Shown one piece after another: positions 1 through 64,000 of a stretch of 64,000 nucleotides of DNA (the stretch's first letter is position 1; the number at the start of each line of letters is the position of its first letter). Source of the stretch: Ensifer sp. LC163 (GTDB lineage: Bacteria > Pseudomonadota > Alphaproteobacteria > Rhizobiales > Rhizobiaceae); contig NZ_MBSS01000020.1 of NCBI RefSeq assembly GCF_001695855.1, forward strand, positions 1-64,000, given 5' to 3'. The notes beneath the pieces are model-generated. The model did no database searches, had not been told where the DNA came from, and was given only the letters and a program-made list of their open reading frames with translations. The position numbers and the translations under genes are program-made.

Positions 1-60
1 CCCCAGCGCCGATGGTACTTCGTCTTAAGACGCGGGAGAGTAGGTCGCTGCCAGGTCTGC
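1..60 (+). rRNA. rrf: 5S ribosomal RNA, 3' part
   Basis: The first 60 bases match the 3' half of alphaproteobacterial 5S rRNA, including the segment GATGGTACTTCGTCTTAAGA and the GGGAGAGTAGGTCGCTGCC tail. The 5' half lies outside the window. It is the last gene of an rRNA operon read on the plus strand and is followed by a terminator-like hairpin. The exact 3' end (58-60) is estimated. Confidence 0.93.
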
Positions 61-121
61 AAAGCGCAAGAAAAACAACCGGAAATCAATCTTCTCTTCT
101 TCTTCGGCCCAGCCGAACACG

Positions 122-145
122 GGCCGCCTCCAAGCGGCCTTTTTG
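122..145 (+). terminator. Rho-independent terminator after 5S rRNA
   Basis: A 6-bp GC stem (GGCCGC / GCGGCC, arms 122-127 and 134-139) is followed by a run of five T. It sits 60 bp after the 5S gene and would end the rRNA operon, although read-through to the tRNA is possible. Confidence 0.75.
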
Positions 146-185
146 TTTGGATAGACTGAAAAAACAGTGCGTTCCTTACGCGAGA

Positions 186-297
186 CAAATTGCTTCAGCA
201 ATTTGCTCGGCACAGACCGCAAATCCCAAGGATTTGCGTTACCGCGACAAATCCCATCGGGATTTGCGCTGACCGGATAAACCGCTCACGCGGTTTA
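186..297. repeat. Four tandem small hairpins between 5S rRNA and tRNA-fMet
   Basis: Four perfect stems follow one another: CAAATTGC/GCAATTTG (186-205), CGCAAATCC/GGATTTGCG (218-238), CAAATCCC/GGGATTTG (248-266) and TAAACCGC/GCGGTTTA (278-297). Loops are 3-4 nt. The second and third share the AAATCC core. None has a T tail, so they are not simple terminators. They may be processing signals of the rRNA/tRNA transcript or a small repeat family; the role is unknown. Confidence 0.8.
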
Positions 298-306
298 CCG
301 AGATGG

Positions 307-383
<77 letters not shown>

Positions 384-422
384 CTGAGACTTGAATATTT
401 TGCCATTCAAGTCGTTTCACAG

Positions 423-456
423 AAAGCTCCTCCGCGTAAGCGTCGAGGAGCTTTTT
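423..456 (+). terminator. Rho-independent terminator after tRNA-fMet
   Basis: The stem AGCTCCTC (425-432) pairs with GAGGAGCT (445-452) and is followed by five T, about 40 bp after the tRNA. It would end the tRNA transcript. Confidence 0.85.
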
Positions 457-601
457 GCGTTTTAACTCCGTGTCCAACTCGCCGGCGCGAAGCTTCTCCA
501 GATAGTCGTGGTGTTTCAGGTCACTTCGACTGCTGGCTAGCTTTGCTCGCCTGCGAGTAACGACCAAAGAATGTAACTAAAGGGAATGCATCCTTGGTGG
601 C

Positions 602-1003
602 ATGGCTTCCTACGAGTTGAGCGAGGACCAACTCCCCACGGAAACGAGCCTCCTCAACCGCATCGCCGTGTCCATGGCCGGTATGGCAGCAGAGGCAGTG
701 GTGTTCGGCGATCGGTCAGGCGGATCAGGCGGCGTGATTGGCAGTGATGTCGAGCGGGCCTCGTCTATAGCTCGGCGCATGGTCGGCAGCTACGGACTCG
801 GCTCGAAGCCGGTCTTTATCGCTCCGGTTGAGGAATTAGCCGAGAAAGGACTGCCTGAATGGCTCGAGACGGAAGCGAATGAGATCGTCTGGGCGCAGTA
901 TGATCGAGCCCTTAGAATGCTCGCTAACGAAGGGGATCGTATCGTCGCCCTCGCTACAGAGGCAGTCAACCATCGTGCCCTCAAGATCGAACGCGGACGA
1001 TAG
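602..1003 (+). pseudogene. FtsH-like M41 peptidase C-terminal fragment
   Basis: 133 aa. The segment MAGMAAEAVVFG, then GGSGGVIGSDVERASSIARR and a YGLGS motif, match the part of M41 (FtsH) peptidase domains that follows the zinc-binding helix. This region normally supplies the third zinc ligand (the Asp of SD). The HExxH helix that should come before it is missing: an in-frame stop at 578-580 closes the frame only seven codons upstream, and no AAA ATPase module is present. It therefore looks like a 3' remnant of an FtsH-related gene. A start at 602 gives an intact ORF, so a small expressed protein cannot be excluded, but it could not be an M41 protease. Confidence 0.6.
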
Positions 1004-1227
1004 CCAACGAGTGTAGCAGCGGTTTGAAGTTGGCCGGCGCGGCACCTTGGCAATGTGGATCTTCGCCTGAAGTCGCCACGCCCGGAACGCCGACAGGGCA
1101 TCGATATCGCCACGGTAATCCCGTCGGCTCGCTCGATTGAATCCTTCGATGGCATCGCCCGTAACGGGGTGGAAACCCCTTCCGAATAGAGCGTGTCCTA
1201 GATCAAGGATTCAAATGGGAGGGTTCG

Positions 1228-1626
1228 ATGAGTGTGGAGACGGATCTTCGTGATGTGACCGTAGTCATCATTGACGTTGCAGAAATTGCAGCGAAACTCG
1301 AGACGGCTTTTACAACGACTGGAGCGACCGTTTGCGTGGTGACCGATCTCGAATCGAGCCGCAGGCTGAGCCCTACCTTTCTTCCAGACGTCGTGGTGAT
1401 GGACTCTGGGACCATTGCCGATCGTGAGCTGCGGGCGCTCGCGTTTCGTTGGGCCGACGGCGACAGGTGCGTCACGATCTTCTATGACACCCAGTGGCCA
1501 GAAGGGCACTACGGTCGCAACGGAATGATCCATAAATCGAGACCCATTGCTGAGGTGGTCGAGGCCGCCGTTTCCGGAATGAGAGGACGCACTCCAGAAG
1601 GGACCAAGCAGCTTAGAAGCACATGA
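1228..1626 (+). CDS. Stand-alone receiver-like (CheY-fold) protein
   Basis: 132 aa. The pattern fits a response-regulator receiver domain without an output domain. A hydrophobic strand VVIID carries an acidic residue (D16). DVVVMD places a phospho-acceptor Asp at D59, and IHKSRP gives the conserved Lys near K103. Only one acidic residue is seen in the first loop, where active receivers usually have two, so phosphorylation is uncertain. The start at 1228 is preceded by GGGAGGG about 6 bp upstream. No histidine kinase lies nearby, so its partner is not visible here. Such orphan receivers are common in rhizobia. Confidence 0.6.
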   Translation: MSVETDLRDVTVVIIDVAEIAAKLETAFTTTGATVCVVTDLESSRRLSPTFLPDVVVMDSGTIADRELRALAFRWADGDRCVTIFYDTQWPEGHYGRNGMIHKSRPIAEVVEAAVSGMRGRTPEGTKQLRST

Positions 1627-1804
1627 GCGCCAGAGATGAACGAGGGAGTGTCTGCTGGGGGGCCGTTCGATACAAATCAGTACTGATCGGGAACGCAAGG
1701 CATAACCGGCGCCCGTCCCTTCGATAGCGGTGGCAGATAGGCTGTGGCCACGCACTTGAGACTTGTGGCCACGCTCCCCAACCTCGATCGGAAGTTCGGA
1801 GCAC

Positions 1805-2197
1805 ATGGACGCCAGAATACTCAAACAGGTTCAAGATGCCCGCAACGCCAGCAGGCAGGACATCGCCAATGGCCTCGTGGAGACGATCACTCAGATCGGT
1901 GGCGAGCCCCTAACTGTCAGAATGGCGAAGGACGAACTGAGTGCAGTACTGGGGCAGGCCCGAAACGGCATACCTAAGCTTATCGGCAATCGGAAAAAGA
2001 CCGAAGACATGACGTTGGTGATCTCTCTGAAGGATCTCGCCGAACTTGCTACCGCTGCAAGGCAGGGAGAGACCGTCGGCGAGGCTCTCGATGCAATCGG
2101 CTTCAAACCTCATACGGGCGGCCGCATCATCGTCGGTCAAGGCCGCAAGCGTGAGCCTCTTCAGCGAACCGGTAATGCCGACGGCTCACTGAAATGA
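1805..2197 (+). CDS. Hypothetical protein with Phd/YefM-like antitoxin features
   Basis: 130 aa from the ATG at 1805; the frame extends 14 codons further up, but those residues look non-coding. Residues about 35-80 (LTVRMAKDELSAVLGQARNG, then LVISLKDLAELATAAR) resemble the N-terminal dimerisation fold of Phd/YefM antitoxins, where an LSxLL segment is followed by a helix of the form VVSLEDL. No RelE- or PIN-type toxin gene follows; the next 500 bp hold only an IS relic. It may be an orphan or degraded antitoxin. Family assignment is by pattern only. Confidence 0.45.
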   Translation: MDARILKQVQDARNASRQDIANGLVETITQIGGEPLTVRMAKDELSAVLGQARNGIPKLIGNRKKTEDMTLVISLKDLAELATAARQGETVGEALDAIGFKPHTGGRIIVGQGRKREPLQRTGNADGSLK

Positions 2198-2472
2198 AGG
2201 TTCGTGCAGCGGGAGTTGTGCCCCCCCGATGCGATTGCGGCTGCTATGAACCGCATCCCCTGGATGCCATCGGAAATCGTGGGCGCATGAGCGAGGCTGT
2301 CCGTAACCCCAAGCCGATCGTTCAGAATTATCTGCGCGATCTCTGAGTAGAGGGTGGCGAACGCCTCCAGAGCCTTAAGGATGGCCCGGCAGGATCCGGG
2401 GATTGCGCTGCCCCGCCGTTGTCGTCCCGAAACCTGCGCGAGTCAGAGTGTGCAGGGGAGCGTCGAAGATAG

Positions 2473-2675
2473 CCACTTGAGCTTTCCCCGCCGCGCTATC
2501 GTTCGCCAGGACGACAGGTGGTTCGCCTTGAGCCCATAGCGATCCGCCACTCGTTCACTATTACGCCCGTCCGCAGGCTTTCCGAAACGATCCGCGCCTT
2601 CGCCTCGTCCCGCCATTGGCGATGCCCCTCACGTCTGGTCTAGCCAGTCGTGAGAACCTCCAACGTAGTCTCCAT
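2473..2675 (-). pseudogene. IS66-family tnpA (OrfA) relic
   Basis: Read on the minus strand from the ATG at 2675, the first ten residues METTLEVLTT are identical to the tnpA start at 50035. An in-frame TAG then appears, and later a frameshift. Downstream stretches (VSESLRTG, then YGLKANHLSSWRTIARRGKL in another frame) still match IS66 OrfA. Only about 200 bp remain and no tnpB/tnpC follows, so this is an old, dead insertion. The 2198-2472 stretch beside it holds no recognisable gene. Confidence 0.75.
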
Positions 2676-2721
2676 GGAGAACCTCCTCGTCGGTCTGCCA
2701 TGGAACCCCGATCACAGAGTT

Positions 2722-3918
2722 TCAGCGCTCCTCAGGTGCTTTGAGCTGCCGGAACTGCAGCAACAAAAGAAAGTCGTAGGTGATCTTCAGCGTGGCGCAG
2801 ATGACGAGCGGTAACGACCGATACGAGGCAGCAAAAAGTGCACCTGCGAGGGCGGGGCTTACCGCGGCGGCCAGACTGCGCGGCACGGATGTGACGCTTG
2901 CGGCGGCGGCTCGCTCGGCTTCGGTAACAACGGCCATTACATAGGAGGAGCGCGTCGGCACATCCATCTGAGAGAGGGCGGCCCGGATCAGCAGCAGGAC
3001 AAGCGCCATGGGCAAGGTGGGTGCGAACGCCGCCAGCAGCAGGGCAATGCTCGACGGAATGTGGGTAAACACCATGGTGTTGATGAGGCCAATACGCAGT
3101 GACAGCCATGCGGCGACGGGAAACGAGAACGCCGAGAGTACGCCCGACCAGAAGAAGAATACCCCGGCTTGCGCGAGCGATAGATCGAAACGTTCGAACA
3201 GCCACAGGGCAAGCAGCGACTGGACGACGAAGCCGCCCGCGAAGGCGTCGAGGCTGAACAGGGCTGCGAGCTTCAAGACGATGGCGCGCGAGGGGCCAAG
3301 CGCCGCCGCCTTGGCAGTATCCTGGCTGGCGATACGCTTTGGTATGCGGGCATAAAGGAGGCCGCCGACGATTCCCAGGAGCGCGTAGAGCACGAACATC
3401 AGCTTGATTGCGGTCAGTCGTTCAAGCCCCACGGCGATTGGAAAATCCGGCAGGGCGGCCGCGAGCGCGCCGGCGGCGCTTGCGAGCGCTCCGATGAGGC
3501 TGTAGCGAGCAAACATCCTCGTCCGCTCCGCATCGGTCACTTCGCGAGTGAGCGCCGCGTGCTCCAGCGGCACGAAGACACTCACGCTGCCGGCCGACGG
3601 ATTGATCGTGCCGGCAAATGCGACCACCAGCAGCAGCCAGTAGTCCTGCACGATCGACATGGCGACGCCCGTGGCAATCATCAGGCCGGCGGCGGCCAGA
3701 AGCGACGAGCGAAGATCGTGGCGCGCACCGAGGAAGCCGACGGCGATCGTCAAAAGCGCGGAGCCTGAGAGCGATGCCGTCGCGATGATGCCGACCTGCA
3801 GCGGGGAAAATCCAAGTGCGAGCAGATAGACCGGTAGCAGGATAGCCACGAAGCCGTCGCCGAAGTCGCGCAGAGCGCGCGCTGCGAATAGATAGGTCGC
3901 CGGATGGGTGCTTTGCAT
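2722..3918 (-). CDS. MFS transporter
   Basis: 398 aa and about 12 hydrophobic segments: a major facilitator of the inner membrane. The N-terminal half has the FSPLQVGIIATAS type of sequence, with GARHD in the TM2-TM3 loop where motif A lies. The second half has RAALSQMDVPTRSSYVMAVV, which is close to MFS proteins found beside chromate and metal resistance genes. ATG at 3918 is preferred to the GTG at 3927; a GGAG lies 11 bp upstream. The gene lies 43 bp downstream of chrA on the same strand and is probably co-transcribed. The substrate is not known; an efflux role in the chromate cluster is inferred. Confidence 0.85.
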   Translation of the reverse strand: MQSTHPATYLFAARALRDFGDGFVAILLPVYLLALGFSPLQVGIIATASLSGSALLTIAVGFLGARHDLRSSLLAAAGLMIATGVAMSIVQDYWLLLVVAFAGTINPSAGSVSVFVPLEHAALTREVTDAERTRMFARYSLIGALASAAGALAAALPDFPIAVGLERLTAIKLMFVLYALLGIVGGLLYARIPKRIASQDTAKAAALGPSRAIVLKLAALFSLDAFAGGFVVQSLLALWLFERFDLSLAQAGVFFFWSGVLSAFSFPVAAWLSLRIGLINTMVFTHIPSSIALLLAAFAPTLPMALVLLLIRAALSQMDVPTRSSYVMAVVTEAERAAAASVTSVPRSLAAAVSPALAGALFAASYRSLPLVICATLKITYDFLLLLQFRQLKAPEER

Positions 3919-3961
3919 GGATTTCACTACTCCAGCGGCCTCCTGCGCTCAGCTTTAGCGC

Positions 3962-5368
3962 TTACGACTTCATCAGCGTCCAGATCATACCGGCGACGGC
4001 GCAGGCCAGCAGCGTCGCGATGACAGACGCGCGGAACCGGAAGATTGCGATCCCTGCTGCCACGGTCAGGACGAGCGACGGCAGAACCAATGAGCTCAAC
4101 ACAGGCACGTCGAGAGTGAACCGCCCGAGGTTCCAGGCCGCGACCTCGGAAAACAGCGTGTGCAGGCCGAACCAGACGGCGAGGTTGAGGATCACGCCGA
4201 CGACGGCAGCAGTGATCGCCGACATCGCGCCTGTCAGCGCCACGTTGTTGCGCAGCCGTTCGATAAACGGCGCGCCAAGGAAGATCCACAGGAAGCAGGG
4301 GACGAAGGTCACCCAGGTGGTCAGGATCGCGGCAAGCGTCGCCGCCGTCATCGGGTTCAGCGATCCGGGATCACGATAGGCTCCCATGAAGCCGACGAAC
4401 TGAACCACCATGATCAGCGGGCCAGGCGTCGTCTCGGCCATGCCGAGCCCGTCGAGCATCTCGCCGGGTTTCAACCAGCCATATTGCTGAACCGCCTCCT
4501 GGGCGACATAGGCAAGCACCGCGTAGGCTCCGCCGAAGGTCACGACCGCCATCTGGCTGAAGAACATGCCGATCTGGGTGAAGACGTTGTCCGGCCCCAG
4601 GAAAACAAAAAGCAAGGCGAGTGGCACGAGCCACAGCGCAAGGAACACTGCCGAGACTCGCAGCGACCAGGCGAGGTTCGGCCGTGCGTGGATCGGCGTC
4701 TCTTCGCCGAGGACCGAGTCCTCGTCCTTGAGGATCGGACCGGTTCCCGCCTTGTGACCGCCGCCGATCTTGAAGAGTGGCGAACCGGTACGGCCGCCGA
4801 TATAGCCTATGATGCCGGCCGCCAGGATGATCAGTGGAAACGGCACGCGGAAGAAAAAGATAGCGATGAAGGCCGCCGCGGCAATGCCGATCATCAGCCG
4901 GTTCTTGAGCGCCCTGCCGCCGATGCGGAAGACCGCCTGGACGACGACGGCGAGCACCGCCGCCTTAAGGCCGAAGAACAAACCTTCGACGACAGTGACA
5001 TTGCCGAAGGCGGCGTAGATGTAGCTCAAACCCAGGATGGCAAGGAACCCCGGCAGCACGAAGAGCGTGCCGGCAACGAGACCGCCGGCGGTTCGGTGCA
5101 GCAGCCAGCCGATATAGACGGCGAGCTGCTGCGCTTCCGGACCGGGCAGCAGCATGCAGTAGTTCAGCGCATGCAGGAAGCGGTGCTCGCCGATCCAGCG
5201 CTTCTCGTCGACGAGGATGCGATGCATCACCGCGATCTGCCCGGCCGGACCGCCGAAGCTCAACGCGGCCACTCTCAGCCAGACGCGGACGCCTTCGCTG
5301 AAGGGGATGCCGTGGCTGTATGGCTGCCGCGCCGCATCCGGCGCGGCCTTGTCGGCAATCTCGGTCAT
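3962..5368 (-). CDS. chrA: Chromate efflux transporter ChrA
   Basis: 468 aa, two-domain (long-chain) CHR family permease that exports chromate from the cytoplasm using membrane potential. Each half starts with the family signature: FGGPAGQIAVMHR (N half) and FGGAYAVLAYVAQ (C half). Each half continues with a PGP motif (LLPGPEAQQLAVYIG; TTPGPLIMVVQFVGF). About ten hydrophobic segments are visible. The start at 5368 has AAGGA 8 bp upstream and follows the chrB stop (5370-5372) by one base, so translation is coupled. An alternative ATG lies at 5377 inside chrB. Confidence 0.95.
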   Translation of the reverse strand: MTEIADKAAPDAARQPYSHGIPFSEGVRVWLRVAALSFGGPAGQIAVMHRILVDEKRWIGEHRFLHALNYCMLLPGPEAQQLAVYIGWLLHRTAGGLVAGTLFVLPGFLAILGLSYIYAAFGNVTVVEGLFFGLKAAVLAVVVQAVFRIGGRALKNRLMIGIAAAAFIAIFFFRVPFPLIILAAGIIGYIGGRTGSPLFKIGGGHKAGTGPILKDEDSVLGEETPIHARPNLAWSLRVSAVFLALWLVPLALLFVFLGPDNVFTQIGMFFSQMAVVTFGGAYAVLAYVAQEAVQQYGWLKPGEMLDGLGMAETTPGPLIMVVQFVGFMGAYRDPGSLNPMTAATLAAILTTWVTFVPCFLWIFLGAPFIERLRNNVALTGAMSAITAAVVGVILNLAVWFGLHTLFSEVAAWNLGRFTLDVPVLSSLVLPSLVLTVAAGIAIFRFRASVIATLLACAVAGMIWTLMKS

Positions 5369-5369
5369 C

Positions 5370-6191
5370 TCAGGCATCCTTTTTCGGCGAAGGCCAGTTG
5401 TGCGTTTCCTCGGTGGCATCGCGGCACCAGCGATAGAAAGCGTCATAGAGCAACGTCCCCGCTTCGAGCTGCTCGAGATCGTCGGCATACATACGCGACA
5501 GGCCGAGCGACGCCGCCAGCAGACCTGATGCTTCCGGCGCGAGATCGAGGCGCGAGGTGTCCGCGCCGCGCACGATGGTCGCGAGCCGCAAGAGTGGCTC
5601 CGTCGAAAGACCGAATTCCTCGATCATCACGTCGAAGGTGCAGAGCTCGCCCCTATGGCTCCAGCGGACAGGAGCGTCGATGTCGAAGGGGGTTGCGGCG
5701 AAGCGTTCGCCGACCATCTCGACCTCCGGCGGCGACACGAACAGGAAGACCGCCCGTGGGTCGACAAAACGGCGGATCAGCCACGGGCAGGCGATCCGGT
5801 CGATCTTCGGCCGCGCCCGGGTTACCCAGACAGTGCGTCCGTTCGTATCCCGCTGCGGTATCGCGGATACGGGCATGGCCGGATGGCCGCGCTCTGCCCA
5901 GGCCTCGAAGCCGCCGTCGAGGACGTCGGCGGCAATGCCATGGTGGCGGAGCCAGGCGGCAACACCATAGCTGAGTTTCTTGCCTCGATGGCAGATGACG
6001 ACGGCGGAGTCACCATCGATCTCTTGAGCCCATTCCTGCACAGCGCGGTAGTCGCGCCGGACCGAGCCCGGTACCAGGCGCGGGTCGGCGTCGAAGTCCT
6101 CATCAATGCGGACGTCGATAAGCACAGGGCATTTCGGGGTGCCAATCAGGCGGGCGAGTTTATCGGGAGAAATTTCAAGAAGTGACGACAT
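5370..6191 (-). CDS. chrB: Rhodanese-ChrB fusion (chromate resistance protein)
   Basis: 273 aa. Residues about 5-110 form a rhodanese (sulfurtransferase) domain: VLIDVR near the start, and an active-site loop with Cys67 in CHRGKKLS. Residues about 120-270 are the ChrB C-terminal domain, with the hallmark RPKIDRIACPWLIRRF and a conserved YDAFYRWC near the end. Classical ChrB carries a different N-terminal domain and acts as a chromate-responsive regulator; here the rhodanese replaces it. It is probably a chromate-handling accessory enzyme rather than a regulator. ATG 6191 has GGAGGA about 7 bp upstream. It is the first gene of the chrB-chrA-MFS run. Confidence 0.9.
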   Translation of the reverse strand: MSSLLEISPDKLARLIGTPKCPVLIDVRIDEDFDADPRLVPGSVRRDYRAVQEWAQEIDGDSAVVICHRGKKLSYGVAAWLRHHGIAADVLDGGFEAWAERGHPAMPVSAIPQRDTNGRTVWVTRARPKIDRIACPWLIRRFVDPRAVFLFVSPPEVEMVGERFAATPFDIDAPVRWSHRGELCTFDVMIEEFGLSTEPLLRLATIVRGADTSRLDLAPEASGLLAASLGLSRMYADDLEQLEAGTLLYDAFYRWCRDATEETHNWPSPKKDA

Positions 6192-6320
6192 GGCGCGTCC
6201 TCCGGGTGAGCGGTTGAATGGACGCGATGCTTCGGCTGTCGCCTCGTGGGGTGATCGCAACCCCATACACGACGTTTTCTGCTCTTTGACCAGAGCTGTC
6301 AAGCGGCTCGACTGCTCAGG

Positions 6321-7037
6321 TCAACGCAGGATCTCGTGGATCGCAACTGCGACGAGAATGACGCCTGCGATCGCCTCGACCGCCTTCGAGGTCCTGGTCA
6401 GCAGTGTCGGTCGCGTGGCGAGCAACCTCTCTATCCGCGTCCGGAAGAGTACCGTCGCAAGCGCTACGCTGGAGAGGGTCAGCGCCACCCCGGTCATCAT
6501 GACGACCGCGAACATGATACCCGCCTCGGGCACGCCGCGCGACATGGCGAAGGTCATGACAAAGAGCGTCAGCGGGCAGGGGATGAGGCCCGCCATCAAG
6601 CCGACGGCGACGTGTTCTCCCTCGCCGTGGAAATGCGGCGGGCGGAACAATGCGCTCCAGAGCATCCAGGCTCCGATCACTCCGAGCAGACCGCGGCTCA
6701 CGTCCTCCAGCAGCGGCGCCGAACCGGCACTGCCGAGCATGACGGAAACCAGCGGCAGCGAGAACAGCGCGATCAGCACGGCCATGGTGACGTGAGTGAC
6801 CGACAGCGCGATCGACACCGTCAATCCGCGAGTGATCCCCGCCGATGACCCCGTCAGATAGGTGGCGAGCACGGCCTTGCTGTGCCCAGGCGTTATCGCG
6901 TGCACCGCGCCGAAGACGATGCCCATGGGCAGGAATGCGAGGAAAGCGCTCCAGCCGCCGCCATTCGCGAAGGCTTTGATGTGCTCGGCGAAGGTGAGAT
7001 AGATGTCGCGCTGAAGGTCTACGATTGTCTGCAGCAA
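6321..7037 (-). CDS. NicO/RcnA-family nickel/cobalt efflux permease (short form)
   Basis: About 238 aa from a TTG at 7037, and about six hydrophobic segments. The family motif HAITPGHSKAVLATYLTG in the first third, and GLIPCPLTLFVMTFAM later, identify the NicO family (RcnA-type Ni/Co exporters). A short HFHGEGEH loop is the only His-rich stretch, much smaller than in the paralogue at 8849. No ATG lies near the N terminus: the frame runs into the upstream yqaA-like gene, whose stop is at 7043-7045. The TTG start is the best guess, with AGGGG close by. It probably belongs to the same operon as the gene at 7043. Confidence 0.82.
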   Translation of the reverse strand: MLQTIVDLQRDIYLTFAEHIKAFANGGGWSAFLAFLPMGIVFGAVHAITPGHSKAVLATYLTGSSAGITRGLTVSIALSVTHVTMAVLIALFSLPLVSVMLGSAGSAPLLEDVSRGLLGVIGAWMLWSALFRPPHFHGEGEHVAVGLMAGLIPCPLTLFVMTFAMSRGVPEAGIMFAVVMMTGVALTLSSVALATVLFRTRIERLLATRPTLLTRTSKAVEAIAGVILVAVAIHEILR

Positions 7038-7042
7038 AGCCC

Positions 7043-7477
7043 CTAAGCCCAATTCAGTGCGATGGCGGCCACGGCCAGATAGCGCGTCACCTTGGCGATC
7101 GCCACCAGCACAACAAAATGCGTTAGTGGCTCTTTCATGACGCCCGCGACGACGGTGAGCGGATCGCCGACGATCGGCACCCAGCTCAACAGCAGCGACC
7201 ACTTGCCATAACGATGATACCACTCTCGCGCACGTTCCAACCCGGCGTCACTTGCGGGGAACCACCGCTTGTTCCGGAAACGCTCGATGCCGCGACCGAT
7301 AAGCCAGTTGAGGACTGAGCCGAGTACGTTGCCGAGACTTGCGACGGTAATGAGTAGCCATGGCGAGAAACCTGAAAGAAGCAGGCCGGCCAGCGCCGCC
7401 TCCGACTGCATCGGCAGGATTGTTGCCGCGGCGAGCGCCACCAGGAACAGCCCGGCATAGATAGCGAGCTCGCTCAT
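7043..7477 (-). CDS. YqaA/DedA-family membrane protein
   Basis: 144 aa with three or four hydrophobic segments. The N-terminal segment LPMQSEAALAGLLLSG, the loop GSVLNWLIGRGIERF, and WSLLLSWVPIVGDPLTVVAG are typical of the YqaA branch of the DedA/SNARE-associated family. These inner-membrane proteins are linked to membrane-potential homeostasis, and many recent reports implicate DedA members in lipid-carrier flipping. A place between two Ni/Co exporters suggests a supportive role in metal stress, but this is inference. It overlaps or nearly touches the downstream NicO gene. Confidence 0.85.
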   Translation of the reverse strand: MSELAIYAGLFLVALAAATILPMQSEAALAGLLLSGFSPWLLITVASLGNVLGSVLNWLIGRGIERFRNKRWFPASDAGLERAREWYHRYGKWSLLLSWVPIVGDPLTVVAGVMKEPLTHFVVLVAIAKVTRYLAVAAIALNWA

Positions 7478-7514
7478 CGTTTGTACGCGCGGGGCGAGGG
7501 ATCGGCTCCAGTCG

Positions 7515-8836
7515 TCATCGTTCGGCCGGCCAATCCGGGTGATGGCGGTCGATCACGAAGACGTGGGTGTGCCGGCGTCCGTTGCCGTCACGGGTGGCGC
7601 CGACAACGTGAGGATGGTCATCATCAAGTTCTTCGTGGACGTGTTCGATCTCGTCAGGGTCATGTGCCGGCCAGAGCCGGGTCGCGACGAAGATCGCGGC
7701 CGCGGCGATCACCCCGAGCGTCGCGAATGTTGCCGATAGACCGACCGTGGCCCCAAGCCAACCGGCGAGCGGATAGGTGATCAGCCAGCAGGCGTGCGAT
7801 AGGGCGAACTGCGCGGCAAAAAGTGCCGGCCGATCTTCCGGGTGGGCGGAACGGCGTAGCAGACGGCCGGATGGCGTCTGAGCCAGGGAATAGCCAAGGC
7901 CGATCATTGCCCAAAGCGGCAACAGCAGTCCAAAACTTGGCACGAACACGCCGACGAACAATCCGGCGACAAGAACGGCAGTGCCGGCCAACATGGCGGT
8001 ACGGTCCGGTGTCTTGTCGAGGAGACGCGGCAGCAGCAGGGCGGCAATCATCGACCTCCGCCGAAGGCCGCAAGGGCAAGCGCCGTTGCGCGCTGGGTGA
8101 GGCCGAACTCAGCCTGGACGAGGACAACAGTGTTGACAATGACCATCGATCCGGCTGCCGAGACCGCGAGGCTGAGCGCGAGCAGACCGCGGAGGCGCGG
8201 GGTCGACAGATAGATGCGCAGGCCCCGCGTCGTGCGATCGTAGATGCCGCGCCGCTCCGCAGCCTTCGGGCTCGGCAGCACGACGGAGACGACGAGGGCA
8301 GCCGAAGCGAGGAACCCGACTACGGTTCCCGCAAACAGGCTGTGGAAGCTGACGACGGTCAGAAGGGCGGCCGCCAGCATTGGGCTGGCGACGCTTTCAA
8401 GATCGTAGGCAAGCCGCGAAAGCGACAGCGCGCGGGTATATTCCTTTTCGTCCGGCAGCACGTCCGGGATGGTCGCCTGGAAGGTCGGGGTGAACGCGGC
8501 CGATGCTAACTGCAACACGAAGATCAGCATATAGACCTGCCAGATCTCGCTGACGAACGGCAGCAGCAGCGCCACGGCGGCGCGAACGAGGTCGAGTGAG
8601 ACAAGCATCGCGCGCCGCGGCAGTCGCTCGGCGAAAGCGGCCGCGATGGGTGCCACGCCGACATAGGCGATCATCTTGATGGCGAGCGCCGTGCCGAGGA
8701 CAGCGCCGGCTTGCGTGCCTGCGAGGTCATAGGCCAGAAGTCCGAGTGCGACGGTGGCAAGCCCGGTTCCGATCAGCGCGATGACCTGCGCCAGGTACAG
8801 GTAGCGGTAGGTGCGGTTGGCAAGAACTTGCAGCAT
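7515..8836 (-). pseudogene. MFS transporter interrupted by a frameshift
   Basis: Two consecutive minus-strand frames make one MFS protein. The first (8836 to 8048, 262 aa) covers TM1 to about TM7 and ends in ALAAFGGGR-stop. The second (8051 to 7515, 178 aa) begins MIAALLLPRLLD and covers the remaining segments. Inserting one base near 8052 would join them as FGGGSMIAALLL. The stop and the next ATG overlap as ATGA, so reinitiation could yield two half-transporters. The C-terminal tail is His/Asp-rich (HVHEELDDDHPHV, RRHTHVFVIDRHH), suggesting metal binding. The cause may be a real mutation or a sequencing error. Confidence 0.8.
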
Positions 8837-8848
8837 GATGGCCTCGGC

Positions 8849-10063
8849 TCATTCAGTCGCGGTGATGGAGGACATTGCGGCTGATCCTTGCGCCGAATGG
8901 GCGGATAGGCCGGACCATCCCTGGAAGCCGACATAGAGGCCGACGGCGATGATCAGGATGCTGGAGAAATAGGGAGCGCGCCGCGCGACCGTACCGAACC
9001 AGCTCCACCGTTTCGTCGCGTGGCGCACGCTCAACGCCGCGGCTGCGCCGACGGCGACGAGGGTCAGCGCCAGGCCGATCGAGAAGCACAGGACCAGGAC
9101 GAAGCCCAGCGTGAACTCTTTGAGTTGCAGGCAGAGCAGCAGCACGGTGATGGCGGCCGGACAGGGAATAAGCCCGCCGGTCAATCCGAAGAGCACGATC
9201 TGCCCGGTGGTCACGTTCTGGTTGGCAAACCTGCGACGAATGTCGTTGGCATGCGCCAGCTCATGGGCGTCCTGATAGCCGTCCGTCGCGACCTGCAGCC
9301 CCCGAAGCTCCTCGTGGATATGATCGTGGCCATGCCCCTCGACGAAAGCTAGATCGTAGGAATGATCGCCTTGGCCGATGCTCACCCGTGCCATGAATTC
9401 ATGCGGCTCCGGGATCTCCTCGATCGATTCTAGGTAGCCATCAAGGAAGCCGCCTTGCTTGACAAAGCTGAACGTCTGTCGCGATCCGTCCGGACGTTCC
9501 GTCACGACGCTGACATCGTGTGCCGAATTCCAGTTTTGGCCGCGTTCGGAGCGAATGCGCCAGCGTGGCGGCACGCCATCCTCGTAGACCTCGACGCTGA
9601 AGACGCCGTGTCCGGTATCGATCTTGCGGACGTCGTCGTGACCATGACCATGTGGCTGGCCGTGGGCATGATCGTGGTGCCCGTGATGGTCGTGGCCAGC
9701 CGCCGCTTTGGCTCGCTGCTGGTCCTGCCAGGTCCGCCACAGCATCCACAGTGCAATGACGACAATGATGGCTGCGGAGGCGAGCTGGAAATACGGCTCG
9801 AAGACCTCGGAATCCACCCCTCGCCAGACGTACATGCCCGCAAACGCAATCCCCCAGACGATGATCGTGTGCGAGACGGTCGCGGCAAGCCCGAGCAGGA
9901 CCGCCTGCGCGACCGTGCCTCGTATGGCGACGATGAAAGCGGCCATCATGGTCTTCGAGTGGCCAGGCTCGAGCCCATGAAGTGCACCGAGCAGGATGGC
10001 GCTCGGAACAAACAACCAGGCATGGGCGGACCCCTGCTGGATCAGGTCGGCGAAAGCGGGCAT
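8849..10063 (-). CDS. rcnA: RcnA-like nickel/cobalt efflux protein with His-rich loop
   Basis: 404 aa. The NicO-family motif HGLEPGHSK lies at about residues 29-37 and GGLIPCPAAITVLLL in the second half. A cytoplasmic or periplasmic loop at about residues 124-145 is extremely His-rich (HDHHGHHDHAHGQPHGHGHD), as in E. coli RcnA. It is followed by an extra roughly 100-residue soluble insert ending in GHGHDHIHEEL. The protein exports Ni(II) and Co(II). ATG 10063 is chosen over TTG 10078 because GAGG lies 9 bp upstream. It overlaps or abuts the regulator gene (stop at 10075), so the two form one operon. Confidence 0.93.
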   Translation of the reverse strand: MPAFADLIQQGSAHAWLFVPSAILLGALHGLEPGHSKTMMAAFIVAIRGTVAQAVLLGLAATVSHTIIVWGIAFAGMYVWRGVDSEVFEPYFQLASAAIIVVIALWMLWRTWQDQQRAKAAAGHDHHGHHDHAHGQPHGHGHDDVRKIDTGHGVFSVEVYEDGVPPRWRIRSERGQNWNSAHDVSVVTERPDGSRQTFSFVKQGGFLDGYLESIEEIPEPHEFMARVSIGQGDHSYDLAFVEGHGHDHIHEELRGLQVATDGYQDAHELAHANDIRRRFANQNVTTGQIVLFGLTGGLIPCPAAITVLLLCLQLKEFTLGFVLVLCFSIGLALTLVAVGAAAALSVRHATKRWSWFGTVARRAPYFSSILIIAVGLYVGFQGWSGLSAHSAQGSAAMSSITATE

Positions 10064-10074
10064 TGGGACAAACC

Positions 10075-10350
10075 TCAAAGGTACTTGGTGATCGACTTGA
10101 ACTCATCGATCGATTGGCGCTGGTCTCGGGGCAAGGCCCCGACCGTCTCTTCGAGGCAATGATCCAGATGGTCCTGGATCAGAGTCCGTTTCGCTTGCGT
10201 GATCGCCTTCTCCACCGCATGGAGCTGCTGTGCGATATCGAGGCAGGGTCTTCCCGCCTCGATCATCGCGATGACGCTTTTCAAATGTCCCTCGGCCCGC
10301 TTGAGCCGCTTGACGATCTCGGGATGGGTGTCGTGCCGATGTTGTTCCAT
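10075..10350 (-). CDS. CsoR/RcnR-family metal-sensing repressor
   Basis: 91 aa, all-helical DUF156 repressor. Helix 1 has HPEIVKRLKRAEGHLKSV. The metal fingerprint positions read C36 (RPCLDI), H61 (QDHLD) and C65. This C-H-C set is that of copper-sensing CsoR and nickel-sensing InrS; E. coli RcnR has His at the last position. Several His residues near the N terminus (H4, H6, H9) could supply extra ligands, as in RcnR. It heads the rcnA operon and faces a TATCCCC-N5-GGGGATA palindrome 11 bp upstream of its start. Derepression of rcnA, and perhaps of the divergent genes, by Ni/Co is inferred. Confidence 0.9.
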   Translation of the reverse strand: MEQHRHDTHPEIVKRLKRAEGHLKSVIAMIEAGRPCLDIAQQLHAVEKAITQAKRTLIQDHLDHCLEETVGALPRDQRQSIDEFKSITKYL

Positions 10351-10360
10351 GACTAGTTCC

Positions 10361-10379
10361 TATCCCCCTGGAGGGGATA
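10361..10379. promoter_or_regulatory. Operator palindrome for the CsoR/RcnR-type repressor
   Basis: A perfect inverted repeat TATCCCC-CTGGA-GGGGATA in the short gap between the divergent regulator (start 10350) and the His-rich protein gene (start 10431). G-tracts flanked by AT are what CsoR/RcnR-family repressors recognise. Its position would let one tetramer control both directions. Confidence 0.75.
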
Positions 10380-10430
10380 TTTCAACTGGGAATCTTGCCG
10401 GAATTCGCGAACACGGCTATCAGTGCGCTC

Positions 10431-10811
10431 ATGATGCTTCGCCCGGGACAGAGATTACTGACTGTTCTTGCCGCCTTCGCGGCAAGCATCGCCATGCTGT
10501 TATATGCGTTCTCCGCCCCAGGTTCTCACGCACCGCGCCTTCATTCCGCGAGTGTCGAGGTGATGGTTTCCAGTGATCACCAGGATCACGGTGATCATTC
10601 GCATGATGAAGGCGATGTCGATGATGCAACGGGGGATGTTGCTGACCACCACCACGCCGATCACACCCACGACAAGGCGGAGTTGGTGGCCTTCGATCAC
10701 GCGGGAACGCGGGCGCTGCCCGGTGCCACCTATATTGTTCTAAGCCCTGACCTGACGGGTCGGCCGCCCTACGGCATCGATCGCCCGCCTCGCCCCGTGA
10801 CGTTGACCTGA
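10431..10811 (+). CDS. Small secreted or membrane-anchored His-rich protein
   Basis: 126 aa from the paired ATGs at 10431/10434. An N-terminal hydrophobic segment (LLTVLAAFAASIAMLLYAF) acts as signal or anchor. It is followed by a His/Asp-rich stretch (HQDHGDHSHDEGDVDD, then HHHADHTHDK). The C-terminal part is Pro-rich and has no known domain. The composition suggests Ni/Co/Cu binding in the periplasm. The gene is divergent from the CsoR/RcnR-type repressor, next to its operator, and 48 bp ahead of a HupE permease gene. It may be a metal buffer for that permease; this is inferred from composition and context. Confidence 0.65.
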   Translation: MMLRPGQRLLTVLAAFAASIAMLLYAFSAPGSHAPRLHSASVEVMVSSDHQDHGDHSHDEGDVDDATGDVADHHHADHTHDKAELVAFDHAGTRALPGATYIVLSPDLTGRPPYGIDRPPRPVTLT

Positions 10812-10858
10812 CGATTGCCGCTCCGGCGGCGGGTTTAACGAAATAACGGATTCTACAT

Positions 10859-11590
10859 ATGAAGCTAGCACCAGTTGGAGGCGGGCGGCGCAGGATTGCG
10901 CCCGGCTCGCATGTCCTCCGGTTCATCCTTGCTGCCTTGTCCCTGCTCGCGTTGGCAGGCACGGCGACTGCCCACGCCGTCGCCGAGGGCGACAAGGGCT
11001 ATATCCAGGAGATCTCCGGGATCAACATCATCCCGTTCATCTATCTTGGCGCCAAACACATGGTCACGGGATACGACCACATCCTGTTTCTCTTCGGCGT
11101 GATCTTCTTCCTCTATCGGCTGAAGCACATCGGTATCTATGTGAGCCTCTTTGCCATCGGCCATTCGACAACGATGCTGCTCGGCGTCTACTTCAACATT
11201 GGCATCAACAGCTACATCATCGATGCGATCATAGGGCTTTCGGTGGTCTACAAGGCGCTCGATAATCTCGGTGCCTTCCAGCGATGGCTCGGCTTCCAGC
11301 CGAACACCAAGGTCGCGACGCTGGTCTTCGGCTTCTTCCACGGCTTCGGTCTCTCCACCAAGATCATCGAATACGACATTTCTCCCGATGGGCTCGTTCC
11401 AAACCTTCTCGCCTTTAATGTCGGCGTGGAGATTGGCCAGCTTATCGCGCTTGGAATGATCCTGATCGCAATGAGCTATTGGCGGAAAACCCCAAGCTTC
11501 CTGAAACATGCCTACGCAGCCAACGTGCTGATGATGACCGCCGGCTTCGTGCTGATCGGCTACCAGCTCACCGGCTATTTCGCATCCTAA
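10859..11590 (+). CDS. HupE/UreJ-family metal permease
   Basis: 243 aa with a signal peptide (to about residue 39) and six or seven hydrophobic segments. The HupE/UreJ pattern is clear: GAKHMVTGYDHILFLFGV, then GHSTTMLLGVYF and FGFFHGFGLSTKI. These conserved His/Asp residues line the nickel path in the family. HupE and UreJ proteins mediate nickel (some cobalt) diffusion across the inner membrane. No hydrogenase or urease genes are in the window, so a role in metal homeostasis beside the exporters is more likely than cofactor supply. It follows the His-rich gene by 47 bp. Confidence 0.88.
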   Translation: MKLAPVGGGRRRIAPGSHVLRFILAALSLLALAGTATAHAVAEGDKGYIQEISGINIIPFIYLGAKHMVTGYDHILFLFGVIFFLYRLKHIGIYVSLFAIGHSTTMLLGVYFNIGINSYIIDAIIGLSVVYKALDNLGAFQRWLGFQPNTKVATLVFGFFHGFGLSTKIIEYDISPDGLVPNLLAFNVGVEIGQLIALGMILIAMSYWRKTPSFLKHAYAANVLMMTAGFVLIGYQLTGYFAS

Positions 11591-11611
11591 CTCCCAAGAA
11601 AGAGACAGAAC

Positions 11612-12262
11612 ATGTTCAATTCACAAGCACCGTCGCCCGATGATCTCCCGAGCTCCGCACAGCTTCTCCGTTCGACCGTTTTCGCCGCGCTTGCGGCCGC
11701 AGCCATCCTGGTAAGCGTTGTCCTCCCGTCGGAATACGGCATCGACCCGACTGGCGCAGGCTCGGCCCTCGGCCTCACCGAAATGGGCGAGATCAAGACC
11801 CAGCTCGCCGAGGAGGCCGAACGCGACAGGCAAGCCAGCGGTGACAACGCCACCTCGCCGGCGATCGATGCTGCGCCCCAGCAGGGCTCCAGTCTGATGG
11901 AGCGCATCATCCGCGAATTAGGCATCTCCAGCGCCTATGCGCAGGAAGTTCGCCAGGACGAAATCTCGGTGACGCTGCAGCCGGGTGAGGGTGCCGAGGT
12001 CAAACTCGCCATGCTGAAGGGCGCGAAAGCAAACTTCTCCTGGACCGCAAACGGCTCGAAGGTGAACTTCGATGCCCATGGAGATGGGGGTGGCGAAAAC
12101 ATCAGCTACGAAAAAGGGCGCGGTGCTGCGGAGGACAGCGGCGTGCTCGAAGCGGCCTTCGACGGCAATCACGGCTGGTTCTGGCGCAACCGCACCACCG
12201 AGCCGGTGACCGTCACCCTCAAGACTGACGGAGCGTATTCGGAAATCAAGCGCATGATGTAG
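11612..12262 (+). CDS. Membrane-anchored periplasmic protein associated with HupE
   Basis: 216 aa. One transmembrane helix at about residues 20-38 (STVFAALAAAAILVSVVLP) follows a short cytoplasmic tail. The periplasmic part begins with an acidic, low-complexity linker. The C-terminal half (ISVTLQPGEGAEVKLAMLKGAK, then NFSWTANG and GWFWRNRT) looks like a compact beta-rich domain. I recall proteins of this shape annotated as transmembrane anchor proteins next to HupE-type permeases, but no biochemical role is known to me. It starts 21 bp after hupE with AAGAAAGAG upstream, so they share a transcript. Confidence 0.65.
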   Translation: MFNSQAPSPDDLPSSAQLLRSTVFAALAAAAILVSVVLPSEYGIDPTGAGSALGLTEMGEIKTQLAEEAERDRQASGDNATSPAIDAAPQQGSSLMERIIRELGISSAYAQEVRQDEISVTLQPGEGAEVKLAMLKGAKANFSWTANGSKVNFDAHGDGGGENISYEKGRGAAEDSGVLEAAFDGNHGWFWRNRTTEPVTVTLKTDGAYSEIKRMM

Positions 12263-12271
12263 GCGGATAAG

Positions 12272-12302
12272 CCCGTTGCCGGCGAGAAAAGCCGGCAACG
12301 GG
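12272..12302 (+). terminator. Strong hairpin after the HupE operon
   Basis: A 12-bp perfect stem (CCCGTTGCCGGC / GCCGGCAACGGG) with a 7-nt A-rich loop, starting 9 bp after the stop at 12262. It has no T run, so it may act as an mRNA-stabilising or Rho-associated end rather than an intrinsic terminator. Confidence 0.6.
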
Positions 12303-12391
12303 TGCCTGCCAGCGGTGTGCCCAAAGGAACCATCGGCAACCGCGGGCGTTGTGTCGAAACGCCCAGTTTCACAAGAACGACGAGTTCCATC

Positions 12392-12967
12392 GTGCACGGT
12401 CGAACTGCCCTTCTCGGGGCCATTCTCATTGCATCCCTGGCGCTGTCGGCAGTAGCCGTCGACGGGTCCGCGGAGGTCTTCGAAGAATTCCACCGTATCT
12501 GCCTGGCCGACGGGCCGAACTTTCTGCGAATGAGTGAAGAAGCTCATCGTCGCGAACGGGAGAGCCTCGGGGAAGTCGGCTTTGACGAACTGGCACCAAT
12601 CGCCAAACGATCGATGGTGCGGGTCTGGCTAACTATCAAGCCGGATGGTCACCTGCCCGCGGGAACCATCATTGGCGTCACCGAGGCATCGCTGGATGGC
12701 AGGGCGGTCGATACGTGCACCCTGGCACTGCCTGACACGGACCCGGTTGAATTCCAGAAAGCCCTGTTTGACAAAACAGATGCTGAGAAGATCTCGGAGG
12801 ATCGCGGCCCGGAACAGATTGCCCGGCTATTTGTTGTCATCGTCCGCGGGCGCCAACAGTGGATAAGGCTTGCGCTTCCGGCGTCAGCATCGTCCGGGAA
12901 ACCCCTCATTGTCGTCAGCTCGATTGTTCCAGCAGCAACGGCTGAGTCGAAGGGCGGCGCCGAATAG
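12392..12967 (+). CDS. Hypothetical secreted protein
   Basis: 191 aa from a GTG at 12392 (VHGRTALLGAILIASLALSA); the frame is open back to 12302, but the hydrophobic segment then fits a signal peptide only with the later start. The mature part contains FEEFHRICLADG with a single Cys, a second Cys in VDTCTLALPD, and a beta-rich middle (VRVWLTIKPDGHLPAGTIIG). The two Cys could pair in the periplasm. I do not recognise a family. It follows the anchor-protein gene on the same strand after the 12272 hairpin. Confidence 0.5.
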   Translation: MHGRTALLGAILIASLALSAVAVDGSAEVFEEFHRICLADGPNFLRMSEEAHRRERESLGEVGFDELAPIAKRSMVRVWLTIKPDGHLPAGTIIGVTEASLDGRAVDTCTLALPDTDPVEFQKALFDKTDAEKISEDRGPEQIARLFVVIVRGRQQWIRLALPASASSGKPLIVVSSIVPAATAESKGGAE

Positions 12968-12994
12968 CTCGCTACCCTTATCCATTCGGAAAGC

Positions 12995-13693
12995 TCAGCG
13001 TACGCGCAGAATATCCGCCAGCCGTTCCTGCTTCGCCGCCGCCAGGCCAACATCCAGCCCCGACAGAACGTCTTTGAGGTGGCTTTTCATAAGCGCGGCC
13101 GCCCGCGCGCCGTCGCCATCCGCAATCGCCTCGACCAAGGCTTCGTGCGCATGGCTTTCGCATGTGGTCTCACGCTTCTTCCAATAGAGCGCGACGACGA
13201 GCGACGAACTGGAAACGAGCTCGCGAACGAAGTTCGTGAGCGCCGTGTGATTGGCGATTTCAGCGATCTCTATGTGAAACTGCGCCGATGCAGCAATCGC
13301 ATCGCTGGCGTCCCCTGAACCGACGGCCTCGTGCTCCGCTTGCATATGCTTGCGCAGCCTGGAGATATCCGACTTCTTGGCAACTTCGGCTGCGATTGAA
13401 GCAACCTTCGGCTCGATCAGGAGCCTCGCCTCAAAAACCTCGCGGGCTTCCTGTTTGGTCGGGCTGGCGATGAAGGTTCCGCGATTTGGCTGAAGTTGCG
13501 CAAGTCGGTCATGGGTGAGCGCCTGAAGTGCCGATCGAACGACGGTTCGGCTGACGTCGTAGATCGACGCCAGCTCGTCCTCAGGCAGTTTCGTGCCGGG
13601 TGCCAGCCGATGACTGACAATCGCATCGCGCAAAGCGACATAGATCGGCCACCAACTGGTCTGCTTCTCCGCGGATCGGTCGTCCTTGAACAT
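12995..13693 (-). CDS. GntR-family regulator, FadR subfamily (FCD domain)
   Basis: 232 aa. The N-terminal winged helix (residues about 12-75) has SHRLAPGTKLPEDELASIYD and SRTVVRSALQALTHDRL, typical of GntR proteins. The C-terminal FCD ligand domain is all-helical; the HIEIAEIANH motif and later His residues are the usual metal and ligand positions. ATG 13693 is chosen over the upstream frame because GAGAG lies 7 bp before it. It is transcribed in the same direction as, and just downstream of, the flavin reductase and racemase genes. It probably represses the divergent operons at 15.3/15.6 kb. The ligand is unknown. Confidence 0.85.
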   Translation of the reverse strand: MFKDDRSAEKQTSWWPIYVALRDAIVSHRLAPGTKLPEDELASIYDVSRTVVRSALQALTHDRLAQLQPNRGTFIASPTKQEAREVFEARLLIEPKVASIAAEVAKKSDISRLRKHMQAEHEAVGSGDASDAIAASAQFHIEIAEIANHTALTNFVRELVSSSSLVVALYWKKRETTCESHAHEALVEAIADGDGARAAALMKSHLKDVLSGLDVGLAAAKQERLADILRVR

Positions 13694-13774
13694 GAAGTTC
13701 TCTCGAAACACCTTAAACCCGCGATTTAATATCTTAGTGGTTGTGCGTCTAGCCGGTGCAGACGACTTCGAGCA

Positions 13775-13791
13775 AAGTATCGTCGATACTT
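13775..13791. promoter_or_regulatory. Palindrome upstream of the gntR gene
   Basis: AAGTATCG-T-CGATACTT, 8-bp arms around one base, 82 bp upstream of the GntR start codon in the gap to the flavin reductase gene. It may be an autoregulatory operator; the sequence differs from the ATTG-N4-CAAT sites at 15.4 and 15.6 kb, so another regulator is also possible. Confidence 0.45.
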
Positions 13792-13861
13792 GAGGCATGA
13801 GAGCCTCGCTGCGGTCCGTTGGGGTCGAAGCGCCTTACAGGGTGCTTCGACCCGGTGATGT

Positions 13862-14560
13862 TTACGGCCGGCCGATCTTTCGATCGCGGCTCTCTTCTGA
13901 CACACCATTCGCCTCAGGAGGCGGCTCTCCATAGCCGGCAGCGATATCGTGGTGGGCGAATTCGTCAGGCTTCGTCAGGACGAACTGGTTGTCGGCGACG
14001 ATGTAGTTGTTGGCATGCAAGCGGGCGATAGGCTGGTAGACTTCCGGAAGCACGTAGCGGCCACTCGCATCAAGGCATTCGTCGCGGACATACATCTGCA
14101 CGACTTCGCCGATGACGATTGAGCGGCGGCCGTAATCGAGGATCTGCGACACGCGGCATTCCATGGCGCAGGGTGATTCCTGGATACGCGGCGGTGCGAC
14201 CTTGACGGAAGGCAAGCTCGTCAGCCCGGAGATTTCAATCTCGTCGACGTCGCTTGGAAAATTGACGCCGGTGACGATCATTTCCTTGGCGATCGCCATG
14301 TCCACCATATGAACGACGAACTCGCCCGACCGCCGGATATTGGCGACGGTGTCCTTCGACGTGCCATCTGGCCGCGTCTGCATGCCAAGGATCAGCAGTG
14401 GCGGATCATGCGAGAACACGTTGAAGAAACTCATGGGCGCGGCGTTCTTGCAGCCCTGTTCGTCATTGGTGGTGACCAGTGCAATTGGCCGCGGTCCGAC
14501 AAAGCTGCAAAGCAGGCGGTAGCGGTCCTTTTCCGGCAGTTCGGTAAAATCGAAATCCAT
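13862..14560 (-). CDS. Flavin reductase-like FMN-binding protein
   Basis: 232 aa. The split-barrel flavin-binding pattern is present: RPIALVTTNDEQGCKNAAPMS near the N terminus, FFNVFSHDPPLLILG, then KDTVANIRRSGEFVVHMV. These match the flavin reductase/DIM6-NTAB family that uses FMN and NAD(P)H or acts as a flavoprotein oxidoreductase. The gene follows the racemase gene by 2 bp (start 14560, racemase stop 14563), so the pair is translationally coupled. Its place in an amino-acid-derivative uptake locus suggests ring or N-oxide processing, but that is speculative. Confidence 0.85.
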   Translation of the reverse strand: MDFDFTELPEKDRYRLLCSFVGPRPIALVTTNDEQGCKNAAPMSFFNVFSHDPPLLILGMQTRPDGTSKDTVANIRRSGEFVVHMVDMAIAKEMIVTGVNFPSDVDEIEISGLTSLPSVKVAPPRIQESPCAMECRVSQILDYGRRSIVIGEVVQMYVRDECLDASGRYVLPEVYQPIARLHANNYIVADNQFVLTKPDEFAHHDIAAGYGEPPPEANGVSEESRDRKIGRP

Positions 14561-14562
14561 GA

Positions 14563-15348
14563 CTAGCTCCGTACGGCTGTTGCGAGCGCTGCGAGGCTGT
14601 CGTTTTCGCGCAGTTTGAGGCTGGCCGGGGCGTAGTCGGCGAGCTTTCCGGTGTAGGCTTTCGGCAACGGATAGGCCAGATCCCCGACCTTCGAGGTGCG
14701 CAGGCCCATGCCCACAATCGCCTCGGCGAACTTGACGGCGGCGGCAACGCCGTCGATGACGGGAACACCCAGTCGTTGCTGCAAGCGCTCCACTAGGTTC
14801 GACATCCCTGCGCAACCGAGCACGATCGCTTCTGCGCGATCTTCAATGAGAGCCTTCTGACACTCCGCCAATATCGCGGCATCTGCTGTCGAATCCGGCT
14901 TTTCTAGGTCGAGCACGGGCACATCAGTGGCGCGCACGCGCCGGCAGTGGTTCTGCATCCCGTAGCTGCGGACGAGGTGCTCGGAGATGATCCGAGTCCG
15001 CTCAAGAGTCGTTACGATCGAGAAACTCGTCGCCACGAACGTCGCGGCATGCATGGCAGATTCGGCGATGCCCAGGACTGGTGACGCGGTGATTTCGCGG
15101 GCGGCGAGCAGGCCGGGATCGCCAAAGCAGCCGATGATGTAAGCGTCCGCTGGTTTCCCTTGCGCAATCTCGTCGATCACCCCCACCACGCTCAAAGCCT
15201 CGTCGTAGTGCCCCTCGATCGAGGCAGCACCCGAGCGCGACGTCGCCAGGACTATTTCGCTTCCAGAAGCAGCAACCGTTCGAGCAGTGTCACCCATGAG
15301 CTCTGTCATGGTTGAAGTGGTATTCGGATTTATGAGTTTGATCAGCAT
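14563..15348 (-). CDS. Asp/Glu (hydantoin) racemase family protein
   Basis: 261 aa. The start MLIKLINPNTT is typical of hydantoin racemases. The two catalytic cysteines of the Asp/Glu racemase fold are visible as C74 (IIGCFGDPGL) and C179 (IVLGCAGM). The enzyme would interconvert D- and L-forms of a hydantoin or amino-acid-like substrate by two-base catalysis. No hydantoinase or carbamoylase is in the window, so the true substrate may differ. It is the first gene of the leftward unit, divergent from the ABC importer across a 307-bp gap. Confidence 0.85.
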   Translation of the reverse strand: MLIKLINPNTTSTMTELMGDTARTVAASGSEIVLATSRSGAASIEGHYDEALSVVGVIDEIAQGKPADAYIIGCFGDPGLLAAREITASPVLGIAESAMHAATFVATSFSIVTTLERTRIISEHLVRSYGMQNHCRRVRATDVPVLDLEKPDSTADAAILAECQKALIEDRAEAIVLGCAGMSNLVERLQQRLGVPVIDGVAAAVKFAEAIVGMGLRTSKVGDLAYPLPKAYTGKLADYAPASLKLRENDSLAALATAVRS

Positions 15349-15364
15349 TCAGTTCCTCCAAGAT

Positions 15365-15375
15365 TGCATACAATA
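15365..15375. promoter_or_regulatory. Candidate GntR operator, copy 1
   Basis: TGCATACAATA within the near-palindrome ATTGCATACAAT, 17-27 bp upstream of the racemase start. Its exact reverse complement recurs at 15559. TTGTATACAA-like sites are common for FCD-type GntR regulators. Confidence 0.55.
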
Positions 15376-15558
15376 ATCATCGATATTGCTGAAAGCGTCG
15401 GGCGTCTTAGGTGCCCAGGATTCGCGCCTTCAGCGCTTCGTTGCAGGCCCAGCGCGGCGAGAGAGCCAATGGTCGCAGCTCATCTTCCTCTCGACGTTCG
15501 TCGATTTCGCATTTTGTCGTCCGAAATGTCGACAATCTAAAATACGATCTTGACGCAA

Positions 15559-15569
15559 TATTGTATGCA
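15559..15569. promoter_or_regulatory. Candidate GntR operator, copy 2
   Basis: TATTGTATGCA, the perfect reverse complement of the site at 15365, 87 bp upstream of the substrate-binding protein start. A weaker relative (GTCTATACAAAA) follows at 15585. Placing mirrored copies at both ends of the divergent intergenic region fits coordinate control. Confidence 0.55.
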
Positions 15570-15655
15570 TGAGACATTCCATATGTCTATACAAAACGGC
15601 GTGGAGGCCACTTGTATCGACGGCGCGAGGAGCGCCAAAACGGAGGAGAAAACTC

Positions 15656-17233
15656 ATGTCAGTGAATAGACGTACGTTCCTGCAGGGGGCGGCCGGCGCT
15701 ATCGGCTTGGCCGTGGCGCAAGGCGCTTTGTCGAAAATTGTCTATGCGCAAGGTGCCGCGGGCACGCTTAGGGTTGCTATCGCCAAACCGGCCGGCAACC
15801 TCGATCCGCAAAGCCATTATGCGATCTGGGCTATCCAGGATCTGATGTTTGAGCCGCTCGTGAAATACGGCAAGGGCGGCCAGATCGAGCCGTGCCTTGC
15901 GACCGACTGGAAGATCGAGGACGGCGGCAAGACCCTGCATCTGACGTTGCGCCAGGGCGTGACGTTCCAGGACGGCACCAAGTTCGACGCTGCCTCGTGC
16001 AAGTGGAATCTCGAGCGCTGGATGGGCCTCGACCAGTTCAGTTGGATGAATTGCTCCAAGCACTTCCAGTCGCTGGAGGTGATCGACGACCACAACATCA
16101 CCCTGCATTTCAAGGAGCCGGTCCTCGCGCTGATGCAGGAACTTTCCTATACGCGGCCGACGCGCTTCCTGTCGCCCAAATCCGTGGGCGCCGACGGCAA
16201 GTTCAAGGACCCGGTCGGAACGGGGCCGTGGCGCCAGATCAGCGCCGACGACACCCAGAGTGTCTTCGAACATCACGAGGGCTACTGGGGTCAGTTGCCG
16301 TCCTATGAACGCCTTGAGGCCAAGGTTATTCCCGATGCGCGTTCGCGGGTCGCGGCTCTGCGCGCCGGCGAAATCGACCTCATCGGCGGCTTCTGGATTG
16401 CGCCGCTGACGCCGGAAGAAGGCAAGCAACTCGAGGGGGCCGGCTTCAACGTCGTCGTCGATCCGGGCAACGTCACGCTGGTGATGGCGTTCAACCCCGA
16501 CCGCGCCGAAGCACTTAGGGATGCGCAGGTGCGAAAGGCCATCAGCATCGGCATCGATCGCGCGGCGATCTCCAAGGTGCTCTACCACGGCTACGCCAAG
16601 CCTGCCGGCAACATGTTCTCAGGCGCCTTGCCCTATGCCGGGACGCAATATGATGCACCGGTCCGCGACACTGCGGCCGCATCGGCGCTGCTCGAAAAGG
16701 CCGGCTGGACCGGAAGTCCCATAAGGTCCAAGGACGGCAAGCCGCTGACGCTCGAACTGGTCGTCAGCCCGGACGCCGTGCCGGGATCGCGCGTGATTGC
16801 CGAAGTCATCCAGTCCGAGATGAAGGAGATCGGCATTGATCTGGTGATCCGCTCGGTCGACCATGCCTCCAAGCACACCGATATGCTGGAGCAGAAATAC
16901 GATCTCGGCTTCTTCCTGACCTACGGCGCACCATACGATCCGTTCGGCTCGATCGTGGCGCTCTGCCTGTCGACTTTCAAGAATGACGTCGAAGGCAAGC
17001 TGGTTACGGATCCGGTCAACCTCGATCCGTTGATCAATGCGGCGACGGCCGCGTCCGGGGATCAGATCCAGCCGACCATCCAGAAGGTTTACGACTGGCT
17101 CAGGGACAACGACGCGATTGCGCCGCTCGTCTACGTGCCGAGCATCTGGGCGCATTCCAAGCGGCTCCACGGCTTTACTAGCCCGATCACCGAATACGAC
17201 ATGCCCTACGACAACATTCTGCTGGACGAATAG
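15656..17233 (+). CDS. NikA-like ABC transporter substrate-binding protein
   Basis: 525 aa, family 5 extracellular solute-binding protein. The N terminus has a Tat-type signal (NRRTFLQG, then a hydrophobic stretch ending VYAQG). Several stretches resemble NikA rather than dipeptide binders: LMFEPLVKYGKGG, DPVGTGPWR, YWGQLPSYERLEAKVIPD and TYGAPYDPF. NikA-like proteins bind nickel chelates; related ones bind opines, metallophores or peptides. The linked racemase and flavin reductase argue for an organic ligand. ATG 15656 has GGAGGAG 8 bp upstream. First gene of a five-gene operon. Confidence 0.88.
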   Translation: MSVNRRTFLQGAAGAIGLAVAQGALSKIVYAQGAAGTLRVAIAKPAGNLDPQSHYAIWAIQDLMFEPLVKYGKGGQIEPCLATDWKIEDGGKTLHLTLRQGVTFQDGTKFDAASCKWNLERWMGLDQFSWMNCSKHFQSLEVIDDHNITLHFKEPVLALMQELSYTRPTRFLSPKSVGADGKFKDPVGTGPWRQISADDTQSVFEHHEGYWGQLPSYERLEAKVIPDARSRVAALRAGEIDLIGGFWIAPLTPEEGKQLEGAGFNVVVDPGNVTLVMAFNPDRAEALRDAQVRKAISIGIDRAAISKVLYHGYAKPAGNMFSGALPYAGTQYDAPVRDTAAASALLEKAGWTGSPIRSKDGKPLTLELVVSPDAVPGSRVIAEVIQSEMKEIGIDLVIRSVDHASKHTDMLEQKYDLGFFLTYGAPYDPFGSIVALCLSTFKNDVEGKLVTDPVNLDPLINAATAASGDQIQPTIQKVYDWLRDNDAIAPLVYVPSIWAHSKRLHGFTSPITEYDMPYDNILLDE

Positions 17234-17242
17234 GAGGGTACC

Positions 17243-18178
17243 TTGATCCACTTCATCAGCAAGCGGCTGAAGCATTCCCTGGTCCTGTTGTTCATGGCGT
17301 CCGTGGTTTGCTTCACTCTCGTCGTGTCGGCGCCCGGCAATGTTGCCGTCCTGATTGCCGAACTGCGGGGAGCCGTCGCCACACCCGGTTATGTTGAACA
17401 AGTTGAAGAAGAGATAGGACTGAACAAGCCACTGCTGATGCGCTACGTGGATTGGCTGGGGGATGCCGTTCGCGGAGATTTCGGCATCTCCTACCGAACT
17501 GGTCAGGACGTCAGTGCGGATCTCGCAAACCGGATGCTCGTGACCGGAATCCTGATTGCGGGCTCGGCGGTGATCGCCACCCTCATCAGTCTGGCGCTTG
17601 GGTTCCTCGGTGCCTTCTGGCCCTACAAATTGCCGGACCGCGTTTCGCGCGGTCTGGCGCTCCTCGGTGCATCGACCCCGACCTTCTTCGTCGGTGCGCT
17701 GATGATCTACGCCTTCTCCGTCACCTTCCAGCTCCTGCCGTCCTTCGGTTTCGACGGCCCGAAGAGCTGGATCCTGCCATGGCTCACCATCGCGGTTCTC
17801 CCGGCGGCCGTTCTCAGTCGCGTCGTGCGGGTGGGACTCGAAGAAGCGATGACCAGCCCCTTCGTTCTGACCGCAAAGAGCAAGGGCCTCGGCCGCACCG
17901 CCATCCTCTTCCGCGAGGCGCTGCCCAACATCACGCCCATCTTCATCAACGCGCTTGGCACCCAGGTCGGCCTGATGACGGCGACCGCCATCATCGTCGA
18001 GCCGCTGTTCGCCTGGCAGGGTGTGGGCGACTACTTCCTCGCCGGCGTGCGCTTCCGCGACTTCATGGTGGTGCAGGCCTGCCTGCTCATCTTCCTCACG
18101 TTCTTCATCGTGGTGAACCTGATCGTCGATCTGGCAGTGCTGCTGACCGATCCGCGCATCCGTCGCCAATGGAGCTGA
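17243..18178 (+). CDS. ABC transporter permease (NikB/DppB type)
   Basis: 311 aa. TTG start at 17243 with AGGAGGG 5 bp upstream; no good ATG lies nearby. An N-terminal helix and periplasmic loop with EEIGLNKPLLMRYVDWL are followed by five helices. The conserved inner-membrane EAA loop is LEEAMTSPFVLTAKSKGLGR with FREALPNI after it. This permease pairs with the NikC-type partner downstream to form the channel. It starts 9 bp after the substrate-binding protein stop. Confidence 0.92.
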   Translation: MIHFISKRLKHSLVLLFMASVVCFTLVVSAPGNVAVLIAELRGAVATPGYVEQVEEEIGLNKPLLMRYVDWLGDAVRGDFGISYRTGQDVSADLANRMLVTGILIAGSAVIATLISLALGFLGAFWPYKLPDRVSRGLALLGASTPTFFVGALMIYAFSVTFQLLPSFGFDGPKSWILPWLTIAVLPAAVLSRVVRVGLEEAMTSPFVLTAKSKGLGRTAILFREALPNITPIFINALGTQVGLMTATAIIVEPLFAWQGVGDYFLAGVRFRDFMVVQACLLIFLTFFIVVNLIVDLAVLLTDPRIRRQWS

Positions 18179-18180
18179 TC

Positions 18181-19077
18181 ATGAACATGCTCAATCCCAT
18201 CCTGGCCCGATTGAACAAGATGCCGCGCGCGGCACTGATCACCATCGGCCTCTTCGTTGCCCTCGGAACCTTCGCGCCCTGGCTGGCGCCTCAGGACCCG
18301 AGCACCCAGAACTTGCTCGATGCCGGTCTCGGCCCTTCTGCTGCGCACTGGCTCGGGACCGACCACCTCGGGCGCGACACTTTCAGTCGCTTGATCATCG
18401 CAGCGAACACTTCGCTTGTCAGCGTCGGTTCGGTTCTCGGCGTCGCCATGACCATCGGCATCCTGCTCGGGACGATCGCCGGCTATCATCGGGGTTGGGT
18501 CGACGACCTCCTGATGCGCGTCGTCGATGTCGGCCTGTCCGTGCCGAGCCTGATCATCTCGCTGGCGGTTATCGGCATTGTGGGTCCCGGGTACTGGACG
18601 ATGGTGCTGGCGCTGGCGCTTGCCTGGTGGCCGATGAGCGGCCGCATCAGCCGGGCGGTCGCCGTCAGCATCATGAGCAAGCCGCATATCGAGGCTCTGC
18701 GGGTGCTCGGCGCCAGCCCCTGGCGCATTTACTTCGGCCACCTTCTGCCGGGCACCATCGGTTCGGTGATGGTCTATGCGACGGCGGATGCCGGCACGGC
18801 CGCACTCGCGGTCGCGACCTTGAGCTTCCTTGGCCTGGGTATCCAGCCGCCGACGCCGGAGTGGGGGCAGATGCTGGTGGATGCGCTGCCCTATCTCGAA
18901 TCCGACCCGCGTCAGGTTCTGCTGCCGGGCTTTGCTCTCACCATGGCCGTCATCGGCTTCAACACGCTTGGCGAGTCGATCGCGCTCAACCGTATTCCGA
19001 AACCGCTCACAAGGCGCATGCTCGCGATGCGTCGCGCCGAGGTCGCAAGCTGGAGCAAGGAGAAATCCGATGCATGA
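18181..19077 (+). CDS. ABC transporter permease (NikC/DppC type)
   Basis: 298 aa. The N-terminal helix is followed by the DppC-type HWLGTDHLGRDTFSRLI motif. The EAA loop is HIEALRVLGASPWRIYFGHLLP, and the C terminus carries LSFLGLGIQPPTPEWGQML, both signatures of this permease class. The ATG at 18181 is 2 bp after the NikB stop. Its own stop overlaps the start of the first ATPase gene (19070). Inner membrane partner of the 17243 permease. Confidence 0.92.
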   Translation: MNMLNPILARLNKMPRAALITIGLFVALGTFAPWLAPQDPSTQNLLDAGLGPSAAHWLGTDHLGRDTFSRLIIAANTSLVSVGSVLGVAMTIGILLGTIAGYHRGWVDDLLMRVVDVGLSVPSLIISLAVIGIVGPGYWTMVLALALAWWPMSGRISRAVAVSIMSKPHIEALRVLGASPWRIYFGHLLPGTIGSVMVYATADAGTAALAVATLSFLGLGIQPPTPEWGQMLVDALPYLESDPRQVLLPGFALTMAVIGFNTLGESIALNRIPKPLTRRMLAMRRAEVASWSKEKSDA

Positions 19078-20065
19078 CCAACCGCTCCTTGATGTCAGCA
19101 ACCTGACGGTCAACTTGCTGACCGCGAAATCGGCGGTCCGTCCCGTCGACGGTGTCAGCTATTCGGTCCGACAGGGCGAATGTCTCGCCATCGTCGGCGA
19201 AAGCGGCAGTGGCAAGACGGTGATGAACTTCGCGCCGCTCGGCCTGATGCCAACCGGCGTGACGACGATGCTGTCCGGCTCCGTCAAGCTCGAGGGGCGG
19301 GAGCTGATCGGCCTGCCCGAGGCCGAGATCCAGAAGCTGCGCGGCAAGTCCGTCGGCTTCATCTTCCAGGACCCGATGAGCGCGCTCAACCCGGTGCGCC
19401 GGATCGGCCGGCAGATTGCCGAGATGGCCGAACTGCATCTGAACATGACGTCCAAAGCGGCGGAAGCGCGCGCGCTCGAACTCGTGAAACTCGTCGGCAT
19501 CTCCGATCCCGCGGCACGGCTTCGGCAATACCCGCATGAGCTCTCCGGCGGTCTGAGACAACGCATCGTCATTGCCATTGCGCTTGCCGGCGAGCCGAAG
19601 CTCCTGATCGCCGACGAGCCGACGACCGCGCTCGATGTCACGGTTCAGGCGCAGATCCTGCGGCTGCTGAAGGACGTGCAACGCCGGCTGAACATGGCGA
19701 TGGTGCTGATCACGCACGACATGGGCGTGGTCGCGGGTGCTGCCGACAACATCGTCGTCATGTATGCGGCGCGTGCCGCAGAATGCGGCCCGGTGGACAA
19801 GGTTCTGGTCAGTCCACGTCACCCCTACACCAGGGGTCTGATCAACGCGATCCCGAGGCGAGAGGACCCAATCGGTTTGGAGTTCCGGGGGCTTCCCGGC
19901 ATCCCGCCGACGCTTGGTGCGCCGATCAAAGGCTGTGCCCTTGCGCCGCGCTGCGAGTTGGCCGTCCCGGCATGCGGCAACAGCCGCCCACCGCTCGTCC
20001 GGTCGGACGACAGCGCCGTTCTCGTGGCTTGCCCCGTCGTCAATCAAGGAAAGGCTGCCGCATGA
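19070..20065 (+). CDS. ABC transporter ATPase (NikD/DppD type)
   Basis: 331 aa. Walker A is GESGSGKT, the signature loop is ELSGGLRQR, Walker B is LLIADEPTTALD and the H-loop is ITHDMG. The C-terminal oligopeptide-transporter extension with the CALAPRCELAVPAC cysteine cluster is present, as in DppD proteins that carry an iron-sulfur site. Starts inside the last codons of the permease gene and overlaps the next ATPase by 4 bp. Energises import together with the partner at 20062. Confidence 0.93.
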   Translation: MHDQPLLDVSNLTVNLLTAKSAVRPVDGVSYSVRQGECLAIVGESGSGKTVMNFAPLGLMPTGVTTMLSGSVKLEGRELIGLPEAEIQKLRGKSVGFIFQDPMSALNPVRRIGRQIAEMAELHLNMTSKAAEARALELVKLVGISDPAARLRQYPHELSGGLRQRIVIAIALAGEPKLLIADEPTTALDVTVQAQILRLLKDVQRRLNMAMVLITHDMGVVAGAADNIVVMYAARAAECGPVDKVLVSPRHPYTRGLINAIPRREDPIGLEFRGLPGIPPTLGAPIKGCALAPRCELAVPACGNSRPPLVRSDDSAVLVACPVVNQGKAAA

Positions 20066-21078
20066 CACAAGCACCCGTTCTCAAAGTCGAAAACCTCCAG
20101 ACGCGCTTCAAGAGCGTTCAGCGGGGCAAGTATGTGCATGCCGTCGACGATGTCTCGATCGAGCTCTATCCGGGCGAAATCGTCGGCCTGGTCGGCGAAT
20201 CCGGCTGCGGCAAGTCGACCCTCGGCCGCACCATCGTCGGGCTCGAGAAGGCGACGAGCGGCCGCGTGCTGCTCGACGGTGTCGACCTCACCACTCTGTC
20301 CGGAGCCGCCCTGCGCGACAGCCGCCGGGCGCTGCAGTACGTCTTCCAGGATCCCTATTCGTCCCTCAACGACCGCCAGACGGTGGGCGAAGCGCTCGAC
20401 GAAGCGCTGGTGATCGCCGGCACCCGGTCACCCGAGGAGCGCGATCGTCGCACGAAGGAATTGCTGGATCAGGTGGGCCTCGCCTCCGTGGTCAGGGAGC
20501 GTCACACGCGCGAGCTTTCGGGCGGTCAGCGTCAGCGCGTGGCGATTGCGCGATCGCTCGCCGTGAACCCGCGGGTGTTGATCTGCGATGAACCGGTGAG
20601 CGCGCTCGATCTTTCGATCCGTGCGCAGGTGATGAACCTCTTCCTGCGGCTGCAGAAGGATCTCGGCGTCGCGTGCCTGTTCATTGCCCACGATCTTGCC
20701 CTGGTGCGGCAGGCGGCATCGCGCGTCTACGTCATGTATCTCGGCAAGCTCGTCGAGCATGGTCCGTCGCAGGAGCTTTACGACCGCCCGAGCCATCCCT
20801 ATTCGCAGATGCTCTTGGCTTCGGCGCCCGAGGTGGATCCACGGATCGAAAAGAACCGCCGAGGGCCGTTGATGATCGGAGAGGTGCCGAGCCCGACCAA
20901 CCCGCCCTCCGGCTGCCGATTCCGAACCCGCTGCCCACTTGCGGTCGACGATTGCGCCAAGGCGTTGCCGCCAGCCCACGTGCTTTCGCCGGGACATACG
21001 GCGGCCTGCACCTTCGCAGCGGACCTTCATCGCGGCAAGCGGTCGGCGCTCCTTCAACAGGAGGTGTCGGCTGCCTAG
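20062..21078 (+). CDS. ABC transporter ATPase (NikE/DppF type)
   Basis: 338 aa. Walker A GESGCGKS, signature loop ELSGGQRQR, Walker B VLICDEPVSALD and switch His in IAHDLA are all intact. The C-terminal extension PPSGCRFRTRCPLAVDDC is the DppF-type cysteine region. The ATG overlaps the upstream ATPase stop (ATGA). It is the last gene of the operon; a terminator lies about 120 bp downstream. Confidence 0.93.
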   Translation: MTQAPVLKVENLQTRFKSVQRGKYVHAVDDVSIELYPGEIVGLVGESGCGKSTLGRTIVGLEKATSGRVLLDGVDLTTLSGAALRDSRRALQYVFQDPYSSLNDRQTVGEALDEALVIAGTRSPEERDRRTKELLDQVGLASVVRERHTRELSGGQRQRVAIARSLAVNPRVLICDEPVSALDLSIRAQVMNLFLRLQKDLGVACLFIAHDLALVRQAASRVYVMYLGKLVEHGPSQELYDRPSHPYSQMLLASAPEVDPRIEKNRRGPLMIGEVPSPTNPPSGCRFRTRCPLAVDDCAKALPPAHVLSPGHTAACTFAADLHRGKRSALLQQEVSAA

Positions 21079-21201
21079 TGTTGGAAGCGCCGGCTCATGG
21101 ATAGGCAAGGCAACCTCTCGGCGGCGCTTCGCTCGCCCAGGTGGACGCCTTCGCAGAAGCCCCAGATTCCCTCGCATCCTTCAAGCTGGGGATGCGCACC
21201 T

Positions 21202-21228
21202 GCCCCGCCTTCGAGCGGGGCTCTTTTT
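21202..21228 (+). terminator. Rho-independent terminator of the ABC importer operon
   Basis: The hairpin GCCCCGC / GCGGGGC (21202-21208 and 21215-21221) is followed by TCTTTTT. It lies 123 bp after the last ATPase gene. Confidence 0.85.
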
Positions 21229-21578
21229 CAAAGGGTCTGATCTCGCGCTTTTCTACGATATGTTTCCTTAACTCAGAGCCGATTTAAGAACAGGCGATGG
21301 GTAAAACTGTGAGCTTAGCAGCTCAAATTGGCCTGGAGCGTCGTTGCGTGACCTCAGCCCCGCTTAACATGCCACGGACCATAGGAGAGTCTTATGAATC
21401 CTGCGGTAGAAAAATGCGCGCGCTCAACCACACGTAATGGTCTGGCATCGAATGGATTGCACAAAGTCGAGCTACCCCCAACCGGTCGTCCGGAAGCCAG
21501 GTCCGTTTCGAATCGCCCCAGAAATGAATCCTTGCTCGCAATTGTTGACAACGGTGTGCCAATCCTTTCCAAGGATTC

Positions 21579-21720
21579 ATGGACACCACACACGAGATGA
21601 TGACCGCCCTCAGGGCCGGCCGCGCCCTGCTGGGACTGAGCCAGGGGGAGCTGGCGGCGCTTGCCGGCGTCAGCCGCCAGGTCGTCGTCAGAATCGAGAA
21701 GTGCGAGGGCAACGTTCCCT
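21579..21720 (+). pseudogene. XRE-type helix-turn-helix gene, truncated
   Basis: An ATG at 21579 with AAGGA 7 bp upstream opens a frame that reads as an XRE DNA-binding domain for about 47 residues (MTALRAGRALLGLSQGELAA, then LAGVSRQVVVRIEK). Just after GNVP the sequence stops resembling the family and becomes the antisense of the neighbouring integrase relic. The frame continues to 21797, but those residues look meaningless. The gene was cut by a deletion or rearrangement near 21720. Such regulators are typical of integrative elements. Confidence 0.7.
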
Positions 21721-21829
21721 GCCGCTGCCCAAGCTGGATCAGCGCACGGGCGAACGGCCCGTACGGGTACGGTGTGCGCGCTGCCACTGTTGTGTAGGCT
21801 TTTATTTCAAGAAAGCCGAAATGCCTCGA

Positions 21830-22499
21830 CCGGGTGGTGTTCGGAAGAACCATCCGCGTTGGCGTAAGGGTGGCAATAGGATTGCCCTTGAGCCCAATGA
21901 CATCGCGTCGGTGCGGAAGCATCGACCATTCGAAGAAGGTTCGCAGGCGCTTCAGGCACTCCTGTGCCTGCCTCTTTGCACCCCTGCTTTTCATCGCTGT
22001 TATCAAGAAGCTCACATCGGCGTCGGTGACATCCGAGATGGGCTTCAACATCCAGGGGTTACGATTGGGGTTGGGAAGGTTCCGCCGGATGTCGCCGACC
22101 ACCCTTTCTGTGGTTCTGTTCCGTTCCCGGGTCGGCAGCTAGGCTATGTAATCCTCCATGACGGAGGCAAAAGTGCTTCTGCGGCGAAGAACCTCCTCGT
22201 CCCGCCTTCTGGCCTCCTCGATAGCCGGATCGACGCCGAGGCGGACCTGCTCGTTCCAGTGGTCAGCTATCGCGCGCGCCTCCGCCGTCGAGACGGTTGG
22301 AAACTTGCCGATTGGACGCCGCGAAGGGTTCGGCGATGCGCCGAAGCGGGCCAGCAGGGTGAAGGTCTTGCTCCTGGAGCCGATGCGGATCACAAGGTTC
22401 TCGATGGAGGCATCTTTGATCTCGTAGCGATCTTCCGCCGATGCCGCGAAAGGCAGCTTGGCGACGATGGTGTCATTGAGGTGTCGTCTTTTGCATCAT
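21830..22499 (-). pseudogene. Tyrosine recombinase (integrase) relic, second copy
   Basis: Read on the minus strand from about 22499, the pieces KLPFAASAEDRYEIKDASIE, then IRIGSRSKTFTLLARFG and STAEARAIADHWNEQVRLGV, are the arm-type DNA-binding (DUF4102-like) N terminus of a phage-type integrase. A frameshift occurs right after the start codons, a stop (TAG) at 22139-22141 ends the arm domain, and the frame resumes with DIRRNLPNPNRN, AMKSRGAKRQAQECLKRLRT and FFEW, the core-binding helices. The catalytic domain with the R-H-R-Y residues is absent, lost at the same junction that truncates the XRE gene. Confidence 0.75.
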
Positions 22500-22738
22500 T
22501 TATCCCCTTTGAACTTGCGGGCAATCAGTCGCCTCGCGCGCTTGCTCTTTATTGCCGTGACCATCGAGGTCACGCCTCGGTCGGTGACCTTCGGAACCGT
22601 CATGGACAACCACCTCTCGGAGTTGAGGAACTCCCGCTGGATGTCGCGGACCATCGCGTCCGCAGACCTGTCCCGCTTCCGGGTGGGGAGTCGGGCGAGG
22701 TAGTCCTGCATCACGGAGGCGAAGGCGCTTCAGGCCAA
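22496..22738 (-). pseudogene. Tyrosine recombinase relic, first copy
   Basis: A short minus-strand segment reads FASVMQDYLARLPTRKRDRS, then VRDIQREFLNSERWLSM and TAIKSKRARR. It aligns with the core-binding part of the second integrase relic (VMEDY, LPTRER, DIRR, AMKSRGAKR). It ends in TGA that overlaps the ATG pair of that second copy. Both the arm domain and catalytic domain are gone. Two different integrases seem to have stood in tandem, as often seen in integrase clusters. Confidence 0.65.
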
Positions 22739-22846
22739 TGCGGCGATTGCCAAACGCCGTCGCTCACGGACTACAGCGTCCCCGATTTCGAGGTGCGCGC
22801 CGGCCCCGTTCCGGCGCATGCCGCCTATCCCGGTTGCCGCCCGAGG

Positions 22847-24763
22847 TCAGAAGCTGACAGAAAGTTCGATCTTGCCGTCCCACACGTCGAGGTCGTTCTG
22901 GCCAAAACTCAGGTAGCCGGCACTCGCCTCCAGTTGCAGCGCCTCGGATAGCAGCATACGGACGCCGGACCGCAGCGAGAAGGACCACGGCGAAGGCGTG
23001 GCAAGTGACAGATCGCCAGTGAGTATCCGCCCGTCATTCGGTCTCTCGAACTCGTACTTGGCGCCGACCTCCGCGAAAGCCATGAACGGCGTGCCGTCGG
23101 GCGTTTCCATGATGCGGCTGACCTCGGTCGTTGCTTCCAGATAGCCGTAGTTGAAGCTCTCCTCCGGCAGTTCGACGCTGACCGGAAGGCTCAGAATATC
23201 CCCGTTGAGATCATAGGCATCATTGACGATGTGGGAGAAGGAGACCGTCGCCTTCGGCCGGATGAAGTATTCGTCCACCTTGTATTGGCCGTGCAGGTTC
23301 AGTTGAGCCGAGTACCGATCGGTATCATAGCTGCCGTCGAGGACGCTCAATTCCATATCATTGTTGTAGTGGCCGTAGGTCAGCGACGTATCCACAGCCC
23401 ACTGCGGTGAAAGCCGAACGGCAACATAGGGCCCAACGCTGAAGCCGTCGGTATCGACCTTCAGGTCGCCGCCGAAACCGTCGCTGTCGCTGGTTTCCAA
23501 CGAGAATGTAATGCCGGCGACGACATTTTCGCCGAACCGGCGGTCGAGCGAGAACGTCACATTCTGGAGGTTGGTATCGAGGTCGAGGCCATACCGCTCG
23601 TCCGAGATGCCAAGAGCGCGGCCTCCCATCCGGAAATTCCAGAGCGCTTGCTGGCCGAACTGACGGCCCTCGGTCAATGGTACCTGGTTTGCCAGCGCCT
23701 GACGTTGTTGCTCGAACGCGATCAGGATCTCCTGTGAACAGATCGGCAGGTCGCGTTCCTTCGGCCTATCGCCGGGCGCCGATGATCGTGGATCGATACA
23801 ATAGTAGACCGGTTGGCCAGCCGCCGTCCGAGCGCCCCTGTGCGCGGCACTCAATTCCGTCCCCGGCCTGACAATGATGATTGGTGGTGGCATTACCACC
23901 CCGGGCCCAGGGAGCGTGCCAATGGGTGGCGTTACGCCTCCCGGCAGCGTCCCGATGGGTGGGGTCACGCCGCCTGGCAGTGTGCCGATCGGTGGCGTCA
24001 CGCCTCCCGGCAACGTCCCGATGGGTGGGGTCACGCCGCCGGGCAGTGTGCCGATGGGCGGGGTCACGCCTCCCGGCAACGTCCCGATGGGCGGGGTCAC
24101 GCCGCCTGGCAGTGTGCCGATCGGTGGCGTTACACCGCCCGGCAACGTCCCGATGGGCGGGGTCACGCCGCCCGGCAGCGTGCCGATCGGTGGCGTTACG
24201 CCACCCGGCAACGTCCCGATGGGCGGGGTCACGCCGCCGGGCAGTGTGCCGATCGGTGGCGTTACACCGCCCGGCAACGTCCCGATGGGCGGGGTCACGC
24301 CGCCCGGCAATGTTCCAATCGGCGGTGCGAAATCGGGAAACAGGTTGCCGATCGGCGGAACGACGCGGCCCGGCAGAACGACAGCCGGGTTGCCGGCCAG
24401 GGGAGGGAGCCTGAAATCGCGTTCCTGGTTCTGTGTGTCGAGCAGACAGGGCTTGTTGTCGCCCATGCTGTAGAGCTTGTGGGTGCCGCCATTGCCGCTC
24501 GAGACAAAGGGCGAGAGTGACAGGTGAAGGCCACGGCGGGTCTTGGACCAGGTGTCGACGGTCTGATTGCCTTGCGCGGCTTCCAGGCTGAACGACCCGG
24601 CAGACGTGCCGGAAAGCCACACGGAGTTCGACCCGTTTTTGATGTTGCCCAGGTAGGCAAGGCCGCCATTGGCGTCACAGTTCGCCGCAACGGCAGGCAC
24701 GGCGCTGCCGAAGAGGCACAAACCAACGAGCAAGGCCCTTGACGTCGGAGCACACAGAAACAT
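22847..24763 (-). CDS. Autotransporter with 33-bp Pro-rich tandem repeats
   Basis: 638 aa, secreted outer-membrane autotransporter. The signal peptide (residues 1-26) ends in AVPAVA. A small Cys-containing beta domain follows (WLSGTSAGSFSLEAAQG). Residues about 146-284 hold 13 copies of PPIGTLPGGVT, a stiff Pro-rich stalk. The C-terminal ~290 residues are an autotransporter barrel with alternating strands and a terminal Phe (KIELSVSF). ATG 24763 is chosen because it starts the signal peptide and has GTGGGG upstream. A candidate regulatory dyad lies 75 bp upstream. The passenger is too small for an enzyme; adhesion or surface display is inferred. Confidence 0.9.
   Translation of the reverse strand: MFLCAPTSRALLVGLCLFGSAVPAVAANCDANGGLAYLGNIKNGSNSVWLSGTSAGSFSLEAAQGNQTVDTWSKTRRGLHLSLSPFVSSGNGGTHKLYSMGDNKPCLLDTQNQERDFRLPPLAGNPAVVLPGRVVPPIGNLFPDFAPPIGTLPGGVTPPIGTLPGGVTPPIGTLPGGVTPPIGTLPGGVTPPIGTLPGGVTPPIGTLPGGVTPPIGTLPGGVTPPIGTLPGGVTPPIGTLPGGVTPPIGTLPGGVTPPIGTLPGGVTPPIGTLPGGVTPPIGTLPGPGVVMPPPIIIVRPGTELSAAHRGARTAAGQPVYYCIDPRSSAPGDRPKERDLPICSQEILIAFEQQRQALANQVPLTEGRQFGQQALWNFRMGGRALGISDERYGLDLDTNLQNVTFSLDRRFGENVVAGITFSLETSDSDGFGGDLKVDTDGFSVGPYVAVRLSPQWAVDTSLTYGHYNNDMELSVLDGSYDTDRYSAQLNLHGQYKVDEYFIRPKATVSFSHIVNDAYDLNGDILSLPVSVELPEESFNYGYLEATTEVSRIMETPDGTPFMAFAEVGAKYEFERPNDGRILTGDLSLATPSPWSFSLRSGVRMLLSEALQLEASAGYLSFGQNDLDVWDGKIELSVSF
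23910..24326. repeat. 33-bp tandem repeat array (13 units) inside the autotransporter gene
   Basis: The period is 33 bp (11 codons) with 12 full units and one degenerate unit. Neighbouring units alternate between two sequence variants through most of the array (GTGCCGATCGGTGGCGT type and GTCCCGATGGGCGGGGT type), giving a 66-bp higher-order period. This suggests expansion by duplication of unit pairs. The multiple-of-three period keeps the reading frame after unit loss or gain. Confidence 0.95.
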
Positions 24764-25390
24764 GGTCGAATTCCCCACAGTTACCATCCTTTGTCGAGTC
24801 GGCAGCCGACACAAAATAGCAGTCTTGCGGAGGGCCAATTGCGCACGGTTGGGCAATTCACGGTTGCGACCCTCCAGATGACGCACATGCCAAGGCAGTA
24901 TATTTCGTCGCGCCGTAGCGGCCAGCCGATGGCGAAACGCGCTACAACTGAGGTCCTCGCACCTGCGCCGGGCTGACAAATCGGCGCCGATCGCGCCCAG
25001 CTCCACAGCACGCGCCGGCCAATCCGTGCAACAGGCATAGATCCAGAAGCGAGCCCATCGCCGGCGATGATAGGGACGGCGTGCAATGCTATTGCCCCCA
25101 CAACAACCATTGCTCGCAATGGTGGCAGGGGGCATTCGCCCCAGTCAACCGGGCAAAGGTAGGGGAAATTGTTCTTGAGCATGAGATGGGGAAGAGAAAC
25201 TGGCCCCCGTCGAAAGAAAACGGAGGTTTGTTGAAGAAAGATGTTGCCACGCAAATGCCGGTGAGAAATATAGCTCGGTCTCCACGGGGGGATTGATCGT
25301 TGCTCAATGCAAGATACATCGTCATCAACCCTTCATATGACCGCGCTCAAGTGGCGCCGTGTTTCGATCTTGTTTCCCGGAAAGATGTGA
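24764..25390. other. Intergenic region between autotransporter and lipoprotein genes
   Basis: Both neighbours read outward, so this gap holds two promoters. The dyad at 24837-24858 is the clearest element. Short palindromes with GCAAT/ATTGC arms also occur at 25083-25095 and 25109-25120. No ORF here has convincing codon use or similarity. Confidence 0.6.
24837..24858. promoter_or_regulatory. Shared dyad, copy 1 (autotransporter promoter)
   Basis: AATTGC-GCACGGTTGG-GCAATT, an inverted repeat with 6-bp arms and a 10-bp centre; the inner CA and TG are also symmetric. It lies 75-95 bp upstream of the autotransporter start. The same pattern occurs at 30690 and 33051. Spacing and symmetry fit a Crp/Fnr-family site. 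Confidence 0.65.
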
Positions 25391-26641
25391 ATGTTTAACA
25401 GGACGCCGCGCAAAGAAGCCTTCCGAGTTGCAAGACGGGGAGGAGCATTGGCCTTGCTCTTCGTTCTGGCCGGCTGCGGTGGACAACCGAAAGGCGTCAT
25501 GACGCCAGTGGCGCTGGCGAAACCCGGCACCACGTCCGAGGTTGATATGCTGGTGGCAACGACACGCGAGCCTTCCGGCGATCCGGCGACCCTGTTTTCC
25601 GGCGAGCGCAGCGCGACGCCGCACCTGACCGACGTGGCGGTGTCGATCCCACAGCGCCGTGAGCCCGGCACCGTGCAATGGCCGCGACGGCTGCCGCCGA
25701 ATCCGGAGACCGACTTCGCCGTGACGCGTGTGAGCGAAGTGCCCTCGCCGGCGGCGGCCCATGGGTGGTTCCGTCAGCACACGGTCGACGGCCACGTGTT
25801 GCTGTTCGTGCACGGCTTCAACAACCGCTATGAGGACTCGGTCTTCCGGCTGGCGCAGATCGTGCATGATTCCGGTGCGCAGACGACGCCGATCCTGTTT
25901 ACCTGGCCGTCCCGCGCCAGCGTGCTCGCCTACAACTACGACAAGGAAAGCACCAACTACTCGAGGACCGCACTCGAAAACACCTTGCGCACCCTGGCGA
26001 ATGCGCCGGATGTGAAGGACGTGACCATCCTCGCCCATTCGATGGGAACGTGGCTGACGATGGAATCGCTGCGGCAAATGGGCATTCGCGACGGGCGCAT
26101 CGCGCCGAAGATCCAGAATGTCATTCTCGCCTCGCCCGATATCGACCTCGACGTCTTCGCCAAACAATGGGTGGACATGGGCAAGAAGCGGCCGAAATTC
26201 ACGATTTTCGTATCGCAGGACGACCGCGCCTTGGCTGTCTCCAGTCTTATCTCCGGCGATGTCTCGCGCCTGGGAGCGGTCGACCCGTCGGCGGAACCCT
26301 ATCGCACGCAGCTCGAACGCGCCGGCATCACGGCGATCGACCTCACCAAGGTCAAGACGGAAGACAGCCTGCATCATGGCAAATTCGCCGAGAGCCCGCA
26401 GATCGTCCAACTGATCGGTCAGCGCCTCGTGAAGGGTCAGACGCTGACCGATTCGGACGTCTCGCTCGGCGATGGCATCACAGCCGTCGTCGCCGGCGCG
26501 GCCAAGAATGTTGGCACGGTCGCAGCGGTCACCATTAGCGCGCCGGTGAAAATTCTCGAACAGCCGACGCTGCATAGGAAAAAGCCGAAGCTGGATGAAA
26601 CTCTGGCGAGCGGCAGCCAGGCGGACGGTGCCCCGAATTAA
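25391..26641 (+). CDS. Lipoprotein alpha/beta hydrolase (DUF900 family)
   Basis: 416 aa. A lipobox LAGC puts the lipidated Cys at residue 29, so the protein is an envelope lipoprotein. The DUF900 alpha/beta-hydrolase core follows: [20 protein letters not shown] with the oxyanion-side HGFN, a FTWPSRA motif, and the nucleophile elbow ILAHSMGTW (Ser near residue 217). Asp ([10 protein letters not shown]) and a late His (SLHHGKF) complete the triad. Substrate unknown; family members are often called esterases or lipases. It opens the envelope cluster on the plus strand. Confidence 0.88.
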
Positions 26642-26719
26642 GCGCCTTGCATGTTCCGGTTCTAAGGCGACGTACCGGCCGATCGCCGAATGCACCGGAA
26701 GCCGATATGGCTCGTCGTC

Positions 26720-26870
26720 GTATCGATTTCCGGTTGCGAGGAATGCAGCAGGGCTTGGCGGCGGCGTCGGGATGACGCGTCGTCCAGAAGTCCGACGTCC
26801 ATTCACAGACGCTGCCGCTCATGTCGTAGACCCCGTAGGCATTCGGTGGGAATGCTCGTACCGATGAGTC
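26720..26870 (-). pseudogene. Relic of a formylglycine-generating enzyme (SUMF1/FGE) gene
   Basis: On the minus strand the stretch [20 protein letters not shown], then DFW and a CCIPRN motif, matches the central FGE-sulfatase fold (family pattern FPPNxYGLYDMxGNVWEWxxD, then CCxPRNP). Neither an N-terminal part nor the C-terminal copper-site cysteine region can be read in the flanking DNA, which is only about 300 bp between intact genes. FGE converts the sulfatase active-site Cys to formylglycine, so a broken copy near three sulfatase genes is notable. In SUMF1-like proteins of other function the same fold occurs, so the exact role of the ancestor is uncertain. Confidence 0.7.
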
Positions 26871-26947
26871 GCTCGAAGCCGTCGTTTCGTGGTCGACACT
26901 GGAGCACACTCGTGTTCAAACCACGCAGTGGGCGAGCGCAGACATCA

Positions 26948-28186
26948 TCACAGCAGCAAGAGTTTCTTCAGGACCGAAAAGACCTCCTTGAAGGGGAGCT
27001 TCGTCGCACCGGCGACGGCAAACGGTATGAGAGCGGCGGCTGCCACCGGCACAACTGCCGTCCGGCTGACCAGCATCGATGAGAGCTTGCGTGTCGTTTC
27101 GAACAGTTTTGTCGGGTCGGCAATGTCTTCTTCCGGCTCGGGGGTTGCGTCCGTAAGCACATTGCGTCCCAGCACCTTTCGCTCCGCCGCGCGATGAAAG
27201 CGCGTGGCCTGGGTGCCAAGCATCAGCAGGCCGGTTTCCTTGAGGCGTGCGAGCGGCTGTGAAAAGGCCGATAGCGGATAGGCAAACAGCGCAAGCACGA
27301 TCGCCAGCCAGCCGCCCATGATCATGCTGAACGTCGTCATCGAGAGGCTCTCCTGCAGCAGATGCTTGGCGACAGCCGCTGCGATTGCCGAACTCATGCC
27401 GAAGACGAAGAACATGTAGGCGTTCGGATATTGCGCGAGAAAGCCGAGGCCGCCCTTTCCGTCCGGATGCGCCGCGACGAGGCGGAGTTCCAATTTGGCG
27501 ATCTTGCGCAACAATTGCGCCCCGACAAAATGCCGCCAGATGCCGCGCAGCAGCAGAAACACGAAGAGAGGCAGGCTGACGCAGATCGTCCACCATCCCG
27601 CCGCCGTGATCGTGTTACCATCCGGCCCATGCAGGACGGCCCAGGAAGAGGCTTGTGTGGTGTGGAGGTTGCCGTACGAAAACAGCGCGGCAGCAAGCGC
27701 CAGACTCAGGCAAACCACCTCGGCCGTTCGAGAGTCCCGTTGCCGCAACGCCGAGGCGATCGCGTCGGCGGCCCGGGGGAGCGAAGTCGGTGCGATCAGT
27801 GGCGCACGCACGAGCTGCGCGAGCTTAATGCGCAGGCCGCGCTCAACCTGTTGCTCCGCGAGCACGAAGGCGGCGACCGCGATGAAGAACTTTGCCCAGA
27901 CCCCTGGATCGGTCAGGTAACCGCCCTGACCGTGGTCGAGCGAAAAACTCCGCGGCAATCCCAACAGGAGGGGAACACCCCAGGCGAGCGCCACAAACAG
28001 TATCGCCCGCTTGCCGGATTGCAGCGCATTTTCGTGCAACAGCCGCAGCCGGGACTGAAGCTCGTAAAACGGCCCGCCGCGAGACGCGAGAAACTCGGCA
28101 ATCTTCGCCTGCCGCGCTGCAAGCGCAGTGGCGCCTGCGTCGTTGCCTGTTGCTCCGTCAGCGGGGGCCTCTACACTCATCAGCAT
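26948..28186 (-). CDS. Integral membrane protein of unknown function
   Basis: About 412 aa (ATG 28186; an alternative ATG is 28180). About six hydrophobic segments: two after residue 60 (ILFVALAWGVPLLLGL, FFIAVAAFVLAEQQV), then VVCLSLALAAALFSYG, WWTICVSLPLFVFLLLRGIW and two more before an amphipathic charged C-terminal third. I do not recognise a family. Its start overlaps the stop of the DUF2950 gene (TGATG), so it is the third gene of the DUF3300-DUF2950 operon. Confidence 0.7.
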   Translation of the reverse strand: MLMSVEAPADGATGNDAGATALAARQAKIAEFLASRGGPFYELQSRLRLLHENALQSGKRAILFVALAWGVPLLLGLPRSFSLDHGQGGYLTDPGVWAKFFIAVAAFVLAEQQVERGLRIKLAQLVRAPLIAPTSLPRAADAIASALRQRDSRTAEVVCLSLALAAALFSYGNLHTTQASSWAVLHGPDGNTITAAGWWTICVSLPLFVFLLLRGIWRHFVGAQLLRKIAKLELRLVAAHPDGKGGLGFLAQYPNAYMFFVFGMSSAIAAAVAKHLLQESLSMTTFSMIMGGWLAIVLALFAYPLSAFSQPLARLKETGLLMLGTQATRFHRAAERKVLGRNVLTDATPEPEEDIADPTKLFETTRKLSSMLVSRTAVVPVAAAALIPFAVAGATKLPFKEVFSVLKKLLLL

Positions 28187-29148
28187 CAATCCTCAACGAT
28201 TTGCCAGTTGTCGTTCGGGTTGAACTGGCGGATGCCTTCGGCGACGCTTTGTGTCTGATCGCCGAGATCAGCCTGATAGACGATGCCGTTGCGGTTGACG
28301 ACGAAGGTGTGAACGCCCGTGACACCGTACTTCACCGGCCACGCGACGAGTGCGAAGCCGGCAATCATGTTGCCGTTGATCACGTAGTCGTATTTGCCGC
28401 CGGCGATGTTCTCGCCTTGGCTGGTGAGCACGCGGTAATGATAGCCGAAATAGCCCTTTCCGGCCCTGGCCTTGGCGACGGCGGCGCCGTCCGCGAGTGC
28501 GGCGCCGGCCGGGCTTTCCGGACCGCCGGGGCTCGAGGGCCAAAAGAGGCCGTCCATCGCGCCATCGCTGCTGATCAGCTTCTGGGCATATTCCAGCACG
28601 CCGTCGCCGTCGTGGTCCTGCAGCGCATATTCCTGTTGGGCATCGGCATAGGCGCCGACGGTCGCGATCGCCTGAAGTTCATTTTCGCCAACGCGGCGAT
28701 TGGCGATCTCTTCAAGGCCTGTATAGGTGTCGAAGGCCCATTTGCCGTCGTCGCCCTTGGCGATCGGGAAGGGCAGCGGCCACAGCACGTTGCCGATTTC
28801 CAGGATCTTGCGGCTCTCCACGTCCTCGACGACGATCTTCTCCTTCACGCCAGCCTGAATGTCGGCGAAGGTCTCCATCACGCCGTCGCTGGCCTTTGCC
28901 TTTGCGACGTCGAGGCCGAGCAGGCCCGCAAGCTTGTCGAAGTCTCCCGCTGTGACGGTGGTCTTGAACGCCTCGATTGCCTGTTCTGCAGTGTCGAACA
29001 CCGGCGGATCGACGGGGGCAGCATACTCTGCGAGCGGGCTCTCCGCCGACGTGGCGGCGTCCTGCGCCCAGGCGACCGCAAGCGATGCACCGCAAAGAAC
29101 GGAGCCGGCGAGCGAAGTCAGAAGCACGTTACGAATGTTCTTGGCCAT
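28186..29148 (-). CDS. DUF2950 secreted protein
   Basis: 320 aa. A signal peptide (to about residue 29, ending AVAWAQ) marks it as exported. The body matches DUF2950: FDTAEQAIEAFKTTVTAGDF at the start, ANRRVGENELQAIATVGAYA, AQQEYALQDHDGDGVLEYAQ, and GKGYFGYHYRVLTSQG with the C-terminal VAWPVKYGVTGVHTFVVNRN. The DHDGDG loop could bind calcium. DUF2950 genes regularly sit next to DUF3300 genes in proteobacteria, as here. Function is unknown. It lies 20 bp after the DUF3300 gene. Confidence 0.88.
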   Translation of the reverse strand: MAKNIRNVLLTSLAGSVLCGASLAVAWAQDAATSAESPLAEYAAPVDPPVFDTAEQAIEAFKTTVTAGDFDKLAGLLGLDVAKAKASDGVMETFADIQAGVKEKIVVEDVESRKILEIGNVLWPLPFPIAKGDDGKWAFDTYTGLEEIANRRVGENELQAIATVGAYADAQQEYALQDHDGDGVLEYAQKLISSDGAMDGLFWPSSPGGPESPAGAALADGAAVAKARAGKGYFGYHYRVLTSQGENIAGGKYDYVINGNMIAGFALVAWPVKYGVTGVHTFVVNRNGIVYQADLGDQTQSVAEGIRQFNPNDNWQIVED

Positions 29149-29168
29149 GTTCGTTCTCTCCATCCGGC

Positions 29169-30572
29169 TCATCTGTGGCGACCGCCGCCGCGCTTGATCT
29201 CGCGGTGCGGCTTGCCGCCGCCGCGGTGACCGCCGCCGAGCGCCTGGGCGCCCCGGTTCGAATGAACCTGCGTCGCCTTGCCGCTTTGCACCCGCCCCAG
29301 CGCCGACGGCTTGTTTCCGCCGGGTCGCTCGATCTTGCCGCCGGGCTTCGGCCTGCTGATCTGGCGATCGATCTTGGCACTCGGCCTGACATTGCTGACC
29401 TTGTTGCCGACGGCAGGCCTGGATTTCACCGCGTCGGCGGGTTTTCTGTTGCCGGCGGCGGCTTTGTTCCGACCGGCATCGATCTGCTGGCGCGCCTCGA
29501 CCTTGCTTTTGCGCACGTCATCGACCGAGATCCTGTTGGCCTGGTTCCTGACCGAGCCGATGTGATCGGTGCGCACCGTTTTCGCCCGGTTGGCGATGTT
29601 GTTGTCTTTCACGGACTTGAAATCGTTCCTGATCGAGGTGCGGTCGATCTTGGCGAACTGGTTCTTGTCGAAGCTGATCTTGTTGCGGTCGACATTCTTC
29701 CAATCGACGTCGTTAAAGTTCACCTTGCCGTTGATGTCGACATCATTGAAGCAGCGGTTGCAATCGATATCGATATCGTCGCCATTCCAGCGACCGCCCC
29801 AAACACCCCAGTCATCCCAGTCGACGACGGCGCCGAAAACGGCACCGGTAACGAAGCCGGCGAAAAAGGTCGCAGTCGGGTAATAGTAGTTCGGATAGGG
29901 GTCGGGATAGTAAGCGATCGGCGCGGGCACGTAGCCCGGAACATAGAGCATTTCCGGTTCATACTGCGGCACATAGATCTTTTCCGGATTGGCCGCCTGG
30001 ATGACGACGTTGTCGTTGTCCTGGGTCACCGTGATCTTGTCGTCGGATTTGATGACGCCGTCGGCAACGGCCTTGTCGCGAAGCTGCTGGATCGCGACGA
30101 GCACGTCCTTCTGCTGATAGGCGAGTGCGTCGCCGAGCGACTGCGTCCAGTCGAGATCATCGCTCATCATCTTGACGATCTCGGGATAGTTCAAAAGCGA
30201 GATGATGCTGCCATCCCAACTGTCCTTGGGCTTCAGATCCTTGTTCGCCTTCTGCTGTTCGAGGAAGCGTGCCGCTTCGACGATCTGCAGCGGATAGAGA
30301 GAGGCCGAGGTGACGAGTGCGACGAGCTCGTCCGGGTAAAGCGCGATGCGGGCGACCAGAATCTCGAGCTCTTCTTCGCTGAGCGGCTGGGGCGGCGCTT
30401 CCGCCGTGCCGGATGCGCCAGCGGCCTGCTCCTGCGCAAACGCGGTCGTGCCAAATGGGGACGACAAGCCTGGCGCAAAGGCAATGGCTGTCGCCAGCAT
30501 CAGTTTGCCGGTCAATGCAAGGGTATTCGATACGGCTGGTTGCACACGCTGGGAATAAAGACTGACAGACAT
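29169..30572 (-). CDS. DUF3300 secreted protein with basic C-terminal tail
   Basis: 467 aa. A long N-terminal signal region (to about residue 47) is followed by the DUF3300 domain: LSEEELEILVARIALYPDEL, VEAARFLEQQK, LNYPEIVKMMSDDLDWTQSL, QQKDVLVAIQQLRDKA and the tyrosine-rich VPQYEPEMLYVPGY. The C-terminal 200 residues are low-complexity, Asn/Asp-rich, then strongly basic with Gly/His (GGGHRGGGKPHREIKRGGG), probably cell-wall or nucleic-acid contacting. ATG 30572 has GGAG 5 bp upstream. First gene of a three-gene leftward operon; a regulatory dyad lies about 118 bp upstream. Confidence 0.88.
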   Translation of the reverse strand: MSVSLYSQRVQPAVSNTLALTGKLMLATAIAFAPGLSSPFGTTAFAQEQAAGASGTAEAPPQPLSEEELEILVARIALYPDELVALVTSASLYPLQIVEAARFLEQQKANKDLKPKDSWDGSIISLLNYPEIVKMMSDDLDWTQSLGDALAYQQKDVLVAIQQLRDKAVADGVIKSDDKITVTQDNDNVVIQAANPEKIYVPQYEPEMLYVPGYVPAPIAYYPDPYPNYYYPTATFFAGFVTGAVFGAVVDWDDWGVWGGRWNGDDIDIDCNRCFNDVDINGKVNFNDVDWKNVDRNKISFDKNQFAKIDRTSIRNDFKSVKDNNIANRAKTVRTDHIGSVRNQANRISVDDVRKSKVEARQQIDAGRNKAAAGNRKPADAVKSRPAVGNKVSNVRPSAKIDRQISRPKPGGKIERPGGNKPSALGRVQSGKATQVHSNRGAQALGGGHRGGGKPHREIKRGGGRHR

Positions 30573-30683
30573 AGCCTCTCCACTCTCGCCATCGGCGTTG
30601 GACACATAAGCGTGACGTAAGATCAGGCTCAGCGATTTGCCTTGCTCAAAGGTCAGCCGGGTTCAATGTAGCAGGATCGCAGA

Positions 30684-30715
30684 AGATAGATTGCACAAGA
30701 GTGGGCAATCTATCT
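30684..30715. promoter_or_regulatory. Shared dyad, copy 2 (DUF3300 promoter)
   Basis: A perfect inverted repeat with 11-bp arms AGATAGATTGC / GCAATCTATCT around a 10-bp centre ACAAGAGTGG. The core ATTGC-N10-GCAAT (30690-30709), with symmetric inner CA and TG, is shared with copies at 24838 and 33051. It sits upstream of the DUF3300 start. Confidence 0.7.
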
Positions 30716-30797
30716 TGCGGTTGCATTCATTCTTCAATGACATGAAGAAAGGCGATATTTCGCGTCGCACGGCATCGTGTTGGCACGTGCGGCAGGC

Positions 30798-32156
30798 TCA
30801 AAAGTCAGTTGGCGGATCGCTCGCCTTCATTGCAGACGCACGCAATGCTTGCTGCGATCCTCGCCGCGCGTCGGCAGGAAAGCTTCGCGCCGCAAGCCAA
30901 AGAGCGGCCGCCGTCGCGAGCAGCGAAACCGGGACCAGTATCATGGCGCGATGCAGGCCGATTGCCCTGAACTGTTCGGTCACCTCGATGCCGCCCGCTT
31001 CCGCCATTGCGCGCAGGGCATAACTGTCGGAAAGCAGGCCCATCAGCACCGGCCCGCCAGCGCCACCCATGAGCGATGATGCGGCGACGTATATGGCCAT
31101 CGCGGTGGCTCGATCGCGCGGCGCAACGACATCGTGCATGGCCGGAAGTGCGCAGACCGGGAGCGCGTATTGGGCAAGCCATCCCAGGCCGAACACCAAC
31201 ACGAACAGTTCGGGTTGTTCGGGGCCGAGCAGCAGGCCACACCACGTCGCACACGCAGCGAAGGCAAGGCACACGCTGCCCATCAGCAGCCGGCCGCGCT
31301 CTGTGCGTTCATGCAGGCGATCGGCGATCCCGCCGCCGAGGGTGAGGCCCACAAGCCCGGTGAGCCCCACGATCACCCCCGCCGAAATACCAGCCGTCGC
31401 CAGCGGCAAGGCAAAATAGCGTTGCAGCAGCGGCACCAGGAACGTGTTCGTCCCGTAGGCCGCGAAGTTGCTGGTGATGCCGGCCAGGACGATCCATCGC
31501 AGCGTCGTTATTCCGGTGATCTCGCGGATCGAATTTCCGGTTGCAGCGGCCGGGGTGATCCGGACCGTTTCTGCGGCCCCGCGCTCCGGTTCGCGGATAT
31601 TGAAGATCAGGGCTGCCAACAGGAGCCCTGGGGCCAGGGCGATGACAAAGGGCGAACGCCAGGAGCCGAAGGTGCTGGCGATCGCCCCAACGACGGAGTA
31701 GGCGAGCAGGAGCCCGACGGGCACGCCGAGGGCAAAGGTTCCGATCGCTCGGGAGCGCCTGTTGGCAGGAAAGAGGTCGCCGATCAGGGAACTCGCGGCC
31801 GGTACGCAGCTTGCTTCACCGATGGCAACGCCGATGCGGGTCGCCACAAAGGACGCAAAATTCCAGGAGGCAGCGCCAAGTGCGGTGCAGACACTCCAGA
31901 CGATCAAACCGCAGCCGATGATCATCTTTCGCGATCTGACGTCGGCCAGGCGTCCCAGTGGCACTGCGACGGCTGCGAAGACCACCGTAAAGGTTGCAAT
32001 GAGGCTTCCAAACTCGAAGTCGGTCAGGTTCCATTCATGGCGTATGGGCTCCGCGACAATGGCGGGGATGGCACGGTCGAAGATGTTCAGAAGGTTAGCA
32101 AAAAACAGCAGAGCCAGCACGCGCCATGCATCGGGGGCTTGATGCGGATCCTTCAT
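30798..32156 (-). CDS. MFS transporter (Spinster-like)
   Basis: About 452 aa, 12 hydrophobic segments. The N-terminal motif LLFFANLLNIFDRAIPAIVA, then PLGRLADVRSRK (motif A), GIGEASCVPAASSLIGDLFP, and FALGVPVGLL are close to the Spinster-like MFS group of anion and lipid carriers. ATG 32156 is chosen; the TTG at 32162 overlaps the regulator stop. It follows the Crp-family gene directly, so both are in one leftward transcript. It could import or export a product of the sulfatase pathway, an inference from position only. Confidence 0.85.
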   Translation of the reverse strand: MKDPHQAPDAWRVLALLFFANLLNIFDRAIPAIVAEPIRHEWNLTDFEFGSLIATFTVVFAAVAVPLGRLADVRSRKMIIGCGLIVWSVCTALGAASWNFASFVATRIGVAIGEASCVPAASSLIGDLFPANRRSRAIGTFALGVPVGLLLAYSVVGAIASTFGSWRSPFVIALAPGLLLAALIFNIREPERGAAETVRITPAAATGNSIREITGITTLRWIVLAGITSNFAAYGTNTFLVPLLQRYFALPLATAGISAGVIVGLTGLVGLTLGGGIADRLHERTERGRLLMGSVCLAFAACATWCGLLLGPEQPELFVLVFGLGWLAQYALPVCALPAMHDVVAPRDRATAMAIYVAASSLMGGAGGPVLMGLLSDSYALRAMAEAGGIEVTEQFRAIGLHRAMILVPVSLLATAAALWLAARSFPADARRGSQQALRASAMKASDPPTDF

Positions 32157-32158
32157 GC

Positions 32159-32926
32159 TCAATGGTGATCCTGCTCATATTCATTCACCTGCCGGACGAG
32201 CACAGCGGGCTTCAGAAGTTTGAGACGCTTGTAGGCGATTTCGATGACATGCGTTCGTTCAAGCTCACGAAGGATGGTCCCGACGGCGTTTCGGGACAGG
32301 TTGGCGAGATGCGCCAGTTCCTCCTGTGCAAGGTCGAGTTCGGGCTCGCTCTCGACAAGGCCCTTGCCGCGCCGATATCCGCCCAGCCGCAACAGGACGG
32401 CAAAGCATCGGACATCGGAGTTCCGGATGAGCAGGTCCCGTGCAGCGCCGACAGCGACATCCTGGTTACTGACGATGAGCCGCGCGAAGTGACGCCATGC
32501 GTCGCTTCTCATTGAGGGATCGTTGATGATCGCATCGACTTCGCGCAGCGGCAGCACAAACATCTGCAGGGGAACCTGTGCCAACACACGTATCCGCCGG
32601 GGCTCGCGCGTGAGGACCGCCGCCGCTCCAAACCAGTCACCGGGCCGCAGGATGTGCGATAGCCTTGGCAGGCCGTCGCGCGTCACCGTCGACACCGCAA
32701 CGTGACCGGAAACAACGCCCATCATGCTGCCAGGCGGATCGCCGATGTCATAGACGACCTTGCCCGGCGCGAACGACGCCAAATATCCCCTTGCCAGCAC
32801 CGCATCCTGGAACGATGTCGGCGTGCTGTTCAGCCAGTCGGTCCCCCGCAGGAATTGGTTCTCTGAGCCGTTCGCCATCAGGTGCTTTCCAGACACGGTG
32901 CCGTTTGTGCGACTTTGGATATTCAT
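32159..32926 (-). CDS. Crp/Fnr-family transcription regulator
   Basis: 255 aa. Residues about 40-150 form a cyclic-nucleotide-binding-type barrel (GYLASFAPGKVVYDIGDPPG, GDWFGAAAVLTREPRR). No N-terminal Cys set for an iron-sulfur cluster is seen. The C-terminal winged helix (LDLAQEELAHLANLSRNAVG) has a recognition helix LSRNAVGTILRELE. Compared with Crp (SRETVGRILKMLE), the base-reading Glu and second Arg are replaced by Asn and Thr, so it should not bind TGTGA sites. ATG 32926 with GGAGG 9 bp upstream. Divergent from the outer-membrane and sulfatase genes; likely their regulator. Confidence 0.88.
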   Translation of the reverse strand: MNIQSRTNGTVSGKHLMANGSENQFLRGTDWLNSTPTSFQDAVLARGYLASFAPGKVVYDIGDPPGSMMGVVSGHVAVSTVTRDGLPRLSHILRPGDWFGAAAVLTREPRRIRVLAQVPLQMFVLPLREVDAIINDPSMRSDAWRHFARLIVSNQDVAVGAARDLLIRNSDVRCFAVLLRLGGYRRGKGLVESEPELDLAQEELAHLANLSRNAVGTILRELERTHVIEIAYKRLKLLKPAVLVRQVNEYEQDHH

Positions 32927-33050
32927 CAAGCAAAACCTCCCGAAACCTGGACAGTTGCATCGACTTTCAACGGCAGATGAAAGCAGAATTGGGCGATCCA
33001 GTCCCGGCGGCGGCCATCGGTGCTCAATCTGCCATTGGAATTCCAGATGA

Positions 33051-33070
33051 ATTGCACAACTTTGGGCAGT
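33051..33070. promoter_or_regulatory. Shared dyad, copy 3 (outer-membrane protein/sulfatase promoter)
   Basis: ATTGC-ACAACTTTGG-GCAGT, one mismatch from the ATTGC-N10-GCAAT pattern, with the inner CA and TG conserved. It lies 58 bp upstream of the outer-membrane protein start and about 125 bp from the divergent Crp-family gene. Confidence 0.6.
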
Positions 33071-33128
33071 TGTCTTCCGAAATTGACGCTATCCTCGCGA
33101 GAGATGAGGCAATGCGAGAGGGGACGGC

Positions 33129-33986
33129 ATGGCTGCGAGAACACCCACAATACTTCTGGTTCGCGACTCGGCTGGGCGCGGCCGCAAGCGGCCGCGCCGA
33201 TTTGGGCTGATGCTGGCTGCGATTGCGACTTTGTTATCGCCAGTTGAGGCGGCCCTTGCGCAGGATGCGTCAGGCGCACAGTCGCTCGATCAGGCGGCGA
33301 ACGACCCGACGGCGTCGATCATGTCGCTGCAATTGGCCGACTGGTACACGCCGACCTATCACCACCTTGACGACAGCGACAACGCCATCGCGCTGCGCGC
33401 CGCGATCCCCTTCGAGCTTGGCGGAATCGACAACATTTTCAGAATCACCGCGCCGATCATCACCGATCATCCGGCTTTGGAACCCGGCCTTGGCGACATC
33501 ACGATCTTCGACCTGATGGTCTTCAATGAAAATTGGGGACGCTGGGGCGTCGGCGCAGTCGCGCTGCTGCCGACAGGTGGTGACCATCGAGGCGCCGACC
33601 AGTGGGCGCTCGGTCCCGCGCTCGGCTTCACCGCGCCCGTCTCCGATGATCTGCTGGTTGGCCTCTTCAATCAGAACCTGTTCCATATCGGCGGCGATCA
33701 GGCGCTGGGCCAGGCCGATGTCAACGTCAGTACGTTCCAGCCGATCCTGAGCCACAAGCTCGGCGGCGGCTGGTCGGTCGGCTTTTCCGAGATGCAGATC
33801 GCCTACGACTGGGAGGACGGCCGTTTTTCCAGCCTTCCGCTCGGCATTCAGGTCTCCAAATTACAGAAATTTGGAGACCTGCCGGTTCAGTTCAGCCTGC
33901 AATACGAACATAACTTCGCCGATAGCCAGGTGGCGCCCAGCGATACGATACGCGCGACTGTGAAATTCCTGTTCGCATCGAAGTGA
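33129..33986 (+). CDS. Outer-membrane beta-barrel protein
   Basis: 285 aa. A basic N-terminal stretch and signal peptide (FGLMLAAIATLLSPVEAALAQ) are followed by repeated amphipathic strands with aromatic girdles (MSLQLADWYTPTYHHL, GVGAVALLPTGG, WSVGFSEMQIAYDW). The C terminus is RATVKFLFASK, close to the usual aromatic end of barrels. It is most like small channel or transporter barrels seen beside degradation genes. First gene of the rightward sulfatase unit, with GAGAGGGG 5 bp upstream and a regulatory dyad 58 bp upstream. Confidence 0.75.
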   Translation: MAARTPTILLVRDSAGRGRKRPRRFGLMLAAIATLLSPVEAALAQDASGAQSLDQAANDPTASIMSLQLADWYTPTYHHLDDSDNAIALRAAIPFELGGIDNIFRITAPIITDHPALEPGLGDITIFDLMVFNENWGRWGVGAVALLPTGGDHRGADQWALGPALGFTAPVSDDLLVGLFNQNLFHIGGDQALGQADVNVSTFQPILSHKLGGGWSVGFSEMQIAYDWEDGRFSSLPLGIQVSKLQKFGDLPVQFSLQYEHNFADSQVAPSDTIRATVKFLFASK

Positions 33987-34024
33987 TTCGACCGCGGTTT
34001 CGACAGGATGGAGTGAGGCAATTG

Positions 34025-35002
34025 ATGCAACGCAGAATGTATTTAAGTGCTGCCGCCGTGCTAGCCGTGTCCGCCGGTTCGGCGAATGCGCTCGAAGGGG
34101 GAACAAGCGCCTACCTGCTCGGTAGTCGGGATACGTTTGCCGGGGCTGTTGGCAAGCCGGGCAGTACCATCGTCACGAACAACTTCTTCTATTGGCATGG
34201 CGACGCGCCGACGCTCAGTCTCGGTGGTGTTGCGGTCGCCAACCCGGAAGTCGACATTTACCTTTATCGGCTCGATATCGCCCATTTCTTTGACGTCGAA
34301 ATCTTCGGTGGAACGCCTGGTTTTGTGCTTTCGGTCCCAGCCGGCTCCGGGGCCGTCGACGCCTCCGGCGCCGTCGGGCGGTTTTCCGGCGCGGTGGAGG
34401 ACGAAAACATCGGCTTCAGCGATCCCATCCTGACCTCGGTGATCGGCTGGCACGCCGGAAACTTCCACTACAGCGCCGGTGTTTCCTTCTTCCTTCCCTG
34501 GGGCAAGTACAACTCCGCGACCGTCGATTTGGGACCGCCGCCGGAGATCGACGATTTCCTGAATTTCGGCAAGAACCGGCTGACGATCATGCCGGTTGTC
34601 AGCGCTACCTATCTCGACCCCAGCGACGGCCTTGAATTCTCAGGCGCCATGAGCCTTGAATTTCCATTCGAGAACAGCGCAACCGATTGGCGGACGGCAC
34701 CGATCCTCAATCTCGAAGGGGCGGTGCTCCAGCATCTGCCGAGCGGCTTTGCATTCGGCGTTGCCGGCTACATGTCCCAACAAATCGGCGAGGACAGCGG
34801 CGCGGGTGCCGATTCCTTCAAGGCGACGGTTGGCGCGGACAGTTTGAAGGCCCGTGTTTTCGGCATCGGACCCATCCTGACCTACAGCACGAAATTTGAC
34901 GAAACGCCGGTGAACTTCAAGATGAAATACACGCACGAATTTGCCGCCAAACGCCGGTTTGAGAGCGATGTCGTGAGCCTTTCGGTTAACTTCTCTTTCT
35001 AG
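34025..35002 (+). CDS. Outer-membrane protein, phenol MetA-pathway family
   Basis: 325 aa. Signal peptide (to about residue 24, ending GSANA). The mature start LEGGTSAYLLGSRDTFAG followed by NNFFYWHGDAPTLSLGG fits the MetA-pathway-of-phenol-degradation barrel family (compare the truncated relative at 42760 with EGGAGFYLLGTRGPGA). The protein ends in VSLSVNFSF with the terminal Phe of barrels. Members are thought to be channels for hydrophobic or aromatic solutes. ATG 34025 has GAGG 7 bp upstream and follows the preceding barrel gene by 38 bp. Confidence 0.82.
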   Translation: MQRRMYLSAAAVLAVSAGSANALEGGTSAYLLGSRDTFAGAVGKPGSTIVTNNFFYWHGDAPTLSLGGVAVANPEVDIYLYRLDIAHFFDVEIFGGTPGFVLSVPAGSGAVDASGAVGRFSGAVEDENIGFSDPILTSVIGWHAGNFHYSAGVSFFLPWGKYNSATVDLGPPPEIDDFLNFGKNRLTIMPVVSATYLDPSDGLEFSGAMSLEFPFENSATDWRTAPILNLEGAVLQHLPSGFAFGVAGYMSQQIGEDSGAGADSFKATVGADSLKARVFGIGPILTYSTKFDETPVNFKMKYTHEFAAKRRFESDVVSLSVNFSF

Positions 35003-35229
35003 CCGGAGGCACGCCAAGCGAGTGAAACGCGTCTCGTGGAGAGACGGCCGTCAGCTGCGATTTTGCCATGGTGGAGTTGCCTCCCGATGGTCGATCGCTG
35101 CCCGCAGCCGGATGCTTGCGAGCGGTTGAGCACAGCCAGGGCGGGTGCCGAAATGATGTGGTGTCCCCGACCCGCGTGTCGGGGGCAAGGTGTGAAGGTT
35201 TCGAACCGAATTTCCCAAGGAGGAAAGCG

Positions 35230-37641
35230 ATGCCACGTTCGTTGAAATCAGGGCGACTACAGTTGCTGAAACATCCGCTTCGGCCAGTCACTCTCTCCCT
35301 TGCCCTGTCGCTCGCGGCTCTTGCGCTGCCGGCCTACGGCCAATCTGTGCCGACTGACGGATCGGTGCTGCCGTTTCCGGCAGAACCGATGAAAGGGGCG
35401 GCCAAGCCGCGCCTGCAGGACTCCACGATGGAATGGCCGACCGCGCCGCAGCGGCTGCCGGAAAATGCGCCGAACATCCTGATCGTCCTCTTGGATGACG
35501 TCGGTTTCGGCATCTCCGAGGCCTTCGGCGGTGAGGTCCGCACCCCAACGCTGACGCGACTTGCCGGTGAAGGCATCAGCTTTACCGGGTTCAATACCAC
35601 GTCGATCTGCTCGCCGACGCGCGCCTCGCTGCTGACCGGCCGCAACCACACCCGCGTCGGCTCGGGCACAATCGCCGAACGCGCCGTCGCTTTCGACGGC
35701 TACACCGGCGTCATCCCGAAGACGGCGGCCACAGTTGCCGAAGTGTTGAAGAACTACGGCTACCACACCTCGGCCTTTGGCAAGTGGCACAATACGCCGG
35801 CGACCGAAACGACCGCCATCGGTCCGAAGGACCGCTGGCCGAACGCCTATGGCTTTGAACATTTCTACGGCTTTCTCGGCGGCGAGACCTCGCAGTGGGA
35901 GCCGCGCCTGACCGAGAACTACGACGCGGTCGAGCCGCCGCACGATGATCCGAAATATCATCTGACCGAGGACATGGTCGACAAGGCGCTGAAATGGCTG
36001 GACGACAGCCGGGCCTTCGATCCGGATAAACCGTTCATGATGTATTGGGCGCCGGGCGGCGTCCACGGGCCGCATCACATCTTTCCGGAATGGGCCGACA
36101 AATACAAGGGCAAGTTCGCCGGCGGCTGGGACGCCTATCGCGAACGCACCTACAAGCGCCAACTCGAAAAGGGTATCATTCCAGCCGACACGAAGCTCAC
36201 CGAGCGCGACCCCACCATGGCGTCCTGGGACAGCATTCCCGAAGCCCAGCGCCCCTTCCAGGAACGGCTGATGGAACTCTTCGCCGGTTTCGTCGAGCAT
36301 ACCGACACGCAGGTCGGCAGGCTCATCGACGGCATGGAGCAACGTGGTCTCAAGGACAACACGCTGATCTTCTACATCTTCGGCGACAACGGTTCGAGCT
36401 CCGAAGGCCAGCAGGGCTCGATCAGCGAGCTGCTGGCGCAGAACAATATCGCAAACACCGTCGACCAACAGATCGCCGCCCTTGAAAAGATAGGTGGCCT
36501 TTCGGCGCTCGGCACCGGCAGGACCGACAACATGTATCACGCCGGCTGGGCCTGGGCCGGCGGCACGCCGTTCAAGGGTACCAAGCTGATGGCGTCCTAT
36601 TTCGGCGGTACCCGCAACCCGATGGTCGTCTCCTGGCCCGGCCGCATCAAGCATGACGGCAAGGTCCGCGAGCAATTCCATCACGTCGTCGACATCGCGC
36701 CGACGATCTATGACATTCTGAAGATCAAGCCGCCGACAGCGGTCAACGGCTACGAGCAGATGCCTATCGACGGCACGAGCTTGGCCTACACCTTCGGCGA
36801 TGCCGACGCGCAACCGCAGAAGAAGGAACAGTTCTTCGACAACAACGGTAGCCGTGGTCTTTATCTCGACGGTTGGTTCGCGGGTACTGCCGGGCCATTC
36901 ATCCCCTGGGATACGCCCGGATCGGCGAAGCGCGTGGCCAACTGGGATTCGGCCAAGGACCAGTGGCAACTCTACGATCTGCGGACCGATTTCTCGCAGG
37001 CAACGGACCTGGCTACGCAGAACCCGCAGAAGCTCGAGGAAATGAAGAAGCGCTTCCTCGGGGTCGCCGAAGAGAACAAGGACTTCCCGATCGGCGCGGG
37101 CAACTGGCTGCGCCTGCATCCGGAAGATCGCATCAAGTCGGAGTACGACAAGTGGACCTTCAGCCAGACAACGCGCCGCATGCCGGAGTTCGCGGCTCCC
37201 GGTGTCGGGCGTGAGAGCAACAGCGTCAAGATCGATGCGGAGTTCGGCGAAAACGCCAATGGCGTGCTTTACGCGGTTGGCGGCGCGGCCGGCGGTCTAT
37301 CCGTCTACATGGAGGACGGCCGTCTCGTCTACGAATACAACATGATGATCATCGAGAACTATCAGGCCCGGACGGAGAAGATCCCGGCCGGCAAGCACCA
37401 GATCGAGATCGTCACCTCGATCCCGAAACCGGCCGGTCCCGCTGAGGTGGTGATCACGGTCGACGGCAAGGAGGCGGCCAGGACGACAGTGGCTCGGACA
37501 GTGGCGGCGGCCTTCACCGCGACCGAATCCTTCGACGTCGGCGCCGACCTCGGTTCGCCGGTCTCTCAAGCCTATTTCGACAAGCGCCCGTTCGAGTTCG
37601 ACGGCAAGATCGGAGAGGTCAAGGTCGAACTGAGCAATTAG
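35230..37641 (+). CDS. Secreted arylsulfatase 1 (CSPTR type)
   Basis: 803 aa. The N-terminal signal segment ends LPAYGQ, so the enzyme acts in the periplasm or outside. The sulfatase core starts with PNILIVLLDDVGFG (two metal-binding Asp). The formylglycine motif is CSPTRASLLTGR, placing the modified Cys at residue 127. GKWHNTP supplies catalytic Lys/His, and IFGDNGSSSEGQQG a further Asp/Asn metal pair. An unusually long C-terminal part (after residue about 640) ends in a beta-rich domain with EKIPAGKHQIEIV, found in large arylsulfatases. ATG 35230 has AAGGAGG 7-8 bp upstream. Confidence 0.93.
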   Translation: MPRSLKSGRLQLLKHPLRPVTLSLALSLAALALPAYGQSVPTDGSVLPFPAEPMKGAAKPRLQDSTMEWPTAPQRLPENAPNILIVLLDDVGFGISEAFGGEVRTPTLTRLAGEGISFTGFNTTSICSPTRASLLTGRNHTRVGSGTIAERAVAFDGYTGVIPKTAATVAEVLKNYGYHTSAFGKWHNTPATETTAIGPKDRWPNAYGFEHFYGFLGGETSQWEPRLTENYDAVEPPHDDPKYHLTEDMVDKALKWLDDSRAFDPDKPFMMYWAPGGVHGPHHIFPEWADKYKGKFAGGWDAYRERTYKRQLEKGIIPADTKLTERDPTMASWDSIPEAQRPFQERLMELFAGFVEHTDTQVGRLIDGMEQRGLKDNTLIFYIFGDNGSSSEGQQGSISELLAQNNIANTVDQQIAALEKIGGLSALGTGRTDNMYHAGWAWAGGTPFKGTKLMASYFGGTRNPMVVSWPGRIKHDGKVREQFHHVVDIAPTIYDILKIKPPTAVNGYEQMPIDGTSLAYTFGDADAQPQKKEQFFDNNGSRGLYLDGWFAGTAGPFIPWDTPGSAKRVANWDSAKDQWQLYDLRTDFSQATDLATQNPQKLEEMKKRFLGVAEENKDFPIGAGNWLRLHPEDRIKSEYDKWTFSQTTRRMPEFAAPGVGRESNSVKIDAEFGENANGVLYAVGGAAGGLSVYMEDGRLVYEYNMMIIENYQARTEKIPAGKHQIEIVTSIPKPAGPAEVVITVDGKEAARTTVARTVAAAFTATESFDVGADLGSPVSQAYFDKRPFEFDGKIGEVKVELSN

Positions 37642-37680
37642 TCCGGGGCGGCTTGTCCAAAGGCACGTTATGGACATTTG

Positions 37681-37704
37681 CCTGCGCCCGATTGTGGGCG
37701 CAGG
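37681..37704 (+). terminator. Intercistronic hairpin between sulfatases 1 and 2
   Basis: CCTGCGCCC / GGGCGCAGG, 9-bp stem with a 6-nt loop, no T run. It may partly attenuate or stabilise the transcript between the two sulfatase genes. Confidence 0.5.
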
Positions 37705-37748
37705 TCCGGGTAAGATTTTCGAACTGAAGTCAGAAGCGGGAGACAGAC

Positions 37749-39335
37749 ATGAACTTGAAGAAACTCCGAACCCTTGCTCTGCAGGCGGCGGTGCTTGCAG
37801 CGATTCCGAGCCTGACCCTTGCGCAGTCCGTGCTGTCGAAGGCCGAGCGCACCAGCGAAAGCATGGAGCCGGCGCTGGTGCATGCCGATCAGCAGGCCGC
37901 CGCGCAACAGAAGCTCGATGCGCTCTATAGCCAAATCGGCAAGCGGCCCAACATCGTCTGGCTGGTCGTCGACGATATGGGCTATGGCGATCCGGGTGCC
38001 TATGGCGGTGGCGCGATGATCGGCGCGGCGACCCCGAACATGGATCGCCTGGCGGCCGCAGGGCTGAAACTGACTTCGACCTATTCGCAGCCCACCTGCA
38101 CGCCGACGCGTTCGGCGATCCTGACGGGCCGGCTTCCGGTCAGGACGGGCCTCACGCGCCCGATTCTCGCCGGGGACCACATCACGAAAAATCCGTGGGC
38201 CGACGAGATTTCGCTGCCCAAGCTGCTCGGCGATGCCGGCTACACCACCGTTCTTTCGGGCAAGTGGCACGTCGGCGAAGCCGAAGGCATGCGTCCACAC
38301 GAAGTCGGCTTCGATGAGTTCTATGGCTACTACCCGGCGCAGAAGGAACTATCGCAGGCCTTCGACAAGCGGCGCTATCCGGACCTCGTGCTCAACCCGG
38401 AGCGGCTGGCGATGCTGCAGTCGGAGGGGGGCAGCGAGGCGCTGGTGCACGGTACAAAGGGTGGAGCGACCGAAGAGGTGCAGAAGATCGACAGCATCGA
38501 GGACGTCGCCGAGGGCGACCGCATCGTCAAGGAATTCACGGTCAAGAAGATCGCCGATCTCGCCAAGGCCGGCAAGCCGTTCTTCCTCGAACACGCCTTC
38601 ATGAAGGTGCACGGCGACAACCACGCCTCGAAGGAATTCGAGGGCAAGAGTGGCAGCAAATATCCGTACAAGGACGCGGTCGTCGAGGTCGACGCCTATG
38701 TCGGCGAAATCGTCGAGGCGCTCGACAAGGCCGGCGTGCTCGAAAACACCTTCATCTTCGTCACATCGGACAATGGTCCGGATATGGGACAATGGCCCGA
38801 CAGCGGCTTCACCCCGTTCAAAGGTTCCAAGACTACGCCTTGGGAAGGTGGCGTGCGCGTGCCGGGCATCGCCTACTGGAAGGGGATGATCAAGCCGGGC
38901 CGCGAGAGCGAAGGGCTCTTCGACCTCATGGACCTTTACAACACCTCGCTGGCGCTCGCCGGCATCAAGGACAAGATTCCGACTGACCGCTATATCGACG
39001 GCATCGACCAGGCGTCGTTCCTGCTCGCCGACGATGGCCAGTCCAACCGCGAGAAGGTCTACATCTGGGCGCAGACCGACCTGATGGCGATGCGGATGTA
39101 CGAGTACAAGATCCACCTGAAGGTCGTGGAACTGAAGGGCAACTGGCTGTGGACCGACATGTCGACGATCAGCGACGTCGGTTTGGCGCCATGGCTCTTC
39201 AACCTCTACATCGACCCGAAGGAGGAATATCCCGTCGGCCACCGCCTGAACGCCTTCCTCGCGCCGATGGCGGCCGAGATGAAGGCGCATGCGGCGACCT
39301 TCAAGAAGTACCCGCCGAAGAACATCGGCCTTTGA
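37749..39335 (+). CDS. Secreted sulfatase 2 (CTPTR type)
   Basis: 528 aa. Signal peptide to about residue 26 (SLTLAQ). Core motifs: PNIVWLVVDDMGYGDPG, formylglycine motif CTPTRSAILTGR (Cys at residue 117), SGKWHVGE, and VTSDNGPDMGQW. Loops with PWEGGVRVPGI are standard for arylsulfatases of the choline/aryl branch. Length is typical. GGGAGACAGAC lies ahead of the ATG. It hydrolyses a sulfate ester; the substrate cannot be told from sequence. Confidence 0.93.
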   Translation: MNLKKLRTLALQAAVLAAIPSLTLAQSVLSKAERTSESMEPALVHADQQAAAQQKLDALYSQIGKRPNIVWLVVDDMGYGDPGAYGGGAMIGAATPNMDRLAAAGLKLTSTYSQPTCTPTRSAILTGRLPVRTGLTRPILAGDHITKNPWADEISLPKLLGDAGYTTVLSGKWHVGEAEGMRPHEVGFDEFYGYYPAQKELSQAFDKRRYPDLVLNPERLAMLQSEGGSEALVHGTKGGATEEVQKIDSIEDVAEGDRIVKEFTVKKIADLAKAGKPFFLEHAFMKVHGDNHASKEFEGKSGSKYPYKDAVVEVDAYVGEIVEALDKAGVLENTFIFVTSDNGPDMGQWPDSGFTPFKGSKTTPWEGGVRVPGIAYWKGMIKPGRESEGLFDLMDLYNTSLALAGIKDKIPTDRYIDGIDQASFLLADDGQSNREKVYIWAQTDLMAMRMYEYKIHLKVVELKGNWLWTDMSTISDVGLAPWLFNLYIDPKEEYPVGHRLNAFLAPMAAEMKAHAATFKKYPPKNIGL

Positions 39336-39440
39336 TTGGCTGCTCGCCACAAGGCCTGCAGACGCCGGCAGCATTCGGCTACGACGTCTGCAGAAAAATT
39401 CCGCACGACAACAGTTTAGGCACACGAGGGAGAAACAAAC

Positions 39441-40907
39441 ATGAAGTGCATGCGCGTCGGCATGGCGACCGGGCTGCTCGTCGGCCTCCTCTTCTCCATT
39501 GCCCCGAGTACTCCGGTGAACGCCGCCGACAAACGCACGCCGGCGCCGGAACTTGGGGCATTGCAAGGACGGGAGGCCCAGGCCTTCCAACTCGGCGTGA
39601 ACGCGGTCATGTGGGGCTACCCGGCCGTGTTCTTCGAAGATCTGATGCGCGGACGCACCCCAGTCGATGCCGAAGAGAAGACCGGCAATCCGCGTGCGCA
39701 AGTTAACCAGTTCGGGCTGGTTCGGAACCTGCGCGGGCCGGAGTTCAAGCAGATCGCCACGCCCAACAACGACACGCTCTATGCGCAGGCCTTCTGCGAT
39801 GTCAGCCGCGAGCCGCTTGTGCTCTCGGTGCCGGCGGTCGAGCCGGACCGCTACTATGTGATGCAGCTCTGGGACGTGAACGGCGACACCTTTGGCCATG
39901 TCGGTTCACGTGCAACCGGGCGCGAAGCTGGCCACTATGCGCTGGTCGGTCCCGGCTGGAAGGGTGAACTGCCGGCCGGCGTCAAGCGTATCGACAGTGA
40001 ATACAACAACTTTGCCATCTGGGGTCGCATCGGGGTAAATGGTCCTGACGACGTCGAAAATGCCAGGGCGATTCAGGACAAGCTCAGGCTGACGCCGCTC
40101 AGCCAGTTCGGCAACTCTGAAGAGCAGGTGCCGCCGGATATGGAATTCTCCGCGCAGCGCGTCGCCTATGAGAAACCGGCCGATCTGCCCGAAGGACTGG
40201 AGTTCTACGACAAGCTCGCGCATGCGCTGAAGCACACGCCGCCAAAGCCCGCGCAAGACGCGGTCGTGGCCGATAGCCTTGCCTATATCGGCTTCCGGAA
40301 CGGCAATACGGAGTTCGATTACAAAAGCCTGTCTGAACCGGAAATCACCGGACTGAAGAAGGCTTATCAGTTCGCCCTGCATGTCATGGACGTCAATGCC
40401 CAGACTGTCGGCGTTGCCGTCAACAACTGGCGCTGGAACCCGAAGTCCGGGATCATGGGCACGGACTATCTGTTCCGCGCCGCCTGGGCCAAGTGGTACA
40501 CGGGCGGCAACGCATCCGAGGAAGCGATCTACATGGACGGCCGCACCGACGACAAGGGTGAGCCGTTCGATGGCAGCAGGAAGTACATGATCCGCTTCGA
40601 GAAGGGGCAGACGCCCCATGTCAGCGCCTTCTGGTCGCTATCGATGTACCATCTGTCCGACGGCTCCTTCGTTGAAAACCCGATCAAGCGCTACTCGATT
40701 GGTGACCGAACGCCGGGCATCACCACCGCCGGGGACGGCTCGCTGACGATTTACATTCAGCACGATGAGCCTACCGACCCGACCCACAAGGCCAACTGGC
40801 TGCCGGCGCCGGAGGGCGGCTTCTACATGAACCTGCGCCTCTACGGCCCGGATGACAGCCTGAAGAACGGAACATGGGCACCGCCGCCGGTAACAGTGGC
40901 GCAGTAG
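39441..40907 (+). CDS. Secreted DUF1254/DUF1214 protein 1
   Basis: 488 aa. Signal peptide to about residue 28 (PVNAAD). The DUF1254 part has AFQLGVNAVMWGYPAVFFED, TPNNDTLYAQAFCDVSREPL and VMQLWDVNGDTFGHVG. The DUF1214 part includes FRAAWAKWYTGGNASEEAIY, VSAFWSLSMYHLSDGSFVEN and a C-terminal PAPEGGFYMNLRLYGPD. Crystal folds of these domains are beta sandwiches; function is poorly known. It sits between two sulfatases in the same direction, and similar genes lie at 52490 and 53988, so it is likely part of the same extracytoplasmic pathway. Confidence 0.9.
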   Translation: MKCMRVGMATGLLVGLLFSIAPSTPVNAADKRTPAPELGALQGREAQAFQLGVNAVMWGYPAVFFEDLMRGRTPVDAEEKTGNPRAQVNQFGLVRNLRGPEFKQIATPNNDTLYAQAFCDVSREPLVLSVPAVEPDRYYVMQLWDVNGDTFGHVGSRATGREAGHYALVGPGWKGELPAGVKRIDSEYNNFAIWGRIGVNGPDDVENARAIQDKLRLTPLSQFGNSEEQVPPDMEFSAQRVAYEKPADLPEGLEFYDKLAHALKHTPPKPAQDAVVADSLAYIGFRNGNTEFDYKSLSEPEITGLKKAYQFALHVMDVNAQTVGVAVNNWRWNPKSGIMGTDYLFRAAWAKWYTGGNASEEAIYMDGRTDDKGEPFDGSRKYMIRFEKGQTPHVSAFWSLSMYHLSDGSFVENPIKRYSIGDRTPGITTAGDGSLTIYIQHDEPTDPTHKANWLPAPEGGFYMNLRLYGPDDSLKNGTWAPPPVTVAQ

Positions 40908-41001
40908 GTCCGGCTCAACGAACTCGATTGGACGGCCGGCCGGCCGCAATTTCAAGAGGCCGGATCTCAAATGTTTCGAAACCTGAAAGCGAGGGTTCAA
41001 C

Positions 41002-42591
41002 ATGAAAGTCACTCGGTTAAACTCATTGAAGAAGTCGATGCTTGCGGCTGCGGCGATCGTTGCCGGCGGGTTGGGCCTTGCGGCCGTCCAGGCGCCGTTG
41101 GTGCCAGCCGCACAGGCGCAGGATGCGGCAAAGCCCAACATTCTTGTCATCATGGCCGACGACATCGGCTGGATGAACGTCTCGTCCTACAGCGGCGACA
41201 TCATGGGCGTTAAGACGCCGAACATCGACCGCATCGGCGAGGAGGGGCTGCGGTTGACGTCCTTCTATGCGCAACCGAGTTGCACCGCCGGTCGCGCTGC
41301 GTTCCTCACCGGGCAGTTGCCGGTGCGCACCGGCATGACCACCGTGGGTACGCCAGGCTCGCCCGCCGGCCTGCAGGCCGAGGACATCACGATTGCGGAA
41401 GTGCTGAAGTCGGCTGGTTATGCGACCGCACAGTTCGGCAAGAACCATCTCGGCGACCTCGACGCACACCTGCCGTGCAACCACGGCTTCGACGAGTATT
41501 TCGGTAACCTCTACCACCTTAACGCCAATGAGGATCTCGAGGACCCCGACCGCCCGGAAAATCCAGAGTTCCGGGCAAAATATGATCCGCGCGGTGTCGT
41601 TTCCTGCACAGCCGGCGGCCCGGTCAAGGACGAAGGGCCGTTGACGACCAAGCGCATGGAGACGTTCGACGAGGAGGCGCTCGGCAAGTCGATCAAATAT
41701 CTCGATGACCGGGCGAAGGACGGCAAGCCCTTCTTCCTTTGGCACAATCCGACGCGCATGCATGTCTTCCTGCACATGAAGGACGAGCGCAAAGGGGTTT
41801 CGCGCGCCGGTAGCCAGGATGTCTATGGTGACGGCCTTGCCGAACTCGACGATCACGTCGGCCAGCTCCTCGTCGAACTCGACAAGACGGGTCTCTCCAA
41901 GAACACAATTGTCGTCTTCACGACCGACAATGGCGCCTACCAATACATGTGGCCGGAGGGCGGAACGACGCCATTCCGCGGCGACAAGGGCACGACCTGG
42001 GAAGGCGGCGTGCGCGCGCCCTTCATGGTGCGCTGGCCGGGTGCTTCGGGACGTCGTGTCTCATCCGAGATCGTCGACATGACCGACCTCATGCCGACGA
42101 TGGCGGCGGCGGCGGGCGTCGATGATCTCGCGCCACGCCTGGCCAAGGGAGCATCCTTCAACGGCAAGGACTACAAGGTCCACCTCGACGGTTTCGACCA
42201 GGGCGCCTTTTTCCGCGGCGAGCAGGAGAACTCGAACCGCAAGTTCGTCTTTTACTATGACGAGACGGTGCTGACCGCGATCCGCTACGGCTACTACAAG
42301 GTGACCTTCTCGGCCAAGGAAGGCGGCAAGTGGGACAGCCCCCTGCAGAGCTATGGTCGTCCGCTGATCACCAACCTGCGGATGGATCCGTTTGAGCGTC
42401 AGGACGGCGACATCAACCGACAGCTCTCCGAGCACAAGACCTGGGCACTGACGCCGATCGTCAATATCGCCGTGCAGCACCTGGCAAGCTTCAAGGAGTT
42501 CCCGATCCGCCAACTCGGCATGAGCGCCGACGTCGGCAAGACCATCGAGGGCGTGCAGTCGCAGATCCTGAGGCTTCAGCAGACGCAGTAG
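41002..42591 (+). CDS. Secreted sulfatase 3 (CTAGR variant)
   Basis: 529 aa. Signal peptide to about residue 40 (AAQAQ). Sulfatase-fold motifs PNILVIMADDIGWMN, FGKNHLGD and FTTDNGAYQYMWPEGG are present. The formylglycine motif reads PSCTAGRAAFLTG (Cys at residue 94): Ala replaces the usual Pro and Gly precedes Arg. The C-x-A-x-R variant is known in a subset of type I sulfatases and is still a possible FGE substrate. A further TTWEGGVRAPFMVRWPG is normal for the family. It is the last intact gene before the RiPP island. Confidence 0.9.
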   Translation: MKVTRLNSLKKSMLAAAAIVAGGLGLAAVQAPLVPAAQAQDAAKPNILVIMADDIGWMNVSSYSGDIMGVKTPNIDRIGEEGLRLTSFYAQPSCTAGRAAFLTGQLPVRTGMTTVGTPGSPAGLQAEDITIAEVLKSAGYATAQFGKNHLGDLDAHLPCNHGFDEYFGNLYHLNANEDLEDPDRPENPEFRAKYDPRGVVSCTAGGPVKDEGPLTTKRMETFDEEALGKSIKYLDDRAKDGKPFFLWHNPTRMHVFLHMKDERKGVSRAGSQDVYGDGLAELDDHVGQLLVELDKTGLSKNTIVVFTTDNGAYQYMWPEGGTTPFRGDKGTTWEGGVRAPFMVRWPGASGRRVSSEIVDMTDLMPTMAAAAGVDDLAPRLAKGASFNGKDYKVHLDGFDQGAFFRGEQENSNRKFVFYYDETVLTAIRYGYYKVTFSAKEGGKWDSPLQSYGRPLITNLRMDPFERQDGDINRQLSEHKTWALTPIVNIAVQHLASFKEFPIRQLGMSADVGKTIEGVQSQILRLQQTQ

Positions 42592-42641
42592 TGGCGATGC
42601 CGATCGGCTAAGCCAAGCCGACCTGAGGGCGGCTTCGATTT

Positions 42642-42667
42642 CCCTGGCGCGCTTCGGCGCGCCAGGG
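42642..42667 (+). terminator. Hairpin after sulfatase 3
   Basis: An 11-bp perfect stem (CCCTGGCGCGC / GCGCGCCAGGG) capped by a TTCG tetraloop, 50 bp after the sulfatase stop. Very stable, but without a T run; likely the 3' end of the sulfatase transcript or an mRNA stabiliser. Confidence 0.6.
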
Positions 42668-42759
42668 CGCACGATCAATGCCCTTTAGGGGGCGCACCAC
42701 ATGGTCTGCTCGATGTCTGCCGGTGGGATGCACGATTGAAATGCGAAGAGGGGATTGAA

Positions 42760-42975
42760 ATGAAGAAACATGCTGGCGCCATTGTCGCTGTCATGATGCT
42801 CGCAGCGCCGACAGCGCCGACAGCGACGCAAGCGGCAGAGGGCGGTGCCGGCTTTTACCTGCTCGGGACACGCGGACCCGGCGCGGCCATCCTGCCGCCT
42901 GCGGGCTTGTTCTTCCAGAACGACGTCTACTATTACCAGGGCGACCGCAGCCTGCCTCCGGACGGCCGACCTTGA
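42760..42975 (+). pseudogene. Truncated phenol MetA-type outer-membrane protein
   Basis: 71 codons. Signal peptide (VAVMMLAAPTAPTATQA) and the first strands EGGAGFYLLGTRGPGAAILP, FFQNDVYYYQGD match the start of the intact barrel at 34025, then the frame stops at 42973. Full proteins of this family run to 300 residues or more. The RBS and start (GAGGGG, ATG 42760) are intact, so it was cut recently. The break lies just left of the island repeat at 43146; the missing 3' part is not found in the window. Confidence 0.75.
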
Positions 42976-43145
42976 CAACGCGAAGCCGTCCCGTCCAGCG
43001 GGAGGCTGATCATGAAGCGCCTGCTCCAAAGCATCGAGGAGGAACCCGGCGCAGTTCAAACTTCTCGCCCAAATACGGCGTTCGGGATCGCGTTTCGAAC
43101 AATTTCTGGGTCCTCGTCATTATGGACTCACATGGACTTCGGTTA

Positions 43146-43345
43146 CAAGTCTCTGTGGCATCAGGCCCCCGCAACCAGATCAAACAAAAAGCCCGCAAGA
43201 CAGAAATGTCGGCGGGCTTTTTGACGTTCTGGAGCCCGCAAATCCGCGCCCCCAAGTGACCTTGCCCCCAAGTTTTATCCGGTTTTGAGTTCGCTCCAGC
43301 GGTTTTTTGGTTGCTGCATTTGCGGCGGTAGCGACGGGTTGCGGT
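43146..43345. repeat. Direct repeat A flanking the RiPP island
   Basis: About 200 bp that match 49656-49833 nearly base for base, except for a ~25-bp extra segment near 43232-43257 and scattered changes. It contains three parts: a 13-nt match (43165-43177) to the 3' end of tRNA-fMet including CCA, a strong terminator hairpin, and the last ~20 codons plus end of an IS3-family transposase gene (minus strand, frameshifted here). Confidence 0.85.
43186..43222. terminator. Bidirectional terminator in repeat A
   Basis: AAAAAGCCCGC / GCGGGCTTTTT arms (43186-43196 and 43212-43222), with an inner GACA/TGTC stem. A run of A on one side and T on the other allows termination from both directions, including the leftward oxidase gene that ends at 43407. 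Confidence 0.8.
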
Positions 43346-43406
43346 ACTGACTTTAGCGACAGCAATGTCTCTGAAGGGAGTATCAAACCGACGGCAAATG
43401 GCAGAT

Positions 43407-44111
43407 TCATTCGGATGTCGATCCGCTAAAAAAGTAGAGTGGGCGCAGAGCTCGCACGCTTGCCGCGAGTGCATCGCAGCTATGGAGAACGCTCAAACCA
43501 ACCATTTCCAAGTGTTCCTGATCCAGCGGCAGCGTATCAAACGTGTGGTCGATCTCAGCGCTATGGGTTGGATCAAGGTCCCCATGAATTCTCAAAGTCC
43601 TGAACGTTGAGTTCGGAAGGCATGAACGATCTCGAATCTCATCGATCACACTGTCGGCAGGAGGAAAAGCCTCGAGAACCGCAATGTATCCGAGAAGCAT
43701 GAGAGGATGATGGTGCTGAAGCCAATAATACTGGCTGCCGACCAAGCGCGCGACTTCGACGGAAGGGGTGATGGATAGAACCCGCCTGGGATCGCACCCT
43801 GCAGCCTCAAGGTCCTCGAGTGCCCAGGTATCGTGGTGCAGTTCTTCGGAAGTATGATGGCGATAGTACTCTCCCAGCAAGGCGGCAAGCTTATCGGTTC
43901 CTTCCAGTTGATCGCATCTGACCGCGGCGGATTGCATGAGGGGGACCGACGCCCGCATGATCTGATGCAGCAAGACGAGGAAAGCGATCGTCATTTCCCG
44001 TTGAGGCTCGGTTCGCCAAAGGTCGCCAAAAGCCGCCTTAAGAGCGGGCATGCAGAGTTCGATTCTACCCCTCACAACGACACTATTCGCTCGTCTTTCA
44101 AACATACCCAT
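43407..44111 (-). CDS. Heme-oxygenase-like (HDO/TenA-fold) diiron oxidase candidate
   Basis: About 234 aa from ATG 44111 (alternatives are ATG 44105, and TTG 44192 which would add 27 residues). All-helical. The likely metal ligands of the heme-oxygenase-like diiron family are visible: ASEELHH-type segment (HHTSEELHHDTWALEDLE), a mid-helix Glu in GYIAVLEAF, and the last helix RIHGDLDPTHSAEIDHTFD with H, D and H. Members of this fold oxidise amino acids or peptides. It is divergent from the RiPP precursor operon across a 150-200 bp promoter region, inside the same repeat-bounded island, so a tailoring role is inferred. Confidence 0.75.
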   Translation of the reverse strand: MGMFERRANSVVVRGRIELCMPALKAAFGDLWRTEPQREMTIAFLVLLHQIMRASVPLMQSAAVRCDQLEGTDKLAALLGEYYRHHTSEELHHDTWALEDLEAAGCDPRRVLSITPSVEVARLVGSQYYWLQHHHPLMLLGYIAVLEAFPPADSVIDEIRDRSCLPNSTFRTLRIHGDLDPTHSAEIDHTFDTLPLDQEHLEMVGLSVLHSCDALAASVRALRPLYFFSGSTSE

Positions 44112-44192
44112 AGCGACACCAGCCCATGAACAACAAACAAACCCGGGAAATCCTAACTCATTCCAGATGCCTTTCAAGTTCAGAATGGTCAA

Positions 44193-44338
44193 AATATAAG
44201 TAGCTCTTTAGTATTAAAGAGTAGTACTGGACAGATAAGGGGTGGCATCCTATTGTTATTGAGAGGCATCCTCTCCCAAGATCACTGACAGCAATCTAGC
44301 AAGCATCGAAAACTACTCAGAGCCTGAGGAGATCACAA
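44193..44338. promoter_or_regulatory. Divergent promoter region of the RiPP island
   Basis: AT-rich compared with its surroundings. It holds a hairpin CTCTTT/AAAGAG near 44205-44222 and a perfect inverted repeat GAGAGG-CAT-CCTCTC at 44263-44277, 62 bp before the precursor start. GGCATCCT occurs twice (44246 and 44267). A strong ribosome site (GAGGAG, 7 bp) precedes the precursor ATG. Confidence 0.55.
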
Positions 44339-44542
44339 ATGGCGGACTTCCAGTCAAATTTCGACAGGCTGAAGAATTCGAATGTCATTCCCGATGTGGA
44401 CGCGAATTTGCTCCCGAAAGCGGTACATGATGCGATCGCAAACCTGGGCGACGCCGAAATGACGGTTCTCGAAAAGATAAGTAGTTCGACTGGGACCCAC
44501 ATATACCTCAACAATAACCATCAGGTCATCTGTGGATTCTGA
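44339..44542 (+). CDS. RiPP precursor peptide candidate
   Basis: 67 aa. The first ~46 residues look like a leader: acidic and helical (ADFQSNFDRLKNSNV, then LPKAVHDAIANLGDAEMTVL). The C-terminal ~20 residues are different: ISSSTGTHIYLNNNHQVICG followed by Phe. This gives Ser48-50, Thr51, Thr53 and a single Cys65 as possible YcaO substrates. It has a strong ribosome site, directly precedes and overlaps the YcaO gene (11 bp), and has no similarity to enzymes. The leader/core boundary is a guess. It is not like trifolitoxin precursor TfxA by eye. Confidence 0.78.
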   Translation: MADFQSNFDRLKNSNVIPDVDANLLPKAVHDAIANLGDAEMTVLEKISSSTGTHIYLNNNHQVICGF

Positions 44543-45767
44543 ATTCGTGGTGTCGTCCGCTCTGCTGGACCGGTGGCCGTTGTACGACCGCCGCAATGAG
44601 GGGCATAGCGCCTTAGAAGAAGCCAAACACAAGCTGCTCCTCAAATCAACAATCGAGCAAGTCCCGGTAACACGCATAGCCGACATCACACCACTCGACG
44701 TCCTGGGCATTCCTGTGTTTGCAGCGGTCACTCCCCTGGCACGAGATTTGACCACCCATCTGGGCAAAGGGGTGGACAAAGAAGCGGCTCGCATCAGTGC
44801 CATCATGGAGTCGATCGAGAGGGTTTGCGCAGAGGAGTTCGAGCGCGAGTCTCGATCTTCCACTTATCTTGAGCTTAAAGCTTCCGGTGCCTATGTTGCC
44901 GATCCTCTGTCCTTCGATCTTCCCCCTCTGACCAGTTATCGTCCAGATTCGCGGATTGAATGGGTCGAGGGTTGGGAATTCATTCGGGCTCGTCCGATCT
45001 GGGTTCCAGCCGACCTGGCGCGGTCTCCTGCAAAGGAAGGTATACTGGATCAGGTCGATACCAATGGCTTGGCCGCCGGGTTCACTTGTGGCCGGGCGGT
45101 ACGCAGCGCGCTTCTGGAGGTTGTCGAACGGGATGCGGTCAGTCAGCACCACTTCTTTGAACAGTATGGACATGCGGGGGACGCCGGGCCTGCTGGACGC
45201 AGGATTGATCTGGATTCACTTCCTCCAATACCCAAGGCGCTTGCCGAGCGCGCCAAGGAATCAAAGCTGAGACTCATCCTGGAAGATCTGACGAGCGACC
45301 TTGACATACCAGTCATATCGAGCACGTTGATAGACCCGTCCTTTTGTAGTGCCGCGGGGCCGATGCCGCTGGTCGTTGCGGGGTGGGGCGCTGACCTTCA
45401 GGCCGGCGCCGCCGTTACACACGCTATCCTTGAGTCATTCCAATCAAGGCTCGGGGTCATTCACGGTGCCCGTGACTCGTACAACCAAGTCCCCCCTTCG
45501 CGGCGGGCCAGCGTATCCAAGCCCGGGATTCCTGTAGCCGAGCATCACTTCTCCACCATTGCCAATGCAAACTTGTCAGATCTTGAGTCAGAAATCGAAT
45601 TTGTCCTGGAGAGGCTGAAGTCCGTCGGACTTACGCAGGTCATAGTGATTGACATGAGCCGAAAGTCGCTGGGCCTGCCCGTTGTGAGGGTGCGCGTACC
45701 CGGTCTATCGCTCTTTACGATCGACCACCGCCGGGTTGGCTGGCGAAGTGCAAGGCACCTGCTGTAA
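44532..45767 (+). CDS. YcaO-family cyclodehydratase/thioamide synthase
   Basis: 411 aa from a GTG at 44532 inside the precursor gene. YcaO ATP-binding motifs are present: SAIMESIERVCAEE (about residues 89-102) and AAGFTCGRAVRSALLEVVER (about 181-200) with the E-x-x-E pair, then a late VVRVRVPGLSLFTIDHRR. YcaO enzymes phosphorylate peptide amide oxygens to install azolines or thioamides. No E1-like or ocin-ThiF partner is present, but a TfuA gene follows, which points to the TfuA-linked branch. The frame stops at TAATG, overlapping tfuA. Confidence 0.93.
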   Translation: MDSEFVVSSALLDRWPLYDRRNEGHSALEEAKHKLLLKSTIEQVPVTRIADITPLDVLGIPVFAAVTPLARDLTTHLGKGVDKEAARISAIMESIERVCAEEFERESRSSTYLELKASGAYVADPLSFDLPPLTSYRPDSRIEWVEGWEFIRARPIWVPADLARSPAKEGILDQVDTNGLAAGFTCGRAVRSALLEVVERDAVSQHHFFEQYGHAGDAGPAGRRIDLDSLPPIPKALAERAKESKLRLILEDLTSDLDIPVISSTLIDPSFCSAAGPMPLVVAGWGADLQAGAAVTHAILESFQSRLGVIHGARDSYNQVPPSRRASVSKPGIPVAEHHFSTIANANLSDLESEIEFVLERLKSVGLTQVIVIDMSRKSLGLPVVRVRVPGLSLFTIDHRRVGWRSARHLL

Positions 45768-46954
45768 TGGGCACGATGCGGATGCCGCCAGTCGTGTTTT
45801 TGGGGCCAAGTGCGCCCGCTTCGGACATCATGTCCATATTGCCAGGTGCGATCATAAGACCTCCAGCGAGGCGGGGGGACCTTTATGCTTGTCGCATCTT
45901 GAAGCACGAGTTCTTTCTGGTCCTGGACGGCGCATTTGGCAACGTACTTTCCATTTCGCCACGGGAAGTCGTTGACGTTGTCCAGGACGGGGCGGTCGTG
46001 GTCGGTGCCTCCAGCATGGGGGCGCTCCGAGCGGCGGATTGCTCTCCTGCAGGTGTGCATGGCGCAGGGATCATATTTCGGCTGTTCAAAGACCGGATAA
46101 TATCCGCGGAGGACGAGGTGGCAGTCCTGTACCGCGAGGACAGGGCTTATCCGTCGCTTACGGAGCCATTGATCAATATGCGGATCGCGCTGCGGCGGGC
46201 CATAAGGAACGGTCTCGTAGAAGCAGCCGAAGCCGAGGAAGTTATCTCGGCAGCTCAATTGCTTCATTTTACTCTCAGGACCTGGCCCAGAGCCTATCAG
46301 AAAGCCGGGCGCCACCTCTCGGGCGAACTGCGCGACTTTTTAACGGCGATAGATACGAAGCGCACCGACGCCGTTCAGGCCGCTAACAAGGTCTTGAAAT
46401 TACTAGAGGTTGATAGAGGTCCGCCCCGCGCATCCAGATCACCTCAGTTGTTTGGCCTTCTGGGCGATGGCAGGGAACGGGCCCCCGATGCGCTGAGTGG
46501 CGCGGATCGGCAACAGATTGAAGCCGAGTTCATCGAGTGGCTTTGCTGTTCCGGGCGGGGCTATCCACGGCTCGGCAATGAAATTGACTGGCTCATCGGA
46601 GAATTGAAGGTGCCGAATGCGTCGGTTTGGAATATTCTTGACGGCTCGAGCGAACTGCAGGCCGACCTGATGAGGTTCAACGTCTTTTGCAGGGCTGTCG
46701 CCGAAGCTCGGCGATGCGGCCTTCGGCCGGAAATGGAGGACTTCCGGCAAGCTGAAAGTCAACTGGCCAACGCCCATCGTGCCGGCTCATGGAATGAGCT
46801 CCTCAATTGCAAAGGAAGTGGTTCGTCTTTCTCCAAGCGCCTGAGCATACATTGCACTCAACTTGCTCTGACCAAATGCCTTCGACGGACATCCTTGTTC
46901 GGAGCGGCTCTGTCAACGAAGCCGAGAGAGGTTTTGTTATGGCACCCCCGGTAG
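45767..46954 (+). CDS. TfuA-like RiPP maturation protein
   Basis: 395 aa. The TfuA core occupies about residues 8-160: VVFLGPSAP, ILPGAIIRPPARRGDL, VLDGAFGNVLSISPREV, VVVGASSMGALRAADC and GVHGAGIIFRLFKDR. These match the TfuA family first seen in trifolitoxin synthesis and later tied to YcaO-dependent thioamidation, where it may deliver sulfur. The C-terminal ~230 residues are longer than the minimal TfuA and have no motif I recognise; the part at about 250-330 (EFIEWLCCSGRGYPRLGNEI) may bind the peptide. Start overlaps the YcaO stop by one base. Confidence 0.92.
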   Translation: MGTMRMPPVVFLGPSAPASDIMSILPGAIIRPPARRGDLYACRILKHEFFLVLDGAFGNVLSISPREVVDVVQDGAVVVGASSMGALRAADCSPAGVHGAGIIFRLFKDRIISAEDEVAVLYREDRAYPSLTEPLINMRIALRRAIRNGLVEAAEAEEVISAAQLLHFTLRTWPRAYQKAGRHLSGELRDFLTAIDTKRTDAVQAANKVLKLLEVDRGPPRASRSPQLFGLLGDGRERAPDALSGADRQQIEAEFIEWLCCSGRGYPRLGNEIDWLIGELKVPNASVWNILDGSSELQADLMRFNVFCRAVAEARRCGLRPEMEDFRQAESQLANAHRAGSWNELLNCKGSGSSFSKRLSIHCTQLALTKCLRRTSLFGAALSTKPREVLLWHPR

Positions 46955-49584
46955 AAAGCCAGACTCAATCGCCAGGCAACAGCGTTTGCATGCTCTTTAC
47001 TGACATTGAGGGTTCGACAAACCTGGTGGATTCTTATCCCGACCTCTATGATGAGATGCTCCTTCGGCACAATGAGTTGCTGCGCAACGCCATCCAATCC
47101 TATGGTGGCGAGGAAATAAACGTTGTTGGCGACTCTGTTTTCGCACTCTTTCCTGGCTCCGCCCAAGGGGTTCAGGCAGCGATTGACGCCCAACTTGCTC
47201 TCAAGAAAGAAGAATGGGCTCAAGGATGCAAGCCATCGGTCCGGATGGGTCTGCATTCCGGAACTGTGAGAAGACATGATGTCACCGTGACCGGAATAGA
47301 GGTGCATCGTGCGGCTCGTATCGCATCGGTGGCACATGGAGGTCAGATCGTCATTTCGAACGTCGTCCGCGATGAGCTGGCAGAAGGCCTCATCGGAGCG
47401 ACCGTAGAAGTGCGCGATCTCGGATTCCATCGCCTCAAGGATCTTCGATATCCTGAAGCGTTGTTCGATCTGGTGGTCCCGGGACTACCAAGCGAATTTG
47501 CGCCTATCTCATCGATCGGCGCGAATCGCACCAATCTCCCGTCCGATTTGCCGGTTCTCTACGGTCGGGGCCTGGAATTAGCCCGGTTAAATCAAATACT
47601 AGCGGATAAACAGAGCCGTATTATTACGCTGACAGGCGCCGGTGGCGTGGGCAAGACAAGCTTGGCGATCCGCGCTGGCAGATCAGCGCTAAGCTTCTTT
47701 TCACGGGGCGTGTTTTTCGTACAGTTGAGAGAAATTGACAACCCGGATCTGATCGGTTCGGAAATCTGCAAGGCCATAGGCCTGCAGGAGGTGCCCGGTA
47801 TCTCCGCCATCGAAACGGTGTGCAACTCGCTGGGTGGCGCTGAGGTGTTATTGATATTCGACACTTTCGAGCATCTGGTCGAAGCTGCGCCGGTCATAAA
47901 TGCCATTCGCAAAACATGTCCGGCGACCACCGTTCTGAGCACCAGTCGCGAGCCCCTCAAATTGCGCTCGGAGACGGAATTCGTCGTGCCTCCCCTCAGC
48001 GTACCGGACGAAGGGGAGGGCTTCGACCGGATTCTCGAGAATCCATCCGTGCAGCTCTTTGAGAAGTTCGCACGCCGCGAACGACCGGACTTCAGCTTGG
48101 GAGATGACACACTGGGGCCGGTATCCAGAATATGCCGGAGACTTGACGGGCTACCACTGGCGCTTGAACTGGCAGCCTCGCATGTAGGGCTCCTCAGTGT
48201 AGCGGAGCTGGAGGACCGTCTTCAATACAGTATGCAAGACCTTCGAAGCAGGGCGCGGGATAGTGATCCTCGTCACCGTACCCTTCGTCTGATGATCGGA
48301 TGGAGCGACCATCTCCTGACGGAAAGCCAGCGCCGGGTTTTTTATGCATCGGCCGTCTTTAACGGCGGCTTCGATCTTCGTGCCGTCGTATCCTTGTTCG
48401 AGGACGAGATCGATGTCGTTGACCAGGTAGAAGCTCTTCTGGACAAAAGCCTATTGTTCAGAACGACAGCTCTGGGCCATCCGCGTCTCAACATGCTGGA
48501 CACGGTTCGCGATTATGCGCTCGACAAGCTGCGCGGGTCGGGCGAGTACGAAACTATCCGTGACCGTCAGGCGGACCATTTTACCGAGCTTGTTCTGTCA
48601 GCCGCGCCAAACGTGATGAGGTTCAATCAGCGCGATTCTGTCGAGCACCTGATGCAAGAGTCTGGGAACATTCGGGTGGCACTCGAATGGCGGATGAGGC
48701 AATCCAGCGCCCTTCAATCCGCCAAGCTCATCGAGGCGCTGACGTGGCTTTGGATATCGAGGGGCCAGTTTTCGGAAGCGAGAACATGGTCGGACAAAGC
48801 TTTGCAACACGCGCGGACCACAGGTGAACCAGAGCCGCGGGCGCGAATTTTGAACTCAGCCGCCTTGATCCGGTACATGTCTGGTGAGCCTGAAACAGCG
48901 CGCGAAAGCGGCGTTGAAAGTCACCGTATCTACTCCGAGCTGGGGAACAAGGCCGGAATTGCGAGTGCCGGGATTATTGCCGGCATTGCCAAAGCCACCT
49001 CGGGTGACCCTGACGCAGGCGGCGCTTTGATCGTGGAATCACTCGAACTGGCGAAGCTCATCGGCGACGACCATGGAACCGTGCTTGCGCTTATTGCAAT
49101 TGGGGAAGGAACACGCGCCGAAGGGGACGAGGCTGCTGCCGAAGCCTACTATCTTGATGCCCTCAAACTGCTCGACAAACTGGGTGACACCTATTGGCAT
49201 GGCCACCTATTGCAGAACCTCGCCCATTTCAGACTGCACAGCAGCGATTGGAGGAACGCTGCGGCGTTCGCCGGCCGGGCCCTGGCTATCGGCGAGAGAT
49301 ATGACTACCCGATGGTAGTGAACCTCGCTGTCGCAGCGATAAGCGGAGTGCTCGCAGCGAAAGAGGATTGGGACGGTGCTGCAGAAATCATCGGGGCAGT
49401 GAATGGTCGTCTTGCTCGGCTGGGAGTCCGATTTGAGCCGACAGACGACGCCGATTTTCAAAGGATCGTGTCTGCGGTTCGCAAGGCATCAGGAAACAAA
49501 CGATTCGCCCGTGTAAGCGGAAAAGGGGCTAAGCGCCAATGGGAGCAAATACTTTCGTCATGCCGCGCTGCCGTTGCAAGTTAG
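46939..49584 (+). CDS. Class III cyclase - STAND ATPase - TPR regulator
   Basis: 881 aa. Residues about 12-170 form a class III nucleotide cyclase domain: VCMLFTDIEGSTNL and NVVGDSVFALFP carry the two metal Asp, and GIEVHRAARIAS is the substrate helix (His replaces the usual Asn). A P-loop GAGGVGKTS lies near residues 233-241, followed by NB-ARC-type LLIFDTFEH and STSREPL and a GLPLALELAA motif (STAND/AfsR-like). The last ~280 residues look like TPR helices. No DNA-binding domain is visible. ATG 46939 with GAGAGG overlaps the tfuA end by 16 bp, so it is translationally coupled to the RiPP genes. Confidence 0.88.
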   Translation: MAPPVESQTQSPGNSVCMLFTDIEGSTNLVDSYPDLYDEMLLRHNELLRNAIQSYGGEEINVVGDSVFALFPGSAQGVQAAIDAQLALKKEEWAQGCKPSVRMGLHSGTVRRHDVTVTGIEVHRAARIASVAHGGQIVISNVVRDELAEGLIGATVEVRDLGFHRLKDLRYPEALFDLVVPGLPSEFAPISSIGANRTNLPSDLPVLYGRGLELARLNQILADKQSRIITLTGAGGVGKTSLAIRAGRSALSFFSRGVFFVQLREIDNPDLIGSEICKAIGLQEVPGISAIETVCNSLGGAEVLLIFDTFEHLVEAAPVINAIRKTCPATTVLSTSREPLKLRSETEFVVPPLSVPDEGEGFDRILENPSVQLFEKFARRERPDFSLGDDTLGPVSRICRRLDGLPLALELAASHVGLLSVAELEDRLQYSMQDLRSRARDSDPRHRTLRLMIGWSDHLLTESQRRVFYASAVFNGGFDLRAVVSLFEDEIDVVDQVEALLDKSLLFRTTALGHPRLNMLDTVRDYALDKLRGSGEYETIRDRQADHFTELVLSAAPNVMRFNQRDSVEHLMQESGNIRVALEWRMRQSSALQSAKLIEALTWLWISRGQFSEARTWSDKALQHARTTGEPEPRARILNSAALIRYMSGEPETARESGVESHRIYSELGNKAGIASAGIIAGIAKATSGDPDAGGALIVESLELAKLIGDDHGTVLALIAIGEGTRAEGDEAAAEAYYLDALKLLDKLGDTYWHGHLLQNLAHFRLHSSDWRNAAAFAGRALAIGERYDYPMVVNLAVAAISGVLAAKEDWDGAAEIIGAVNGRLARLGVRFEPTDDADFQRIVSAVRKASGNKRFARVSGKGAKRQWEQILSSCRAAVAS

Positions 49585-49655
49585 GCGCTATTGTAGGATC
49601 GTCTCTCGAATGGCGACACCGTCCGGTCAACTGTTCTAGATGCGGCGCGGAAGTG

Positions 49656-49833
49656 CAAGTCTCAGTGCTATCAGGCCCCGCAACCAGATCATAAAAAAGC
49701 CCGCAGGACAGCAATGTCCGCGGGCTTTTTGACGTTCTGAACCGCTGACCTTGCCCCCAAGTTTTATCCGGTTTTGAGTTCGCTCCAGCGGTTTTTGGTT
49801 GCTGCATTTGCGGCGGTAGCGACGGGTTGCGGT
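49656..49833. repeat. Direct repeat B flanking the RiPP island
   Basis: 178 bp matching repeat A (43146-43345). It begins with CAAGTCTC, includes a near copy of the tRNA-fMet 3' end (one C fewer), the terminator, and the 3' end of an IS3-family transposase gene. Beyond 49833 the two copies diverge: copy B continues into more of the transposase. Confidence 0.85.
49694..49730. terminator. Bidirectional terminator in repeat B
   Basis: AAAAAGCCCGC (49694-49704) pairs with GCGGGCTTTTT (49720-49730), plus an inner GGACA/TGTCC stem with a GCAA loop. It lies 110 bp after the cyclase gene and probably ends the RiPP operon. Confidence 0.88.
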
Positions 49834-49951
49834 GCGGAGCCATTTCGGCTGCGCAGCACCGCATCACGTCGCGGGTTGACGGTCTGAGCGAACTCGGCAG
49901 GTGTCAGCCAGCCGAGGCCAGAGTGCGGTCGGTGATCGTTGTAGTCGCTGC
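49764..49951 (-). pseudogene. IS3-family transposase (OrfB) C-terminal relic
   Basis: On the minus strand the segment DYNDHRPHSGLGWLTPAEFA, followed by SAPQPVATAANAATKNRWSE and a stop at 49764, is the C-terminal end of an IS3-type integrase-core transposase (the DYN-x-RPH-x-x-L motif). The N-terminal part is missing; the coding stretch ends at 49951, where the IS66 element begins. Repeat A contains only the last ~20 codons of the same gene. Confidence 0.85.
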
Positions 49952-50034
49952 GTAACCGGTGTCCCGCCCCCACGTTGTCCTCCCCGCGCTGATCTGTGAT
50001 CGCCTTTCCATGGACGAGCGATAGGAGTTTCTCC

Positions 50035-50423
50035 ATGGAGACTACATTGGAGGTTCTCACGACCAGGAAGTCTGGACGTGAGGTTCACCGGCACTGGCCG
50101 GACGAGGTGAAGGCGCAGATCGTTTCGGAGAGCGCCTTCGGCCCGGCGCGATGGTGAATGAGGTTGCAGAGCGGCATGGCCTGAAGCCGAACCACCTGTC
50201 CACCTGGCGAACAATGGCGCGGCAGGGCAAGTTGGTTCGGCCCGCACCCGAGGGCCCCGTGGAGTTCGCAGCGGTGATCGTTGATCCACCCGCTTCGGAG
50301 CCGACAATCAAAAAAGCCAGTCGTCCCGAGATCATCGTCGGTTCCGTCACTATCCGTCTGGAAGAAGGCGCGTCTGCCGCCCGGATCGCCGCTGTCGCGC
50401 GTGCCTGCGCGGTTCCGGCATGA
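50035..50423 (+). pseudogene. tnpA: IS66 OrfA (tnpA), frameshifted
   Basis: The ATG at 50035 opens METTLEVLTTRKSGREVHRH and runs to a TGA near 50155. The rest (MVNEVAERHGLKPNHLSTWR, then ARQGKLVRPAPEGPVEF) is in another frame from 50151. Two extra bases (GC) near 50140 explain the break: removing them gives SESLRPGAMVNEV, as in intact OrfA. OrfA is a small HTH protein needed for IS66 transposition, so the element may be immobile unless programmed frameshifting rescues it. Confidence 0.85.
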
Positions 50424-50773
50424 TCTTTCCATCGAACCGGGTTCGGATAATGATAGCGACCAAGCCAGTCGACTTCCGTAAGGGCCACGATGGCTTGGCG
50501 GCACTGGTCAGGAACCAGCTACACAAAGACCCGTTTACCGGAACAGTCTTCATATTCCGGTCGCGCAAAGCAGACCGATTGAAGCTGATCTACTGGGATG
50601 GCAGCGGTCTGGTGATGGCCTACAAGTGGCTGGAGGAGCACACGTTTACCTGGCCAGGTATCAAGGATGGCCTGATGACCTTGGGCCATGCCCAGTTCGA
50701 AGCGCTGTTTGCAGGCCTCGACTGGCGTCGGGTCCGTTCCGTTGAGGCGAGAGCGCCTGACACCATCGAATAG
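50420..50773 (+). CDS. tnpB: IS66 OrfB (TnpB accessory protein)
   Basis: 117 aa. IS66 Orf2 hallmark residues: KPVDFRKGHDGLAALV, VFIFRSRKADRLKLIYWDGS and MAYKWLEEHTFTWP. It overlaps the tnpA stop (ATGA), as is usual for this family. Role in transposition is accessory and poorly defined. Confidence 0.95.
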   Translation: MIFPSNRVRIMIATKPVDFRKGHDGLAALVRNQLHKDPFTGTVFIFRSRKADRLKLIYWDGSGLVMAYKWLEEHTFTWPGIKDGLMTLGHAQFEALFAGLDWRRVRSVEARAPDTIE

Positions 50774-50841
50774 GTGCGTCACGATGACTCGGGCGGCAAA
50801 TTCCGGCGGTGAGACGAGGCAGAATTTGATAAACTTCGACC

Positions 50842-52380
50842 ATGTTGGACGCCGCCGATCTGCCCGACGACATTACTGCCCTGAAGGCGATGCTGATCGC
50901 GGCGCAAGCGCGTGAAGTCCGCAAGGATGAGCGGATCGAAAGGCTGGAGAAGCTGGTTGCCGCTTTCAAGCAGGCGGCCTTCGGTCGCAAATCCGAGACG
51001 ACCGATCCCGAGCAGTTCGATCTGGCGCTGGAGGACCTTGAGGCGGCCATCGCTGCCATCCAAGCCGAAGAAGAAGCGGATGGCCCTTCTGGAAAGCAGC
51101 GCTCCAAATCCCGTGCAGCCAATCGCGGCTTTCTTCCCGCGCATCTTCCACGCATAGATGAGGTCATCGAGCCGGAAAGCCTGATCTGCGCTTGCGGCGG
51201 ATGCCTGCATCGAATCGGCGAGGACGTGTCCGAGCGGCTGGACGTCGTCCCGGTGCAGTTCCGCGTCATTGTCACCCGTCGTCCTAAATATGCCTGCCGC
51301 GCCTGCACCGACGGCATTGCTCAGGCTCCGGCCCCAGCACGACTGATCCAAGCCGGGTTGCCGACGGAGGCGACCATTGCGCATGTGCTGGTGTCCAAAT
51401 ACGCCGATCATTTGCCGCTCTATCGGCAGGCCCAGATCATGAGCCGCCAGGGCATCGATCTCGACCGCTCCACGCTTGCCGATTGGGTTGGTCGGGCAGC
51501 TTTCGAACTGCGTCCGGTCTTCGACGCGTTGATTGCCGATCTGAAGCGCTCGACCAAGCTGTTCATGGACGAGACCCGTGCGCCGGTACTTGATCCCGGC
51601 TCCCGTAAAACCAAGACCGGATACTTCTGGGCACTTGCTCGTGACGACCGACCATGGGGCGGAGGTGCGCCGCCGGGTGTGGCCTTCACCTATGCTCCAG
51701 GTCGCGGCGGGCTACATGCCGAACGAATATTGCAGGGCTTCTCAGGCATTCTGCAGGTCGACGGCTATGCCGGATACAACAGGCTGATCGCACCGGACCG
51801 TGTTGGTCCCGACATTCGGCTTGCCTATTGCTGGGCACACGCGCGTCGAAAGCTGGTGGAGATCACCCGCAACGGACCTGCGCCGATTGCCGAAGACGGC
51901 GTGAAGCGGATTGGCGAACTGTATCGGATCGAGGCCCACTTGCGTGGTCTTGATCCGCAAACCCGCCTCGCCGCAAGACAGGAGCGATCAGCCGCGCTGG
52001 TCACCGACATGGAAACATGGCTCGCCCACCATCGTGCACGTGTGGCAGCCAAGTCCCCACTCGGCGAAGCCCTGAACTACATCGTCAAGTACTGGAACGG
52101 TCTGCGGCTATTCCTGACCGACGGCCGCATCGAGCTCGACAACAACAGCGTCGAGCGAACCATCCGACCGATAGCCCTCAATCGGAAGAATGCGCTCTTT
52201 GCAGGCCACGACGCCGGGGCCGAAAACTGGGCCGCCATCGCCTCGCTCGTTGAGACCTGCAAGCTCAATGCCGTTGATCCGCAGGTCTACCTGGCCAGCA
52301 CGCTCACCGCCATCGTCAACGGCCACAAGCAGAGCCGGATCGATGACCTGCTTCCTTGGAATTATCCCGCCAAGGTGTGA
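50842..52380 (+). CDS. tnpC: IS66 transposase (TnpC, DDE type)
   Basis: 512 aa, full length. N-terminal coiled coil (ERIEKLVAAFKQAAFGRKSE-like region), a zinc-finger-like CACGGCLHRIGEDVSE, then the DDE core with LFMDETRAPVLDPG, LQVDGYAGYNRL and, near the end, ELDNNSVERTIRPIALNRKN. The transposase looks intact even though tnpA is broken. Confidence 0.96.
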   Translation: MLDAADLPDDITALKAMLIAAQAREVRKDERIERLEKLVAAFKQAAFGRKSETTDPEQFDLALEDLEAAIAAIQAEEEADGPSGKQRSKSRAANRGFLPAHLPRIDEVIEPESLICACGGCLHRIGEDVSERLDVVPVQFRVIVTRRPKYACRACTDGIAQAPAPARLIQAGLPTEATIAHVLVSKYADHLPLYRQAQIMSRQGIDLDRSTLADWVGRAAFELRPVFDALIADLKRSTKLFMDETRAPVLDPGSRKTKTGYFWALARDDRPWGGGAPPGVAFTYAPGRGGLHAERILQGFSGILQVDGYAGYNRLIAPDRVGPDIRLAYCWAHARRKLVEITRNGPAPIAEDGVKRIGELYRIEAHLRGLDPQTRLAARQERSAALVTDMETWLAHHRARVAAKSPLGEALNYIVKYWNGLRLFLTDGRIELDNNSVERTIRPIALNRKNALFAGHDAGAENWAAIASLVETCKLNAVDPQVYLASTLTAIVNGHKQSRIDDLLPWNYPAKV

Positions 52381-52489
52381 TCGCTCGCGACGAACTGAAG
52401 AGTTTGCTTGGTACTATTTGCCGTTACGTACTAGGCAAAGTTGTCGTCGGCTGTCATTTTCCCCTTTAGCTAACATCTAAGGGACTGCA

Positions 52490-53899
52490 ATGATGAAGTT
52501 GGTAGTGGTAATCCTTGCGCTCCTATGTGCTTCCATGCCCGTCCAGGCGCAAGACCTCTCTTCCGACGAGCTTGCCGAGCGGGTGGTGGAGCGCCGCGCC
52601 CTCGAGGCGGTCATCTGGGGCATGCCGGCCGTTAACTACGACCTCATGTACCAGGCGATGGTGCGCGATGCCAAAGGCGCCCCCAACCAGATCGTTTACT
52701 GGTCGCGCCTTCTGGATTGGAAGAACCAGACACTGACCCCGAACCCGGACGCGATCTACCTCATGCCCTTCTTCAACACGAAGGACGTTGGGCCGGTGGT
52801 GCTCGAGATTCCGCCCGCCGGCGACGGGTCGATCACCGGCTCGATCATGGATGGCTGGCAATCGCCGCTCGAAGACGTCGGTCCGGCTGGCGTCGATAAG
52901 GGCAAGGGTGGCAAATACCTCATCCTGCCTCCCGGCCACGACGAGAAGGTTCCCGACGGCTACATCGCCCTGCCATCTGAAACCTACGGCGGCTATGCGT
53001 TGCTGCGCTCCATTCTCAAGAGCGGCAGCGAGGCTGACATCGCCAAGGCTGTCGCCTACGGCAAGCGCATCAAGCTCTATCCCCTGTCGCAAGCGGCCAA
53101 TCCGCCGGCGACGACCTATGTCGATGCGATCGATGTCGTGTTCGAAGCCAATATTCCCTATGACCAGCGCTTCTTCCAGTCGCTGGACCGCTTTGTGCAA
53201 AGCGAGCCCTGGCTCCTGCGGGACAAGGCGATGATCGATCCGCTCAAGTCGATCGGCATCGAGAAGGGCAAGCCGTTCACCCCCGACGCGAAACGGCAGG
53301 ACATCCTCAAGCAAGCTGCACAGGAGGCGCGCGCATCGCTCGATGCGCGATACGAAGCGGCCCTTTCGTCACCTTATTTTTCTGGCACCCAATGGGGCCT
53401 GCCGGTTGCGACCGGCGTTGTCACGGAACTGGCAGAGTATTTCTCGAAGCCCGACACCTACTCCTGGGATGACCGCGGCTTGCTGTTTTATTTCGTCTTC
53501 AGCGGCATCAAGCATCTGGGTGCGGGCCAATTCTACCTGTTTGCCATCAAGGATCGGGACGGCCAGTTCTTCGACGGCGGCAGCACCTACCGCCTGACGG
53601 TACCGGCAGACGTGCCGGTAAGGCAGTACTGGTCCGCGGTCGTTTATGACCGCGCGACACATGCGCTTATCCGCAACCTGCCGTCGTCCAGCCACTCCTC
53701 CCTGAACCCGGGACTACAGAAGAATGCCGATGGTTCGGTGGACCTCTACTTCGGCCCCGAAGCGCCGGCCGGCAAGGAGTCGAACTGGATACCGACTGGC
53801 GCGGGAGGGTCCTTCGAGATCTGCTTCCGCTTCTACGGGCCCGAGAAGCCGTTGTTCGACAAGGCCTGGAAGCTGCCGGACATCGAAAAAGTAAGGTGA
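52490..53899 (+). CDS. Secreted DUF1254/DUF1214 protein 2
   Basis: 469 aa. Signal peptide to about residue 20 (SMPVQAQ). DUF1254 features: RRALEAVIWGMPAVNYDLMY, TLTPNPDAIYLMPFFNTKDV and DGSITGSIMDGWQSPLEDVG. DUF1214 features: TYRLTVPADVPVRQYWSAVV, VDLYFGPEAPAGKESNWIPT, and FRFYGPEKPLFDKAWKLPDI at the end. It is closer to the next gene than to the DUF1254 protein at 39441. It begins 62 bp after the proposed IS66 end, so its native promoter may have been replaced. Confidence 0.9.
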   Translation: MMKLVVVILALLCASMPVQAQDLSSDELAERVVERRALEAVIWGMPAVNYDLMYQAMVRDAKGAPNQIVYWSRLLDWKNQTLTPNPDAIYLMPFFNTKDVGPVVLEIPPAGDGSITGSIMDGWQSPLEDVGPAGVDKGKGGKYLILPPGHDEKVPDGYIALPSETYGGYALLRSILKSGSEADIAKAVAYGKRIKLYPLSQAANPPATTYVDAIDVVFEANIPYDQRFFQSLDRFVQSEPWLLRDKAMIDPLKSIGIEKGKPFTPDAKRQDILKQAAQEARASLDARYEAALSSPYFSGTQWGLPVATGVVTELAEYFSKPDTYSWDDRGLLFYFVFSGIKHLGAGQFYLFAIKDRDGQFFDGGSTYRLTVPADVPVRQYWSAVVYDRATHALIRNLPSSSHSSLNPGLQKNADGSVDLYFGPEAPAGKESNWIPTGAGGSFEICFRFYGPEKPLFDKAWKLPDIEKVR

Positions 53900-53987
53900 A
53901 CAACCCTCGCCCATAAGGCGAGAGGTTCGAGAGAGGTCGATCTGAAATCGACTATCTCTATGCGAAACGACCAATTGGAGGACCACC

Positions 53988-55445
53988 ATGAAACTTACCG
54001 CACTTGCTTCGGTCGCTATCGCATTGATGCCGATAACGCCTGTCGCGGCACAGGACACATCATCCTCAAAGCCGTACGCGTTCGAGCGCGGGTATCCAAC
54101 GCGCGAGACCGTCCAGAAAGCCTATGACGATGCCGATCTGAACCGCGCCATCCAGGCGTATCGGTTCTTCTATCCGACCATCTCCGCGATCGGAATGGCC
54201 AAGGGAATGCAAGAGCAGGGCATCGTCACCAACTCGGTGATTGGGGTGATGCAGGCGACACCGAAACAGATCGCCTATACGCCGAACTCCGATACCCCCT
54301 ATGCGCCGACCCTTCTCAGCCTCAAGGATGGCCCGATCACGATCGAGATGCCGCCTGGCCCGCTGATTTGCGTTGCAATCGATTTCAACATGCGGTGGGT
54401 GGCCGACATGGGAGTGCCTGGCCCCGATGCGGGTAAGGGCGGCAAGCATATTCTCCTGCCACCCGGATATACCGGTGAAGTGCCCTCCGGCTACCACGCC
54501 TGGAAGTCCACGACCAACGGCCTGATGATCGTCGTCCGTTCGCTGCCGGTCGGAGGCGACATCAAGGGCTCTGTCGACCGCATCAAAGCGATCAAGATCG
54601 AACCCTTGAGCCGGCCAGCGGGCTGGACGCCGCTCAAATGGGTCGACACGGGTGACGTTCCGACGAAAGCCTCGCCTCAGGCGCTGGGTTGGGACGGCAG
54701 CTTCAAGTATTGGGAAGTCTTGCACGAAGTCATTGAAAGCGAGCCGGCCTTCGAAAGCTACCGCGCCATGTACGGCGAACTCGCTGTGCTTGGCCTCGTC
54801 AAGGGCAAGCCGTTCGCGCCCGATGAGCGCATGAAGCGCATCCTCGAACAAGCCGCCCGGATCGGCGATGCGCAGATGCGTGTCCAGTCCTTCGCCGACC
54901 GTCGACCCGACCGTTTCGCCTGGCCGGATCGAAAGTGGGAATGGGCCGCGTTGCGTTCGGAAAACGGCGACTTCGATATGCCGACCTACGTCGATCTGGA
55001 TGCACGCGAGAAGTGGTTTTATCAGGCGACCGGCGCGTCACCCGCGATGTTCCGGCGATCGGAGGGCGCGGGCTCCCTCTATTGGCTCGGGCTTCGCGAC
55101 AAGGACGACGCCTTCCTCGACGGGGGCAAGACGTACAAATTGACCGTGCCCTTGCCTGTTCCGAACAAGCTCTTCTGGTCGGTGACGGTCTATGACGCCG
55201 AAACGCGAAGCGAGATCGTGACGGACCAGGGCAAGGCCGCACTGCGATCATTGTTCGAACTCAAGGACAAGGCCGGAGAATCTGTCGACCTGTACTTTGG
55301 ACCGGCAGCGCCGGCTGGTCATGAAAACGAATGGATCAAGACATCGCCGGGCAAGGGCTGGTTCACCTATTTCCGCATCTACGGACCCGAGAAGCCCGCA
55401 TTTGACGGTAGCTGGAAACCCGGCGACTTCGAAGAGGTGAAATAG
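53988..55445 (+). CDS. Secreted DUF1254/DUF1214 protein 3
   Basis: 485 aa. Signal peptide to about residue 22 (PVAAQ). Shares the YTPNSDTPYAPTLLSLKDGP, PPGYTGEVPSGYHAWKS, KLFWSVTVYDAETRSEIVTD and VDLYFGPAAPAGHENEWIKT pattern with the preceding gene, and ends FDGSWKPGDFEEVK. The two are tandem paralogues separated by 88 bp. That gap contains a small hairpin (CTCGCC/GGCGAG) and a good ribosome site (GGAGG, 6 bp). Confidence 0.9.
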   Translation: MKLTALASVAIALMPITPVAAQDTSSSKPYAFERGYPTRETVQKAYDDADLNRAIQAYRFFYPTISAIGMAKGMQEQGIVTNSVIGVMQATPKQIAYTPNSDTPYAPTLLSLKDGPITIEMPPGPLICVAIDFNMRWVADMGVPGPDAGKGGKHILLPPGYTGEVPSGYHAWKSTTNGLMIVVRSLPVGGDIKGSVDRIKAIKIEPLSRPAGWTPLKWVDTGDVPTKASPQALGWDGSFKYWEVLHEVIESEPAFESYRAMYGELAVLGLVKGKPFAPDERMKRILEQAARIGDAQMRVQSFADRRPDRFAWPDRKWEWAALRSENGDFDMPTYVDLDAREKWFYQATGASPAMFRRSEGAGSLYWLGLRDKDDAFLDGGKTYKLTVPLPVPNKLFWSVTVYDAETRSEIVTDQGKAALRSLFELKDKAGESVDLYFGPAAPAGHENEWIKTSPGKGWFTYFRIYGPEKPAFDGSWKPGDFEEVK

Positions 55446-55771
55446 TTCGAATTTCGATCCAAAGCGATCCTGCGAGCCGTTGGCATTTTGATTTTCTACT
55501 AGCTGGGAAACAGCGGGGCGTCAGCGCTTGCTCAACGTCGATGGAGAGTCTTCAGTGAAAGACCGGTAAGGCAGCGTGACGGTTCAGATGAACGATGACC
55601 ACTTCTGATGGATAGTAGCCATAGCGCCCGACCGTTGTTGGAATTTTACACCAAGTATCGCATCCGTCTTGCCCAGGTGTGAGTGGCACACCGCTTACGT
55701 CGCTGCGCCAGTTTGAAAGCGCTGATCGAGCATGGGCCAGTGACGAGAAGAGGGTTTCATATTTCAACGGG

Positions 55772-55990
55772 GCAAGGTCAGCCGCAAGTATCCCGATATC
55801 GAACTGCATATCTCCAGCGGCCCGACCGGCGACATCATTCGTGGACTGAAAACGGCCAGATCAATCTCGGCTTCATCCGGCCGGTCGAAAACATCGGCTG
55901 TTTGCGTTTCTTCTCGATCGCGCACGAGCGTTACCTGCTGGCGGTGGAAAAAGCCAATGCGCTGCTTGCCCGCAGCCGTCCACCGGGCGG
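55772..55990 (+). pseudogene. LysR-type regulator substrate-domain relic
   Basis: Two consecutive frames read KYPDIELHISSGPTGDIIRG and, after a one-base shift near 55849, NGQINLGFIRPVENIGCLRF, SIAHERYLLAVEKANAL. Together they match the ligand-binding domain of LysR regulators (region around YPDIELxLxxG to PLxxERxLLAV). No HTH domain is found upstream. The rest of 55446-56229 holds no other gene I can support. Confidence 0.6.
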
Positions 55991-56229
55991 CCGCTCACGC
56001 TGGCCCTCCTGCGGCAATTTTTTACCCGTCAAGCCGTGCGAGAACAGGCTCTCGCAGCGCGGCTGCCTGAACCTGTTACGCTCATATTTCTTTGGGCGTT
56101 TGGCTTGCAGGCCAGTCCATCAAAACTTCGTCTGACCCCATCGGTTCATTGCTCGTGTTACCAAAGGACAGAAGTTGTCGCGCTCGAACGAGATCACGCG
56201 GCAACGTCCTCCGAATGCCGAGTTGAAGA

Positions 56230-56664
56230 ATGGACCTTTCGAAAATCAAAACCCTGATCGACTTTGTCGGGCGATCAAACGTCACGGAATTGACCGTGAC
56301 CGAGAAGGGCATAACCGTCCGGATCTTTCGGGAGCGGGGCAGCGAGAGCGTCTCCGGCCAATCCACCGTTGCCTCTCCTCACGGTGCTCGGCCAGTTGGC
56401 GTGGCTGGGGACTCCCAAGCGTCCGGTGCATTGTCCACCGTCACGTCGCCGATCTTCGGAGTGCTCCATGTCGCGCCCTCTCCCGGCGAGGCCGCCTTCA
56501 TCAAAGAAGGTGACGAAGTCGAAGAGGGCCAGACGCTCTTCATCATCGAGGCGATGAAGGTTTTGAACCGGATCGCTGCGCCCCGTGCCGGCCGTATCAC
56601 CCGTATCCTAGTGGCGGATGCAACCGAGGTTGAGGCCGGCCAACTGCTTGCGGAGATCGCGTGA
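56230..56664 (+). CDS. Biotin carboxyl carrier protein (AccB-like)
   Basis: 144 aa. The C-terminal biotinyl domain has the modified-Lys motif EAMKVLN and the usual GDEVEEGQTLFIIEAMK turn. The N-terminal half is a short acidic-to-neutral linker. It is shorter and less Pro-rich than housekeeping AccB. It starts the operon with biotin carboxylase and PxpABC, so it likely serves that local pathway. Its stop overlaps the next ATG (TGATG). Confidence 0.92.
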   Translation: MDLSKIKTLIDFVGRSNVTELTVTEKGITVRIFRERGSESVSGQSTVASPHGARPVGVAGDSQASGALSTVTSPIFGVLHVAPSPGEAAFIKEGDEVEEGQTLFIIEAMKVLNRIAAPRAGRITRILVADATEVEAGQLLAEIA

Positions 56665-58046
56665 TGCAGGATCGGCCCGACCAGTCACAACGTCGCTTCG
56701 ACACGGTTCTCATCGCCAATCGCGGCGAGATCGCGCTCAGGATCCAGCGCGCCTGTCACGCACTCGGGCTTAAGACCGTGGCCGTATGTTCGGAAGCTGA
56801 CCGCGATGCGCTCTATGGCCAGAGTGCGGACGTGTTGCTTTGTATTGGCCCCGCAGCTGCAACGAAGAGCTATCTCAACAAGGACGCGCTTCTGCTTGCG
56901 GCTCGGCTTTCCGGCGCTGGAGCAGTTCACCCGGGTTACGGGTTCCTGTCTGAAAACGCCGCCTTCAGTGCGGCGGTCGAGGAGGCGGGTCTCGTCTTTG
57001 TCGGGCCAGATGCATCGGCAATCGCAACGATGGGTGACAAGATCGCGGCAAAAAGCGCGATGATGGCCGCTGGCGTTCCCTGCGTACCCGGTCCTGACCA
57101 GGAACTGCCAAACGACCCGGCGGCGATCCGCAAAATCGCGACTGAGATTGGCTACCCCGTGATCATCAAGGCCGCCGGTGGTGGCGGCGGACGCGGCATG
57201 CGGGTCGTGGCGAACGAGACGGCGCTCGAGGAAGCCGTCACACTCACGCGCGAAGAGGCGCGCAAGGCTTTCGGTTCGCCGGCGCTTTACATGGAGAAGT
57301 TTCTCCAGCATCCAAGGCATATCGAAATCCAGGTGCTGTGCGACACGCATGGCAATGCGGTCTGGCTCGGCCACCGCGATTGCTCCATGCAACGCCGTCA
57401 CCAGAAGGTAGTGGAGGAGGCGCCGGCACCCGGCATTGCAGACGACCTTATTGATGCGGTCGGCAGCGCCTGCGTCGCGGCTTGCAAACAGATCGGCTAC
57501 CGTGGCGTCGGAACCTTCGAATTCCTGTACGAGGGTGGCGCGTTCTATTTCATCGAAATGAACACCCGCCTCCAGGTCGAACACCCGGTCACGGAGATGA
57601 CGAGCGGGGTCGACATCGTTCAGGCGCAGCTCAAGGTGGCGCTCGGCGAGACGCTGACGATTACGCAGGAGAACATCCGCTGCGTTGGCCACTCCATCGA
57701 GTGCCGCATTAATGCGGAGGATCCGACGACGTTCATGCCTTCCGCCGGCGTCATCACCGGGCTGAGGCTTCCAAGTGGTGTGGGAATTCGTGTCGATTCG
57801 CACGTCTTCGAAGGCTACCGGATCTCACCCTACTACGACTCGCTCGTCGCCAAGCTGATCGTTCACGGCGAAACGCGCGCCGAGGCGATCGCGAGAATGC
57901 GCGGGGCGCTTGCCGAGCTAAGCATCGAGGGCATCGCCACCAACCTTCCTTTGCTTCGCACTCTCCTTGAGGATCAAGGCTTCGCGCGCGGTGAAACGGA
58001 CATCCACTACCTGGAAAAGTGGTTGAAGGAACGGAGCGCGGCATGA
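56664..58046 (+). CDS. Biotin carboxylase (AccC-like)
   Basis: 460 aa. All AccC motifs are intact: VLIANRGEIALRIQRACHAL, GPDASAIATMGDKIAAKSAM, the glycine-rich ATP loop AAGGGGGRGMRVV, HRDCSMQRRHQKVVEEAPAP, and FIEMNTRLQVEHPVTEM. It carboxylates biotin using bicarbonate and ATP. The neighbourhood lacks a carboxyltransferase of fatty-acid type and instead has PxpB/PxpC, whose relatives include urea-amidolyase modules. ATG 56664 is preferred to the GTG at 56661. Confidence 0.95.
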   Translation: MQDRPDQSQRRFDTVLIANRGEIALRIQRACHALGLKTVAVCSEADRDALYGQSADVLLCIGPAAATKSYLNKDALLLAARLSGAGAVHPGYGFLSENAAFSAAVEEAGLVFVGPDASAIATMGDKIAAKSAMMAAGVPCVPGPDQELPNDPAAIRKIATEIGYPVIIKAAGGGGGRGMRVVANETALEEAVTLTREEARKAFGSPALYMEKFLQHPRHIEIQVLCDTHGNAVWLGHRDCSMQRRHQKVVEEAPAPGIADDLIDAVGSACVAACKQIGYRGVGTFEFLYEGGAFYFIEMNTRLQVEHPVTEMTSGVDIVQAQLKVALGETLTITQENIRCVGHSIECRINAEDPTTFMPSAGVITGLRLPSGVGIRVDSHVFEGYRISPYYDSLVAKLIVHGETRAEAIARMRGALAELSIEGIATNLPLLRTLLEDQGFARGETDIHYLEKWLKERSAA

Positions 58047-58471
58047 GCCAGGTGGATTTCACGGACCCCGCCACGATCGCTGAGCTGACAGCGGCTCTCG
58101 AAGCCGCCGGCGTCGACGGTCTTGAGATCGAACGCCCGACCCAAGGTGTTCGTATTCTCCTTGCACGCGGACGGTCGCCTATTGTCGATCGCACGGCCGA
58201 AGATCGGTCCGCCGTTGTTCCTGCATCGTTCGTGGCCGTGAAGGCGCCGATGGCGGGTGAATTCCTGTCGCACGACATCTCGCGGTCCGCCGCGCCGGAA
58301 GATCACCCGCAAGAGGTGGAGAGCGGCGACGTGATCGGCTTCGTGAAAGTCGGCCCGATCCTGCTTCCGCTTGCCGCACCTGCTTCCGGCCAGATCGTAC
58401 GGCATGTGGCAGAGCATGGCGCGATCGTCGGCTTCGGCGACCCTCTCTTTGAAATCGAGCCTCGATCATGA
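58043..58471 (+). CDS. Second biotinyl/lipoyl-fold carrier, degenerate attachment site
   Basis: 142 aa. The fold of a biotinyl domain can be followed (VKAPMAGEFLSH, ESGDVIGFVKVGPILLPLAA, PASGQIVRHVAEHGAIVGFG, PLFEIEP). The hairpin where the modified Lys sits reads FVKVGPI in place of EAMKM, so the Lys is shifted or lost and biotinylation is doubtful. The gene overlaps both neighbours (ATGA at 58043; stop into 58468). It may be an inactive partner or scaffold for the carboxylase. Confidence 0.75.
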   Translation: MSQVDFTDPATIAELTAALEAAGVDGLEIERPTQGVRILLARGRSPIVDRTAEDRSAVVPASFVAVKAPMAGEFLSHDISRSAAPEDHPQEVESGDVIGFVKVGPILLPLAAPASGQIVRHVAEHGAIVGFGDPLFEIEPRS

Positions 58472-59175
58472 ACGCTTCGCTTGCCATGCCCACGTCCTCG
58501 CCGGCAGCTCTGCAATTGACCCGTGTCGGCGCGCGGGTCTCAGCGATCGGAGCCCGCGCCTTCCTTCTTGAAGCGTTGGGCGAGTTCGACCTCGCGTCGC
58601 AGCGTCGCATCTGGGCTTTGTCGCGGGCCGTCGAGGCGTGGGAGGATCTCTCCGAGATCGTTCCGGGGATGACGAATCTTCTCGTGATCTTCAAGGACAT
58701 CCCCGAGGATCCGGAACCGGTCGTCACACGTATCATGGAAGCCTGGGAGGGTGCTCAGAGCATCGACCTTGACGGCAAGACGATCGAGATCGACGTCTGC
58801 TACGGCGGCGAACATGCGACGGATCTTGCCGCACTTTGCGACCGCTCCGGTCTCAGCGACCGGGAAGTCGTCCGCATCCATTACGAGGCGACGTATCGGG
58901 TCTTCGCCGTGGGGAGCGCTCCCGGATTCGGCTATCTGCACGGGCTTGACCCCCGCATCTACATGCCACGCAAGACCGTTCCCTCGATCAACATGGCCAG
59001 GGGATGTGTGACGATCGGCGGCATGCAGACGGGTGTTGCCGTTTTGACCGGTCCGAACGGCTGGAATTCGATCGGCTTTGCCGAACTGCAGATGTTCGAC
59101 CCGTCGTCGCCAACGCCGGCCATCATGGCGCCGGGCGATACGGTGCGCTTCGTGCCTGTAAGGGTGGAACTATGA
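58468..59175 (+). CDS. pxpB: 5-oxoprolinase subunit B (PxpB/KipI family)
   Basis: 235 aa. Motifs of the PxpB family: VCYGGEHATDLAALCDRSGL, VVRIHYEATYRVFAVGSAPG, FGYLHGLDPRIYMPRK and VTIGGMQTGV. With PxpC and PxpA it makes the ATP-dependent 5-oxoproline (pyroglutamate) hydrolase; homologous domains form part of urea amidolyase and allophanate hydrolase. Start overlaps the previous stop by 4 bp. Confidence 0.93.
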   Translation: MNASLAMPTSSPAALQLTRVGARVSAIGARAFLLEALGEFDLASQRRIWALSRAVEAWEDLSEIVPGMTNLLVIFKDIPEDPEPVVTRIMEAWEGAQSIDLDGKTIEIDVCYGGEHATDLAALCDRSGLSDREVVRIHYEATYRVFAVGSAPGFGYLHGLDPRIYMPRKTVPSINMARGCVTIGGMQTGVAVLTGPNGWNSIGFAELQMFDPSSPTPAIMAPGDTVRFVPVRVEL

Positions 59176-60164
59176 TCGAGGTTATCGAGACCGGCCCGTT
59201 CAACACCGTCCAGGATCTCGGCCGTCCTGGCTACAGGAAGATCGGGGTCACCGCGAGCGGAGCCATGGATCCCCTAGGCCTCAAGCTTGGTAATCTGCTC
59301 GTCGGTAACGCACCCGGGGCTGCCGCCATCGAGGTTCAGACCTTTCCTTTCCGGCTTCGTTTTACCGGTGCGGTCGTTTTCACAGTGGCGGGCGCGGACT
59401 GTGGCGCCGGCCTCGACGGGCATCCGCTCCTGGCCTTGTGCACCTATGTTGCCGATAAGGGCCAGGTGCTTGACCTTGGCCAGCCCCGGACTGGGGCACG
59501 CGCTTATGTTTGTGTCGCAGGCGGCGTTGATGTCGAACCGGTCATGGGCTCGCGCAGCACGTCGTTGCGCGGTGCGTTCGGCGGCAACGACGGCAGATAC
59601 CTGCGGGTAGGGGACACGCTCTCACTTTGTGCCGCGACAGATGGACATCGGGCGCGTGCCGGTATTTCCGTCGTGGATCCTGCGTTCGCTCTTTCTGACC
59701 ACCTGCCGGTTTCCGATGACGGGTCTCTGCTAATCCGTGCATTGCCAGCCGGCGAGCACGATCTCTTTGGAAACGACGCGGACCGTTTCTGGACTGAGAC
59801 CTGGAAGATCTCTTCGAAGAGCGACCGTACCGGTTATCGCCTCTCCGGAGAGCCGATCAGGCCGACGACGCCCGTCGAGATGCGCTCACATGGCGTAGTC
59901 CCCGGCGTGGTTCAGGTCCCGCCGGGCGGTGAGCCGATCGTTCAGATGAGCGATGCCAATACCGCTGGCGGCTACCCGAAGATCGCCGGCGTCATTGATG
60001 CCGATCTCTGGCGTCTGGGTCAGGCGCGTATCGGCAGCCGTTTGAGATTTGTCCGGGCGACGCATCGCGAAGCACTCGATGTCGAAAGGGCGATGGCGCG
60101 CTTTCTCGAGGATGTCCGTGTCACTTCGGCGATGGTGACCCGGGCTCTGAACATCATGGCCTGA
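59172..60164 (+). CDS. pxpC: 5-oxoprolinase subunit C (PxpC/KipA family)
   Basis: 330 aa. Begins MIEVIETGPFNTVQDLGRPG and has SGAMDPLGLKLGNLLVGNAP, VAGGVDVEPVMGSRST, SKSDRTGYRLSGEPIRP and VVPGVVQVPPGGEPIVQMSD, all typical of the biotin-dependent carboxylase/KipA family. ATG 59172 overlaps the PxpB stop. PxpB and PxpC form a complex. Confidence 0.94.
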   Translation: MIEVIETGPFNTVQDLGRPGYRKIGVTASGAMDPLGLKLGNLLVGNAPGAAAIEVQTFPFRLRFTGAVVFTVAGADCGAGLDGHPLLALCTYVADKGQVLDLGQPRTGARAYVCVAGGVDVEPVMGSRSTSLRGAFGGNDGRYLRVGDTLSLCAATDGHRARAGISVVDPAFALSDHLPVSDDGSLLIRALPAGEHDLFGNDADRFWTETWKISSKSDRTGYRLSGEPIRPTTPVEMRSHGVVPGVVQVPPGGEPIVQMSDANTAGGYPKIAGVIDADLWRLGQARIGSRLRFVRATHREALDVERAMARFLEDVRVTSAMVTRALNIMA

Positions 60165-60194
60165 CGACAATCTGTCGGCCAAGAGGAGTGATCA

Positions 60195-60959
60195 ATGAAG
60201 ATCGATCTGAATTCCGATATGGGCGAAGGCTTCGGGCCCTATCGGCTCTGTGACGACGAAGCGATGATGAAGGTCGTGTCCTCGGCCAACATCGCCTGCG
60301 GTTTCCATGGGGGCGATCCGGACACGATGGCGCGCATGGTCCGCCTTGCAAAGGCGAATGGTGTTGGCATCGGAGCACATCCGGGCCTGCCGGATCGCGC
60401 GGGCTTCGGCCGCCGCGAGTTGCCGTACCAGGCCGACGAACTGCGTCAGCAGATGCTCTACCAGCTCGGGGCGCTGATCGCGATTGCGCGTAGCGAGGGA
60501 CAACGCGTGTCCCATTTCAGCTTTCATGCCGCCATGGGCAACATGGTCAGCCGGGATCCTAATCTTGCAGATCTGATGATGGACGCAATCCGGGCGGTGG
60601 ATAGCGAACTGATCGTCTTTGCCATGCCCGGCAGCGAAATCGAGGCCGCCGCCAAACGAGCCCATTTGAAGACCCTCGCTCTTTTTCTCGCCGACCGCGC
60701 CTACGATGCGAGCGGTCGCCTTGTCGCGCGAGGCGAGCCGGGAGCCCTGGTCAAGGAAGAGGCAGCCGTTCGCGTCCGCGTGCGCCGGTTTCTGGTCGAA
60801 GGAACCGTGAAGACCATCGACGGTGCCACGATTGCCGTTCCCGCCCGATCGATCCTCGTCCACAGCGACACGCCTGGATCCCTGGAGCTTGCCAGGATCG
60901 TCCGCAGCGAAGTCGAGGCCGCCGGCGGCGTGCTCGCACCGGCCGCCGAGGTTGTGTGA
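60195..60959 (+). CDS. pxpA: 5-oxoprolinase subunit A (PxpA, LamB/YcsF family)
   Basis: 254 aa. The metal-dependent LamB/YcsF fold is evident: MKIDLNSDMGEGFGPYRLCD, NIACGFHGGDPDTMARMVRL, IGAHPGLPDRAGFGRREL, FADRAYDASGRLVARGEPGA-like region and ILVHSDTPGS at the end. It completes the PxpABC set. GAGGAG lies 6 bp upstream and the gap from PxpC is 30 bp. Confidence 0.95.
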   Translation: MKIDLNSDMGEGFGPYRLCDDEAMMKVVSSANIACGFHGGDPDTMARMVRLAKANGVGIGAHPGLPDRAGFGRRELPYQADELRQQMLYQLGALIAIARSEGQRVSHFSFHAAMGNMVSRDPNLADLMMDAIRAVDSELIVFAMPGSEIEAAAKRAHLKTLALFLADRAYDASGRLVARGEPGALVKEEAAVRVRVRRFLVEGTVKTIDGATIAVPARSILVHSDTPGSLELARIVRSEVEAAGGVLAPAAEVV

Positions 60960-61011
60960 CAGGCCTGCTCGGCCTCCAGCTCAATTCGTCCACCACTCGA
61001 AAGAAGAGATC

Positions 61012-62214
61012 ATGCCTGCTACCGCCGACCGATTGAAGAACGTCGCCGTTTCCGCTTCCGCGGCGATGACCCAGCGCGCAAGAGAGCTTGCCGCCCGTGG
61101 AGTGAAGGTCATAAGCCTATCCTCGGGCGAACCTGATTTTCCAACGCCCGATCATGCGATTAAAGCGGCCCATGCCGCCGCCCTTGCCGGCGATACGAAA
61201 TATCCGCCAATGGACGGCACTGCGGCGCTGAAGGCGGCGATTGCGCGCAAGTTCAAGCGCGACAACAATCTCGACTATGAACCGAGCCAGATCGTGGTTT
61301 CCGGCGGCGGCAAGCAGGTGATTTTCAATGCGATCCTCGCCACCTGCAATCCCGGCGACGAAGTGGTCATCCCAACCCCGTCCTGGGTGAGCTACGCCGA
61401 CATCGTCAAGCTCGCTGGCGGAGTGCCGGTTCCGGTTTCATGCCCGGAACAGACGGGCTTCAAATTGCGCGCCGAGGATCTCAATGCCGCGATCACACCC
61501 CGCACCAAGTGGCTCATTCTCAATTTTCCGAACAACCCGACGGGTGCCGCGTGTTCGCGTGACGAAATGGCTGCGATCGCCGAGGTCATGCTGCGCCATC
61601 CCCATGTGTGGATCCTGACCGACGACATCTACGAGCATCTCGTCTACGGCGACTTCGAGTTCTGTACCATCGCCGAGGTCGAGCCGCGGCTTTACGATCG
61701 TGTGCTGACCATGAACGGTGTCTCCAAGGCCTACGCGATGACCGGCTGGCGGCTTGGCTTCTGCGGCGGGCCGAAAGACCTGATCTCGGCGATCAGCAAC
61801 GTCAACGGCCAGAACAGCGGTGGCATTTCAACGCTGACGCAGGCAGCGGCGGTCGCAGCACTCGACGGCCCTCAGGACCTTCTTCGCGAGCGGGCAAGAA
61901 TCTACAGAGCCCGCCGGGATTTCGTTTTGAAGAAGCTTGCGGAGATCGAAGGTCTGCGGTGCCATCAACCGGATGGAGCCTTTTACATCTTTCCGAACAT
62001 CGCCGGGCTCATCGGCAAGACGACCAAGGGCGGCCGACAGATCGAGACTGACGTGGACTTCGTTACGGCATTGATCGACGAACACCACGTGGCAACGGTC
62101 CAGGGTGCGGCCTACGGAATGAGCCCCTATTTCCGCATTTCCTATGCAACGAGCATGGAGCAACTCGCCGAAGGCTGCGCTCGCATCGCCGAGTTCTGCG
62201 CCGAGATGAGATAG
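61012..62214 (+). CDS. Class I PLP-dependent aminotransferase (aspartate aminotransferase family)
   Basis: 400 aa. AVSASAAMTQRARELAARGV at the start and SLSSGEPDFPTPDHAI are typical of aspartate/aromatic aminotransferases. NFPNNPTGAACSRDEM gives the conserved Asn and Pro, TDDIYEHLVYGD the PLP-ring Asp/Tyr, and SKAYAMTGWRLGFCGG the Schiff-base Lys. YFRISYATSME contains the substrate-carboxylate Arg. In this operon it could act on glutamate released from 5-oxoproline or on a related amino acid. AAGAAGAG precedes the ATG. Confidence 0.92.
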   Translation: MPATADRLKNVAVSASAAMTQRARELAARGVKVISLSSGEPDFPTPDHAIKAAHAAALAGDTKYPPMDGTAALKAAIARKFKRDNNLDYEPSQIVVSGGGKQVIFNAILATCNPGDEVVIPTPSWVSYADIVKLAGGVPVPVSCPEQTGFKLRAEDLNAAITPRTKWLILNFPNNPTGAACSRDEMAAIAEVMLRHPHVWILTDDIYEHLVYGDFEFCTIAEVEPRLYDRVLTMNGVSKAYAMTGWRLGFCGGPKDLISAISNVNGQNSGGISTLTQAAAVAALDGPQDLLRERARIYRARRDFVLKKLAEIEGLRCHQPDGAFYIFPNIAGLIGKTTKGGRQIETDVDFVTALIDEHHVATVQGAAYGMSPYFRISYATSMEQLAEGCARIAEFCAEMR

Positions 62215-62236
62215 ACGGCAGAAGGGCTATCAGTAA

Positions 62237-63142
62237 CTACGGTTTGAGCCTGGCGGTGAGCTCGAGAAGGATATCCTTCACGGCTGCCGCCGGCTCCGAA
62301 AGCGGGGTGTGATCGGAGACGCAGAGCGAAAGCGTCTCCTCGATCCTCGGCGTCACCACGCGGCATATCAACGGTTCACTTGTTTCTTTCACGATCCGGT
62401 CAGCGATTGCTTTGGGCATGATTGTTGCCCCAAGGCCTCCGGCAACCGCATGGGCAAGCGTTCGCACGATCTCCACCTCACCGACAACCTTGAGATTGGT
62501 GCGCGTCCGAGTGAAGGCCGTGTCGACGGCACGACGCACGAAATTGTACGCAGGCGGCAGCAGGAATGGGAGGCCGTCGAGGGCCGCGACCGGGACCGGC
62601 TTGTCGCCATCCTCGATCGCAAAATCCCGGTGAGCGACGAGAAAGAACTCTTCGCTAAGTAACGGCTCGAAGCGGACCCCCTTGATCGGTCCCGTCCCAT
62701 GCAGGAGCGCCATCTCCAGGCGGCCGTTCATGATCATCTGGCTGTAGGTCTGGCCGACACTTTCGGTCAGATGCAAAAGAATGCCCGGATGACGTTTTCT
62801 GGTTTCTGCTAGAAGGTCGCCCGAAAGCGTCGCGGCGCTGCTGAACGGCACGAGGCCGACTGAAACACGGCCGGCGAGAGAGTTGCCCGCGGCCGCCGCG
62901 TCGGCTTGGGCCTGCTCCATCTGCCGCAGGATGATCTGAGCGTGGCGATACACCGCATGACCGGCATCGGTCATGCTCACGCCCTGTTGGCTGCGGATCA
63001 GGAGCTTCTGTCCGAAGTGATCTTCAAGTGCTGCAAGCTGCTGGCTGAGTGCGGGCTGGGCAACGTGAAGGATGTCAGCGGCGCGCGTGATGCTGCCGCT
63101 GTCGACGATGACAATGAAGGATTTGAGGCGCCTGATGTCCAT
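62237..63142 (-). CDS. LysR-family regulator (Nac/Cbl-like)
   Basis: 301 aa. The HTH region MDIRRLKSFIVIVDSGSITR, AADILHVAQPALSQQLAALE is nearest to Nac-like LysR regulators of nitrogen assimilation. The effector domain has RVSVGLVPFSSAATLSGDLL and GLGATIMPKAIADRI. It is convergent with the aminotransferase gene (23 bp apart) and divergent from the SDR at 63383, the more likely target along with, by analogy, the oxoprolinase operon. The 63143-63382 gap holds the shared promoters. Confidence 0.9.
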   Translation of the reverse strand: MDIRRLKSFIVIVDSGSITRAADILHVAQPALSQQLAALEDHFGQKLLIRSQQGVSMTDAGHAVYRHAQIILRQMEQAQADAAAAGNSLAGRVSVGLVPFSSAATLSGDLLAETRKRHPGILLHLTESVGQTYSQMIMNGRLEMALLHGTGPIKGVRFEPLLSEEFFLVAHRDFAIEDGDKPVPVAALDGLPFLLPPAYNFVRRAVDTAFTRTRTNLKVVGEVEIVRTLAHAVAGGLGATIMPKAIADRIVKETSEPLICRVVTPRIEETLSLCVSDHTPLSEPAAAVKDILLELTARLKP

Positions 63143-63382
63143 GGCCCGCGCGGATCGTTTCTAAGTTTTTTTAGCATGTTACAAGCTGGATGCCGTTTTG
63201 CAACCGCGCGGGCCCGCGGTTTGCCGGTAAGGACGCCGTCACGCGTGAGCGCGGAGGGCGCCAGAGTGCCCGTGAGCAAGGGTCCGTCGGGCTCCATAAG
63301 GCTTGCTTATTGCTCCAGAGATAATCGGTCTTAGGCAAGCCCTCAAAGCTTCGCTAGGGTTATCAAAACAAAGGGGAGCGCG

Positions 63383-64000
63383 ATGCCGTTTTCAGATTAC
63401 AAGACCGCTTTGGTGACAGGAGCATCCTCCGGAATCGGTGCTGCCGTGGTGGAGCGATTTTGCCGTGAAGGTCTCGAGGTCCATGCGGTCGCTCGCAGTC
63501 TGGATGCGCTTCAACAGCTCGCTCAACGCACCGGCTGCGTGCCGCATGCCATCGACGTCACCGATCGCGACGCGCTTTCGGCACTTGCCAAGGAGGTCGA
63601 ATTCGACATCCTCGTCAACAATGCCGGTGTCGATCGCCCCAAGAAGTTCCTGGAGGCCGACGACGGCGACATCGACCTGCTCGTGGATGTGAACCTCCGT
63701 GCAGTATTGCACCTTTGCCGAATGGTCGTGCCCGGAATGGTCAAGCGCGATCGCGGCCATGTCATCAATATATCGTCGATTGCGGGCGCCTATAATTTCG
63801 GCGGAAACTCGACCTATCATGCCACCAAGGCAGGCGTCAGCATGCTGTCGAACCAGCTGCGCATCGACGCTTTCGGAAGGCGGGTGAGGGTGACGGAGAT
63901 TTGCCCCGGCCGGGTCGCGACCGACATCTTCGCCCATGTCCACGGCGACGACCCATCTATTCGGGAGCGCTTCATCGATGGCTTCGAACTGCCTCAAGCC
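63383..64000 (+). CDS. Short-chain dehydrogenase/reductase, partial (runs off window)
   Basis: 206 codons without a stop; the 3' end lies beyond the window. The nucleotide-binding TGASSGIG is at residues 11-18, NNAGVDRPKKF follows, and the catalytic Ser, Tyr and Lys are in ISSIAGAYNFGGNSTYHATK. CPGRVATDIF is the usual PG motif. AAAGGGGAG lies 5 bp before the ATG. It is closest to the YdfG-like classical SDRs acting on 3-hydroxy acids. Substrate unknown; divergent from the LysR gene. Confidence 0.92.
   Translation, partial: MPFSDYKTALVTGASSGIGAAVVERFCREGLEVHAVARSLDALQQLAQRTGCVPHAIDVTDRDALSALAKEVEFDILVNNAGVDRPKKFLEADDGDIDLLVDVNLRAVLHLCRMVVPGMVKRDRGHVINISSIAGAYNFGGNSTYHATKAGVSMLSNQLRIDAFGRRVRVTEICPGRVATDIFAHVHGDDPSIRERFIDGFELPQA

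Follow-up and report, generated by a model that had tools for sequence, protein, structure and literature searches.

Five adjoining genes of Ensifer sp. LC163 probably form a self-contained cassette which, judged from its sequence, would make a thioamidated and oxidised RiPP. They lie in a 64,000-nucleotide stretch of DNA (contig NZ_MBSS01000020.1, hereafter the window) and encode a precursor peptide, a YcaO protein, a TfuA protein, a class III nucleotidyl cyclase-STAND ATPase-TPR protein and, divergently oriented, a predicted heme-oxygenase-like diiron oxidase (HDO). The features are as follows.

43407 to 44111, minus strand: HDO (234 aa; the longest frame extends to 44192)
44204 to 44221, no strand assigned: palindrome CTCTTTA-GTAT-TAAAGAG, a possible operator, from aligned intergenic regions
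44228 to 44256, plus strand: promoter-like site TGGACA-17-TATTGT (9 of 12 consensus positions)
44327 to 44332, plus strand: Shine-Dalgarno AGGAGA of the peptide gene, read from the sequence
44339 to 44542, plus strand: precursor peptide gene (67 aa; homologues at the equivalent position in 18 loci)
44532 to 45767, plus strand: YcaO (411 aa; GTG start; 11-bp overlap with the peptide gene)
45767 to 46954, plus strand: TfuA (395 aa; 1-bp overlap with YcaO)
46939 to 49584, plus strand: class III nucleotidyl cyclase-STAND ATPase-TPR protein (881 aa from ATG; 16-bp overlap with TfuA)

Coordinates and ORF lengths reproduce the overlaps of 11, 1 and 16 bp between the peptide ORF, YcaO, TfuA and the large gene listed in an earlier note on this DNA, the last of them assuming an ATG start for the cyclase gene (its longest frame starts at TTG 46807). 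The strong ribosome site claimed for the 67-aa ORF is AGGAGA, a good site 6 nt before the ATG, and the proposed compact YcaO-TfuA RiPP-type operon is borne out by coordinates, domain matches and a conserved precursor. Overlooked in that gene list was the divergent HDO gene, which is present in every cassette and whose start was placed by the ATG of its relatives; the statement that no dehydrogenase is present holds for the span then given and is incomplete, an oxidase gene adjoining divergently just outside. Of the 11 intergenic regions aligned, four carry the palindrome exactly and four in altered form; two lack its right arm and one lacks it altogether. Two promoter-like sites were found in the region against 0.5 expected, and ACTGGACA at this place shows no variation across 11 sequences.

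HDO, peptide, YcaO and TfuA genes occur together in the window, in 18 of 80 YcaO loci and on four S. fredii plasmids, and the cassette gene set is found in several bacterial genera. Among 115 loci, matches to the HDO profile and to the peptide profile fall in the same 26, some of which are one place counted twice. Distant members share no further ORF families except the cyclase and overlapping shadow frames, and the conserved gene set holds no defence effector. The HDO profile matched 20 of 385 genomes of the class at E up to 0.001; in 16 of the 19 other HDO-matched genomes no adjoining peptide, YcaO or TfuA profile match was seen, several of the stretches being short and the neighbourhood check covering all but the three weakest matches (4e-5). 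Viral contigs gave 38 pattern-matching stretches, none encoding a relative. A 2021 survey (PMC8120280) had already described TfuA clusters of Sinorhizobium that include a heme-oxygenase-like gene; these have the genus, YcaO-TfuA and the heme-oxygenase-like gene in common with the cassette and are very likely the same clusters. They receive one sentence there, and sections 12-13 of the survey contain no precursor family, cyclase link, taxonomic spread or YcaO-free form.

Conservation of the 67-aa ORF beside YcaO-TfuA, on which the earlier note had staked its reading in advance, was found: relatives carry the peptide (tblastn and profile searches), so the ORF is more than chance, and its gene lies upstream of YcaO in all cassettes. 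In the three closest pairs the peptide has a dN/dS of 0.95, 0.59 and 0.54, substitutions being few there and constraint not apparent; comparison with more distant relatives gives 0.35, 0.22 and 0.12. Family members range from 57 to 84 residues, with a conserved helical leader at the N-terminus and a C-terminal part that is short and variable; in the window peptide the leader covers about residues 1-50 and the core about 51-67, ending ..VICGF. Among 16 aligned peptides the penultimate residue is Gly in 15 and the last is Leu or Phe in all. The earlier emphasis on the SSSTGT run and single Cys, read as modification sites, is not supported, the triple Ser being confined to the window peptide among these 16 and the Cys occurring in 10.

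No Pfam model names the precursor, in keeping with the earlier remark that it was not recognisable from any named class; weak and scattered matches to 12 Pfam families at E up to 1 (the best single one being PhdYeFM, E 0.0021, in one member) were treated as chance. Its description as new-looking suits the window peptide, which has no NCBIfam match at E up to 10, and does not extend to the family, 13 of whose 16 members match the aroma-sacti leader domain (NF045560) at E up to 1. The best score among these is 27.9 bits against a 30-bit cut-off, which is exceeded (33.2 bits) by the peptide of L137, a relative described below. The cassette leader resembles those of the aroma-sacti and StsA type (NF045560, NF045559), whereas the cassette's partners are YcaO-TfuA and HDO, in a conserved set without a radical SAM gene.

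Model matches place both YcaO and TfuA in the thioamide-forming type. YcaO matches PF02624 (Pfam, 217.4 bits) and PDB entry 6pe3 (E 1.3e-30); its top NCBIfam score is to TIGR03266, the McrA-glycine thioamidation model (224.2 bits, under the cut-off of 365), and its score to the SagD-type model is lower (126.7 of 219 bits). TfuA matches PF07812 (Pfam, 113.9 bits) and, under the 235-bit cut-off, the McrA equivalog model (148 bits), and in its structural model it folds like the McrA-type TfuA of M. acetivorans (6xp8; E 1.5e-12, TM 0.84 by target). The protein consists of a TfuA domain followed, at the C-terminal end, by some 150 aa of helical structure; a known leader-binding fold was considered for this region and rejected, the PDB giving no match to it, and no RRE-like leader-binding protein was identified. 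A YcaO tree was built from 74 rows, eight of 82 candidates (80 loci, L029 and the window) having been removed by a length/hit filter. In this tree, which has long branches, the cassette YcaOs form one group on one branch with 97/68 support, recovered in 98% of 200 bootstrap trees. Neither HDO nor peptide is matched in the sister-group YcaO loci (L053, L055-L057, L080 and L029); S. cadmiisoli (L029) was rejected as nearest outside relative, having its YcaO in the sister group and no TfuA match. A thioamidated RiPP (YcaO-TfuA) cluster is marked by adjacent ycaO and tfuA genes and by a short, conserved precursor divided into leader and core. Both marks are present, and we consider it very probable that the product is a thioamidated RiPP.

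HDO is, by its residue set, a heme-oxygenase-like diiron oxidase, oxidation being its predicted activity. It matches PF14518 (Pfam, 36.3 bits against a cut-off of 28.9), and the best Foldseek matches of its AF2 model (pLDDT 84.9) are 3dde, UndA and CADD. Residues E117, H120, E174, H203, D207 and H210 (numbering of the 261-aa frame) are invariant in 16 rows, and this 3H/3C set stays invariant when L137 is added; they are the putative metal ligands, from the motif and the alignment to 3dde. Both the heme-oxygenase-like fold and the 3H/3C ligand set that mark the HDO superfamily are therefore found, in common with UndA, CADD, AetD and SznF as treated in passages of PMC13108848. Against eight other HDOs, those of the cassettes form a group of their own (100/99). 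It is likely that HDO acts on the peptide.

The gene earlier called a large regulator is indeed large, and proves to encode a class III cyclase-STAND-TPR protein (PF00211, AAA_16 and TPR_12) without a DNA-binding match in Pfam. Class III cyclases usually have Asn where this one carries His (VHRAAR); the metal-binding Asp and Walker A motifs are kept, and activity is predicted only. The L049 cyclase resembles the TOMM system kinase/cyclase fusion (TIGR03903) over its cyclase-AAA part, without the kinase part and below cut-off (431.9 of 705.75 bits, the match beginning at position 270 of the profile); the window cyclase has no match to this model. The PADLOC models show a weak similarity of the cyclase part to Pycsar cyclases (best 1.3e-6) and no match for the other four cassette proteins.

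In the proposed pathway, the leader would deliver the peptide to YcaO-TfuA, which would put sulphur in place of oxygen in the backbone at the penultimate Gly, as happens in McrA. HDO would bind the free C-terminal Leu/Phe and oxidise it, the candidate reactions being desaturation, hydroxylation and oxidative decarboxylation. The core would be freed by housekeeping peptidases, and the cyclase-STAND-TPR protein would sense the peptide or the pathway state and give a cyclic-nucleotide signal. Gly as the thioamidation site comes close to an even chance, the C-terminal residue as the HDO site is more tentative, and the cyclase as a peptide-responsive sensor is somewhat more doubtful again. The thioamidated Gly of McrA is followed by Phe, in the context LGFFG(465)F, and the methanogen YcaO-TfuA system described in that account (PMC5589413) shares enzyme type and Gly-then-Phe site with the cassette, whereas its target lies inside a large enzyme and the proposed target of the cassette is the end of a short peptide. 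Gly and YcaO-TfuA do not always go together, since L054 has both proteins and a peptide that ends in Ala-Leu. Also speaking against the pathway are the scores of YcaO and TfuA below the McrA model cut-offs, the lack of an RRE-like protein and of a cyclase beside TfuA in L054, and a conserved set that offers neither exporter nor peptidase.

An alternative core is suggested by L137, in genome G775 (rated 100% complete), which has no YcaO or TfuA match and carries HDO (E 1.2e-74), a leader peptide (E 2e-7) and a cyclase-STAND-TPR protein (37% over 845 aa). Its peptide ends ..RPMMF, keeping Phe and lacking the penultimate Gly, a joint loss of Gly and YcaO seen in one genome. These three genes might constitute a signalling module, to which YcaO-TfuA is an add-on of most members, with the oxidised peptide kept intracellular as a TPR/STAND ligand that switches on cyclic nucleotide synthesis. 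The cyclase follows TfuA in 18 of 19 cassette places (the window and 18 loci), with a different architecture (SAM-cyclase-AAA) in L049-L051, yet PF00211 matches in the window genome number only 28; the conserved set contains neither exporter nor peptidase. We nevertheless regard this alternative as unlikely: no cyclase adjoins TfuA in L054, the YcaO-free form is one genome for which the HDO tree is compatible with YcaO loss and with original absence, the cyclase has the unusual His, and cyclase-STAND proteins are common in the group. A little less likely is a combined form. Here a dedicated diiron oxidase would oxidise the C-terminal Leu/Phe of a leader peptide that in most members would also be thioamidated one residue before. 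The modified peptide would be the intracellular ligand of the STAND-TPR cyclase, which would turn an O2- and sulphur-dependent modification into a cyclic-nucleotide signal.

The thiovarsolin genes varA/Y/T/O (PMC6511847) also comprise a precursor, YcaO, TfuA and a heme-oxygenase-like protein, VarO, which section 19 of that paper gives as required for a peptide desaturation, and section 13 of PMC8120280 draws this comparison for the Sinorhizobium clusters. HDO would then be a VarO orthologue desaturating the side chain beside the thioamide, and the cyclase merely a regulator. We judge this improbable: unlike thiovarsolin, the cassette has a non-repeating peptide ending in Gly-Leu/Phe, without APR/GPR, together with a divergent HDO and a cyclase gene, and its YcaOs are separate in the tree from that of L109, a locus in Nocardiopsis whose gene content (YcaO-TfuA-MFS-ATP-grasp) is that of thiovarsolin clusters. 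This presumed thiovarsolin relative has no HDO-profile match. A linear azol(in)e pathway on Ser/Thr/Cys, to which one of the mass shifts in the earlier note points and for which the YcaO family enzyme and the Ser, Thr and Cys of the window peptide could speak, is very improbable and was set aside, as the earlier note had held for a standard azole pathway, given the presence of TfuA, the model scores, the poorly conserved Ser/Thr/Cys and the absence of an E1/ocin-ThiF cyclodehydratase partner and a dehydrogenase from the conserved genes and the window ORFs scanned.

The preferred reading, a cassette for a thioamidated and oxidised RiPP, describes in legume symbionts a small, defined and widespread gene set in which YcaO-TfuA and HDO seem to converge on the two final residues of a single peptide. 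Peptides are little explored as targets of HDO chemistry, and with a natural YcaO-TfuA-free relative beside the full cassette the step of each enzyme may be assignable. The cassette also poses the question of whether a modified peptide drives a STAND cyclase.

The cassette lies at 43407-49584 of the window, with the gene of a heme-oxygenase-like diiron oxidase (HDO) facing away from the other four.

Features of the cassette and its surroundings
43407-44111, minus strand: HDO gene, leftmost of the cassette
Then, plus strand, left to right: 67-aa peptide gene, YcaO gene, TfuA gene, cyclase-STAND-TPR gene
50151-52380: IS66-family element (HTH_Tnp_1, TnpB_IS66, DDE_Tnp_IS66), just downstream of the cassette
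Starts 35068, 37749 and 41002: three sulfatase genes
Starts 39441, 52490 and 53988: three DUF1254/DUF1214 genes

Successive plus-strand genes of the cassette overlap by 11, 1 and 16 bp, and the 227-bp divergent region between the HDO and peptide genes contains a promoter-like site and a palindrome, the latter exact in four of 11 aligned relatives. The cassette sits between imperfect direct repeats (43186-43350 and 49694-49838; three ungapped blocks at 100%, 96% and 93%) that are separated by about 6.5 kb. The right-hand repeat overlaps the end of an integrase-core reading frame (PF13683; 49764-50060, minus strand), and the two copies may be what is left of a single insertion element on either side. 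Taken together, the sulfatase and DUF1254/DUF1214 genes lie to the left and right of the cassette and IS66 element (35068-42591 and 52490-55445), as if one gene region had been split by insertions.

The cassette gene set is rare and patchy. Among 101 genomes of relatives, that of the window counted, tblastn matched the peptide ORF in 3; it also matched four S. fredii plasmid records (84-85% identity); two further plasmid matches (E 6 and 8) were discarded as noise. HDO of the cassette type occurs in 6/327 family genomes and the peptide in 2/397 order genomes. A YcaO-alignment scan of 84,980 species genomes yielded 233 passing loci, and among the best 80 of these, 18 (L036-L052 and L054) combine HDO, peptide, YcaO and TfuA; some stretches among the other 62 are short, and a missing gene there is not in every case informative. 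Hosts are Sinorhizobium/Ensifer, Rhizobium, Mesorhizobium, Geminicoccaceae, Jhaorihella, Aliishimia, other Alphaproteobacteria and one Myxococcales assembly. In L054 HDO is located downstream of TfuA, whereas it is upstream elsewhere. The HDO and peptide profiles matched the identical 26 of 115 loci, a coincidence in which some places are counted twice and both profiles derive from these same loci.

HDO scores above the PF14518 cut-off. Its structure model (pLDDT 84.9) has 3dde as nearest Foldseek neighbour, followed by TenA/THI-4 proteins, UndA and CADD, with modest TM-scores (0.48-0.68 by query, first rows). Residues E117, H120, E174, H203, D207 and H210 (261-aa frame) are invariant in 16 HDO rows, also with the HDO of L137, a YcaO-free locus, added; judged by sequence, they form the 3H/3C set described in the accessible part of PMC13108848.

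YcaO remains below the cut-offs of both the McrA-glycine thioamidation model (224 bits) and the SagD azole model (127 bits); its closest solved relative is MJ1094. Modelled at pLDDT 78.6, TfuA has a structural match in 6xp8, the M. acetivorans TfuA (E 1.5e-12). Its helical C-terminal region beyond the known domain (residues about 240-377; 46484-46897), for which no PDB fold match was found, may bind the leader. A tree built from 74 YcaOs places the 19 of the cassette together (97/68; 98% of 200 bootstrap trees), with six HDO-less YcaOs (Sorangium, Leisingera, Amycolatopsis, Streptomyces) as their sister group. One sister-group YcaO, on a Streptomyces cadmiisoli plasmid (L029), adjoins a gene annotated as cupin-domain protein, with no TfuA match at that locus. 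Archaeal McrA-type YcaOs fall outside the cassette group, as does that of L109, a locus from Nocardiopsis in which YcaO, TfuA, MFS and ATP-grasp genes occur as in thiovarsolin clusters. Since the cassette YcaOs stand apart from L109, the likeness to thiovarsolin, judged on YcaO, appears to be one of gene content rather than of near descent.

Alignment of 16 peptides (A4) revealed a leader with a helix-like predicted pattern (N..LK..NVIPD...LP..V.DAI.NLT..E...L), followed by a variable end. The last residue is Leu or Phe in all 16, and the penultimate one Gly in 15, with Ala instead in L054. The earlier note had stressed the SSSTGT run and the Cys of the window precursor; this emphasis is not borne out, as Cys occurs in 10 of the 16 peptides and the triple Ser in the window peptide only. 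Peptide dN/dS is 0.95, 0.59 and 0.54 in the closest pairs and 0.35, 0.22 and 0.12 in more distant ones. Thirteen of the 16 match the NCBIfam aroma-sacti leader domain at E up to 1, the best (27.9 bits) falling short of the 30-bit cut-off; the window peptide does not match this domain.

L137, in genome G775 (rated 100% complete), carries HDO, a 57-aa peptide and cyclase-STAND-TPR in the order and orientation of the cassette, while PF02624 and PF07812 have no match across the whole genome. With 33.2 bits, its leader lies above the aroma-sacti cut-off, and its peptide ends in RPMMF, keeping the terminal Phe but not the Gly. This single genome suggests that terminal Leu/Phe goes with HDO and Gly with YcaO-TfuA, although a strict Gly rule is contradicted by L054, where YcaO-TfuA accompany an Ala-Leu end. 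HDO is absent from three other genomes of the genus, and the HDO tree fits either loss or primary absence of YcaO-TfuA in L137.

The product of the last cassette gene joins a class III cyclase to STAND ATPase and TPR parts. Across 13 aligned cyclases, the Asp positions for metal and the Walker A motif are conserved; CYC-type members carry VHRAAR, SAM-type members Asn at that His position. A cyclase gene lies directly 3' of TfuA in 18 of 19 loci (window and L036-L052) and is absent in L054. In L049-L051 the window type is replaced by a SAM-cyclase-AAA protein, akin to the TOMM kinase/cyclase model (432 of 706 bits for L049). The 6.5-Mb genome of the window contains 28 matches to PF00211, which makes a chance neighbourhood unlikely. 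The cyclase link as such is not new: adenylate cyclases are mentioned in PMC8939145 as lying close to some RiPP clusters.

We propose that YcaO-TfuA would thioamidate the penultimate Gly, a placement based on McrA, in which Phe directly follows thioamidated Gly465 (PMC5589413, accessible part). HDO would oxidise the C-terminal Leu/Phe, the free carboxylate of which could bind its iron, much as other 3H/3C HDOs have their substrates bound to iron (PMC13108848). The core would be freed by unlinked peptidases. The most daring interpretation would be that the cyclase acts as a sensor. According to PMC8120280, the TfuA clusters of several Sinorhizobium species include a heme-oxygenase-like gene and in this resemble thiovarsolin; no characterised product of these clusters was found in the accessible open-licence literature. 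The cassette, which at first looked like an ordinary operon, is a coherent, probable RiPP family.
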